Below are positions 1 to 41,874 of a stretch of DNA of 41,874 nt, piece by piece (the first letter of the stretch is position 1; every line of letters begins with the position of its first letter). A program made the translations under genes and the position numbers. The notes beneath the pieces are model-generated. The model made no database searches and was not told the origin of the DNA. It saw nothing but the letters and a program-made list of their open reading frames with translations. Source of the DNA: a virus; IMG/VR virus record IMGVR_UViG_3300046170_000170, positions 1 through 41,874 of that record, one strand, 5' to 3'.

Positions 1-56
1 TGCTGCTGGAAAAGGTCAAAGGTGAGATTCGATGTAGTCTGTGTCGATAAAGTCAT
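1..56 (-). CDS. Origin-spanning hypothetical early gene, 5' part
   Basis: The ATG at 56 follows a near-perfect AGGAGG ribosome binding site and encodes MTLSTQTTSNLTFDLFQQ before the window ends two bases into a codon. The last base of the window completes that codon as CAC, and the frame continues without a break into the gene at 41874-41586. The joined protein would have 114 residues. I do not recognise the family. Position next to the triple phage promoter and upstream of the RNA polymerase suggests an early takeover protein, which is inference only. Confidence 0.75.
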   Translation of the reverse strand, partial: MTLSTQTTSNLTFDLFQQ

Positions 57-68
57 GTCTGTGTCCTC

Positions 69-293
69 CTATTCACTAAGCGTCTCAGGAAACAGGTCCA
101 GTTGGACCGGAGTATCCAGAGGCAAATTGTCATTGGTATGAGACCCCAGCAGGTCGCTGAGGTTTGTCCTTGGTTCATGGCGTTTCCAACTACCTTCCCC
201 ACCCGTCAATGCCTTCAGATAGGCTTGAGCGGCTTCGTCGTTGAACGCTTGTACGCTTGCTCTGACTAGAGCTTCTCTGTTCGATGATTCCAT
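69..293 (-). CDS. Hypothetical early protein, 74 aa
   Basis: The ATG at 293 is preceded by a good ribosome binding site (gagaggag). The protein is short and soluble, with an N-terminal part that looks helical and an acidic C-terminus (LDLFPETLSE); there is no membrane segment. It is the first gene after the three tandem phage promoters at 344-444 and is followed after 12 bases by the origin-spanning gene, so the two probably share a transcript that runs on to the RNA polymerase gene. Family not recognised. Confidence 0.7.
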   Translation of the reverse strand: MESSNREALVRASVQAFNDEAAQAYLKALTGGEGSWKRHEPRTNLSDLLGSHTNDNLPLDTPVQLDLFPETLSE

Positions 294-343
294 GTGTTTC
301 TCCTCTCATTTTCTATTGTCGTGGTAGTGGGAAACCCAACGCA

Positions 344-362
344 CCATAGGTGGCCCCAGATT
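344..362 (-). promoter_or_regulatory. Phage RNA polymerase promoter, copy 1
   Basis: On the minus strand it reads AATCTGGGGCCACCTATGG. It differs at one base from copies 2, 3 and 5. The layout, about 17 bases ending in CTAT followed by GG, parallels the T7-type promoter that ends in CTATA before GGG, so initiation is predicted at the final GG. It lies nearest to the 74-aa gene. Confidence 0.75.
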
Positions 363-379
363 GCTGGGGGGTAGGTGGC

Positions 380-398
380 CCATAGGTGGTCCCAGATT
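380..398 (-). promoter_or_regulatory. Phage RNA polymerase promoter, copy 2
   Basis: On the minus strand it reads AATCTGGGACCACCTATGG, identical to copies 3 and 5. It is the middle of three tandem copies with start-to-start spacing of 36 and 46 bases. A partial extra copy of the GGTGGCCCAT part lies beside it at 371-383. Confidence 0.8.
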
Positions 399-425
399 GC
401 TCAGACGTGCCGATACAGTCGGGGT

Positions 426-444
426 CCATAGGTGGTCCCAGATT
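426..444 (-). promoter_or_regulatory. Phage RNA polymerase promoter, copy 3
   Basis: The minus strand carries the exact 19-base consensus AATCTGGGACCACCTATGG. It is the furthest upstream of the cluster and lies about 65 bases past the terminator at 511-546, so a new transcript starts where the late one ends. Confidence 0.8.
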
Positions 445-510
445 AAAACCGGCAGAAACGCTGGGGTTTTGATGGTGCTGGTCTATAGGAGTGGGTATTG
501 CGCCCAGACG

Positions 511-546
511 AAAAAAAAGGGGCCACCGAAATCAATCGGTAGCCCC
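511..546 (-). terminator. Rho-independent terminator ending the late unit
   Basis: The minus strand folds into an 11-bp stem with one T-G wobble (519-529 paired with 536-546) and a 6-base loop, followed by eight T residues (511-518). It follows the 146-aa gene that comes after the integrase, and separates the late and integration unit from the triple promoter. Confidence 0.9.
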
Positions 547-573
547 TTGTGGGTCTGTGTGTTGCGCTAGGCG

Positions 574-1014
574 CTAATCGTCTTGGGTTTCCTTGCCGTA
601 GAGAGCATCAGACTCCTCAGTGGTCAAATCAAAGCGCCCACATGGTGACTTGGTGCGATCTGTTATCCAGACGCCATCGTGGACAAAACCCATCGCCTCT
701 AGTTCAGCGACAGTGCGATTGGCCACCTCAATAGCCTCTGCCCTATCGTTGCTCTCATAGAAGGCGTATGCAGCCTCACCACCCTTACTGACAGTGATGG
801 AATAGATGTTGGAAAACCCTTCCATCTCCATGACCTCAAGGTCGTCAAAGGCGAACAACTGGACATAGGTTTCGGTATCCCCATCCACCTCACATAGGAT
901 GGAGCCTGTAGCGTCATTGTGCCACGAACTGTGGCGCCACTCACGCTTGTGTGACTTGGGTGCATTATTAGTGTCAGCGAGAAGTTGCTTGTAGAAATCT
1001 TGTGCGTCCATCAT
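574..1014 (-). CDS. Hypothetical protein beside integrase, 146 aa
   Basis: The start at 1014 (MMDAQDFYKQLL) is chosen because GGGGGGCGAG precedes it and it lies just after the integrase stop at 1025; a longer reading would overlap the integrase. ATG at 1011 is also possible. The protein is acidic, with a tryptophan/histidine-rich stretch near residue 30 (REWRHSSWHND) and a C-terminal half of mixed helix and strand. No known domain is visible. Coupling to integrase suggests a lysogeny-linked role such as directionality control, but the size and lack of a helix-turn-helix make this weak. Confidence 0.7.
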   Translation of the reverse strand: MMDAQDFYKQLLADTNNAPKSHKREWRHSSWHNDATGSILCEVDGDTETYVQLFAFDDLEVMEMEGFSNIYSITVSKGGEAAYAFYESNDRAEAIEVANRTVAELEAMGFVHDGVWITDRTKSPCGRFDLTTEESDALYGKETQDD

Positions 1015-1024
1015 CTCGCCCCCC

Positions 1025-1999
1025 TTACACGTACTGTGCCATGTCGGACTGAAATCCGGCAAGGGCATCATCTTTGGTCTTCACGTACTTGGCGGTAGTC
1101 GCCTCGCTTATATGCCCAAGCTGCTTCATGATTAAGACAGTGGGCATCTTGACGTCATTAGCCAGCACAGAAGCCGCTGTGTGGCGTGTAACGTGGAAGA
1201 CGAAGTTGGGGTCATTACGTGCAAACTCGCGCTTGGCGAGACCCCAGCGGCGATAGAAGTTACGGTGTGTGTACTTCTCTGGGATGCTGATCATCAAGCG
1301 GATGACGGCGTCCTTGCACATGGCCAGCGGCACCGTGCGTTCCTTCTTGTTCTTGGAATGTGTGCTGGGGATGATGACCCAGTTCACTTCCTCGTCAACT
1401 ATAAGCTGACCACTGCACATCTTGACGATTTCTGTCTTCCTCATGCCGGTCATCGTTGCCACTGTCACCATGTCGGCCATCCATTGGTCGCCATTGTCGG
1501 TGAAGAATTGCTTGAGGTTGTCTAGTTCCTCTTTCGTGTAGACACGGGGTCGGCCCTGCGGCTCTTCGCCAAAGGCCAATCGTGGTGCTGACTTGATGAT
1601 ATGTTTGGCCTGAGCTGTCCTCAGAACCTTTGAGATGGTTGAGACATATCGGTTACATGTGCTGACCGAACTACCCTCTTCCGTAAGCTGAATCACGAAA
1701 TCATCGACGTCCATAGGAAGTATCGCGCTGATACTTAATGACGCCATGCCTTCGAACTCAAGAAACCGCTTGAGCTGGTTCATGCTACGGCCACGGTGTG
1801 TCTCGCTGGGCCACATCTCAGCAGCGTAGCGTTCAGCAAATGCCAAGAGTCCACCCTCGTCCCACTGTTCCGGTGTGCGTCTTAACTTAGGCGCAGCAAC
1901 GGGTGCAGGCGCTGCCACAGGTGTCGGTGTGACCGGCTCTGGTGCAGACTGGGTGGTAATCGGTGTGAAGTCGAAAAGATCGTTTTGTTCATAAGTCAT
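1025..1999 (-). CDS. int: Tyrosine recombinase integrase
   Basis: This 324-aa site-specific recombinase should insert the phage genome into the host chromosome at a tRNA gene. Residues 1-45 are a Pro/Ala-rich leader, about 50-140 the core-binding SAM-like domain, and about 150-320 the catalytic domain. The catalytic set is visible: R187 in MTGMRKTE, a lysine near 216-219, H269-V-T-R272, H296 in QLGHISEA, and the nucleophile Y305 in AKYVKT. The start has the ribosome site GGAG in front. An attP-like tRNA fragment lies directly upstream at 2081-2125. It is the main evidence that the phage is temperate. Confidence 0.95.
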   Translation of the reverse strand: MTYEQNDLFDFTPITTQSAPEPVTPTPVAAPAPVAAPKLRRTPEQWDEGGLLAFAERYAAEMWPSETHRGRSMNQLKRFLEFEGMASLSISAILPMDVDDFVIQLTEEGSSVSTCNRYVSTISKVLRTAQAKHIIKSAPRLAFGEEPQGRPRVYTKEELDNLKQFFTDNGDQWMADMVTVATMTGMRKTEIVKMCSGQLIVDEEVNWVIIPSTHSKNKKERTVPLAMCKDAVIRLMISIPEKYTHRNFYRRWGLAKREFARNDPNFVFHVTRHTAASVLANDVKMPTVLIMKQLGHISEATTAKYVKTKDDALAGFQSDMAQYV

Positions 2000-2042
2000 G
2001 TTGAGTCTCCAACTCTAGGTTAAAGACTGCACTTCATTTACA

Positions 2043-2051
2043 TCACATGAC
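2043..2051 (+). repeat. Arm-like repeat TCACATGAC, copy a
   Basis: The 9-mer TCACATGAC lies between the integrase start and the tRNA-like core. It is the only copy on that side of the core. Confidence 0.5.
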
Positions 2052-2080
2052 TATTCTCATTTGGTGAGCTAAAAAGCTCC

Positions 2081-2125
2081 GCAGTGATTAAAAGTCACTT
2101 GCTCTACCAACTGAGCTACGCGCCC
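2081..2125 (-). other. attP: attP core: 5' half of a tRNA-Lys(TTT)
   Basis: The minus strand begins GGGCGCGTAGCTCAGTTGG, which is the acceptor strand and D-arm of a tRNA. It continues through a complete anticodon arm (stem AGTGA/TCACT, loop CTTTTAA, anticodon TTT), then diverges after GCGG. No T-arm and no 3' acceptor strand follow, so this is not a functional tRNA. Phages with tyrosine integrases often carry the tRNA part shared with the host attB, which explains the fragment. Carrying the 5' part rather than the 3' part is unusual. Confidence 0.75.
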
Positions 2126-2165
2126 CTCGAACCGTTGTATTCTGGTCGATTTGCACCCGATTAAG

Positions 2166-2174
2166 GTCATGTGA
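2166..2174 (-). repeat. Arm-like repeat, copy b
   Basis: The plus strand reads GTCATGTGA, the exact reverse complement of copy a. It lies 41 bases beyond the tRNA-like core. Confidence 0.5.
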
Positions 2175-2190
2175 TTGCTTTGGTGTGCAG

Positions 2191-2199
2191 TCACATGCC
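2191..2199 (+). repeat. Arm-like repeat, copy c
   Basis: TCACATGCC differs at one base from copy a and forms an inverted pair with copy b across 16 bases. Confidence 0.45.
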
Positions 2200-2321
2200 C
2201 CTAATTAGCTCGAAAGGGATTCGGTGTCCACCCCTTTTTTGACGTGTCGATGACTTTATTTTCTTGAGTGTTTCTGCGGGTTTGCGGGTGGTTTCGTGTC
2301 GTCACTTATGACCACTGGAAA

Positions 2322-2350
2322 GGGCAAGTGATGATCTCTCACTTTTGCCC
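2322..2350. terminator. Hairpin between lysozyme and integrase
   Basis: GGGCAAGTGA pairs with TCACTTTTGCCC (two unpaired bases). Four T residues follow on the plus strand and three on the minus strand. It may act as a weak bidirectional terminator after lysozyme, limiting late read-through into integrase. Confidence 0.5.
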
Positions 2351-2367
2351 TTTTGGGCCACTTTTAG

Positions 2368-2376
2368 GGCATGTGA
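2368..2376 (-). repeat. Arm-like repeat, copy d
   Basis: GGCATGTGA is the reverse complement of copy c and lies just after the lysozyme stop, the outermost of the four repeats. Confidence 0.45.
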
Positions 2377-2383
2377 TTTCATT

Positions 2384-2893
2384 TCAGCCCATCTTGAGTG
2401 CCTGTTCCATGGTCTCCTGATTACGCCTCAGCCACCCCTTCCCGAAGGTGTCGAAGGTACTTAAAGACCGATAGAAAGCCTCCCTTTCGTTAGCCATCGA
2501 CTCTATGATATCGACCCTGTTCGATGCCTTGACGGCCTCAAGGGTCTTTGGGCCGATAGCCCCATCTTCAAACGCTCCTACAGCTCGCTGGAGAGCCTTT
2601 GCGGCTCTGGATGGTCCTGAGTTCACCGCCCAGTCGAAGACCGCCCAATCGACTCCGTGTGGCAGCTCATGGCATTTGCATTTGTTCCAATATCGATCCT
2701 TGTAGATTGAAGAGACGTGAGAGCGGTCCAACCGCCTCATCTCCCATTCATCGATGTTTGTGCCGTAATAGTCGTCGTAGGTTTTCTTGGTGATCCCAAG
2801 GTTCGTCATCCCACCAGGGTCGTCTGGGTGATTGACGAAACCACCCTCGTGGACGAGGAGCATCTCAAGGCATTTGTCGAAGTTATTGTTCAT
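2384..2893 (-). CDS. Endolysin, GH108-type N-acetylmuramidase
   Basis: This 169-aa enzyme should cut host peptidoglycan at lysis. The family signature near the N-terminus is clear: HEGGFVNHPDDPGGMTNLGI, with E16 the predicted catalytic acid. A C-terminal peptidoglycan-binding-like half contains AIGPKTLEAV and the family-typical helix with NEREAFYRSL. There is no signal peptide, so release depends on a holin, probably among the membrane genes upstream. Start at 2893 (MNNNFDKC) is chosen because it aligns with GH108 N-termini; a longer start at 2929 is possible. It overlaps the 34-aa membrane gene by 11 bases. Confidence 0.92.
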   Translation of the reverse strand: MNNNFDKCLEMLLVHEGGFVNHPDDPGGMTNLGITKKTYDDYYGTNIDEWEMRRLDRSHVSSIYKDRYWNKCKCHELPHGVDWAVFDWAVNSGPSRAAKALQRAVGAFEDGAIGPKTLEAVKASNRVDIIESMANEREAFYRSLSTFDTFGKGWLRRNQETMEQALKMG

Positions 2894-2987
2894 GTCGTTT
2901 TCTCTTACTGTCAGCCCACCAACGACCAAGGTTCACCGCTGTGTTCAGCGTAACCATCGTGATGAGCCAGAATTGCCACCATTCCAT
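2883..2987 (-). CDS. Tiny membrane protein of the lysis cassette, 34 aa
   Basis: The ATG at 2987 starts MEWWQFWLITMVTLNTAVNL, a hydrophobic segment followed by a basic tail (GRWWADSKRKRHEQ). That gives a single membrane helix with a positive C-terminus. Its 3' end overlaps the lysozyme start by 11 bases and its 5' end lies 6 bases after the next membrane gene, as expected in a tightly packed cassette. Upstream Shine-Dalgarno is weak. It may be a holin or antiholin subunit; family not established. Confidence 0.55.
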   Translation of the reverse strand: MEWWQFWLITMVTLNTAVNLGRWWADSKRKRHEQ

Positions 2988-2992
2988 ACGTT

Positions 2993-3196
2993 CTATTTTT
3001 CGTGATTGAGCCAGACGGCGAAGGTTGCGCTGAAGCAACCAAAGACAACCGAACAGAAACCGGATTGAGTCATGGTCGGGTCAGGCAGCGTCATCATCCA
3101 TGTTGTCGTTTGATAGGTCATGACCATCACTGAGAACATCATCAGGCGGGGGAGCAGCTTCCACTTGAGAACCCTCTCCATTGTGACCTCAGCCAT
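2993..3196 (-). CDS. Small membrane protein, holin-like, 67 aa
   Basis: The start at 3196 overlaps the upstream stop (TGATG) and follows GGGGAGGAAG. Two hydrophobic segments flank the motif WMMTLPDPTMTQSGF; the protein ends in a short basic/acidic tail (WLNHEK). The W-M-x-LPDP-T pattern resembles a small membrane protein found repeatedly next to lysis genes in marine podoviruses. The likely role is holin or accessory holin; this is inferred from context and topology. Confidence 0.75.
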   Translation of the reverse strand: MAEVTMERVLKWKLLPRLMMFSVMVMTYQTTTWMMTLPDPTMTQSGFCSVVFGCFSATFAVWLNHEK

Positions 3197-3579
3197 CACT
3201 TCCTCCCCTTGAACTTATCGACGCCTTTGAGACCCAGTGCCGCCAGACAGGTCACATAGACCAGCCCCTGATACCATTCAGGGAGTTCGTTCAGGCGATC
3301 AAAGCCAGCCTTGACCACGTCCTCCATGCCAGGAATGAACACAAGACAGACCGGAACCAGCACCACGATTGTGACTATCTCGTCACGGATGCTGTTCTGT
3401 GTGGACTGAGCCATGATCAGTTCCCACTTGCTGTCGTGTGTAGCTGCCGTTTTCATGACTTCGGCTTCAGCTTCAGCCTTAGCGACCTTGGAGCGGGAGA
3501 CCGCTGCTTTTTCATCGGCTTTGCCTTTGAGCCAGCCAGATGCCAGCTCAGTCACGGCTGGAATGAGTAAGTTGATCAA
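3196..3579 (-). CDS. Holin-like membrane protein, 127 aa
   Basis: An amphipathic charged helix (about residues 17-50, rich in Lys/Glu/Ala) precedes WELIMAQSTQNSIRDE, then two membrane segments (about 70-90 and 103-120) and a basic tail KFKGRK. This architecture matches the phage holin family with a W-E-x-x-M-A-x-S motif, a central Pro-Gly (FIPGM) and a P-x-WY before the last helix. It should form the membrane lesion that releases the endolysin. It lies 1 base from the upstream gene and overlaps the next start. Confidence 0.75.
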   Translation of the reverse strand: MINLLIPAVTELASGWLKGKADEKAAVSRSKVAKAEAEAEVMKTAATHDSKWELIMAQSTQNSIRDEIVTIVVLVPVCLVFIPGMEDVVKAGFDRLNELPEWYQGLVYVTCLAALGLKGVDKFKGRK

Positions 3580-3580
3580 A

Positions 3581-4051
3581 TCAGCCTCCTGCGGCTTTCT
3601 TGAGTATGAGTGAGAGTAGGAAGACGGACCCAGCCGCTGCTATCAGACCGGCGGTCCATGCGAGAGCCATCAGGATGTTTTCCTTGAGTTGGTCCCTCGC
3701 CTTCTGGCGTTCCTTAGCAGCCTCTGATCTGTCCTTGCGGGCCTTAGCGCAAAACTTCACGTAGTCGTGCCAGAGACCGGCCCTGCCGCAATAGATCATC
3801 GCTTCCTTGAGTGCCTGCTCGTTCTGCTTGATCTGCTCAAGGGCCATGAACTCTTCGAGGTCATCTCCGTCTTTCGCAGACACCTTGTGCCAGAAGCTGT
3901 TCTTTTTCTTCTGAGCCTTGTTCTGTAATGCGTCCTTGGCAGACACAAACTCTGAGATTGCTTTGCCAGCCTTTAGGATGTCGCCAGAGTGAGTCAGCGT
4001 GGACTTTATGATTCCAAACGCAGCATTTGCCGCGGCAAGTTCAGCAAGCAT
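3581..4051 (-). CDS. Conserved phage protein with C-terminal membrane helix, 156 aa
   Basis: The protein is highly charged and mostly helical. It has a central motif (FMALEQIKQNEQALKEAM, then YCGRAGLWHDYVKF) and a Lys/Arg/Glu-rich coiled coil at about 110-128, and ends in one strong membrane helix (about 128-150) with a KK tail. Tail-anchored coiled-coil proteins with this GLW-D-(W/Y) motif occur in lysis or virion clusters of marine phages. Function is not established; a spannin-like or virion-anchor role is possible. Confidence 0.7.
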   Translation of the reverse strand: MLAELAAANAAFGIIKSTLTHSGDILKAGKAISEFVSAKDALQNKAQKKKNSFWHKVSAKDGDDLEEFMALEQIKQNEQALKEAMIYCGRAGLWHDYVKFCAKARKDRSEAAKERQKARDQLKENILMALAWTAGLIAAAGSVFLLSLILKKAAGG

Positions 4052-4060
4052 GGCGGCTCC

Positions 4061-4285
4061 TCATTTGTAGTAAATCGTGACAGCGTCAGGATTGACGCGC
4101 GTGGGACGGCACTGAGCATGAAGTTGATCAGTGGGATCTGAATGTTGGTGATAGTGGTTGTGGTGGGAATGTTGGGAATTGATGCGGCTTGAGTACCAGA
4201 GGCAGACATCGATGGACTCAAAGTATTCTGTCGATATCGTCTGTTGCCCCATCATCGTGACGAGAGCAAAGACGAACTGGGTCAT
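4061..4285 (-). CDS. Hypothetical protein with hydrophobic N-terminus, 74 aa
   Basis: The start overlaps the upstream stop (ATGA at 4285). The N-terminus MTQFVFALVTMMGQQ looks like a short signal or membrane segment, followed by YFESIDVCLWYSSRIN. That motif, (Y/F)F-x-x-(I/L)-x-x-C-L-x-(Y/F), is seen in small proteins of marine phages. The rest is His/Asn/Gln-rich (HSHHNHYHQHSD) and polar. A signal peptide and one cysteine would fit an outer-membrane-facing lysis protein, but this is speculative. Confidence 0.6.
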   Translation of the reverse strand: MTQFVFALVTMMGQQTISTEYFESIDVCLWYSSRINSQHSHHNHYHQHSDPTDQLHAQCRPTRVNPDAVTIYYK

Positions 4286-4452
4286 TTCATGAAGAGACCC
4301 ACAGAAGCTGCCACTATTGTGAGGGTTGACGCCATGAGCATGGCCTCAAGGCGCCAGAGGCGCTTGTCCAGACCGTCCAGTTTCTCTTGGACTGTCTGGT
4401 AACGAATGGCGCACTCCCGTTCGTGCGCCTCAAGTTTTGATTCCGTGTCCAT
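4282..4452 (-). CDS. Small coiled-coil membrane protein, XhlA/holin-like, 56 aa
   Basis: The ATG at 4452 (MDTESKLEAHERECAIRYQ) lies 3 bases after the oxygenase stop. A heptad-rich helix with KLDGLDKRLWRLEAML leads into a C-terminal membrane helix (STLTIVAASVGLFMK). Soluble coiled coil followed by a terminal membrane segment is the organisation of XhlA-type haemolysin/holin accessory proteins. It overlaps the next gene by 4 bases and belongs to the lysis cluster. Confidence 0.7.
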   Translation of the reverse strand: MDTESKLEAHERECAIRYQTVQEKLDGLDKRLWRLEAMLMASTLTIVAASVGLFMK

Positions 4453-4454
4453 TG

Positions 4455-4997
4455 TTATCTCCACCTTGGCCCAAAGAACCAAGCGACCAATGATTTGCGT
4501 GTGCCGGATGTAATCGGCAGCACCCTGTGTCTAAGGTAGCTAGGGAAGACCAGGACAGTGCCTTTCGACTTGAAGTCAGCGTTGGTGCTGACCTCGTCGA
4601 ACTCAAAGTCTCCACCCTCGTATTCTGAGGGGTCACTGAGTTGGACCGTGATCGACAGTTTCCTGTCTGAGTTGGTCGAGCCGTTCCAGTTGATGTCATG
4701 ATGCCAGTCGTAGTGACCACCCTCTGTTGCGTGATATTCGGTGAACTGAATTTCGGCTTGGTTCTCGACATCCACGCCAAAAGCATTGGTGTTGGCTTGC
4801 TTGATGTACTCAAACAGGAGGTCCCTCACCCACTGATCAGGTAACCATCGGACAACGCTGCTGCGGATATCGGTCTTGGCTTCGCTTGACGAGAAGATCG
4901 TTGCGTCCTGTGGCTCGTATTGCTCTCCAGTCGATATGATATTCTCAACCTGTTCATCCGACAGACCGCCGGACCAGAGTTGATAAAGATCACGCAT
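4455..4997 (-). CDS. 2-oxoglutarate/Fe(II)-dependent oxygenase, prolyl-4-hydroxylase-like
   Basis: The 180-aa protein has the double-stranded beta-helix oxygenase signature. An iron-binding HxD (H99 and D101 within GGHYDWHHD) is followed by a distal His in FPSYLRHRVLP and a 2-oxoglutarate-binding Arg in SGTRKSLVAWFFGP. Enzymes of this type hydroxylate proteins or nucleobases using oxygen and 2-oxoglutarate. The ATG at 4997 has GGAGAC in front; GTG at 5012 is an alternative. Beside the tail fibre genes, hydroxylation of the proline-rich collagen-like fibres is an attractive but unproven role. Confidence 0.9.
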   Translation of the reverse strand: MRDLYQLWSGGLSDEQVENIISTGEQYEPQDATIFSSSEAKTDIRSSVVRWLPDQWVRDLLFEYIKQANTNAFGVDVENQAEIQFTEYHATEGGHYDWHHDINWNGSTNSDRKLSITVQLSDPSEYEGGDFEFDEVSTNADFKSKGTVLVFPSYLRHRVLPITSGTRKSLVAWFFGPRWR

Positions 4998-5352
4998 ATG
5001 GACTGTCTCCACAGCAACTTGGCCAAGCTGCCTTCAGTTCATCAATTGTGGTTGCATCAGCGATGGCCTGTTCAGCCGGGGCGTCACGCAGTGCCTGTTT
5101 AGACGCCACGATGCTTGTGGTGTCTGCGGATGTTTCTAAAGCCTTCATGTAGTCGGTGTCGAGTGCCTCAAGCAGCGGTGTCCTTGCCCGTCTGATTTCG
5201 TCCTGCATGATCGTCTTGCTGATAGCAAGGTCCTCGCTGATTACGTCACCTGAGAGGCTCCAAGCATCTCGGAAGTGCCTGTCAGACGGTAGTGTGACAG
5301 AAGACGCATCTGCGCTGTTTCCATCTTTGTCGATGACATAGGTCGTGGTCAT
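4990..5352 (-). CDS. Tail fibre assembly/chaperone-like protein, 120 aa
   Basis: The protein starts MTTTYVIDKDGN and carries LPSDRHFRDAWSLSGDVI, then helices with IRRARTPLLEALD and a C-terminal TTIDELKAAWPS. The order 'LP-x-DR-x-F-R-x-AW', 'I-R-x-x-R-x-P-L-L', 'L-K-x-x-WP' is found in a group of proteins located after tail fibre genes in marine phages and cyanophages. A role in fibre assembly is inferred from that location. It overlaps the oxygenase by 8 bases. Confidence 0.7.
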   Translation of the reverse strand: MTTTYVIDKDGNSADASSVTLPSDRHFRDAWSLSGDVISEDLAISKTIMQDEIRRARTPLLEALDTDYMKALETSADTTSIVASKQALRDAPAEQAIADATTIDELKAAWPSCCGDSPYA

Positions 5353-5371
5353 TGTGTTTTCTCCGGTCTCT

Positions 5372-5803
5372 TTATGCGGCTATGCGCCAAGCATTGCGCC
5401 ACTCTCTTGTGGGTGGCAGCTGTGATTTGCGACAGATCACCATCTTTGGCTGATTGCCGTCGTTCCATGTTTCCCAAATATGTCTTGGGATATCGACTTG
5501 AACGAGCCACTCGATGGCTTGCTCTTCGGTCAAAGGACCCATCGGCTCCGTTTCGTGTAACAAATGGCCGTTGAAGTCATGGTGGCTGGTAAAGTCTGGC
5601 CGCTGCTCATCTTCCTTGAGTTGCAGCTTTACCCATGCTGGAGGCATGATACCGCCGTGCATCAGAGCCGCCATGCAGTTCGGGTCTGGGTGCAAGACAG
5701 CAGCACAGTCCATGTCCACGTCTTCGTAGACGACCACATATTCAGTGCGGTGTGGCTTGAGGTTGCTTTTGGCCCAGTCGATACGGTCTATTAGCTTGGT
5801 CAT
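5372..5803 (-). CDS. Hypothetical fibre-cluster protein, 143 aa
   Basis: The protein is soluble, rich in aromatic and charged residues, and ends in REWRNAWRIAA. The N-terminal part contains EYVVVYEDVDMDCAAVLHPD and a central MHGGIMPPAWVKL. The C-terminal REWRNAW motif echoes the RHFRDAW motif of the next gene product, so the two may be related or bind the same partner. The start overlaps the upstream stop (TAATG). Probably an assembly or accessory factor of the fibre cluster; not recognised. Confidence 0.65.
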   Translation of the reverse strand: MTKLIDRIDWAKSNLKPHRTEYVVVYEDVDMDCAAVLHPDPNCMAALMHGGIMPPAWVKLQLKEDEQRPDFTSHHDFNGHLLHETEPMGPLTEEQAIEWLVQVDIPRHIWETWNDGNQPKMVICRKSQLPPTREWRNAWRIAA

Positions 5804-6150
5804 TATGCCAAGTCTCCCATCAATGCCGAAAACACACCAGCCGCATCTGTGAATGAGCCTTGGTCATTGCTTGTGACTGTTTGGTAAGCTGATGTTGAAA
5901 CAACTATTGTTGTTGTGGCCGTGGTGCTGGAGAGGCCGTTGACATTGCAGCTCGCAATCGGTGTCATCTGGCCTGTTGAACTTAATGCGTTGCTTAGATT
6001 TACAGTGTACTTGCCAGAACCGTTATCTGCGGCTGAACTGCAATTAAAGCTAGAATTAAAGCTAGTGCCAGAACCTGCGTAACTAGCACGAGCCTTCGCA
6101 CTGCCACTCATCACATGATTCACTGCTGCGGGTGCTAATGTGTTAGACAT
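5803..6150 (-). CDS. Fibre-associated beta-structured protein, 115 aa
   Basis: The protein is rich in Ser, Thr, Asn and Gly with short hydrophobic strands, typical of phage tail or fibre tips. It resembles the C-terminal domain of the collagen-like protein at 7245-8072. Both have GSAK-x-x-x-SY-x-G(S/T)GT, a D-x-G-(S/T)G-x-Y strand, and end in GDLA. It is therefore probably a stand-alone copy of that fibre domain. It overlaps the end of the S74 fibre gene by 8 bases. Confidence 0.65.
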   Translation of the reverse strand: MSNTLAPAAVNHVMSGSAKARASYAGSGTSFNSSFNCSSAADNGSGKYTVNLSNALSSTGQMTPIASCNVNGLSSTTATTTIVVSTSAYQTVTSNDQGSFTDAAGVFSALMGDLA

Positions 6151-7245
6151 TACCAGCCTCCATCTCAGCTAGTCGCTGTTCTAGTTGTTCGATTTTCCTG
6201 TGAGCATCTTGCAGTGCCGACACCAGAATTGGTGTGATGCGTCCGTAGTCCATAGACATCATGTCATCATCAGCAGTGGACACAGCCTCTGGCATGACAT
6301 CAGCCATTTCTTGAGCGATGAAGCCCATAGACCGTGGGCCGTCAGGGTCAGCTTCCAGTTGTAGCTAACAGGGTTCATCTGCATCAGCTTGTCGGTTGCT
6401 TGCAGTGGTTCGATGTCTTGCTTGAGGCGTATGTCTGAGGTGGTGTTGTAGGTTGCCCCAGATGACGTTACCGATACACTTCCGACACCATTTCCTTGAC
6501 GCCTGAAAGAAACAACAACACCATCATTTGTACTCCGATTTGCGTACATTGCAGTGCCGGCACTACACGAACTAAATATGTCACCATTTGCTCTGATTGA
6601 ATGACCTACGGTATTATTGCTGAAACCCGGAACGCTTTGTGACGATTGACCAACCAGCAGGTTGTTGCTGTTGTCAACGTGCAGCGCACTAACGTCATCT
6701 GTCACGTTATAGATACTAAGCCCTGAGTTAGCCACGCCCGGATTTGCAGGGGTGATTTCCCAAACTTTACTGTTGGCTGTATTTTCCAAACGCACAGAGG
6801 CTGAATCGTTCCCAGCATAAAGGTGCATTAGTTTGCTTGGTGACGCAGTGCCGATGCCTACATTGCTTGAGAAGGTTACATCACCAGTAAAAGTGCCACC
6901 ACCGAATGGATTGCCCGTTGGGCCAGTCGGACCCGTAGGGCCAGTCGGTCCTGTAGAGCCGGTAGGTCCGGTTGGTCCTGCAACCGTGCTGTCTGCGCCT
7001 GTCGGTCCTGTGGGTCCTGTCGGACCAGTAGGTCCTGTTGGGCCGGTTCCACCATCGTTTCCGTCTGCACCAGCAGGTCCGGTGGGTCCTGTGGGTCCAG
7101 TCGGGCCAGTAGGTCCTGCGACTGTACTGTCAGCACCAGCTGGGCCAGTTGCACCAGTTGGTCCTTGTGATCCGGTTGGTCCTGTGGGTCCTGTTGGGCC
7201 AGTTGGTCCGACGATCTTGAATTGAGGTCCTATGTAGCTAGTCAT
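6143..7245 (-). pseudogene. Collagen-like tail fibre with S74 intramolecular chaperone, frame broken
   Basis: The ATG at 7245 overlaps the upstream stop (TAATG). After [13 protein letters not shown] come about 30 Gly-X-Y triplets (mostly GPT), then a beta-rich region ([17 protein letters not shown]). An S74-type chaperone domain follows, with [12 protein letters not shown] and MNPVSYNWK. Near 6350 the frame breaks; one base appears to be missing. The other frame continues [20 protein letters not shown], then the terminal coiled coil HRKIEQLEQRLAEME. The repaired protein would have 367 residues. S74 domains trimerise fibres and then cut themselves off. It may be functional if the break is a sequence error. 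Confidence 0.85.
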
Positions 7246-8072
7246 TATGCCAAGTCTCCGTGCAATGTCAGATAGACATCCGCCATGTCCCGTGCGCCAC
7301 CATCGTCGTGCATACAATCAGTGTTACAACTTGTCGTTGCTCTGCTTACAACCCCAGCGATATCACATTGCGAGTCATTGAAATTAGCGGAAGTTGTTAC
7401 GCTGTAGCCTGCATTTTGGGTGCTGTTGATAAAGCTGGTGCGATAATGACCCGTGCCAAGATCGGCTAATGCTGAGACATTGTAGCTGTCATTTGTGCTT
7501 ACAGTTCCTGTGCCAACATAGCTGTGCCAAACCTTCGCTGATCCCTGCCTTACATTCACACGGTGGCTGTTTGAGCCTTCGGAGTAGAGAACCAGATTGC
7601 CGTTGATGTTTCCTGCTGTCGGTCCTGATGGACCAGTCGGCCCTGTCGGACCCGTGGGTCCTGTTGGACCTGTTCCACCGTTGTTTCCAGCAGGGCCTTG
7701 TGGGCCAGTTGGTCCGGTTGGTCCTGTGCCGCCATCGTTTCCATCAGCACCGGCTGGTCCTGTTGGTCCTGCGGGTCCTTGTGGTCCGGTTGGTCCTGTT
7801 GGGCCAGCAACGGTACTGTCAGCACCAGTCGGGCCGGTAGGCCCTGTCGGTCCGGTGGGTCCTGTAGGGCCAGTCGCACCGTCGTTTCCATCAGCACCGG
7901 CTGGTCCTGTTGGTCCGGTGGGACCTGCGGCTCCAGTTGGCCCTGTCGGTCCAGCAACGGTGCTGTCCGCACCAGCCGCTCCTGTAGGGCCTGTTGGCCC
8001 AGTCGGTCCTGTAGGTCCGGTTGGTCCGGTTGGTCCTACGGTATCGACGTCAACTCCGATGTAAGTTCCCAT
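7245..8072 (-). CDS. Collagen-like tail fibre protein, 275 aa
   Basis: A 13-residue leader ([13 protein letters not shown]) is followed by a long Gly-X-Y region (about 13-150). It is mainly GPT with spaced inserts ([19 protein letters not shown]), which should form a collagen-type triple helix. The C-terminal about 110 residues are beta-rich and include [18 protein letters not shown] and end [11 protein letters not shown]; this end resembles the 115-aa protein at 5803-6150. Likely a trimeric virion fibre with a globular tip. The start lies 1 base after the upstream stop. Confidence 0.8.
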
Positions 8073-8073
8073 C

Positions 8074-8406
8074 CTATGTAATCTCCAAGATACTCATGAC
8101 CACGTCGCAGCTGCTTGAGGCTGATGATTTGACCTTGATGCTGTGCGTTGGTTCTAGGACGACCTTCTGGTCACCGCCGATCACCACGAGGCTTGAGCCG
8201 ACTGGGATAGGGGCTTCGTCAACGATGAAGGTGTCGTTCGAACCATCATTCAGCGTTACATCGACTGTGATTTGGCTGGAGGTCGTGTTTGCTATGGTCA
8301 AACCAATGACCGTCGTCTCTGTTGATGAGGGTACTGTGTAGCTGCCAATGGCAGTCAGGGCAGTACCAATCCCCCTGCTCGTCTTATTCTTAAATGCGTT
8401 TGCCAT
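8074..8406 (-). CDS. Virion/tail-associated beta-sandwich protein, 110 aa
   Basis: The sequence [15 protein letters not shown] is followed by alternating strands ([20 protein letters not shown], then [19 protein letters not shown]). This is a small conserved phage structural protein seen near tail fibres in marine phages. There are no membrane segments and cysteine is rare. It sits between two collagen-like fibre genes, so it may be a fibre collar or connector. Function not proven. Confidence 0.7.
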
Positions 8407-8413
8407 TGTGTGG

Positions 8414-9723
<1,310 letters not shown>

Positions 9724-9726
9724 GAT

Positions 9727-9903
9727 CTATGCCCTGCTCTTTCGTTTTTTCTTCGGTTTCGCCGTCTTTGCAGACGCGCGAAACGCAGCGGCTGTTGGCG
9801 CACCCTTTGTTCCTGGCTTACGCATTTTCTCACCCGAACCAGCCGCGATCCTCTTCTTCTTGGCGTGGATATTGGCGTAGAGGCCACGTTTTGGTTTCCT
9901 CAT
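9727..9903 (-). CDS. Small basic protein, 58 aa
   Basis: The ATG at 9903 overlaps the upstream TGA. The protein reads MRKPKRGLYANIHAKKKRIA, then AAGSGEKMRKPGTKGAPTAA and a Lys/Arg-rich tail. A protein with the 'I-x-AGSGE-x-MRKPG' motif is found in the head gene cluster of many marine phages. Its very high positive charge suggests nucleic acid or acidic capsid contacts. Function unknown. Confidence 0.75.
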   Translation of the reverse strand: MRKPKRGLYANIHAKKKRIAAGSGEKMRKPGTKGAPTAAAFRASAKTAKPKKKRKSRA

Positions 9904-10007
9904 GATTTGCGTCCCTTCTTGCGGGTCATCGCCTTTTTCTTAGCGGCGGCAGCTTTCTTCTTTCCGGCTTTCGTGTAGGGGTACTTTTTGCCCATGACGT
10001 ATGGCAT
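9900..10007 (-). CDS. Small basic protein, 35 aa
   Basis: The ATG at 10007 starts MPYVMGKKYPYTKAGKKKAA and ends in MTRKKGRKS. The KK(F/Y)PYTKAGKK motif recurs in small head-cluster proteins of marine phages. It lies 1 base after the preceding stop at 10009 and overlaps the next gene by 4 bases, so translation is probably coupled. Lysine makes up close to half of the chain; a DNA- or capsid-binding role is possible. Confidence 0.7.
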   Translation of the reverse strand: MPYVMGKKYPYTKAGKKKAAAAKKKAMTRKKGRKS

Positions 10008-10008
10008 T

Positions 10009-10251
10009 TCATTTGCTCCTGCGTGATTTCGAACCGCTGCATTTCCATTTCTTGCGAGACAGACGCAGAGGTGAGTTGGGGTCTTTTGCGGCTTTGGGGT
10101 GTTTCTTCATTTGACCGGCTGATCTGGCGCAGTAACTGTCGCCACGCTTGGTGCTGGGTGCGATGCTGTAACCCTTGGCGCCGTAGCGCACAGTTTTGGT
10201 CCGACCTGAGGCGGTCTTGACCTTCTTGCTGAACTTTTTGCCGGTAGCCAT
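10009..10251 (-). CDS. Conserved basic head-cluster protein, 80 aa
   Basis: The protein opens MATGKKFSKKVKTASGRTKT and carries RYGAKGYSIAPSTKRGDSYC, then SAGQMKKHPKAAKDPNSPLR and RKKWKCSGSKSRRSK. Two cysteines and a 'DPNSP-(L)-R-L-SR-x-KW-x-C' motif are typical of a small protein family found with capsid genes of marine and tailed phages. Very basic overall. It overlaps its upstream neighbour by 1 base. Confidence 0.75.
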   Translation of the reverse strand: MATGKKFSKKVKTASGRTKTVRYGAKGYSIAPSTKRGDSYCARSAGQMKKHPKAAKDPNSPLRLSRKKWKCSGSKSRRSK

Positions 10252-10559
10252 CAGACTTGTTTCTCCGTGGTAAGGAAGGCATCGAGGTTTTCGGCCTTGA
10301 GCCTTTTGACGATTTCTGCTGCGGAGTGTTCGCCATCCATGATGTTGAACCCCTCACGCATCCACTTCTCGACGATCACAGTCGGAATGGAAGCCACGCG
10401 CATGAAGTCGCCTTCACGGGTTTTCGTGCTTTCGTTTCGCTGTTCTTTGAGGGTGTCGAGGAAGGAAGTCGGAATTTCTTGGGTGTGGTGTCGAAAGACA
10501 CCGTCAGCGTCTGCACCATAGTCGGTACTGACGCCGACAAGGTTGACCTTGTCAGTCAT
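10251..10559 (-). CDS. Conserved head-cluster protein, 102 aa
   Basis: The sequence begins MTDKVNLVGVSTDYGADADG and has a conserved-looking core MRVASIPTVIVEKWMREGFN followed by an acidic helical end (SAAEIVKRLKAENLDAFLTT). Proteins with the 'RVASIP-x-x-(V)-x-E-KW' core lie just after the major capsid gene in related phages and may be head decoration or completion factors. The ATG at 10559 follows AAGGAG. No domain with a known activity is visible. Confidence 0.7.
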   Translation of the reverse strand: MTDKVNLVGVSTDYGADADGVFRHHTQEIPTSFLDTLKEQRNESTKTREGDFMRVASIPTVIVEKWMREGFNIMDGEHSAAEIVKRLKAENLDAFLTTEKQV

Positions 10560-10609
10560 TCATTTCTCCTTGATGGGATTAGATGAAGGATGTGAGGGGC
10601 AGCTTGTAA

Positions 10610-10636
10610 GGAGAGCAAACCAAGCTGTTGCTCCCC
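10610..10636 (-). terminator. Hairpin after the major capsid gene
   Basis: The minus strand forms GGGGAGCAA/TTTGCTCTCC-type pairing, about nine pairs with one mismatch around a 9-base loop, 23 bases after the capsid stop. No T-run follows. T7-type phages have a partial terminator at this place; this may be the equivalent or an mRNA-stabilising stem. Confidence 0.4.
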
Positions 10637-10658
10637 CCACTCCTATCAGTTCACGGCC

Positions 10659-12047
10659 TTAGGAAAGGCCGGTCAACATGCCTGATGCTTTTGGATTCAG
10701 GTGCATGAGGCCGTATTCCCCGACCACGAAATGGCGGTCAGAGTCACCGTTCTTGGCCAACAGTGTCCGTGAGAACGGACGCAGTACGGCAGACCGCCAC
10801 ATTGTGGGGTCAAGCAAGAAGGCGTGGGTGGTAAGCTGGTGACGGTTGAGGACAACCTTCAACGTGCCGTATGGGTTCACCATGATGTCAACCACATTGG
10901 TCAGCGTCTTGGTTTCATCGTTGAAGTTTCGTGTCCGTCCTGCTGAACCAGTAAAGCCAGCGACGATTTCTGAATCGGCTGGTTTGATCATCAGGATCGA
11001 AGGGTCACCTCCGGCTGCGTACAGAGCCTGATGGACATCCAGAAGTTTTGCTTCTGTCATCGCATCGGTTGAGTTGGAACCGGCATCAACAGACACACTT
11101 GAGTGGATGAGCTGCGTGGCTGAGTCCATTTCACGTGCTGTGTTTGAGTCGTTGCCGGTTACGGCTGCGTTGTCTTGACCGACATACGCAAATTCCAGAT
11201 CACGCTTGATTTCTTTCAACGCGCGACCAAGTTGGTCATTCATGTTCATTTGAGGTCGTTATGCTCAAATCGCCTTTCGGCTGCTGATGGTTATGCCCAT
11301 CAGATCGGACTATATCATGTCTGCGGGTTGCAGACCCCTGCGCTTCCACTCACTTGAGTGTACTCCTGTCGGATAGTCTCTGAACCTTCCGCTTTCACGG
11401 CTTGGCTGCTGATTGCCCCTTAGGGTTTCCCAGCAATTCACAGGGTTTATACTACGCTACCAAATTCAACGCAGTTTCCTTTGCACGGCCGTATGTTTTT
11501 ATGACATCGGCTGTGGCTGACACCATGACCTAAGTATGTTCGCCTGTTTTCGTTAGCTACAGACCGCCTTTCGGCAGCTCACAGTTTCCTGTGAGAGCAG
11601 ACTATATCATCATCCACTGGGGATGCCGTGCGCTTCGGACCACTTGGCCCTACTCCATTGCTGGATAGTCGTTGCACCTTCCGCTTTCGCGGCTTGGCTC
11701 AGGATTGCCCTCGTCTGTTTCGTTAGGGGTTTCCCTGAGTTCACACGGTTTTCGTCAACGCATTGCTACGCTGCGGCCCTCAAGGTTGAGGCTTTGGTCA
11801 GGATCTGGGTGTTGCCAGTGATCATGGTTGTCGCTGTAAGCGTTGCCATTGATGCGTCTGCACCCTCGATGGCCTTGTTGTCAGCGGCTGCTGCAAGGCT
11901 GTCGGTCTGATATTCGTAGACCCGCGCAGAAACTTTCTGCGGCTTAATCAGTGTGACCATTGGGGTATCGGTTGGCGAAATGTCTGTAATTACGTCAGAC
12001 ACGTCCTCAGCTTTACCCACCTGGTCGTAAGTGGAAAATACGCTCAT
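10659..12047 (-). CDS. Major capsid protein, split by two group I introns
   Basis: The exons are 12047-11789, 11528-11469 and 11236-10659. Joined, they encode 298 residues of the SU10/P22-like HK97-fold capsid family. Exon 1 gives MSVFSTYDQVGKAEDVSDVI, YEYQTDSL and NTQILTKA. The 60-nt exon 2 gives F-MVSATADVIKTYGRAKETA. Exon 3 continues Y-QLGRALKEIKRDLEF, KLLDVHQALYAAGGDPS and the end MHLNPKASGMLTGLS. Both junctions split a codon after its first base, and the joins restore the family pattern 'TK-x-F-x-VS-x-T-x-x-V' and 'A-Y-Q-L-x(4)-KE-I-KRD'. Unspliced mRNA stops seven codons into intron 1. About 400 copies of a capsid protein are normally needed, so splicing must be efficient. Confidence 0.9.
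11237..11468 (-). ncRNA. Group I intron 2 in the capsid gene, 232 nt
   Basis: All four conserved core elements are visible on the minus strand. P is AATTGCTGGGAAA (11438-11426), Q is AATCAGCAGCCAAG (11414-11401), R is GTTCAGAGACTATCC (11385-11371) and S is GATATAGTCC (11316-11307). P7 pairs GACTAT with ATAGTC and P4 pairs GCTG with CAGC. P1 is 7 bp: exon ACTGCGT with the internal guide GCGTAGT (11457-11451), with the expected U-G pair at the splice site. The last intron base is G. There is no open reading frame for a homing endonuclease. The splice sites are chosen by P1 and by restored protein similarity. Confidence 0.92.
11469..11528 (-). other. 60-nt mini-exon of the capsid gene
   Basis: This segment lies between the two introns and encodes the second part of a split Phe, nineteen residues MVSATADVIKTYGRAKETA, and the first base of a split Tyr. 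Its length is divisible by three, so skipping it would keep the frame. The encoded GRAKETA stretch matches the conserved helix of the capsid family and is missing from both flanking reading frames. Confidence 0.9.
11529..11788 (-). ncRNA. Group I intron 1 in the capsid gene, 260 nt
   Basis: Core elements are P (ACTCAGGGAAAC, from 11740), Q (AATCCTGAGCCAAGC, 11706-11692), R (GGTGCAACGACTATCC, 11678-11663) and S (GATATAGTC, 11608-11600). P7 pairs GACTAT (11670-11665) with ATAGTC (11605-11600). P4 pairs CTCAGG with CCTGAG. P1 is shorter: exon GCCT with guide GGGC (11779-11776) and a terminal U-G. It shares long near-identical blocks with intron 2, including AGCCAAGCCG, GAAAGCGGAAGGT, GACTATCC and GCCGAAAGGCG. 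No endonuclease frame. The 3' end is the G at 11529. The 5' boundary is less certain than for intron 2. Confidence 0.9.
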
Positions 12048-12079
12048 GGGATTTATTCCTCTCTATTAGCGTTGGGTTT

Positions 12080-13105
12080 CTATGCTTCCCAGCGTGAAAG
12101 GAGGACATCCGCAATATCGTCCAAGTCTTTGGAGGCTCGCATCTTCTCACGCGCTTTGGCGTTCGCTGCTTGCTTCCTGACAACCTCGTTCGGCGGCGCT
12201 TTCTTCGAACGCAGCACTTTCTTCTTGGCTGTCTGTTTTTTCTTCACGGTTGCTACTTTGCGACCCTCGTCGAACAAACGTGCCTTGTTGAGTATCTGTA
12301 TCACTACAGGGTCAACGTACTGGTTCACCTGTTCTTCGGGTAATCCTTGTGAAATGGCATACGACCTGATGTCGCTGTACATCTCATTGGACCACTCAGG
12401 GATCTGTTCGTTGAGAACCTTCACACATTCCTTGGCAGCTTCTTTCATGGCTGTCTGTTGCTGTGCTTGGAGTTCCCCGAAATAGCTATCAGCTTCTTCG
12501 GTCAGGAATTGCACGTCCTTGTAGGCTTCCGCAGCTTCTTTGCGTAGTTGAGCAAAATCTTCCGCAGACATCGACTTGGATGCAACGAGCATATCAACGT
12601 CTTGATACGGCTTGTATCGTTCCTGAGCTTGTTGAAGCAATCGATCAAAAACCACTTGGTTCTTTTGAATTGCGTTGTCAGCTTCCTTGCGCTGTTTGGC
12701 GACTTCTTGAGACTTGCGTGTGAGGCTCTTCTCAACCCCGAACAATCTCTTGAGACTTTTGATAGATGCCCGATGCGTTTCGCCATCGACGAGAATTTCG
12801 ACTTCAGTGTCATCATCCACAACTGGATCGTCATCTTCACTTTCGTCCTCGTCCTCATCACTTTCAGCTTCTTCGCTTTCTTCGGGGTCTTCATCTGCCT
12901 CTTCAAGTTCATCTGGGTCTAGTTCCTCTTCGCCCTCGTCATCGACAGTCTCTTCTTCGATTTCTGAGGTTGCCTCTTCGCTGTCGTCTTCTGATGGCTG
13001 AGTTTCCTCAGCGTCTTCCCAACGCGCCAAGATGGCGTCTTCCACGTTGCTCATGTCGAGAATACGTGGCTCTGTGGTTGAGGTTTCGTTCTGCACGTTG
13101 TTCAT
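12080..13105 (-). CDS. Scaffolding protein, 341 aa
   Basis: The chain is extremely acidic in its first third (about residues 28-95, long Glu/Asp runs such as EEETVDDEGEEELDPDELEE). Helical, Gln- and Lys-rich segments follow, and the C-terminus is strongly basic (VKKKQTAKKKVLRSKKAP and later) before DDIADVLLSRWEA. An acidic rod with a basic capsid-binding tail, immediately upstream of the capsid gene, is the hallmark of phage scaffolds. ATG at 13105 (MNNVQNETS) is chosen since it follows the previous stop by 4 bases; a longer reading overlaps that gene. The WED/RWE segment (ILARWEDAEE) recurs at the end as LLSRWEA. Confidence 0.85.
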   Translation of the reverse strand: MNNVQNETSTTEPRILDMSNVEDAILARWEDAEETQPSEDDSEEATSEIEEETVDDEGEEELDPDELEEADEDPEESEEAESDEDEDESEDDDPVVDDDTEVEILVDGETHRASIKSLKRLFGVEKSLTRKSQEVAKQRKEADNAIQKNQVVFDRLLQQAQERYKPYQDVDMLVASKSMSAEDFAQLRKEAAEAYKDVQFLTEEADSYFGELQAQQQTAMKEAAKECVKVLNEQIPEWSNEMYSDIRSYAISQGLPEEQVNQYVDPVVIQILNKARLFDEGRKVATVKKKQTAKKKVLRSKKAPPNEVVRKQAANAKAREKMRASKDLDDIADVLLSRWEA

Positions 13106-13109
13106 GGTG

Positions 13110-13385
13110 CTATTCTTCTTCCTCTTGATTGTTGTCATCATCGGCCTTGGTGACGATTTCGTCTTTGATTGCGACCCGCTGCTGTAGGGTGCTGACGATG
13201 TCAATCAGGGCACGGTAGTGGTGGTAGGCCATCTCGCGTTTGTCCCAATCTTCCGGTTTCGTGTTGCCGAAAGTCTGGAACTGGGCGTCTACCAGTGAAT
13301 TGATCGTGTTCGTGAAGGCTTCGCTGCTGAGTAGTTGTTCAGCGTCGTCGCCCATTTGCACGAGTTTGTCTTCTTGTTCTTCCAT
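13110..13385 (-). CDS. Small acidic head-cluster protein, 91 aa
   Basis: The ATG at 13385 follows AAGGAGAGCAA. The protein is acidic and helical, with a central KPEDWDKREMAYHHYRALID and a poly-Glu tail (DDDNNQEEEE). Small proteins between portal and scaffold with the 'W-x-x-RE-x-A-Y-x-x-YRAL' pattern are common in this type of head module. It probably takes part in head assembly. Function unknown. Confidence 0.75.
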   Translation of the reverse strand: MEEQEDKLVQMGDDAEQLLSSEAFTNTINSLVDAQFQTFGNTKPEDWDKREMAYHHYRALIDIVSTLQQRVAIKDEIVTKADDDNNQEEEE

Positions 13386-13439
13386 TTGCTCTCCTTAGAG
13401 TAAAATTTTCCATGTTTTACATGGTGTTATGACCCGCAT

Positions 13440-13456
13440 TTGAATCATTGATTCAA
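13440..13456. promoter_or_regulatory. Perfect 8-bp inverted repeat upstream of scaffold unit
   Basis: TTGAATCATTGATTCAA is a perfect palindrome around one central base, 55 bases upstream of the 91-aa gene. Its half-site is shared with the inverted repeat at 13512-13527. An operator or other protein-binding site is possible. Confidence 0.4.
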
Positions 13457-13511
13457 TTGGTTGAGGTTCCGTGATTTGGCACGGGAATTGCGAGTCAGTT
13501 CAGTGAGTTAC

Positions 13512-13527
13512 GATTCACACTTGAATC
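13512..13527. promoter_or_regulatory. Second GATTCA inverted repeat
   Basis: GATTCA and TGAATC are separated by four bases. The half-site equals that of the palindrome at 13440-13456, in opposite orientation. The two lie 72 bases apart, start to start. Confidence 0.35.
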
Positions 13528-13582
13528 ATACTCTTACGCATGGAAATGGGGGTTTCAGCCGCCCCCGTCTCTCCCTTGAAGG

Positions 13583-13610
13583 GGCCGCTTCGCAAGGCGG
13601 CCTCTTTTTT
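13583..13610 (+). terminator. Plus-strand terminator-like hairpin after the portal gene
   Basis: GGCCGC pairs with GCGGCC around an 8-base loop, followed by TCTTTTTT on the plus strand. On the minus strand, the direction of all nearby genes, the same stem has no T-run. It therefore looks like a terminator facing against the operon, one base from the portal stop codon. Confidence 0.55.
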
Positions 13611-13611
13611 G

Positions 13612-15636
13612 TTATCCAGTCGGGCTGGCTATGCCCCGCACATCCTCTGAATTACGCAGAACCTCAAGTTCGGCTTCATCGATGCGCTGCTTGTGGACGA
13701 ACTGGGATTCCTTGAGATCCATGTTGTCCGACTGTAGTGCGTGAGATGCCTCAGCCTTCGCGCGATCAATCTCAATCTTTGCGATTGTCGATTGTGCGTT
13801 GGTGCTGGCGTTCATCTCTGCGACTGCTGTCTGACGCTCTTGCAGCTCCATCTGCTTCATAGCCATCTGTGCCTGCATTTCCTGGGCAGGATCTGGCTGT
13901 GGTGGAGGGATCTGCTCTGGTGGTGTCAGGAACTCCTCAACATTGAGGATGCCCTGCTGTTCCAGAATCTTCTTCAGCATCGCAAATCTGTTGTTCATGC
14001 CGTACATCGGCTGAATGGCTGGGTCTTGGCTGAACAGGGAGTGCAGAGACAACATCTTCTGTGCCTCACGGTCTTGTTCGCCATAGCCAAGTTTCAGCTC
14101 AACCATGACGTCCCTCTTCTCTTTCCAAGAAGCGGGGTCCACCTCTACGTATGCACCAGAAATCTCCACGATCTTCTGTTGGCTCTCATTAGCAACCACC
14201 AGCGAGTAGATTTCGTGGAATAGCGATTTGACGAATTGAGCGAAATGTCTGGCTATTATCTTTTGTCGTTGCTGCCCCATAGTGGCGAGCTGCTCTACCA
14301 GTGCGGCAGAGTTTTGCTTTGATACCGCATCCTTGTTCAGACCAGTGTTTAGCGATGAAATGCCAGTGTTCTGCTCCTGATCCTCACTCAGCGCATCCAA
14401 TGTCTGAAAGACGAATGGGTTCAATGGTGCTTGTGGCATTGGGCTGATTGCGTCCGGTCTGGACACGTTGACTAGGCCACCCACTCTGTTGTCGATCAGC
14501 TCTCTTGGATTTGTGAGACCACCTTTGACGACCATGTATCTTGGATTGTTGGTGATCATGGCGTGATCTAGGATTGATCGGGTCAGGATAGTTCGGGCGT
14601 TTTGTGTCGCGCACAGTTTCTCCGCAAAGTTTGATCCATAGAAAGCGTGAGGTATTGGCAGAGGAACGAAGGTGACAAAAGGCCGTCTGTCCACTTCCTC
14701 GATGTCCAACAGTGCGTTTCCGGCCTTCACAACACGGTGAAGCGTAGCAACGCCAGTGCCTTCCACATCCATCATGATATAGGCTTCGTAGCAGAGAATA
14801 TTGCGGACTTGGTCTTGGTATCCGTGGCTGTTAAAGCCTCTATTCTCGCTGATGCCATCATGTCTGGCTAAGATTTCGGGGTCGGTTTCCAGTGTCACAT
14901 CTTCGTGATCACCTATGTCATCCAGCTTGTCTGAGTCTGGATACATTTCCCGCAGCTCCGACAAAGTTTTGTGGGTTCTGTGGGCGACAAAGTTGCTGTC
15001 CTCAAGGCTTTTGCATTGTGCCTCAACGACCAGCTCCTCTGGTGGGATTGCTTCGATGACAACCTGTGACGTGTCTCGCCTGACACCAATCGTGCCGGAA
15101 ACCATACCCATGTCGTCAGTCTTGCTGTCGATCAGTTCGATTTCATCCTGTGCCAGCAGCATATCAAGCTGGTCTTGGGTGATGGCTGTGAACTCTTCCT
15201 CGTCAACTTCCTCGCTTTCGCTCCAGAATACCTTCGTGCAGCCCACTCTGGCCATCAGGCCGTCATGGATCACAGTGGAAAATATGTCGAAACCATCGTT
15301 CTGTCTGAAGAGGACGTAATCGGTATAAGCGGAGCATATAGCTGCCGTTTGCACATCCTCTGGACCTTGTGGAGCGAATTTGACGATCCGATTGCCAGCG
15401 GAAAAGGTTTCCAATAGCGCAGCTTGCATCGATTGCACTGCATTGTAGACATCTTGGGAAACGAACTTGGAGTTTCCATCGTGCGCTGGTCGTGGCAGCC
15501 GTGCCTGATAGTAGTCTTGGACCTTCTTACGTTCACGTGATAGCTGGCTGTCGTAGTAACCGACTGAGGTTTTGATATTGTCCTCAACCAGCTTGACGAT
15601 TTCAGCATCGTCGAGCTTGCGATAGTCTGTTTTCAT
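13612..15636 (-). CDS. Portal protein, 674 aa
   Basis: The twelve-fold ring through which DNA enters the head. The N-terminus MKTDYRKLDDAEIVKLVEDN follows the terminase stop by 4 bases, which sets the start at 15636. The body has the portal-type pattern SVGYYDSQLSRERKKVQDYY, FSAGNRIVKFAP, GLMARVGCTKVFW, PIPHAFYGSNFAEKLCATQN and ILDHAMITNNPRYMV. The C-terminal 100 residues are a Gln/Met-rich coiled coil (AQMAMKQMELQERQTAVAEM) that would form the barrel. Length and pattern fit P22/SU10-like portals rather than the shorter T7 gp8. This argues for a mosaic head module. Confidence 0.88.
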   Translation of the reverse strand: MKTDYRKLDDAEIVKLVEDNIKTSVGYYDSQLSRERKKVQDYYQARLPRPAHDGNSKFVSQDVYNAVQSMQAALLETFSAGNRIVKFAPQGPEDVQTAAICSAYTDYVLFRQNDGFDIFSTVIHDGLMARVGCTKVFWSESEEVDEEEFTAITQDQLDMLLAQDEIELIDSKTDDMGMVSGTIGVRRDTSQVVIEAIPPEELVVEAQCKSLEDSNFVAHRTHKTLSELREMYPDSDKLDDIGDHEDVTLETDPEILARHDGISENRGFNSHGYQDQVRNILCYEAYIMMDVEGTGVATLHRVVKAGNALLDIEEVDRRPFVTFVPLPIPHAFYGSNFAEKLCATQNARTILTRSILDHAMITNNPRYMVVKGGLTNPRELIDNRVGGLVNVSRPDAISPMPQAPLNPFVFQTLDALSEDQEQNTGISSLNTGLNKDAVSKQNSAALVEQLATMGQQRQKIIARHFAQFVKSLFHEIYSLVVANESQQKIVEISGAYVEVDPASWKEKRDVMVELKLGYGEQDREAQKMLSLHSLFSQDPAIQPMYGMNNRFAMLKKILEQQGILNVEEFLTPPEQIPPPQPDPAQEMQAQMAMKQMELQERQTAVAEMNASTNAQSTIAKIEIDRAKAEASHALQSDNMDLKESQFVHKQRIDEAELEVLRNSEDVRGIASPTG

Positions 15637-15640
15637 TCGG

Positions 15641-17212
15641 TTACACCATTTCAATATAGAGGTCGTCTGGGATTTCGGTTGGCTCCCACGCACCCTCATG
15701 GACGTGATTTGCTAGGGCCAAGGCCATGACACAATCGTCATGGCAGTTCGCTTCAGCCTCCATCGCACCAGTTTCGGTGACGATGTAGGTCAGCATTTCC
15801 CTGATTGTTGTGAGGTCGTTGAGTTCCAGCTCACCCTCGCGCATTGATGCACGGAGCTGATCGATGATGAGAGGTTTAGTTTTTGCCGTGGTGGTGAAAC
15901 CCAGCTTGACCGTTTCTCTGTCTGTCAGCTTATCGACTTGGGTCTCCAAGTACATGTTGCTGTAAGCAAAGTCTTTGCCCAGCCGTGTGCATGTCAGGAT
16001 GCCGTGTGAGTTGTTTTCAACGATTATGAACGCTTCGTTGTAATATTCCCCAAGCGCATACAGGATCTCAGCAAAGAAATCAGGATGGACGTGGCCTCGC
16101 CACGTTGCGACTTGCCGTTTCTTGCTGTCCAAGACTTGCGCGACTGAATAGTCTCCGTTTCGGACGCCCATAGAGCTATCTGCGCCAACCACATAGGTTT
16201 CTCCTGGGTTGTGGGGGATGTAGGTAGTCAGCTCCCCTCGCCTGTTGTGAACGAACTCATCATTCTCCAATGCCAGACGTTCCTTCACATCTCTGGCTGT
16301 CTTGAGGCAGCTTTGAAGCTGCTCAGGATTGAAGACAGGTCGTCCAGTGGTGAGGAAGGCTTCTTCGGGTTCTGCTGGGTATTCCTGCCGAAACAAATCG
16401 ATGCCGTTTTGGGCGATCTTGCGTCTGCGGAACATGAGCTGACTGTCATCAAGGTCGTATTGCTCAACGAGGTCGTCTTCTTCGGGCGTGCGTTCAAAGT
16501 TGTCAGGCACATCCTCACGGTATTCTGGGTCACAGAACCATGGAATGAAGACTGGAACGAACCCATTTGTCCCGTCCACTGCACCACGCCAGAGGTCGTG
16601 ATAGATGCCGGTGACGCCATTTGCCGTCGATTCAACGAAGATGGCTGTGCCTTTTGTGTTCGGGATTGCCTGTGTCAGGCCGTTCCATATCTCTAGCGCC
16701 GTGCTTTTCGGCCAGAAGGCTAGTTCCGAGGCGTGAACGTGAGTAAGCGTTTCACCGCGTCCAACGCTGTCGCCGCCTGCTGTCGCCACAACGTAACTTG
16801 AGTCAAGAACATCGAACGACAACTCTCGTCTGCTTGAGTATTTTGTGTGCGGCCTAAGTATTTCGGGACAGTTTTCATGAAACCTCTTGGTCATGTCGAA
16901 CAATGCTCTGGTGCTATCACTATGATGTGTGATCACCATCGCTTTCTTCGCTTTTTGTTGGGAGACGGAGTGGTAAAGGTAGCCGCCTGTGTAGGTGCTG
17001 AGACCCTGCTGGCGAGCTTTGAGAATGATGACACGAACCTTGCCCTCACTCTCCATTTGCTTGGTTACTGCTTCATCAAGGATCTGTTGGGCCGGATTGA
17101 GTTCCAGCGGAGCGATGGCTCCATCCTTCGTGCGTATCTTCAAGGCTGATTTAGAGTAGAAACGGAAGTCTTCAAAAAGGCGCTTACGAACTTTCTGGAG
17201 TCTCTTGTCCAT
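15641..17212 (-). CDS. terL: Terminase large subunit, 523 aa
   Basis: The DNA-packaging motor. The N-terminal ATPase domain has a Walker A-like KARQQGLST (about 65-73) and a Walker B region around HASELAFW. The C-terminal nuclease domain has the acidic residues in YVVGADSSMG (about residue 347) and NCHDDCVMAL (about 490). The product ends DDLYIEMV. It overlaps the small-subunit gene by 29 bases and precedes portal by 4. Packaging type (cos or headful) cannot be seen from the protein; the circular closure of the sequence fits either circular permutation or terminal repeats. Confidence 0.93.
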   Translation of the reverse strand: MDKRLQKVRKRLFEDFRFYSKSALKIRTKDGAIAPLELNPAQQILDEAVTKQMESEGKVRVIILKARQQGLSTYTGGYLYHSVSQQKAKKAMVITHHSDSTRALFDMTKRFHENCPEILRPHTKYSSRRELSFDVLDSSYVVATAGGDSVGRGETLTHVHASELAFWPKSTALEIWNGLTQAIPNTKGTAIFVESTANGVTGIYHDLWRGAVDGTNGFVPVFIPWFCDPEYREDVPDNFERTPEEDDLVEQYDLDDSQLMFRRRKIAQNGIDLFRQEYPAEPEEAFLTTGRPVFNPEQLQSCLKTARDVKERLALENDEFVHNRRGELTTYIPHNPGETYVVGADSSMGVRNGDYSVAQVLDSKKRQVATWRGHVHPDFFAEILYALGEYYNEAFIIVENNSHGILTCTRLGKDFAYSNMYLETQVDKLTDRETVKLGFTTTAKTKPLIIDQLRASMREGELELNDLTTIREMLTYIVTETGAMEAEANCHDDCVMALALANHVHEGAWEPTEIPDDLYIEMV

Positions 17213-17675
17213 CTTCTTCCAACAGACTGCTCAGAAACTCTTCAGCCTTGCCGATTGAGACTTCTGATTTGCTGACGGGTTTGGAACGGGTGAAGTCAAG
17301 GACAAGGCGAGCTGCCGCAAGCCTTTCCCGTGTTTCTCCGGGTACTTGGACGATTTCCACAGCGGCTTCTAGTGCCTGCTTTGCGTACTCGTCCTCAATG
17401 TTGAATTTTTCTGCCATTATTTTAACCGCCTTTTTTGCTTCCTTCTTTGCTGCATCACGTATGGGTTCGATCTGATGCTTTCTAAATCCGTCCGGCACAC
17501 CTTTTGGTCTACCGGCATTTTTACGTGGCTTGGTTGACCACTGTCGTCTGAGTTCACGGCCCTCAGGTGTTTCCATGAGTGTCGCAAAGTAGTTTTTCTT
17601 TGGTGCTTTGTGAGGAGCCTTACCTTGCCCAACCTTCGAAGGTGACTTTGCCCTCGCTTTACGCTGCTGCGGCAT
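17184..17675 (-). CDS. terS: Probable terminase small subunit, 163 aa
   Basis: The start at 17675 (MPQQRKARAKSPSK) has AAAGGAAC in front. The N-terminal 60 residues are very basic, followed by KPRKNAGRPKGVPDGFRKHQ, which resembles a DNA-binding segment, and helices with AKQALEAAVEIVQVPGETRE and LVLDFTRSKPVSKSEVSIGK. The last motif (DF-x(3)-KP-x-S-x(5)-I) recurs in small terminase proteins. Size and place directly before the large subunit support the call. It recognises the phage DNA for packaging. Confidence 0.75.
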   Translation of the reverse strand: MPQQRKARAKSPSKVGQGKAPHKAPKKNYFATLMETPEGRELRRQWSTKPRKNAGRPKGVPDGFRKHQIEPIRDAAKKEAKKAVKIMAEKFNIEDEYAKQALEAAVEIVQVPGETRERLAAARLVLDFTRSKPVSKSEVSIGKAEEFLSSLLEEDGQETPESS

Positions 17676-19944
17676 TGGTTTTGTTCCTTTGTTGTCGTGC
17701 GATACGTTCGACGTATGGCAACAGGTGTTTTTCAGCCAATTCTGGCTGTCTGAGCCGCTGTTCAGCTTTTGCAACGATTTCTAGGGCAGCTTCGAGGGGG
17801 CGTGGCCCCAAGTTCGTTCCCAATTCGGTCAAAGCGTTCTGGAGAATGGCTTTGTCCATCAGGGGGATGGAATTATCGTCGTTGATGGCTCTGCGTTCTC
17901 TGTTGAGCACCTTTTGATTGTCGGCCTTGCCCTTTTCACGGGCTTGATCACGGTTTTGTGGCTCTGGGCTGTCATCTCTGACCCGTTCACGGACCATTTT
18001 CTGTTGGAGACGTGGATCAGTGTCCACGACCACGTTGATCCGCTGGATTAAAGGCGAAAGCATGTCATTTGAGATGCGTCCACCACGGTCTACGCTGATG
18101 CGATACTCGTTGATGGTCTTCTGCATCGTTGGTGAGACGCCAATGCGTTCCATAATGTTCAAGATGTCGGCTACACCACGTCTATCCAAGCCTGTGGCTT
18201 GTTCAACGGTATCTTGGACTGAGCCAGGAGTGGGCGCCGCACCCGCACGTGTGTTCGCTCTGACCTCAGCCTGTCTGTTTTGCCTCTCTGTCAGCTTTCG
18301 CTGCTGTTCTTCGGCTTCTGCCAACGCTCTTCCGGCTCTGAGGCTAGGTGCGGTTGGCTGCTGAGTGCCTTGTTGCTGTTGATCACGGAGGAATTTCGCC
18401 ACATTACTGCGGCGACCTGTGACTTTGTCGATTGTTCTTCCGGCAGCGACAGCTCCCAACTGGGCTGGGATAGATGCACCACCTGTCACTCCTGCCGCGG
18501 CTCCCGATAGACCCAAACGAGTGGGCAATTCGATCAAGGCGCGGTTGCTGTAGCCAGTATTCGTTGGGAGTGGGGAGAGTGCGTCTGTGAATTGGGACAG
18601 ACCGCCGACATATCCACGGTTGTGGAGTTCGGTCAGCTCATTTGACTGTCTGAACAGCCTGACGAGCTGCTGACCTTCAGCAGAGGCACCAAGTAGACGT
18701 TGGGTTGCCTCCATTTCGGCTTTCCCGACTACTGTTTTGGTCTTGGTTCTGGCCTGTTTTCTTGCTCTGGTGACTGCCGCCTTGTCAGCTCTGACTTGGT
18801 CGCTGTCTGAATCTTTGGGTTTCAGCTCATTCTTGATGTCGCCCATTGTCTGGTCGATGTCACTGACGAGACGGGTGTGAACCAGATCCACGGCTGCTCT
18901 TGCGCCTTTTGCATCAGTGGCATTGGAAACATTGTTGACGTCGAAGTCGTTCTCTTCTGCTGCTTGCTGGATGCGTTGCGCTACGTCTGCGGCTGCTTCT
19001 GGGTCTGTTGGAGTGTATCCACCAGGAAGAGCTGAACGCACACCTCTGCCAATGCCTGCACCAGTTTCGATTGCTGTTCTTGTTCCACCACCGATAGTGC
19101 CGCCGATTGCTGCTGTATCAATCGCACGGTCAATCAGCTCGTCTGGGGTGTATTCGCCACCCATTGCGGCTGTTGATCCTACGATTGCAGCTTCTTGAGA
19201 CAGTTCAGTTCCTGCCTCTCCTACTGTGGAGCCAGCGATGCGTCTACCGATAGCTGCGGCAGCGTTGGGTTTGCCTTTCTTGATCAGCTCCTCAACGACT
19301 TGCTCACCAGTCATATTGGCCAGTTTTGACTTTGGGATGACTTTGCCAGCGCCAAAACGGTCAAGGATGCCTATGAGGACACCCACTCCGCTTGCAACTG
19401 CGCTGTCGTATTGTCCGGTTTTCTCTTCTTGCTCCATAGCAGTTTCACCCGCACCCATGAGTGCAGATCCTGCGATTGTGGTGCCAGACAGCACAGCGGC
19501 TGCTGGAAGTGAGAAAGGAGCAGTGAGAGCTGCCAGACCAGTGCCAGCGATTGCTGCACCGCCAGAGGCTGCATTTTCAGCCGTCTTTTCGCCAATCCAA
19601 CCAAGTGCCGCACTGATGCCACCATCTTCGTAGGTGTCAGCCAGAGAGCCTGTGTAGGTGGGCTTGTAGCCACCTTCTTGGATGTCTTTCTCCTGCTGGG
19701 CAACAATGCCGGAGCCAATGCCCTTCACTGTGTCTGATCCAACAAGGTCGCCGACAACTTCGACGCCCTTGCCGAACATCTGTTGTGCGCGGTCAACGCT
19801 GTATCCGAAGGCACTGTCAGTTGGCCCGCTGCGTTCCTGTTGTCTGGCTTGCCTTATCATTTGAGCGATGGCTTGGGCATCTGCTGTATTTCCGGCTGCG
19901 TCTGCCTTTTGCAGTGCGCCGACAAGCTCTTGCATTGTCGCCAT
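17659..19944 (-). CDS. Internal virion / ejection protein, 761 aa
   Basis: The protein starts MATMQELVGALQKADAAGNT, an ejection-protein type N-terminal helix pair. Long Ala/Gly-rich hydrophobic stretches follow (about 125-190, with AAIAGTGLAALTAPFSLPAA), and further ones near 240-310. The second half is helical and charged, with QQQ-rich linkers. Amphipathic, membrane-prone internal proteins of this size are expelled into the cell to form a trans-envelope channel in podoviruses. No enzyme motif is visible. It lies 11 bases after the transglycosylase gene and overlaps terS by 17. Confidence 0.75.
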   Translation of the reverse strand: MATMQELVGALQKADAAGNTADAQAIAQMIRQARQQERSGPTDSAFGYSVDRAQQMFGKGVEVVGDLVGSDTVKGIGSGIVAQQEKDIQEGGYKPTYTGSLADTYEDGGISAALGWIGEKTAENAASGGAAIAGTGLAALTAPFSLPAAAVLSGTTIAGSALMGAGETAMEQEEKTGQYDSAVASGVGVLIGILDRFGAGKVIPKSKLANMTGEQVVEELIKKGKPNAAAAIGRRIAGSTVGEAGTELSQEAAIVGSTAAMGGEYTPDELIDRAIDTAAIGGTIGGGTRTAIETGAGIGRGVRSALPGGYTPTDPEAAADVAQRIQQAAEENDFDVNNVSNATDAKGARAAVDLVHTRLVSDIDQTMGDIKNELKPKDSDSDQVRADKAAVTRARKQARTKTKTVVGKAEMEATQRLLGASAEGQQLVRLFRQSNELTELHNRGYVGGLSQFTDALSPLPTNTGYSNRALIELPTRLGLSGAAAGVTGGASIPAQLGAVAAGRTIDKVTGRRSNVAKFLRDQQQQGTQQPTAPSLRAGRALAEAEEQQRKLTERQNRQAEVRANTRAGAAPTPGSVQDTVEQATGLDRRGVADILNIMERIGVSPTMQKTINEYRISVDRGGRISNDMLSPLIQRINVVVDTDPRLQQKMVRERVRDDSPEPQNRDQAREKGKADNQKVLNRERRAINDDNSIPLMDKAILQNALTELGTNLGPRPLEAALEIVAKAEQRLRQPELAEKHLLPYVERIARQQRNKTNAAAA

Positions 19945-19955
19945 GCTTAATGCTC

Positions 19956-21549
19956 CTAAAGGTTATATTTGGTGAGGATGTCCTGTTGTTCAGCCGAAGG
20001 CGTGAACGAATTGCCCATGCCGCCGCTGAATTGGTCAACCTGAGCTGAGGACGCTCTATCTGAGACAGTCTCGCCAGTAGATAGACGGCGCCTGATGTCT
20101 TGGAGTGCAGATTTGCGAGCCTTGATCCAGTCGATCCAGACTTGCTCATCCTGCGTATCCTGTGGAGCCGGTGACATGAACAGGTCCATCTCTTTGTTGG
20201 AGATTGCACCTTTTGTCTGGGCTACACGCAGCAATGTGTCGTCAACTCGCAGTTTCTTGAGCAACAGACGGGCTGACGCCTCTGGGTTGCCAACGATGTT
20301 GTCCCAAGCTGCTCCAAACGTACTGTCGAAAGAAGCCTGTGAGGCTCATGCCTTCGTCTTCGAGGTAGCCAAGCGCACGATCCATATCGAACAGTGTTTC
20401 ATCAATTTGTCCCACACGTTCTGCATTTTCTGCGGCTTGTTTGCTGGTCTCACCCTTTGCCATTGCATCCATCTGTGCTTCGTAGGCTGCAAGGCCAGTG
20501 GAACGGTTGGCATCTTGGATTTCGCCGTAGGTTTGACCAATGGCTTGCAATGCTTGGAGACCGCCCTGCTCGCTTGCGCCAAGGCCGGCAGCTCCCATTC
20601 TGATCAGCATTTCGTTCATGCCAATCTCTTGGGGTGACGGAACCATGCTCATGTTGGACATGTCACGTCTGTTCTGGGTGACTGCTGGTTTGTTGGTCTG
20701 AGACGATAGCTGATCACGATAGAGTTTCGGCGCAGCCTGAACAGCCGGTGTAGATTGCATGGGCTGGGCGAGGATTGCCTCTTGGAAATTGTCGCCCTGT
20801 TGCGGGCCGTATGTCATCGGCTGGTTCTGCGGCTGTGCGTTCGCACCGCCTGAGAAAGCGTTGCCCATTGCCTGTCCAAGTGCGGAGACAAAAGAGTTGT
20901 CGCCTACTTGTGTGCCGTCGATGTTCAATGCAGCGTCATCCTCAGATGGCATCGCCATCTGCAAGGCTGGAGCCGTTGTTGCTTGTTTCGCTTGGTTTTC
21001 TGCTCTTATTTGAGCCAGAAGCCTCGCAGCTTGTCCTAGTTGTGTTCCATCGATGGCAATGTTCGGATCGTCTTCTCCTGGCATGGACATGAATGTGGTG
21101 TTCGCCATCTTTTCTGTTTCCTGTGATTGGGTTCTGTTCAAAAACTCCGCTGCTCTTCGGACGTAGTCTTGGGTTTCTTTGGGCAAGTCTTCGATCCTGC
21201 CGCCAGACGCCAGCCAGCTTTCAGCAGCCGTTGGCCCCATGTTGTAAGCCGCCAGCTTTTGCAGCGGCGTTGTGAAACCGTGATAGTCGGAATAGCCAGA
21301 GACATATTGCTCTGCTAATGCACGGCCAGAATTTGGATCACGGACCAACGCTGGGTCGATGTTGGCGGGCATTTTGTAGCCCATGTTGTGGAGGTTCTTT
21401 TCAAGGAACTGATAGGGGCCGATTGCCCCCTTCTTGCTCCTCGCATTTCTGGCGTCTTTGAGTGAAAGATGGCCAGTCTCTGCGTGTCGGATAGCGTCAA
21501 GAAGCATGGGCATCGGCAGCGTGGATGTGCTGAGAATACCTAGTGCCAT
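19956..21549 (-). pseudogene. Internal virion lytic transglycosylase, frame broken near 20328
   Basis: The N-terminal 150 residues are a lytic transglycosylase (SLT) domain. It has AIRHAETGHLSLKDARNARS with a catalytic Glu in RHAETG, then KKGAIGPYQFLEKN and AAYNMGPTAAESWLASGG. The rest is Gln/Met-rich linker. The first frame ends in 30 unlikely residues after GMSLTGFF. The neighbouring frame continues exactly there as DSTFGAAWDNIVGNPEASAR, then LLLKKLRVDD to the stop at 19956. One extra base at 20328 explains the break, giving a 530-aa protein. The enzyme would open peptidoglycan during DNA injection. The reading frame is otherwise clean. Confidence 0.85.
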
Positions 21550-21551
21550 AT

Positions 21552-22587
21552 CTAGAACGTCACATTGTCATTGTAGAAACCGAAATTGCCACCACGTGGA
21601 ACCGCTGGTGGCATGGTTGGTGTGGGTGGCTGCTGTTGCTTGAACAAGTCAGCAATGTTTCCACCAGCACCGAAGCCCATCATGGCTCCTGAGAGTGCAG
21701 CCGTGTATGGGTTAGCTGTGTTTGGCCTCACCTGTCCGACAGCCGGTAGACCACCCAATAGATTGTTGAACCCACCATATTGGTTCATCGCAAAGTCGCG
21801 CTGGCGTTCGAACAGATCACGATCAGCGTCAAGCTGACCTTGCCGGTCTGTCTGGAACGCACTGCCACCTCTTGTGAGCATGTTTCCGATGTTGGAACCC
21901 ATGCCAAATCCGATGCCGTAGGTGTTCTTCAAGCCTTCATTGGCCCGCATCATGTTTGAGATGTCTTGAGTGTTTGACTTCAGATACTGGTTGGTCAGGT
22001 TGTTGAAGACACCAGACGCAACGTCAGCACGGCGGTCATCCAATGCACGTTGGGCGATTGCCTCTTGGACCCCTGCCCTCGATGAGTTCGTGTTTCCCGT
22101 GCCGGAAGCAGCAGTGTTGATTCCTGGCATGGTTTGCTCATCAAATCGGCGCTGGCTATCACGCATTGCTGCATCTATGAGAGACTGCGCCTGCGGTGAG
22201 CTTGTAGCGTAATTGACGGCATTATCTAAGGTTGGCCCAGAAGCACGGTCATAGATGTTTCCAAAATTTGTACCGAAGCCAGCACCTTGGTTCATGAAAC
22301 CAGACGCACCACCCATTGCTCCACGACCAAAATCAGCCATGTAATTGAAGCCTTCACGTGACATCGGGTCCATTCCGGCATAGGTAGAGCCGCCATAGGC
22401 TCCTGTTGCCAGCGCATCATTCAATGCGCCTTCAGCATTGCCGAATAGACGTTGGTAGTAGGGTTCCTTCAGGTTGTAGGGCCGCATCTGCTGCTCTACA
22501 GCGTAGCGATTGGCGTTTGCGCTGTGCTTGGCTGCTTTATTCCCGAAATAACCGCCGATCAGTGATCCTGCTATTTCTCCGACTCAT
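21552..22587 (-). pseudogene. Internal core protein, 5' frame broken near 22582
   Basis: A good ribosome site (GAGGAAGAAC) precedes ATG at 22587, which reads only two sensible codons before the frame is lost. One base further on, the open frame reads GEIAGSLIGGYFGNKAAKHS, ANANRYAVEQQ, then MRPYNLKEPYYQRLFGNAEG. Removing the T at 22584 or a nearby base joins them as MSGEIAGS..., 344 aa. The glycine-zipper start, the RRFDEQTMPGINTAASGTGN segment and the Gln/Gly-rich end resemble internal core proteins of marine podoviruses. A shorter start at 22487 is the alternative if the break is real. Confidence 0.75.
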
Positions 22588-22605
22588 GTTGTTCTTCCTC
22601 TTGCT

Positions 22606-22884
22606 TTATACTGCCGCCCATGCGGAGCCATTGAAGTAGACGAGGCCGCTGAACCCGTTACCCAAAGGGTTCCACGGGCTGACGGCATAGCGCACCATTC
22701 CCTTCACGGGATTGTTCGGAGGTGCTTCGGCCACTTGGATGGAAGCGTCAGCGAGAGTGCTGATGGATTGCTCAATGCGTTGAAGTTCGTCTTGGATGTA
22801 GCGGCGCAGCCCCTCCTCTAGTTCGGGGTATTGACGCCGGATGTATTTGTTCACCAGTTGGTTGGTTTTATCTGAGAGAGCCAT
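22606..22884 (-). CDS. Conserved virion-cluster protein, 92 aa
   Basis: A helical N-terminus (YIRRQYPELEEGLRRYIQDE, LQRIEQSISTLADA) leads to a C-terminal strand region GMVRYAVSPWNPLGNGFSGL followed by VYFNGSAWAAV. The 'A-PP-x-x-P-x-x-GMVRYA-x-x-x-WNPLG... YFNG-(S)-AW' pattern is typical of a small fibre- or needle-type protein in podovirus tail modules. It lies 1 base after the tail tube gene, and could be a tail-tip or fibre-adaptor component. Confidence 0.75.
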   Translation of the reverse strand: MALSDKTNQLVNKYIRRQYPELEEGLRRYIQDELQRIEQSISTLADASIQVAEAPPNNPVKGMVRYAVSPWNPLGNGFSGLVYFNGSAWAAV

Positions 22885-22885
22885 G

Positions 22886-24506
22886 TCATCTGCTCCCTGT
22901 TGGGACCACGTTGATATCGAAACCGCTCAACTCAAAGTCTTTGTAATCTGAGGCGGCGAGTTTCATGCGATAGCTCAGATAGCGCCCCGCTGCCCGACTG
23001 TCGATTTTGTGATCTGTGGAGATGTCGAAGGTCACCGCACTTTCGAATGTCGGTGTATTCCGAGGGATGTCAGATGCCCCAAACTCAAAGGTCAGTGTGG
23101 TGTCGCTGGAATTGACCGTATCTGCCTGTGGGAACAATCTGGTCACGACAACGTAGTTTGTGGCGGCAGATCCTGCCTCGTCCAAATCTAATCCGGTTCT
23201 TTCCAGAAGTGGTGCTTTGGTGGCTTCAGTGTCTAATTGGAACGCGAGCTTGCCTTCATCACTGAGGTCAACAGCATATAGCTTGTCACTGGAAATGCCG
23301 TCGATGCTGTTATCCTCGCCAATCATCAGCGTGTGGCGGTCAAAGTTGTCTTCCTGGTCGAAGTATGACCCACCTGTGAGATTGTATGTGAGGCTTGTGT
23401 TTGCGTAGGTTGCGACTGACGCCACGTTTGCTGTCGTGCCGCTTGAGACGTTGGGTAGATCGTAGAATGACCACGTATTGTTGCGGTAGTTGTAGACGGC
23501 AGCGCGGTTGCATCTGTCGGAGTTTGTGAACGCAACTTGTTGGTCTGCTGAGTTGTAGCAGAACATAATCTCGTTCAGCGTCTCGTTGTGCTGCACAAAG
23601 CATACATTCGCACGGTTGTTGTTCAGGTTGTTGAAGATGTGGTTCTTGACCCGCTCATCGCAGATTGACTGCTTGGTTGTGCCATCGTGGACAAATATGT
23701 CTGCGGGTCCGAAACAGTAATGCTTTCCTTCCACCTCAACTGCACAATTCTGTGAAATCAGGCCAGCATCGGTGAATAGTTTTCTAAAGTTGAACAGGAA
23801 GTTTCCACCAACGAACTCCATCAAGAAGATGCTGTCGCTGGAATAGATGATGAAGTTGGAACCCAGAGTGGCTCCATCGACAATGCCTGTCCGCATTTCA
23901 ACGAGGTCATTTGTGCCTGCGCTGCGGGTTGTATCTGTCTCATCCCAAGAATCGGGAACATTGTTCGCCGTCACCAAGTTGGAAAACCGGACTCTGTTCG
24001 GAAAGGCCGTAGAGCCTTCGGTTGTGTTCAGTGCAATCAGGAAGTCGCCATAAGCCCGAAGCGCCGTGGCGCGGTAGTTAGATGGCCAATTCGTAAGGTC
24101 GGCGAAATTGGTGCCTTGCGGCCCACGGAACACAGGTACTCTGTCAGGGCGGTTGATGTAGACCACGTCTGCGAGCTGCGTTGCTGTAAAAGGACGGGGG
24201 TCACTTGAGCCGGATATGGAACCGGATCTGTTTGAAACTGTACCGCTGGCGTATTCGTGGATTGCGTATGAGTCGCTTACCATGATCACGCTGTCGTAGC
24301 CTGTGGCTGGCACCACTCCGAAAGACAAACGCGGGGTGAAGCCAAGGCTGTCTTTGACTGTGCGGAAGATCGGCGCCCGCCTGACTTTGCCCTTCATCAA
24401 ATCTGACATTGGTGGCAGTCGAGAAAGCGTTGATCGGAATGTTGTAGCTTGATGTGTCGGTTATGACCCCTGCGGAGCCAAGGTTGCGGACTGGGATGAT
24501 TGCCAT
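22886..24506 (-). pseudogene. Tail tubular/nozzle protein (gp12-like), frame broken near 24389
   Basis: The ATG at 24506 starts MAIIPVRNLGSAGVITDTSS and reaches TNVRFDEG, then turns to an unlikely frame. The neighbouring frame continues KVRRAPIFRTVKDSLGFTPR and stays open for 500 residues (NLTNWPSNYRA-like beta-propeller strands, MEFVGGNFLFNFRKLFTDAG, HYCFGPADIFVHDG, YNYRNNTWSFYDLP). An extra C at 24389 in gggcaaa explains the break; the repaired protein has 539 residues. The pattern is that of T7 gp12/P22 gp10-like nozzle proteins that close the tail tube. Confidence 0.88.
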
Positions 24507-24507
24507 T

Positions 24508-25458
24508 CTACCACACCCATATCTCTACATAGCCGCTCTCGCCTGGTTGCTCACCATCACTGGTTCCTGATGACGCACCACCAGCGCCAAGAGAAAATGC
24601 GAGTGTTTGACCGCCCACATTGGAGCCTGTCACATACTTCACGACCATGTTGCCGTTCCGGCCATCGTGGCCTGTGATGTCGAAGTTTCCTGAGGATGCA
24701 CCGCCAGTTGCGCCACCACCTTTGATTACGTCACCGCCGCTGTCTCCAGTGGATAATGTGCCGTTATAAGTTCCGTCACCGTTGCCAGCGATACCACCTT
24801 TGGCGTCTATGGAAATGCCCAAGGTTGAGTTGGTGACTGTGGTGTTACCTCCGTTAGAGCCAGTCAAATTAGAGTTGCCACTTCCGGGGCCGCGAGTTCC
24901 ACCGCCACCACCAGCACCCGCTGCACGAATTAGGACAGCCTGTGCGCCGCTGGGTATTGCGTAGGATGTGCCAGAAGTCTTGATCGTGATGACTTGGGGA
25001 TATCCGGCCACATTGTTCACGGCAGTGGTGACTGTATTGATCTGGGTCTGCACGTTACTTGTGACACCATCCAGATAGCCAAGTTCCGTGCTGGTGACCG
25101 CTGAGACTGCGACTTTGCCGCTGCCGTCTGAAATAAGGGCGCGAGATGCTGTGAGATCGGTGTCGTCAATAGTGGTCGCTGCACCTGTGATGGTAGCTTG
25201 CTTGGCGTTGAGCTGGGTCTGGATACCGCTGGTGACGCCAGTGACGTAGTTCAACTCTGCGGTTGATGCTGTTGCGCCATCCAGCTTGTTTAGTTCAGCT
25301 TGGGTTGATGTGATTGCGCCGGTTACGTTGGGGAACGTGGCTTTCACAGCGGTCTTGATGTTGCGGAGATGATCATCGGCCTGTTGCAATCCGTCTGTGG
25401 ACACAGGATTCGATGCAACCAAATCGCTGATGAAGTTGACTGGGGATTCGAGGGCCAT
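24508..25458 (-). CDS. Tail fibre with glycine-rich receptor-binding tip, 316 aa
   Basis: The start at 25458 (MALESPVNFISDLVASNPVS) follows AAAGGAT; a longer reading to 25614 lacks similarity to fibre starts. Residues 1-55 are the conserved podovirus fibre N-terminus (GLQQADDHLRNIKTAVKATF). Several trimer-type repeats follow (AELNKLDGATASTAELNYVT, TELGYLDGVTSNVQTQI). The last 150 residues form a poly-Gly domain (AAGAGGGGGTRGPG ... GDVIKGGGATGGASSG) like receptor-binding adhesins, ending in EIWVW. It is the first gene of the late unit after promoter copy 4 and the most likely host-range determinant. Confidence 0.85.
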   Translation of the reverse strand: MALESPVNFISDLVASNPVSTDGLQQADDHLRNIKTAVKATFPNVTGAITSTQAELNKLDGATASTAELNYVTGVTSGIQTQLNAKQATITGAATTIDDTDLTASRALISDGSGKVAVSAVTSTELGYLDGVTSNVQTQINTVTTAVNNVAGYPQVITIKTSGTSYAIPSGAQAVLIRAAGAGGGGGTRGPGSGNSNLTGSNGGNTTVTNSTLGISIDAKGGIAGNGDGTYNGTLSTGDSGGDVIKGGGATGGASSGNFDITGHDGRNGNMVVKYVTGSNVGGQTLAFSLGAGGASSGTSDGEQPGESGYVEIWVW

Positions 25459-25779
25459 TGGGAGATCCTTTGGGTTTTGAAAGTTGGCCTCCCGTTGAAG
25501 ATGTCTGACAACAACAACAACAAGACCAACCTTTAACCACTTTTTGAAATTGAATGAGATTTTGACCCACTGGGGGCCGACATCGAGCCAGATGGAACCA
25601 GATCGAATGAGCAAGACGCGCTAAGTCACTGATATCGTTGGATGCCGATGGTCATGTGAGTAAAGATCACATGACTGGCAGCGCCGATCATGGGCAGACA
25701 TTAGCGATCATCAGAAATTTGTTGGGATAAGGCTGATTTTCTTCGATGCAAATCGGGATGTGTGCGTTAAGGTTTTGAG
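25459..25779. other. Intergenic region between fibre gene and plus-strand gene
   Basis: This 321-base stretch has no supported gene. It holds an (ACA)n run at 25508-25523, an inverted repeat at 25651-25675 and a plain A/T-rich approach to the plus-strand gene. The transcript from promoter copy 4 must cross it to reach the late genes, so it also forms part of the late leader. Confidence 0.6.
25651..25675. promoter_or_regulatory. Inverted repeat GTCATGTGA-n7-TCACATGAC
   Basis: Two perfect 9-bp half-sites are separated by GTAAAGA. The half-site is identical to arm-like repeats a and b around attP. No T-run follows, so it is not a simple terminator. It may bind the same protein as the attP repeats. 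Confidence 0.5.
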
Positions 25780-26043
25780 ATGTCCAACAACCTCAACATG
25801 CGATTCACCAACGGCCTTTCGCCCTCCTATAGAACCCGAAGACACCGCCGAAAGCAGCGTAATCTGCGGCTGACAGTGTTAGCTGCCGCTTTCCTGGCCA
25901 TAGGATATGTGGTGGTTTGCGTGGTGTTTAATCAGGAGTTGCTCCACATCCTGTCGATGATAGACACACTCACTCAAGAGAACTTTGGTTTCTCCTTGAT
26001 TGGGAGTGAGTTGGACGTGGATGGACTTCCCTCTGTTACCTAA
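25780..26043 (+). CDS. Plus-strand small membrane protein, 87 aa
   Basis: This is the clearest gene on the plus strand. The sequence begins MSNNLNMRFTNGLSPSYRTR, continues RRHRRKQRNLRLTVLAAAFL and has one strong membrane helix (about residues 30-52). A polar C-terminal half of about 35 residues follows. The positive-inside rule places the N-terminus in the cytoplasm. The ribosome site is modest (AAGG about 11 bases upstream). Its stop codon lies inside phage promoter copy 4, which fires in the opposite direction. Single-pass proteins of this kind in temperate phages may act in superinfection exclusion; no family is recognised. Confidence 0.6.
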   Translation: MSNNLNMRFTNGLSPSYRTRRHRRKQRNLRLTVLAAAFLAIGYVVVCVVFNQELLHILSMIDTLTQENFGFSLIGSELDVDGLPSVT

Positions 26044-26057
26044 GGTGGTCCCAGATT
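26039..26057 (-). promoter_or_regulatory. Phage RNA polymerase promoter, copy 4 (late)
   Basis: On the minus strand it reads AATCTGGGACCACCTTAGG. It matches the consensus except for TA in place of AT just before the final GG. It is the only phage promoter found upstream of the 25-kb structural and lysis unit, so it probably drives all late genes. It overlaps the stop codon of the plus-strand membrane gene. Confidence 0.78.
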
Positions 26058-26088
26058 CAACAAGGGCAAACAAAGTTCGAAATGGCAT

Positions 26089-26108
26089 TTGTATTGCATT
26101 TCATACAA
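26089..26108. promoter_or_regulatory. Inverted repeat TTGTAT-n8-ATACAA
   Basis: A 6-bp inverted repeat lies 32 bases upstream of late promoter copy 4, in A/T-rich DNA. It could be a repressor site. The evidence is the symmetry alone. Confidence 0.25.
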
Positions 26109-26218
26109 AAGAGGCTTATGTCTCTAATTGACTGCACCGGTCAAAAGCTGAGTGTTAGCAACAAAGGGTCATCAGAGACATCCCCGTTCGCGGGATAATC
26201 TGGTGACCATTTTTGTTT

Positions 26219-26386
26219 CTACCCTTGTTTGGGTTTCTCTTCATCTTCGATCTTCTGAACCGCCTGTTTGTATAGGTCCAAGAAGTATGAGAGAGGCCGC
26301 TTTTGATCCCGTTGTTCCGGTTTGTAGCCCAGTTTCTTGAGTGTCCTCTCCAACTTTGGGTCAGCCTTCCAAACGCTTTTGAGCAT
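26219..26386 (-). CDS. Small basic protein overlapping the 510-aa gene, 55 aa
   Basis: The ATG at 26386 reads MLKSVWKADPKLERTLKKLG, then YKPEQRDQKRPLSYFLDLYK and ends EDEEKPKQG. The composition is protein-like, with charged helices and regular hydrophobic spacing. GGAAAGTGG just before the ATG can serve as ribosome site. It overlaps the 3' end of the 510-aa gene by 26 bases in another frame. It may be a separate partner protein, or the true end of the 510-aa protein if that gene has a frame error. Not recognised. Confidence 0.5.
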   Translation of the reverse strand: MLKSVWKADPKLERTLKKLGYKPEQRDQKRPLSYFLDLYKQAVQKIEDEEKPKQG

Positions 26387-27893
26387 CCACTTTCCAATCG
26401 AACCAACCTGTGTGCTTCGGCCAACCTACCGCTGTAACCTCTCGCTTATCTTTGCTGTCGTTGATTGTGCAAATGATGCGGTTGGTCGGATTGCCATGGT
26501 CATCATAGACATGCTCAATGGGGTTCAGACGCAGCCTTTGTCTGTTGGTCATGTCCAAGCCACACCGGACAGCAAGCGTGGAATCCACGTGTCTTGGGTA
26601 GACTGTCTTGAGTTTTCCTGAGTCACCCTCAAGCCGTTCGGCGGCTATCGCCATTCCTGTGACAACTACTGGCCATTGAGTTTGCGACTCAAGGTAGTCC
26701 CACCTCTTCACCAGCAGTTCAATATCCTCTGCCATCAAGGTTTGGAACTCGTCTGGAAAGCTGTCCAGCTTACCCTGTGCCTCTTGGTAGGAACGCTCCC
26801 ATTCATCGGCGACCATAGAAGCCTTTTTGTGTTCATCTTGGGCAACCTTGGTCAATGCTCTTTGCTTCTGGGCATCTTCTTTTGCCATGACGGCCTCTCG
26901 ACGATCATGGCTTGTGATTTTCTGCTGGAGATGTCCAAACATTTCGATTTCCGTGAGCATCGTGTAAGGCTGGAGCTTGTCTAGCGTCCCATCGTCAATA
27001 GTAATGTCCACGAACCTCCCCTCGTCATTCGCCAACACATAGCAATCACGGCCTTTGAGGAGTGGCAGCTTTTTCCGAAATAACCTCAGAAAACGGGGGT
27101 GTGCGGGTTCTTCGAACTCAAGTGTGCCATGCAGCCGCATGTGTTCATTCAGATCGTCTGGATCGATTGTTCCTTCATCATCCAGTGGGATGTCATCAAT
27201 AACGAAGCCAGAGATGAAAGCGTTACACTCCGCTCCCCTACCTTCAATCACGTTGAAGTCAACCAAGGTGCCGAACGGCGCCCATGCGAACCCTCTGGTT
27301 CCAAGCGGCGGCTTCCGGTCTATCCTTTCCTTATCTTCCTTGTAGGTGCGTTTCTGTTCGTCCGACCTCAGTCGTTCGTTCTGCATACGATTGTACCAAG
27401 CCATTTCATTGGCAAAATCATGATCGTTCCGAAGAAGCTCCTGATACTCATCAAGGGGCATGTTTTCGACACGTTGATTCAGCTCATCCATTCGGACGAG
27501 GTCGTCGATGCGTTTGGAAGATGTTTCCTGCAAGTTGTCGCGAGACTTGTTCAGTCTGTCGATCACAAGGCTCTGCTCTGTAATAGTCTGAATGACCTTT
27601 GGGTCACCAGACTCCGGCCATTTGGCTGAGATGCCGTTGTCCAGATAGACATCAGAGAAATAGATTTCCTCCGCTGGTCTGCCGTAGTTGCCGGTGTTCT
27701 TGCTTGTCCGCAGTATCACCTCATGCCCAATCAGCTCGACCATTTTGTCATAGATTTCATCTGCACGTGGGTACTTGTTGCGGTTGATCTTCCGGTAGTC
27801 GCCTTCCTCGTTGTAGGCGTAGATCCAATCGACGAATCTTCTTGGTTCGGCCATCTTGCCAAATTTAAAATAGACAAAGTTGTCCCAGCTCAT
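26361..27893 (-). CDS. Unknown 510-aa accessory protein
   Basis: The ATG at 27893 follows AAGGAG. The N-terminal 90 residues look globular (MSWDNFVYFKFGKMAEPRRF, HEVILRTSKNTGNYGRPAEE). A charged helical stretch (about 105-195) follows, then a second globular part with GTRGFAWAPFGTLVDFNVIE, a Lys/Gln coiled coil (about 335-400) and a C-terminal beta-rich region ending GWPKHTGWFDWKVDAQ. No signal, membrane helix or enzyme motif is visible. It lies after the strong terminator of the replication unit and before late promoter copy 4, so it probably needs its own promoter. Position suggests an accessory or lysogeny-expressed gene; no family is recognised. Confidence 0.75.
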   Translation of the reverse strand: MSWDNFVYFKFGKMAEPRRFVDWIYAYNEEGDYRKINRNKYPRADEIYDKMVELIGHEVILRTSKNTGNYGRPAEEIYFSDVYLDNGISAKWPESGDPKVIQTITEQSLVIDRLNKSRDNLQETSSKRIDDLVRMDELNQRVENMPLDEYQELLRNDHDFANEMAWYNRMQNERLRSDEQKRTYKEDKERIDRKPPLGTRGFAWAPFGTLVDFNVIEGRGAECNAFISGFVIDDIPLDDEGTIDPDDLNEHMRLHGTLEFEEPAHPRFLRLFRKKLPLLKGRDCYVLANDEGRFVDITIDDGTLDKLQPYTMLTEIEMFGHLQQKITSHDRREAVMAKEDAQKQRALTKVAQDEHKKASMVADEWERSYQEAQGKLDSFPDEFQTLMAEDIELLVKRWDYLESQTQWPVVVTGMAIAAERLEGDSGKLKTVYPRHVDSTLAVRCGLDMTNRQRLRLNPIEHVYDDHGNPTNRIICTINDSKDKREVTAVGWPKHTGWFDWKVDAQKRLEG

Positions 27894-28001
27894 TCACGGC
27901 TCCTTGTGTTGGTATCATTATGATGGCTTGCAGCAAAAAGCGAAAGGTGCACAAGCCATGAAACTTCTATGAAATTTCGGTGAACAAAAGACGTTCTGGA
28001 T

Positions 28002-28127
28002 ATGGCGGCATTGAGACATGCCGAAAGCGACCAGGAGGACGCTGAGATCGTTGCAACCTTGTGTGCAGCGATGAGCTTTGGACGTTCCATGACTAAGCAT
28101 CGAGCGTTCCGCAGTAGTAGAACATAA
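28002..28127 (+). CDS. Possible plus-strand small protein, 41 aa
   Basis: The frame reads MAALRHAESDQEDAEIVATL, then CAAMSFGRSMTKHRAFRSSR and T. The composition is protein-like and the pattern 'D-A-E-I-V-A-T-L ... GRSMTKHRAF' faintly recalls a helix-turn-helix. There is no clear ribosome site, and the opposite strand also has a short open frame. It could be chance or a decayed regulator. Given its place in the island between two transcription units it is recorded with low confidence. Confidence 0.25.
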   Translation: MAALRHAESDQEDAEIVATLCAAMSFGRSMTKHRAFRSSRT

Positions 28128-28146
28128 CCAGAACAGAATCAAGATG

Positions 28147-28190
28147 AAAAAAAAGCCCCACTGGGAGGAGACACAAAAACCAGTGGGGCT
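28147..28190 (-). terminator. Strong rho-independent terminator after ThyX
   Basis: A perfect 11-bp stem (AGCCCCACTGG with CCAGTGGGGCT, 28154-28190) and a 15-base loop are followed on the minus strand by eight T residues. It ends the replication and nucleotide-metabolism unit 5 bases after the thyX stop. Confidence 0.95.
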
Positions 28191-28194
28191 GTAG

Positions 28195-28824
28195 TTAGGC
28201 TGACATCAATGCTCTCCAGCTTTCTGGGAACTTATCTTCGCAGAAGCTGTTGATATCAGCCGCAATGACCTGAGTTTCTTCTTGTGAGTGCGGATCAAGG
28301 CGCTGCCTGCACACCCTTACGAAGGCGTGAAGCGAGCCTGACCAGAACCATTCGGTCATCATAGTTTGGGGAAGAATTACACGGGCCATCTCTGGGGCTA
28401 CGCCCTGCTTGAGCAGCGCCTTGTAATTCTTGAAGGCCAGAAGGTGGGTCTGTTCCAGAATGAGCTTCGCTGTGTTCTGGTCTTCGATCTCTCCATCTGA
28501 GCCTTGTTTGCTGTTGGTGGGACGACCACGCCAAACGGTAGGATTGTGGAACTCAGGATCATCATCGACATAGCGCCGTGATACCTCATTCCAACTTAGT
28601 CCCACCTGATGCTTGACGAGCTGCCGTGCGACGAACAACGGTGCCTTGATGCGAAACTGAAGGAAGCAGTGGGCAAATGGTGACCAATGCCCATGCTCCG
28701 CAAGATACTTGATCAGTTTCTCGTCTCTTTCATCAAGGTCGATGCTGGTCTTGTTGAAGGACACCCTTGCGGTATTCACCACAGTCAGGTCGCTTCCCAT
28801 GTAGTCAACGAGGTCAACTTTCAT
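28195..28824 (-). CDS. thyX: Flavin-dependent thymidylate synthase
   Basis: ThyX makes dTMP from dUMP with methylene-tetrahydrofolate and FAD/NADPH. The 209-aa chain carries the signature around residues 67-85: RQLVKHQVGLSWNEVSRRY, with the His, Ser, Glu, Ser, Arg and Tyr positions of the family. ERDEKLIKYLAEHGHWSPFA precedes it, the usual N-terminal motif. Length fits phage ThyX (about 210-230). It is the last gene of the replication unit and overlaps the 69-aa gene by 11 bases. It complements the ribonucleotide reductase for dNTP supply. Confidence 0.96.
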   Translation of the reverse strand: MKVDLVDYMGSDLTVVNTARVSFNKTSIDLDERDEKLIKYLAEHGHWSPFAHCFLQFRIKAPLFVARQLVKHQVGLSWNEVSRRYVDDDPEFHNPTVWRGRPTNSKQGSDGEIEDQNTAKLILEQTHLLAFKNYKALLKQGVAPEMARVILPQTMMTEWFWSGSLHAFVRVCRQRLDPHSQEETQVIAADINSFCEDKFPESWRALMSA

Positions 28825-29023
28825 TTTCTATCCAGTCGAGCAGCTCAAGCCTGTCAGAGTGGACGGCCATTTTGTCCAGTTCACTCTGTATGGCTTCAAG
28901 GATGTCGCTGTGTTCGCCAATGCCAGCGGGGTTCGCCAGATACACCATGATGTTCGCATGATGTAACTGGACGTTGCCTTCGGCGTGAGCCTTGAGTGAT
29001 TTGATGATTCTGTCTTTCATCAT
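28814..29023 (-). CDS. Small helical protein between RNR and ThyX, 69 aa
   Basis: The ATG at 29023 has AAGGAG seven bases before it. The protein (MMKDRIIKSLKAHAEGNVQL, HHANIMVYLANPAGIGEHSD, ILEAIQSELDKMAVHSDRLE) is all helical. The motif 'H-x-x-N-I-x-(V)-YL-x-NP-x-GIGEH-x-DI' is often seen in a small protein encoded next to nucleotide metabolism genes of marine phages. Function not known; perhaps a regulator or partner of RNR or ThyX. Confidence 0.75.
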   Translation of the reverse strand: MMKDRIIKSLKAHAEGNVQLHHANIMVYLANPAGIGEHSDILEAIQSELDKMAVHSDRLELLDWIENES

Positions 29024-30741
29024 CCGCACTCCTTCTGCCCAGTCATCGGATCGATGAAGCAGGCTTCAGCTTTTGGCTCGTTGTCATTTTCAGCAGGCTT
29101 CACCTCATTGAGGATGCCGTAGCGTTTGCCGGCAGCTCTGAAGGTTGTGATGCCTTTGCATCCCTCCATCCATGCGTTGACGTAGAGTTTCTTGAAATCG
29201 TCATACGAAACATCGTCACCGACATTGCACGTCTTGGAGACGGCGCTGTCCACGAACTGCGATGCAAGCGCAAGAACGCTGAGGTGTTCCTCCTCTGTAA
29301 TCTCATTCGCTGTGAGTCCAGAGACGCCCTGCATGTAGGCATAATCTGATACCCGTTCGATCTGATGACCATCGAACTGCTGGATCGTCCTGTCATAGTA
29401 GAGACTGAACGGCGGTTCGATGCCGGAGCTGACATTGTCTGCTGTCAGGCTGATGGTGCCGGTTGGGGCAATGGATGTCAGGTGTGAGTTCCTGATGCCT
29501 GTGGCCGATATCTTGTCTTGGATCGAGGTGGGAAGGCTGTTGATGAACTCGCCTTGCGGGTACTTGTGACTGTCGAAAAGCGGGAATGGCCCCTTCTCTA
29601 TCGCCAAGTCTGCTGACGTGTCGTAGGTGGTATCACGGAGCATCCTGAGAACAGTCTCTGCAAAATCCATGAACTCTGGACTCGCATACGCCAGATTGAG
29701 CATTTCACCAGCGTTAGCCAAGCCTGTGACGCCAAGTCCCATCCGGCGCTTGTTTTTCGCCTCCTCTTCCTGTGCTGGAAGTGGGTAGATGGTGCGGTCA
29801 ATCACGTTGTCCATTGCACGGACTGTCGTCCTGATATCAGCAACGAACAGATCCTCGTTGAACGCCTGACGTTCCATATCCACGTACTTCGGCAGATTGA
29901 AACTACCCAGCAGACATGCGCCGTAAGGCGGCAAAGGCTGCTCACCACAGGGGTTTGTGGCCTCAATGGTCTCGCAGTACCAAAGATTGTTCATTCGATT
30001 GATAGTATCGATGAACAGTACCCCTGGCTCTGCCCAATCCCACGTGCTTCGCATGATCATGTCCCACAAGGCGACAGGATCTACTTCCTTGTAGACTTTG
30101 CCGTCATACCGCAGAGAAAAAGGTTCCTTCGATTCCAGATGCCGCATGAACTCATCGGTCACACCCACACTGACGTTGAAACCAGTGAGCTTGTCGCTGT
30201 TGTGTTTCGCTGTGATGAATTGCTCAATATCGGGGTGGTCAATACGAAGGACACCCATTTGGGCGCCCCTTCGGTGACCTGAGCTGGCAATCGTCTGACA
30301 TACTGAGTCAAAGATGCCCATGAAGCTGACGGGGCCGCTGGAAAGGCTGTCGAGGCTTTTGATTCTGTCGCCTCTTGGCCGTAGGCCGCTGAAGTCATAG
30401 CCGATTCCACCGCCGCGGCGCATGGTTTCGGCAGCTTCTGTTGCCTTCTCCATAATGCTTTCCATCGAATCAAGTATTTTTCCGCTGACGAAGCAGTTGA
30501 AAGCTGTCGTCTGACGAGCTGCTCCCATCGCGTTCTGCACCCGTCCTGCGGGTAAGAACCGCATATTGCGGAGTGCGTCCTTGAAATCCTCAAAGTGTTC
30601 TGGGGTATCCTTCAGCGTGTCTGCTATCCGAACCACCTTTGAGTAGAAATCCTCACCCGTCTGGCGGTACTTCTGGGCGTCGATCTCTTCGGATAAAGGC
30701 AGAGACGGCCCGTAGTGTTGATTGTGTTTGTTTCCGTTCAT
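29020..30741 (-). CDS. nrdJ: Ribonucleotide reductase, class II (B12-dependent)
   Basis: The enzyme reduces ribonucleotides to deoxyribonucleotides using adenosylcobalamin. The active site is readable: C83 in AFNCFVSG and C276 in GACLLGSFNL form the reducing pair. N263, C265 (thiyl) and E267 lie in ATNPCGEQPLP. The C-terminus ends in a C-x(11)-C tail (EACFIDPMTGQKECG) expected to relay electrons. No partner beta subunit or NrdE/F gene is present, which supports class II. At 573 aa it is shorter than host enzymes, as usual for phage forms. It overlaps both neighbours by 4 bases. Confidence 0.95.
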   Translation of the reverse strand: MNGNKHNQHYGPSLPLSEEIDAQKYRQTGEDFYSKVVRIADTLKDTPEHFEDFKDALRNMRFLPAGRVQNAMGAARQTTAFNCFVSGKILDSMESIMEKATEAAETMRRGGGIGYDFSGLRPRGDRIKSLDSLSSGPVSFMGIFDSVCQTIASSGHRRGAQMGVLRIDHPDIEQFITAKHNSDKLTGFNVSVGVTDEFMRHLESKEPFSLRYDGKVYKEVDPVALWDMIMRSTWDWAEPGVLFIDTINRMNNLWYCETIEATNPCGEQPLPPYGACLLGSFNLPKYVDMERQAFNEDLFVADIRTTVRAMDNVIDRTIYPLPAQEEEAKNKRRMGLGVTGLANAGEMLNLAYASPEFMDFAETVLRMLRDTTYDTSADLAIEKGPFPLFDSHKYPQGEFINSLPTSIQDKISATGIRNSHLTSIAPTGTISLTADNVSSGIEPPFSLYYDRTIQQFDGHQIERVSDYAYMQGVSGLTANEITEEEHLSVLALASQFVDSAVSKTCNVGDDVSYDDFKKLYVNAWMEGCKGITTFRAAGKRYGILNEVKPAENDNEPKAEACFIDPMTGQKECG

Positions 30742-31728
30742 TTGGTCTCCAATTCATTTTCTATGGTTTGCTTGATTGTCAGGCCGATACGCATCGCTAT
30801 CTGTGGAACGATTGCGTTTCCTAAGCCTCTAAGTCTGTCCACCCGCTTGGGTATCCCATGAGCCACTCGACCCACTGCGGGTTCAGTGACCCACCAGTCT
30901 TCTCTGGGTTGCTGGTGTATTGGACGGCTACGTCCAGCGTATCCATCGACACTTTGCCGTTCCTGATCCGACCTCCCTGGTAGCCACCCTTGTGGTCTCT
31001 GCTGGTCGGTGTCGGCCACATTGATTTCGCTGCTTGGACTCTCAGGCTGTACTTTGTCGCCAGATGATCTGTCTTCATCTCCCATTCGGTCAGTTCGGCG
31101 TGTTTCGCCTCCTGTGCCAGTGGGGTCGGCCACAGCCTCACGTCCTGCCTCAAGTCTCTGCTCCCACCACCTTTGGATGGCGGTCTGGAGGTTCCTTTGC
31201 TGTTCGCTGCAATCGGGGTCGCCCACAATGGCGGCGATGATGAACACTCTGTCTCGTCTGTGGTTGGCATCGACACCGCAAGCTGGAAGAACAAACGCCC
31301 TTGAGGCGTAGCCTTCGGCTTCCAAGTCAGCCAGCACCTTGTCGAGACCCAATGCGATGTGGCCATGAACATTTTCGAAAACGCACCAAAGGGGTCTTTT
31401 GAGTGCAAACAATTTCGCGGATGTACGGCCAGATGTGCCGGTCATCTGCTTCGCCTTTGCGCTGCCCAGCTTGGCTGAACGGCTGGCATGGGTATCCGGC
31501 TGTGATGATGTCACAGTCGGGGATTCTGGTTGGGTCATTCGCGAGTTCCTTCACGTCTTTTTCTATTGGCACGTCTGGCCAATGCTTTTTCAGAACTTGC
31601 CGGCACCATTGTTCGGTGTCGCAAAACAAAACGGGCTGAGATAACCCAGCCCATTCAAATCCTAAGGAGAAACCTCCGATGCCGCTGCACAGGTCAACGT
31701 GGCGCAGCATCGGGGTCTCCATCGTCAA
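30738..31728 (-). pseudogene. dcm: DNA cytosine-5 methyltransferase, frame broken near 31408
   Basis: The N-terminus carries motif I (HVDLCSGIGGFSLGFEWAG) and the catalytic motif IV with PCQPFSQAGQRKG, then loses frame. The neighbouring frame continues RPLWCVFENVHGHIALGLDK (motif VI ENV), then HRRDRVFIIA (motif VIII) and ends with motif X (LRGLGNAIVPQIAMRIG). Dropping one T of the triplet at 31407-31409 gives REIVALKRPLWCVFENV and a 329-aa enzyme. It would methylate phage DNA against host restriction. A third frame (30821-31250) also encodes family-like sequence, described separately. Confidence 0.85.
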
Positions 31729-31987
31729 TCAGACGATTGAGATACCAACGGGCTTTCAGCCAATCGTCACGGTTGTCTTTGTGCTTCAGCTCGCAACGCC
31801 ACAGATACTTCATTGCTGATCCACGGCAGTAAGCGCGAAAGCCATCGGGGCCAAGAGCACTTTCGATTGCATCAATGCACTCAACGGCGCCCTGATTGTA
31901 GTGTGGTGGGCTGTTCACCATGTCAGGCTGGGGGCCAGCAGCCATTCTCCTCATGTATTCTTCGTGTCCTATGTGTCCGGTGTCCAA
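31694..31987 (-). CDS. DUF3310 protein (T7 gp1.7-like nucleotide kinase family), 97 aa
   Basis: The motif SPPHYNQGAVECIDAIESAL and the second part AYCRGSAMKYLWRCELKHKD, then DDWLKARWYLNRLI, define DUF3310. This domain forms the C-terminal part of T7 gp1.7, which phosphorylates dTMP and dGMP in T7. Whether the short form is active as a kinase is not known. It starts within the end of the exonuclease gene (19-base overlap) and overlaps the methyltransferase by 35 bases. Confidence 0.85.
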   Translation of the reverse strand: MDTGHIGHEEYMRRMAAGPQPDMVNSPPHYNQGAVECIDAIESALGPDGFRAYCRGSAMKYLWRCELKHKDNRDDWLKARWYLNRLIDDGDPDAAPR

Positions 31988-32700
31988 AGTTTCACTTCTC
32001 CTTTCTCATCATCCCAGTCTGACCAGCGCAGTATGCGGGCCAAGCGGGCTTGTGTGATTGCGTCTTGTTTCGTCAGGCCAGCCTTGAGGAACGCCTGTTC
32101 CACCGCTGACCAAGCTGGTCTGATGCCCAGCAAGGCTTCAGCCTTCTTGGGGCCGATCCCTGGTACGCCCTTGTAGCCATCGACTGGATCACCAATCAGC
32201 GTCTGCATCAGGAAGAATTTGTCTGCCTCCTGTTCAGTCACTGTCAGCCGTTCGTCTTTGGTTGGGCGGTACAGCTCGGAAGGCACTGAAAGCATGTCTT
32301 TGTCATCGCTTACGATGATGCACTTGCCTTGGTTGCCATCCTTCGTTGCGAGCAGCGCCATGCAGTCGTCAGCTTCCAGCGATGGCTTGCTGAAGGTGGG
32401 GAACGTATCCTTCACCCACTGCACCAGTGCCTTGTATCCAACGGGCTTGCGTGTTTTGCGCCTGTTGCTTTTGTATGAGGGGTCAACCAGCTTGCGAAAA
32501 TTGCTGTCTGGGTCGGACAGGCAGAAGATACAATCGTCCTGCCCTGTCTTGTCCTTGATGTGGGTGAGCTGAGTCTCAAAGCTCGCCTTGGCGTCTCTGA
32601 GATCACTCCACAGACTAAAGACATCCGACCCCCAATCCACCTCCACCTCTGCCGTAGTGGCAGCTTTGAAGAGGACGATGTCGGTATCAATCAGGAGCAT
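31969..32700 (-). CDS. 5'-3' exonuclease (FEN/T7 gp6 type), 243 aa
   Basis: The enzyme removes RNA primers and degrades host DNA. The N-terminus MLLIDTDIVLFKAA holds the first metal-binding Asp. Further acidic sites are in KPSLEADDCMALLA and CIIVSDDKDML. The helix-hairpin-helix GYKGVPGIGPKKAEALLG binds DNA. The order is that of PIN-type flap nucleases; the length is slightly below T7 gp6 (about 300). It overlaps both neighbours by 14-19 bases, in a replication operon. Confidence 0.92.
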   Translation of the reverse strand: MLLIDTDIVLFKAATTAEVEVDWGSDVFSLWSDLRDAKASFETQLTHIKDKTGQDDCIFCLSDPDSNFRKLVDPSYKSNRRKTRKPVGYKALVQWVKDTFPTFSKPSLEADDCMALLATKDGNQGKCIIVSDDKDMLSVPSELYRPTKDERLTVTEQEADKFFLMQTLIGDPVDGYKGVPGIGPKKAEALLGIRPAWSAVEQAFLKAGLTKQDAITQARLARILRWSDWDDEKGEVKLWTPDT

Positions 32701-33070
32701 CTATTTGGTACTCCAGAGCCTCTAGCAGCTCCTCCAGTAGTTCAAGACCATCTCTGGTGATAATCCAGACATTGGATACACGATTGTCATCCACGCGCGT
32801 GGTGATCAGACCATCACTCGCGCACAAAGCCACCTCAGTGGCAGCTTTGCGTGCAAATTCGCTTTTGGTCGTGAACGGGGATAGTCGCGCTTGCGTGAGG
32901 ACAGCAGCGACAGACGCAAGGATTCTTTCTTTGTCTGCCAGCTCCTCTCTTTCCTCATCAGTGAGTGTCTGCCCACGTTTGTCCGACTTGGTATTCGGAC
33001 TCGATTGGGATTTGGAACCCGAAGTGTTCCCCCGCTTTCTTCGCCATTTGTCCAGTGATTCTACCGACAT
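32687..33070 (-). CDS. Hypothetical replication-cluster protein overlapping polA, 127 aa
   Basis: The ATG at 33070 has a strong GGAAGGAG site, yet lies 113 bases before the end of the DNA polymerase gene in another frame. The first 35 residues are basic and Ser/Gly/Lys-rich (KWRRKRGNTSGSKSQSS). A helical core follows (EEREELADKERILASVAAVL) and then a winged-helix-like part (TKSEFARKAATEVALCASDG, SNVWIITRDGLELLEELLEA). No named family is recognised. A DNA-binding accessory role fits composition and position. Confidence 0.75.
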   Translation of the reverse strand: MSVESLDKWRRKRGNTSGSKSQSSPNTKSDKRGQTLTDEEREELADKERILASVAAVLTQARLSPFTTKSEFARKAATEVALCASDGLITTRVDDNRVSNVWIITRDGLELLEELLEALEYQIDAPD

Positions 33071-34721
33071 TTTCTTGGTCTCCTTCCTTCACTTTGATCT
33101 GCACCTCGTCATGCACCCATGCGATGATTTCCGCATCGATGCCTTGAGAGGCAATTTCGTTGTCTATGAGTTCGACCCACTTCTTCGCCACCAGCGCGGC
33201 GGCTGACTGAAGCAGGACATTGAGAATTGCGTGACCTCTGACCACCAGCTTGCGACCATCGAGGCCAATTAGGTGGCCCCGCTGCTTCACAACCTGTTCA
33301 AGTTGACGGGTAAGATCCTTGAACGCTGGGTTTGCTTTGATGAAGTTGTCGCGCAAGGTGCGGCCTTCTTTGGCACCCTTGCCCACAACCTCACCCAGTC
33401 GAGCGTCACCTCCACCATAAATCATGCAATAGATGGCCGTCTTGGCCATATCACGGGTGGCAAGCTGCATCGCTTCCTGATTTGCTGAGTGGATGTCGCC
33501 GTTGAGGATGATGTCGGCGTACTTTCCTCCGTCTTGGAGTACGTTTGCCAAGCACCTCAGCTCAATCCCAGCCAAATCAGAACCCACTAGCTTGTACCCA
33601 GGAGGAACACCAAACAACTCACGGCACTCTTTGCCGTATGGCGCCCGCACCGATGGCACTTGCGCTGTATTGAAGTTGAAATGGCTGGCCCGACCTGTGA
33701 CAGCGCCGTTGGGGTTGATGACATGTCTGAGTGTCTTGCCATCTGCAAGCCTCAGCCATGCGTTCTTGCCTTCAGCCAACATGCCGATGCGCTTCTGTAA
33801 CAAGAATGATCTCGCCAGTTTCTGCGCTTCAGGAAACGGCAGGCGGCTCAGAACAGCTTCGTCAATCTTGGCATCACCTGATGTGGTGAACACCTTCGGC
33901 TTCCAATCGTACTTTTCGACCAGACACCGATGAATGTGCTTTCTGCTGTTGGGGTTGAAGCTGATTTCCTTACGCTTGATGAAAGGTTCATTCGCCACAT
34001 AGCCCAGCGTCTTATTGCTGCGCTTCGGGATGAAGATTTCTTCCTTCGTCCAAGGTGGGAACAGCTCCTTGAGTTCAGCCTCAAGCTGTGCCTTCTCACC
34101 AGCAAGCTGGGCATAAAGAAGCCCCGCCTTTTCCACATCGAAATGCCAACCGGCATTACCGATGCGATGGCATATCTCAGCCATCTTGTGTTCAAAGTCT
34201 ATGGCTCGCTGCGAAAAGTCTTCGGCAGCGAGAACCTCCCAGACTGCGTGGTTCACGACCACGTCATTTTCGCAATAGTCTTGCATCCCCTGTGTCCATT
34301 CGGACCAGTCTGTCTGCTCACCAAAGTCGCCCTTCAGCTTGCCTAGTCGATATCCCCATGCTTTCAGGCCGTGGGAGCCATGATATTTGCGTGGGAAATC
34401 TTTGAACGACATGTTGCGCTGAGAGTCTTCGGTAATCAGGTCAGCCTTGATGAGGCGGGACAGGACAAGCGTGTCCGTGACCTTGACCCCATCGAGGCGA
34501 AACCTTGGGTAGACTTTCATCAGTGCCGGAATGTCGTGACAGACGATGTTGTGGCCGATGATTTCATCAGCTTCGGCAAGCATCTTCATGCCTTGCTTGA
34601 TTTCATCGGGGCCGAAGACCCAAGTCTGGCTTGGATCATCGGCGTTCATCATCGCGATACAGTGGATTTTCGTGAGATCCTCAAGAAAGCCATTGCTTTC
34701 CAAGTCCCAAACGTAGCGCAT
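32958..34721 (-). CDS. DNA polymerase I family A (T7 gp5-like), 587 aa
   Basis: The enzyme replicates the phage genome. The N-terminal 3'-5' exonuclease domain has D6 and E8 in VWDLESNG and more acidic sites in HDIPALMK. The polymerase domain has motif A with D382 (VGSDLAGIELRCLA), the O-helix RDMAKTAIYCMIYGGG (K427, Y431 at the T7 Tyr526 position) and motif C with H537-D538-E539 (AWVHDEVQIKV). At 587 aa it is compact compared with T7 (704); shorter thioredoxin-binding and thumb inserts probably account for this. The start overlaps the MazG gene stop by one base. Confidence 0.95.
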   Translation of the reverse strand: MRYVWDLESNGFLEDLTKIHCIAMMNADDPSQTWVFGPDEIKQGMKMLAEADEIIGHNIVCHDIPALMKVYPRFRLDGVKVTDTLVLSRLIKADLITEDSQRNMSFKDFPRKYHGSHGLKAWGYRLGKLKGDFGEQTDWSEWTQGMQDYCENDVVVNHAVWEVLAAEDFSQRAIDFEHKMAEICHRIGNAGWHFDVEKAGLLYAQLAGEKAQLEAELKELFPPWTKEEIFIPKRSNKTLGYVANEPFIKRKEISFNPNSRKHIHRCLVEKYDWKPKVFTTSGDAKIDEAVLSRLPFPEAQKLARSFLLQKRIGMLAEGKNAWLRLADGKTLRHVINPNGAVTGRASHFNFNTAQVPSVRAPYGKECRELFGVPPGYKLVGSDLAGIELRCLANVLQDGGKYADIILNGDIHSANQEAMQLATRDMAKTAIYCMIYGGGDARLGEVVGKGAKEGRTLRDNFIKANPAFKDLTRQLEQVVKQRGHLIGLDGRKLVVRGHAILNVLLQSAAALVAKKWVELIDNEIASQGIDAEIIAWVHDEVQIKVKEGDQENVGRITGQMAKKAGEHFGFQIPIESEYQVGQTWADTH

Positions 34722-35131
34722 CAGCGGTTGTCGCCGCTGCCCTGTAGCTTCCCACGCCTGCTACGGTCTTTCAGTTTCTCAATGTTCATGATTGCTACTT
34801 CAGACAGGCTGAAGCCCAGCTCATCGATGAACTGAGACAGGAACCAGAGAATGTCACCGCACTCATAAGCGAGGTCGGTGCGTTCTTCTTCGGTCAGGTA
34901 GTCATCGAACTGCTCAAAGGTGTGACCGGCGGGCATATCCCTGTCACGCATGAGCTTCTGGAGCTTGTTGGCTGCCTCGCCTCCTTCTCCTAGCAAGCCC
35001 AGCAGTGGGTAGAGGGAACCATCATACATGGCGAATTGACTCGCCTCTTCCTGATAGTCATCCATGCTTTTGTCCGGTATGCCGAACAGCTCATCGTCAA
35101 ATTCATCTTCTATTCCAAGCATCGTCCTCAT
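34721..35131 (-). CDS. MazG-like nucleotide pyrophosphohydrolase, 136 aa
   Basis: The core LLGLLGEGGEAANKLQKLMR carries E-x-x-E, and AYECGDILWFLSQFIDELGF carries E-x-x-D, the two metal-binding halves of MazG enzymes. The tail IEKLKDRSRRGKLQGSGDNR is also typical. MazG hydrolyses NTPs or ppGpp, and in phages is thought to affect host stress signals and nucleotide pools. It overlaps the upstream stop (ATGA). GGGGAGG precedes the start. Confidence 0.88.
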   Translation of the reverse strand: MRTMLGIEDEFDDELFGIPDKSMDDYQEEASQFAMYDGSLYPLLGLLGEGGEAANKLQKLMRDRDMPAGHTFEQFDDYLTEEERTDLAYECGDILWFLSQFIDELGFSLSEVAIMNIEKLKDRSRRGKLQGSGDNR

Positions 35132-35427
35132 GCAGCCTCCCCTTTTTGAGTGCGTGTGCGAAAGAACCCTTCATGCTCAGGATGCTCTTGTTCGAACAGC
35201 CGTGTGTAGAAAGGCGCGTGATTGTTGTTGATCTTGTACGGAACACCATCTGTCTCGACTGTTGTGTGCCAGCGCACACGTTCGATCACAGATTTCATGC
35301 CGTAATGAGTCCGACCTGACTTGATGGCGATCATCGCGAAGTGTTTGATCAGGTCGTAGATGGCTGGGTTCTCGTCATGGAACTCCTGCCACTTGGCTTC
35401 GTTGTCATTCGCTGCTTGCTGCGTCAT
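35128..35427 (-). CDS. Conserved replication-cluster protein, 99 aa
   Basis: The start at 35427 (MTQQAANDNEAKWQ) has GAGGAAGAGC in front and overlaps the end of the helicase gene by 23 bases. The core reads FAMIAIKSGRTHYGMKSVIE, RVRWHTTVETDGVPYKINNN, then HAPFYTRLFEQEHPEHEGFF. The 'WHT-x-(V)... PYKINNN-x-APFYAR' pattern is found in small proteins of many phages and prophages. Their function is unknown. A place between helicase and MazG suggests a link to replication. Confidence 0.8.
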   Translation of the reverse strand: MTQQAANDNEAKWQEFHDENPAIYDLIKHFAMIAIKSGRTHYGMKSVIERVRWHTTVETDGVPYKINNNHAPFYTRLFEQEHPEHEGFFRTRTQKGEAA

Positions 35428-37084
35428 GTTGCTCTTCCTCTTCTTGTTCAAGTAAGTGGGACAGTTCCTCTTCTATGAGGCGCCCTGTGTTTCGGTCATA
35501 TCTCAAGGTGCCGCTGAAGCCCGTGGCTCCGGTGTATCGGTTCTTGAGAATGTGGAGGTGCCGGATATCGGAGTCCGGCTCGTCAGGATCGACATTGAGG
35601 GCGATAACCCCATCCGATAGCTGACCAAGGCTGCTAGAGCCTCGAAGGTGGTTCAAGCGCACAGGCTGACCACCGCTTTCGTGACCTGAGTTACCGTCAG
35701 GCCGCTTCACGTGGCTGACCAGGATGAGGCCAATGCCTAATTCCTGCACCATCGTCCGCAGCTTCGTCATCGCGTAATCAATCAGAATACGTTCAGAGCC
35801 GAAGCCACTATTGCCACCCATTTGGGTGCAAAGGATAGAGATGTGGTCAAGAACGACCCAGCGAATTGACAGGGCTTTCGCCATGTACGTTATGCGCTGG
35901 CATATCAGGTCAACGTCAGAGCTGCCCCAGTGGTCATACAGATACACGGGATTCCGACCATCACCGAACAGATCATCAAATGCTTCAACGATCTCCTCAT
36001 CGGTCACCTCACTGCGATCCACAGTCAGGTTCTTGTTCATGTGGATGCCAGTCAGACCAAGCAATGTGCGCTTGTTGCTTTCCTCAAGCATGATCAGACC
36101 AACCTGTTCCCCCTGTTGATGGAGGTGGTAGGCGATTTCCTTGACGAAGGTTGTCTTGCCCGTGCCGCTGCCCGCAGCCACAGTCAGAATCTCCTGAGGC
36201 CGAAGCCCCATCAGAATGTCGTTCAATATGGAATACGGGAACGTGACAGCAGATGCGCTGTCATCTTCACCTATGACGTCACGATAGTCGGTTGCAACCA
36301 CGATGCCGTCTGGGCGGTGTTCACGCGCCTGAAAGATGGCTGAGATGATTTCCTCAGTTTTGCCTTCAAGCAGGCATTGGTTTGCGTCCTTGCATGGCAG
36401 ATAGGCAATCTTGGCCTTTCCGACTGGTAAGGTTGCGGCAGCTTCCTGCGCCGCCTTCTGGCCCGCAGCGTCCATGTCAAACATCAGAATGACTTCATCG
36501 AACCTGTTGACGTAATCCCAGTTGGCCTTGATTGCCTTCACGGCAGACGCTGCGCCTTGCACCAACGATACAGTGGCCCACTTGTGACCCTGCACCTGTG
36601 ATACAGTCATGGCGTCAATTTCACCTTCTGTGATGACCAGCTTCTTGCCGTTCTTCCAAAGGTGGCTTCCATACAAGGTTGCGGCTTTCGCATCTCCGAG
36701 CATGGTGAAACGCTTGTCCCGTGTTCGCAGCTTCTGCGCCACCATGTTGCCGCTGGCATCACGATAGGTCGCTGCTTGGACAGGCTCGCCATTGTATTGC
36801 GTGGTGAGGTAGCCAAATTTGCGGCATGTTTCCTCTGTCAGGCCACGCGATTTGATTTCGTTGAACTCACCAGTCAACAGACCGGAAAGAACCTCTTTTG
36901 ATAGTTGTGGTCGTGTGTATCCGTCCAACTGCTCTCCTTTCGTGTATGTCTGGCAGGAAAAGCACCATGAGTGATGGACGTCTTCCGTGTGCTGGTCGCC
37001 ATAGACGGCCAGCGCATCCGATGAACCGCAATTTGGGCAGGGTTCATGTCGGAGGAACTCAGAATTGTCTTGGGTCAACTGCAT
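35405..37084 (-). CDS. DNA primase-helicase (T7 gp4-like), 559 aa
   Basis: The protein makes primers and unwinds DNA. A zinc finger (C16, C19, C41, C44 in CPNCG and CFSC) is followed by a TOPRIM primase core (E153 in VITEGEID; D203 and D205 in MFDMDAAG). The RecA-like hexameric helicase has Walker A AAGSGTGKTTF (about 303-313) and Walker B RWVVLDHISILC, then a DNA-binding loop region ending RHLHILKNRYTGATGFSG. The C-terminus is strongly acidic (EEELSHLLEQEEEEQ), as in T7 gp4 where it contacts the polymerase. Confidence 0.96.
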   Translation of the reverse strand: MQLTQDNSEFLRHEPCPNCGSSDALAVYGDQHTEDVHHSWCFSCQTYTKGEQLDGYTRPQLSKEVLSGLLTGEFNEIKSRGLTEETCRKFGYLTTQYNGEPVQAATYRDASGNMVAQKLRTRDKRFTMLGDAKAATLYGSHLWKNGKKLVITEGEIDAMTVSQVQGHKWATVSLVQGAASAVKAIKANWDYVNRFDEVILMFDMDAAGQKAAQEAAATLPVGKAKIAYLPCKDANQCLLEGKTEEIISAIFQAREHRPDGIVVATDYRDVIGEDDSASAVTFPYSILNDILMGLRPQEILTVAAGSGTGKTTFVKEIAYHLHQQGEQVGLIMLEESNKRTLLGLTGIHMNKNLTVDRSEVTDEEIVEAFDDLFGDGRNPVYLYDHWGSSDVDLICQRITYMAKALSIRWVVLDHISILCTQMGGNSGFGSERILIDYAMTKLRTMVQELGIGLILVSHVKRPDGNSGHESGGQPVRLNHLRGSSSLGQLSDGVIALNVDPDEPDSDIRHLHILKNRYTGATGFSGTLRYDRNTGRLIEEELSHLLEQEEEEQHDAASSE

Positions 37085-37107
37085 GGATGCTCTTCCTTTC
37101 CAGTCGG

Positions 37108-37506
37108 CTATTTGCCTTCATTGAGCCATTCATCTGGAATCACACGGTTCGCATATTGGAAACCGTGCTTTTCACAGAATTGGGCGTATGTGGTGGGGCT
37201 GCCCTTGTAGAGGCGGGCGTTCTGATTGCTGAAAACGAACCGGATATCGATGTCGGGGAACTGCTCTTTGATGAGCAGATGCTTGTGACGTGACTGGACG
37301 TCCCAAATCCCCTTGCCCTCGATGAAAAACGAGGTTCCATCGGGGCGATTGATTCTGAAATCCGGTGTGTAGGTGGCGTTGCGTTCGGGTACTACGTAGT
37401 GGATTTTGTCCTCTTCGTAGCTGACGGCGAGGCCAGCTTCTTCGATCTGTCGTGACAATGACACTTCCAGACCCGAACGATAGCCATACTTGATTCCGCG
37501 GCTCAT
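37108..37506 (-). CDS. Endonuclease I, Holliday junction resolvase (T7 gp3-like)
   Basis: The enzyme cuts branched DNA and helps degrade host DNA. The start at 37506 (MSRGIKYGYRSGLEVS) is set by alignment with T7 gp3 and by a 4-base gap after the SSB stop. Catalytic residues match T7: E14, D49 in YTPDF, E63 and K65 in EGKGIWD. HKHLLIKEQFPDIDIRFVFS, LYKGSPTTYAQFCEKHGFQ and IPDEWLNEGK complete the family pattern. At 132 aa it lacks the T7 basic tail. Confidence 0.95.
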   Translation of the reverse strand: MSRGIKYGYRSGLEVSLSRQIEEAGLAVSYEEDKIHYVVPERNATYTPDFRINRPDGTSFFIEGKGIWDVQSRHKHLLIKEQFPDIDIRFVFSNQNARLYKGSPTTYAQFCEKHGFQYANRVIPDEWLNEGK

Positions 37507-37510
37507 CGCC

Positions 37511-38068
37511 TTAGAAATTGTAAGCCTCCTGCGGTGTCTCGCCTCCACCATTGTCGTTCTGTGCCGGTTCCTGGTTGTCGTTGTTGGCGACATACCCGTC
37601 CTCTTCAGCCTCAAAGGCAAAGGACGAACCTACAGGGTCGGCCAGCGATACAATCTGAACGGCGGCGAGCTGAAGACTCACGCCCTTGTTGCCACCGGCT
37701 GTGTATGGAAAGACGGTTCCTGCGAGTTTGATGACAGAGCCACCGTAGATTTGGGGTTCTGAACTCTCAGGGATGAGATGGCCGGTTGAATCTATCTTCT
37801 TGGGCCTGAACTTGCTTTTCGCGAGGAAAACGAGTTCACCCGTCTCTTGGTCAGTTGAATATGGCATCCTTGCGGTATTCGCTGCTTTGCCAAATTCATC
37901 ATTTGCCGCCTTCTTTACGGCCTCAACCAAATCAGCAGCATCAGATGGTTTGATGCGGATTTTGGTGCTGTAGACACCATCGCTGTTGAAAGCGAAGTCT
38001 GGTTTGTTGAGATGTGGGTAGACTGCCACGCCTTTAGAGGTCGTGAATGTTTGCTTCTGTGTAGCCAT
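37511..38068 (-). CDS. Single-stranded DNA-binding protein (T7 gp2.5-like)
   Basis: The start at 38068 (MATQKQTFTTSKGVAVYPHL) follows AAGGAG; the longer frame has no such site. The OB-fold region has NKPDFAFNSDGVYSTKIRIK, LVFLAKSKFRPKKIDSTG and GGSVIKLAGTVFPYTAGGNK. An acidic, disordered tail ends in an aromatic (ETPQEAYNF), as in gp2.5 where the terminal Phe contacts polymerase and helicase. It coats unwound strands during replication. Length 185 aa. Confidence 0.92.
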   Translation of the reverse strand: MATQKQTFTTSKGVAVYPHLNKPDFAFNSDGVYSTKIRIKPSDAADLVEAVKKAANDEFGKAANTARMPYSTDQETGELVFLAKSKFRPKKIDSTGHLIPESSEPQIYGGSVIKLAGTVFPYTAGGNKGVSLQLAAVQIVSLADPVGSSFAFEAEEDGYVANNDNQEPAQNDNGGGETPQEAYNF

Positions 38069-38234
38069 GTTTGATTTCTCCTTCATGGTAATTGATGTGA
38101 TTGGGTGATGGCTCGCCAAATGCTGTGAGTAGCAAGCCGGTGCTGTCGGCATACGCCAACGTGTCTAGTGGGACAGCTTTGTCGTGCTGAAGGCACAGCT
38201 CCGCTGCCCCAAGAAGTCGATTTCTTGGGTGCAT
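38034..38234 (-). CDS. Small leader protein upstream of SSB, 66 aa
   Basis: The ATG at 38234 has CAGGAGC seven bases in front. The frame reads MHPRNRLLGAAELCLQHDKA, then VPLDTLAYADSTGLLLTAFG and ends in the SSB start region, overlapping it by 35 bases. The first 35 residues look like an amphipathic helical protein. It is the first reading frame after promoter copy 5. It could be a small regulatory protein or serve to couple translation to SSB. Family not recognised. Confidence 0.5.
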   Translation of the reverse strand: MHPRNRLLGAAELCLQHDKAVPLDTLAYADSTGLLLTAFGEPSPNHINYHEGEIKHGYTEANIHDL

Positions 38235-38290
38235 GTTGCTCCTGATGTAATGAAACCTATGACCCCGATTTCACCGGAATGGTGGGGGTT

Positions 38291-38309
38291 CCATAGGTGG
38301 TCCCAGATT
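38291..38309 (-). promoter_or_regulatory. Phage RNA polymerase promoter, copy 5 (middle)
   Basis: The minus strand carries the exact consensus AATCTGGGACCACCTATGG. It lies 12 bases past the end of the RNA polymerase gene and upstream of the SSB-to-ThyX unit, which it presumably drives down to the terminator at 28147-28190. Confidence 0.82.
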
Positions 38310-38320
38310 GATTTTCTGGG

Positions 38321-41071
38321 TCAGGCGAAAGCGCCATCGCTTTCCAGCACCTCACGCACGTCTAGTGCGTTGTCGCCCTCGCCTTTCGGCGGGATCTCAG
38401 GCCAGAAACGCAGAAGGATTGCCTCTCTGAGTTTGGCCAGTTCCTCTAGCGCCTCTTCGTCCGTCTCCGAAGCGATTTCGAGGTCGATTGACTCCAACTC
38501 TGCTTGTGGCCCAAGCATGTCAGGGTCTGAGTGTCGTGCCTTGCAGTCATCCAGCAAAGCCGTGTAGTGACACTCCTCTTCGTACATCTCGACCATAGTG
38601 GCACGGATGCAATCCAGCATTACCTGAGCAGACGCAACGTCAGTGGAAAATGAGTCGTGGACGACCATCAGGTTCGTCACGTCATATTCTTTCGCCTTGT
38701 TGACTGTCATCATCAGGTGGGTGCTGTCTAGGTGGTGAACCCAGTTTGGAGCAATGCCGTCTTGGCTCTCTGACAGGTTAATCCCTGGTTGCTCCACCTC
38801 AACGGAACGGCGCCGCTGACGCATGACACCATTCTCACGGTCAAAGCAGAACGCTTTGATCCGCTTACGCTTATGCTTGGGGTAATACTGCGCCGCTGGG
38901 AAACCCAGTTGCGAAGTCCACTCCATGTGCTTGCCGTCAGCGGCCATGATATCAGCAAGGTGGCGCAGGAACTTCATGCCTGTCGCACCGGACTCAATGA
39001 CGGCCTCAATGCTGTCCTTATTGATGCTTGCCATCGTGAAACTGGCCTCAAAGCCAGCATCCTCGCCAAAAGGATGCGGAGTGTCAGTGTCATCGGCATG
39101 TGCAGTGATATCATCCATGATTTCCTCACGGATTTGGTCTGACATGCCAATCAAGCTGACTGAATATGACCATGTCATGGTGTTGCGCTTCGTCACCTTA
39201 CGGGTGATGCCGTCACCATAAGAAAGCCATTCCGCTGCATGTCTGCGGTGCTTGGCCTCAACCTCACGTCCGTCAACCTCGTCACATTCTCCAGAGACCA
39301 TTTTGCTTGCTGTCTCTGAACTGTAATCAGCGATGAACTGATAGCAGTCTTGGAGTGCCTCAGGCCATTCGGCATCGCTGTGTTCCTTGCACAGGTTGAC
39401 TTTGAACCCATCCCTGCGCCATTTGGACGCCATGGAGAGGTGCTGTAGTCCAGAATTTGCACCGTCAAATCCGATAGGCAGACCGGAGAGATAGCCAAAG
39501 CCATGCTCTTGCAGCATGTACAGTTCCCTGCAAGCTGCCAGATGCTGAAACGGTTCGCCTGCCTGCGACCAGTGGTCAAATCCAGCGACAAAATCCTTAC
39601 CAGCCAAAAGCAGCTTATCAAGATTGTCGATTGCCCACTGGATTCTCTCGTCTATCCGTAGCTTATCGACTTTGCGACTGTCGGTGTCGCTGTATGTACC
39701 ACCCCAAGTTGTGGCCACCTGATAGTAAAGCATACGCAGATTCGCACTGGTGATCGGCTTGGGGTTAGCGAACAGGAATAGGCCACGCACATGGTCGCCT
39801 CGATGGTGACCAAAAGCTGGCACGTGATAGACACGACCACGGGTATCAAGGTTGTGCGGGAGCCAGAAAGGACGGCCAACGAGGCTGTCTGCCTCCTGTA
39901 GGTCGGTTTCAAGCTGGATGTGGGATGCCTCAACCAGCTTTTGACGCATCACCTTGCGCCAGCGTTTCTGCGCTTCCTTGCCTGATTTGTTTTCTTCAGT
40001 CTGTTCTGGGACATCGATTGGTGTCAGTGGCGGGAACTTGCTGCTCCGCAGAGGTTCATCCATCAGGTCGCCTCGCACCCATTTCAAAGCATCAAGTGTG
40101 TATTCGTTGATGCGATACGGAACACGCTGCAACGTATTGATGGCGTCCAGACACTCTTGCATGGAGCCGTCACGCATTGCCTTGCCTATGCGCTTCTTTT
40201 GCGCGCGTTTGGCATTTTTCACCAACGGGCAGCGCACAGCAGTGTCGAAATCTTCGTATGGACCGAAGGTGTTCTGTTTGTAACCCCAGTCGTTTGGAAG
40301 GACGACCATGGGCCGAAAAGCTGGTGCCAGCAAATCGAGACGGAGATTGTTGTCATCGATGAGGTTCTTGATTTCCGGTGTGAAACCTATCTTGTCGATT
40401 GACGAAGTGAGTTTCTTGCCACGCCAACTGGTGTAGTCATCGAAAAGGTCGCAGGACGCATACACTGCGCTGACAAGTGGTGTTCCAACCACCTTCGCAA
40501 ATTCATCACTCCAGTCTTCATGGCCAACTATGATGTCGGCTTTACCAATCTGGTGCTTGACGTATGAAAGGCGCCGCTTGAAATCAGCAGACTTTTCTTT
40601 CGCCTGCTTGTGAATCCTGTCGAACGCCTTGCCTCCCCTTGGGTGGTAGGTGGCGTAAAGTTCACGGGCCATCTGCCCAAAGATGTTGGCCTCAACGACC
40701 CTACCTATCTGCACTTCAAGGTGCTGAATGGACCATTGCTGCGCTGTGCCATCCATACATGTACGCAGGGCAATCACAGCCAGGAGGTCGGTGTCTAGAG
40801 GCTCAAGGGTGGTGAACCACTCGCGTTTGTCACCACTTGGCTTGCTCGCCTCTGCTTGAATCATTTCATCCAGCTTCTGGGCAACCAGTGGGATGGCTTC
40901 AGCAATGAGAGGCTGCACTGCTGTCGTTGCCGATACTTCTAGGCGTTCACGCTGCTTCACGCTGCGTTCATAGCCTTTTGTGCGTCCGGCAGCCGCACGT
41001 TCCGCTTCTAGTTCGAAGTCTTCTTGTGTGTGTTCAAAATCGGTCAATCGGCTCTCGCTTTCTGTGGTCAC
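38321..41071 (-). CDS. Single-subunit phage RNA polymerase (T7 gp1-like)
   Basis: The 916-aa enzyme should transcribe the phage genome from the 19-base promoters. Catalytic residues equivalent to T7 D537, K631, Y639 and D812 are D536 (PIGFDGANSGLQH), K628 and Y636 (KVTKRNTMTWSY) and D806 (VVHDSFST). The RPFWLPHNLDTRGRVYHVP segment and the C-terminal SDGAFA, like the T7 end FAFA, also fit. The start is a GTG at 41071 with only a weak ribosome site, which may limit its level. No other start lies before residue 60. The family has about 880 residues, so the length is normal. Confidence 0.97.
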   Translation of the reverse strand: MTTESESRLTDFEHTQEDFELEAERAAAGRTKGYERSVKQRERLEVSATTAVQPLIAEAIPLVAQKLDEMIQAEASKPSGDKREWFTTLEPLDTDLLAVIALRTCMDGTAQQWSIQHLEVQIGRVVEANIFGQMARELYATYHPRGGKAFDRIHKQAKEKSADFKRRLSYVKHQIGKADIIVGHEDWSDEFAKVVGTPLVSAVYASCDLFDDYTSWRGKKLTSSIDKIGFTPEIKNLIDDNNLRLDLLAPAFRPMVVLPNDWGYKQNTFGPYEDFDTAVRCPLVKNAKRAQKKRIGKAMRDGSMQECLDAINTLQRVPYRINEYTLDALKWVRGDLMDEPLRSSKFPPLTPIDVPEQTEENKSGKEAQKRWRKVMRQKLVEASHIQLETDLQEADSLVGRPFWLPHNLDTRGRVYHVPAFGHHRGDHVRGLFLFANPKPITSANLRMLYYQVATTWGGTYSDTDSRKVDKLRIDERIQWAIDNLDKLLLAGKDFVAGFDHWSQAGEPFQHLAACRELYMLQEHGFGYLSGLPIGFDGANSGLQHLSMASKWRRDGFKVNLCKEHSDAEWPEALQDCYQFIADYSSETASKMVSGECDEVDGREVEAKHRRHAAEWLSYGDGITRKVTKRNTMTWSYSVSLIGMSDQIREEIMDDITAHADDTDTPHPFGEDAGFEASFTMASINKDSIEAVIESGATGMKFLRHLADIMAADGKHMEWTSQLGFPAAQYYPKHKRKRIKAFCFDRENGVMRQRRRSVEVEQPGINLSESQDGIAPNWVHHLDSTHLMMTVNKAKEYDVTNLMVVHDSFSTDVASAQVMLDCIRATMVEMYEEECHYTALLDDCKARHSDPDMLGPQAELESIDLEIASETDEEALEELAKLREAILLRFWPEIPPKGEGDNALDVREVLESDGAFA

Positions 41072-41139
41072 AACCTATCAGGCTGCCACCCACATTCAAG
41101 GGGTGATCCCCCAATGTTGCAAAGGTTGCACAGTCATAG

Positions 41140-41184
41140 CTATGGCAGTCTTCACCATTCTCGACTATGGCAGTCTTCACCATT
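41140..41184. repeat. Two 20-bp direct repeats upstream of the RNA polymerase gene
   Basis: CTATGGCAGTCTTCACCATT occurs at 41140-41159 and again at 41165-41184, with a 25-base period. The palindrome CATAGCTATG (41135-41144) overlaps the first copy. The repeats lie 70-115 bases before the polymerase start, in the leader between it and the 124-aa gene, so they could be operator sites or an RNA control element. Small stems (TGCAA/TTGCA and GGGG/CCCC) lie between them and the gene. Confidence 0.6.
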
Positions 41185-41214
41185 GGGGGAAAAACAGGAT
41201 TCAGACTGGTCCAC

Positions 41215-41589
41215 CTAGTGATAGGTGGCCTTTTTCTCGCTGTCGTCCTCGTCACTACGAACGCGGAAGATGCCTTTGAGCATCTGACACGGCACGTACT
41301 CCACGTCATTTGACGGAAAGTCGCGAAGCCACTGTTCGGCAGCCAGCACGTCATCCTCAGTCATCAGGTCAGCGTCATACCGAAGCATCAGCATCCCAGA
41401 CGTCTCCGACAGCGCCACCTCTGAATAGAGGTCGAAGATGCTGTCGGCGTTGACCGGCATCTCCTCATCGATGTGGTCACGGATTTCCTGGGCGTGGTCG
41501 GGCGATTCTGCCCGCCACAGCCAGATGTGCGTGTCAGCCTCACGTTCGAAGGCATTGTCACCCAAGTCTCTCATGCTCATGTCGTTCAT
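41215..41589 (-). CDS. Hypothetical early protein, 124 aa
   Basis: The start overlaps the upstream stop (ATGA at 41589) and has GGGGAGG in front. The protein is acidic: MNDMSMRDLGDNAFEREADT, IWLWRAESPDHAQEIRDHID, SGMLMLRYDADLMTEDDVLA and a short end KKATYH. No membrane segment or known motif. It is the last gene before RNA polymerase on the early transcript, a position where host-takeover genes are found in T7-like phages. A short stem (CCACCT/AGGTGG) spans its stop codon. Confidence 0.7.
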   Translation of the reverse strand: MNDMSMRDLGDNAFEREADTHIWLWRAESPDHAQEIRDHIDEEMPVNADSIFDLYSEVALSETSGMLMLRYDADLMTEDDVLAAEQWLRDFPSNDVEYVPCQMLKGIFRVRSDEDDSEKKATYH

Positions 41590-41874
41590 TGGGCGTCCTC
41601 CCCTTCCTTGACTAGCTTCAGTGTGAACACCCCATGACTCTCCGGCACCGGATATGGGTCGGGGATGACGATTTCGGACAAGCCATAGCGACTTTCCAGA
41701 ATCGCCCTGACTTGCTCTCTGTCGAAGGAATCACCTTCGAACGGATGCTCAGTGTCAGACAGGTAATAGATGGTTGCGTCATATAACTGGGCGCGAGTGG
41801 CGCCCATGTCATAGATGCCACCAGCGCCATAGAACTCTTCAAGGTAATCTATGAACGCTGGCATCATCTGCATG
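41586..41874 (-). CDS. Origin-spanning hypothetical early gene, 3' part
   Basis: This is the continuation of the gene that starts at 56. Base 41874 completes the split His codon and the frame continues MQMMPAFIDYLEEFYGAGGI and ends with VFTLKLVKEGEDAQ, 95 residues after the junction. The C-terminal part has GDSFDREQVRAILESRYGLS. If the window were linear, the ATG at 41873 could be a start, but no ribosome site would be visible. Not recognised. Confidence 0.75.
   Translation of the reverse strand, partial: MQMMPAFIDYLEEFYGAGGIYDMGATRAQLYDATIYYLSDTEHPFEGDSFDREQVRAILESRYGLSEIVIPDPYPVPESHGVFTLKLVKEGEDAQ

Follow-up and report, generated by a model that had tools for sequence, protein, structure and literature searches.

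Putative promoters of a T7-type phage RNA polymerase: a probable exchange together with the polymerase gene and a late-class ending shared by relatives

Described phage promoters and the five sites of the window

The promoters of T7, T3, SP6 and K11 are A/T-rich at -17 to -13 and are repeated on one strand at gene boundaries, where they are used by a cognate single-subunit polymerase of the same family; the -7 to +1 core common to them is CACTATAG (PMC13029058). In LUZ100, a temperate-like T7-type Pseudomonas phage, the integrase gene and a terminator are followed by a phage promoter and then by the polymerase gene, and additional phage promoters precede the middle and late genes. These promoters were mapped by RNA sequencing, the one between the integrase terminator and the polymerase lying directly ahead of the latter, and a positive feedback loop has been proposed (PMC10134795). 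Cyanophage Syn5, with the promoter ATTGGGCACCCGTAA, provides a marine example with a CACC core (PMC3950665). The integrase-carrying Autographiviridae CRP-125 (a Roseobacter phage) and Pasto (a Rhizobium phage) have the gene order integrase-polymerase-SSB-primase and a one-strand repeated motif with a CAC core after the polymerase. The CRP-125 motif, ATTAGGTTGCACCATAG, flanks the polymerase on both sides and recurs at other unit starts; the Pasto motif, CCCCGCACACTAGG, follows the polymerase, precedes the portal gene and recurs close to the end of the genome. The word 'promoter' is absent from the paper on roseophages including CRP-125, and a literature search for the motif strings found no relevant paper among those listed.

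The window analysed here is the whole 41,874-nt virus record IMGVR_UViG_3300046170_000170 (positions 1 to 41,874). Both of its strands were scanned for a 19-nt consensus with up to three mismatches, and the chance level was taken from dinucleotide shuffles. Exactly five matches and no others were found (1, 0, 0, 2 and 0 changes, in order of position), as compared to a shuffle mean of 0.01, and the next best site anywhere in the window matches at 13 of 19 positions. The scan recovered precisely the five sites that the initial annotation had listed as carrying at most two changes each. Its further statements, that all share one orientation and lie between genes or at a gene end, were borne out as well: 5/5 are on the minus strand, and all are outside convincing genes. 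With +1 set at the first G of the terminal GG, the sites are as follows.

426-444, minus strand: promoter-like site 1 of the upstream cluster, AATCTGGGACCACCTATGG, 0 changes; predicted +1 G at 427; the ortholog in contig L110 (below) reads ACAGCGAGACCACCTAAGG
380-398, minus strand: promoter-like site 2 of the upstream cluster, exact consensus; predicted +1 at 381
344-362, minus strand: promoter-like site 3 of the same cluster, with G in place of A at -9 as its one change; predicted +1 at 345
38291-38309, minus strand: promoter-like site after the polymerase gene, 0 changes; predicted +1 at 38292; orthologs in contigs L006, L012 and L013
26039-26057, minus strand: putative late promoter site, AATCTGGGACCACCTTAGG, two changes; predicted +1 at 26040

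The three cluster copies (344-444), spaced 36 and 46 nt, lie between a terminator (517-548) and the gene at 69-293. The site at 38291-38309 begins 11 nt past the polymerase stop, upstream of the genes for an ssDNA-binding protein and replication proteins, while that at 26039-26057 is in a gap of ~600 nt preceding the virion genes, overlapped by an unconvincing 69-aa ORF (25879-26088).

All five sites have CAC at -7 to -5 and G at +1, and are A/T-rich at -17 to -13. Given that the CAC core and the start G are spaced as in CACTATAG, the sites are T7-class in layout, with a new upstream half. They differ from the T7, T3, SP6 and K11 promoters in the -17 to -8 stretch (AATCTGGGAC), in having CTAT or CTTA at -4 to -1, and in number, with five copies only, three of them in tandem ahead of the polymerase operon. 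The substitution of CACC-TAT for the classical CACTATA, at -4 to -1, counts against a promoter reading. The earlier description of the consensus as unlike T7 or SP6 thus applies to the upstream half, but not to -7 to +1, which keeps CAC, four bases and G. The early and middle sites end in TATGG, whereas the late site ends in TTAGG, its two changes falling at -2 and -1 (CACC-TTAGG).

The copies are multiple, in one orientation and at gene-unit boundaries, and the same plan is found in relatives (below), as in T7-class promoters. From sequence comparison, we consider it very probable that the five sites serve the phage's own T7-type RNA polymerase as promoters, and that each has two functional parts. 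They would represent a new sequence version of a known kind, and the polymerase is likely to have a new promoter specificity. The arrangement resembles that of LUZ100, which has one mapped promoter ahead of the polymerase as compared to three here (PMC10134795); those of the window are predicted from comparison. Unlike LUZ100, the window has no recognised MarR-like gene among the proteins tested. Syn5 shares the GGG followed by the CACC core and the small number of promoters per genome (two), but its promoter is shorter, with another CAC-to-start distance (PMC3950665). The CRP-125 and Pasto motifs differ from that of the window, their polymerases are ~26-27% identical to the window's, and their virion genes are T7-like, whereas those of the window are not.

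The polymerase and the proposed transcription units

The gene at 38321-41071 (minus strand) encodes a T7-type single-subunit RNA polymerase of 916 aa, recognised by Pfam, phmmer and Foldseek. The RNA_pol domain (PF00940, E 4e-73) covers its catalytic half, and phmmer aligns residues 17-833, nearly the full length, with T7 RNAP (E 3e-58). Its best matches in the phage collection and among cultured relatives are ~27% identical, and a scan of the genome contigs with the polymerase found no relative. The predicted model has a moderate mean pLDDT of 70.5, and its best Foldseek matches are T7 RNAP structures, including the promoter complex 1cez. A predicted β-hairpin (strands 731-746 and 749-764, with low confidence at the tip) occupies the position of the specificity loop, ~731-764. 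In T7 RNAP, residues R746 and R756 of this loop contact the promoter. By alignment and by eye, R737, K739, R751 and R753 correspond to T7 R746, N748, R756 and Q758, respectively. Both R737 and R751 are invariant in the window, L006, L012 and L013, while residue 739 (K or R) tracks base -11 (G or A), which, with three sequences, is only a lead. With the family domain, the nearly full-length match and the predicted specificity hairpin all present, the polymerase is T7-class.

The window has no repeat at its ends. When the ends are joined, a ribosome-binding site, an ATG and a 114-aa ORF are formed across the join, and relatives carry the integrase and then the polymerase on one contig, in agreement with a closed circle. 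Only if the contig is read as a circle does the cluster at 344-444 precede the early genes; it is then followed by three small genes and the polymerase gene, with the site at 38291-38309 ~4.0 kb further on. The other features that define the units are listed here.

1025-1999, minus strand: tyrosine integrase gene, upstream of the terminator and the promoter cluster
517-548, minus strand: intrinsic terminator between the integrase operon/late unit and the promoter cluster
69-293, minus strand: 74-aa gene, the first of the small early genes that follow the cluster
41586-41874 plus about 1-56, minus strand: 114-aa ORF across the contig ends, ahead of the 124-aa gene
41215-41589, minus strand: small early gene (124 aa)
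37511-38152, minus strand: gp2.5-like ssDNA-binding protein gene, with a likely true start close to 38068; the first of the replication genes to follow the promoter
31629-31656, minus strand: extra terminator-like hairpin within the replication unit, after the DUF3310 gene
28154-28190, minus strand: intrinsic terminator after the thymidylate synthase gene, at the end of the replication unit
22886-24409, minus strand: virion protein gene, used as the anchor for the late promoter in relatives

Both terminators noted initially fold as genuine hairpins and carry U8 tails, with energies of -30.8 kcal/mol (z -5.7) and -21.4 kcal/mol (z -3.6). The early unit extends from the cluster to the polymerase, the replication unit from 38309 to the terminator at 28154-28190, and the late unit from 26057 to the terminator at 517-548. 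The original three-unit scheme is broadly right, with amendments: the early unit requires the closed circle and includes the polymerase itself, an extra terminator-like hairpin lies within the replication unit, and a 510-aa gene (26361-27893) falls outside all three units, between the late promoter and the terminator at 28154-28190. This gene, which is placed like a cargo gene, matches nothing in Pfam or PHROG; PADLOC gives only a non-significant hit (E 0.027), and the viral contigs yielded no relative. Sigma-70 scans did not find sites in excess of those in shuffled sequence, and we therefore name no host promoter. A 5' hairpin after the middle sites of the window and L006 is not claimed, as L012 gives z -0.2.

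The genome has the phage-encoded single-subunit polymerase and the T7-like replication genes of the Autographiviridae, but not their virion gene set and order. A T7-type polymerase/replication module (28195-41071) is joined to a non-T7-like virion module (7245-25614), in which tail-type genes precede the terminase, portal, scaffold and capsid genes and the portal is nearest to phages such as UFV-P2 and NV1 (~29% identity). The same combination recurs in uncultured relatives.

Probable exchange of the polymerase with its putative promoters and the late-class ending

Two contigs from sample 3300049222, L006 (IMGVR 3300049222_000147) and L110 (3300049222_000280), are 98.8-100% identical to the window outside one block. 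From their common sample, identity and shared site, we infer that these separate contigs represent one phage population. In L006, the DNA is 99-100% identical to the window from about 38000 to 31653, and the ssDNA-binding protein and the helicase are 99% and 100% identical, whereas the C-terminal part of the polymerase is only 68-69% identical and the site after the polymerase reads ACAGCGAGACCACCTAAGG. In L110, the integrase is identical to that of the window, with a 98.8% match over 4 kb up to the cluster; the 235 bases ahead of the site contain two mismatches, and the site itself, again ACAGCGAGACCACCTAAGG, contains six changes. As compared to the window consensus, ACAGCGAGACCACCTAAGG is changed only at -16 to -13, -11 and -1. 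The same new sequence thus occupies both orthologous positions, before the early genes (L110) and after the polymerase (L006), and the sequences flanking the two copies differ. At the two site positions checked, the promoter sequence changed together with the polymerase.

Since the sites on either side of the polymerase, 4 kb from each other, carry the same new sequence, one recombination event that replaced the block is the simplest account. A single block of ~4 kb holding the polymerase and the promoters has therefore probably been exchanged. It also holds three small early genes of unknown function, which could encode another DNA-binding protein, a point that counts against our main reading. 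Its left edge lies exactly at the first promoter and its right edge 100-200 bases past the second (L006:1-1400; L110:8790-8842). The late site of this population was not found, as a search via the 510-aa gene gave no contig. If all promoters follow the polymerase, it would read ACAGCGAGACCACC with TTAGG, while an unchanged AATCTGGG would argue against strict matching to the polymerase.

A motif search of related genomes, proposed earlier as a check, found several relatives with their own promoter versions at equivalent places. In L012 and L013, whose polymerases are 53-54% identical to the window's, TGAGTGGGACCACCTAAGA lies at the same place, just after the polymerase stop. Among the exact-consensus sites of the window and the L006/L110 and L012 types, -10 to -2 (GACCACCTA) is unchanged, and the changes fall at -17 to -13, -11, -1 and +2. 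Exact matches to TCTGGGACCACCTATGG in three other viral contigs (L007, L008 and L009) were rejected as chance, since these contigs are unrelated by DNA comparison and the matches are inside genes.

Relatives were also collected with the virion protein encoded at 22886-24409, which retrieved 73 loci (0.73 Mb). Its best match in the collection searched is ~34% identical, and the clade has no close cultured member there. A T7-type polymerase gene is present in 13 of the 24 records tested, L006's own included. G011, G015 and G007 each have three main sites, one immediately ahead of the polymerase, one immediately past it and one upstream of the virion gene, and G019 has the same three and one more. 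None lies on the other strand (shuffle mean 0), and each of these four genomes has its own upstream half. In the first three, the upstream copy is ~50-65 nt ahead of the polymerase match with no early gene between, further GTCCACCC sites lie before the integrase, and the start region reads CATTA at the site preceding the polymerase, CATTG at the one following it and CTTAGG at the one ahead of the virion genes. The CAC core of these G011-type relatives is one base further from the purine start, which counts against the promoter reading, and the scans made found no such set in G020, G004 and G002, which also have T7-type polymerases. Overall, the comparison with relatives supports the original proposal of promoters for the phage's own polymerase at the early, replication and late genes.

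The sequence CCACCCTTAGG occurs 24 times among the 73 loci, once per locus, with 14 different upstream halves and mostly followed by AGA or GGA. All 24 copies are in the forward orientation and 1.2-2.7 kb upstream of the virion gene, whereas the reverse strand and a reversed control pattern gave no occurrence in the same 0.73 Mb. The late site of the window (CACC-TTAGG) lies 1.6 kb before the same virion gene, and TTAGG is common to the late sites of the relatives. Since the same ending is present at the same place in 24 relatives, its two departures from the consensus, previously taken as scatter, are best read as a late-class signature.

Alternative readings and proposed working

The sites might instead be repressor operators at control points, silencing the genome in a lysogen, as the phage carries an integrase and may be temperate. 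The integrase gene adjoins the cluster, the exchanged block includes the three small early genes, and repressor sites near a phage promoter have been proposed for T7-like temperate phages (PMC10134795). We regard this as very unlikely: the sites are non-palindromic and strictly one-directional, with a T7-class core and start G; the sets in G011, G015 and G007 flank the polymerase directly; and the 24 late sites keep their start-region signature. It is more improbable still that the polymerase uses only the upstream triplet and the middle site, the late site being a remnant or weak and the late genes being reached by read-through. The changes at -2 and -1 would fit such decay, and T7-type enzymes can be very processive, as is that of Syn5, which extends >37 kb from a single promoter (PMC3950665), but these changes match the ending conserved in 24 relatives at the equivalent place, and a terminator lies upstream of the late site. 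A role as origin or iteron repeats in DNA replication is hardly tenable. Three of the copies do cluster, and T7-type promoters can also serve in priming replication, but the remaining copies stand singly at unit boundaries and ahead of virion genes, and relatives usually have just one at each boundary. Even as promoters, the sites could still be used in origin priming.

Under the preferred reading, as promoters of the resident polymerase, we infer polymerase binding, start points, timing and relative strength at the five sites as follows. About -17 to -8 would be matched to the resident polymerase and homogenised within the genome, while the CAC core and the start region would form a T7-class melting and start signal. 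Because the early unit contains the polymerase itself, its initial transcription must depend on the host polymerase, which would produce the first polymerase transcript upon injection or induction. Self-amplification is implied by the upstream triplet, in that the phage polymerase would amplify its own early operon from three tandem promoters. The site just past the polymerase gene would then serve this enzyme for the replication and nucleotide genes, and the late site for the virion, lysis and integrase genes.

It is possible, if short of probable, that the whole clade uses a two-part promoter grammar, in which a polymerase-matched upstream half is rewritten genome-wide upon cassette exchange and a clade-fixed, class-specific start region (TTAGG for late) sets late timing or strength. 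If so, the window and L006/L110 would represent a natural swap of transcription specificity, making the phage transcriptionally orthogonal to its near-twin. Given that the two are near-identical but differ in polymerase and promoter, they form a natural matched pair that permits direct tests of specificity change, in which bases -16 to -13 and -11 and polymerase residues 739 and 753 are of interest. The pair also bears on whether cassette exchange isolates phage lineages or protects them from co-infecting relatives. Besides this natural exchange and the conserved late-class ending, which are the points of interest here, the relatives offer further polymerase-promoter pairs and a testable signature.

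Some minor observations concern the same genomes. A megablast search of window positions 1-25000 against the phage collection gave no match. Collagen-like tail fibre genes with dense repeats in 9-base steps (6259-9112) dominate any genome repeat search. In L110, similarity to the window DNA stops ahead of ~4805, except for one 312-base piece at 88%, and L110:1-4800 is probably another exchanged block, near the tail-fibre genes. In CRP-125, the promoter-like ATTAGGTTGCACCATAG is present in five copies (3389, 5930, 7554, 16904 and 36548) that are unannotated in its record. Pasto has a second repeated motif, TAGTCACTCAAGGGTGAC, at 550, 1299, 3531, 8866, 11854 and 12368; it lies near the polymerase and early genes, is distinct from the CAC-core motif, and is possibly an operator.
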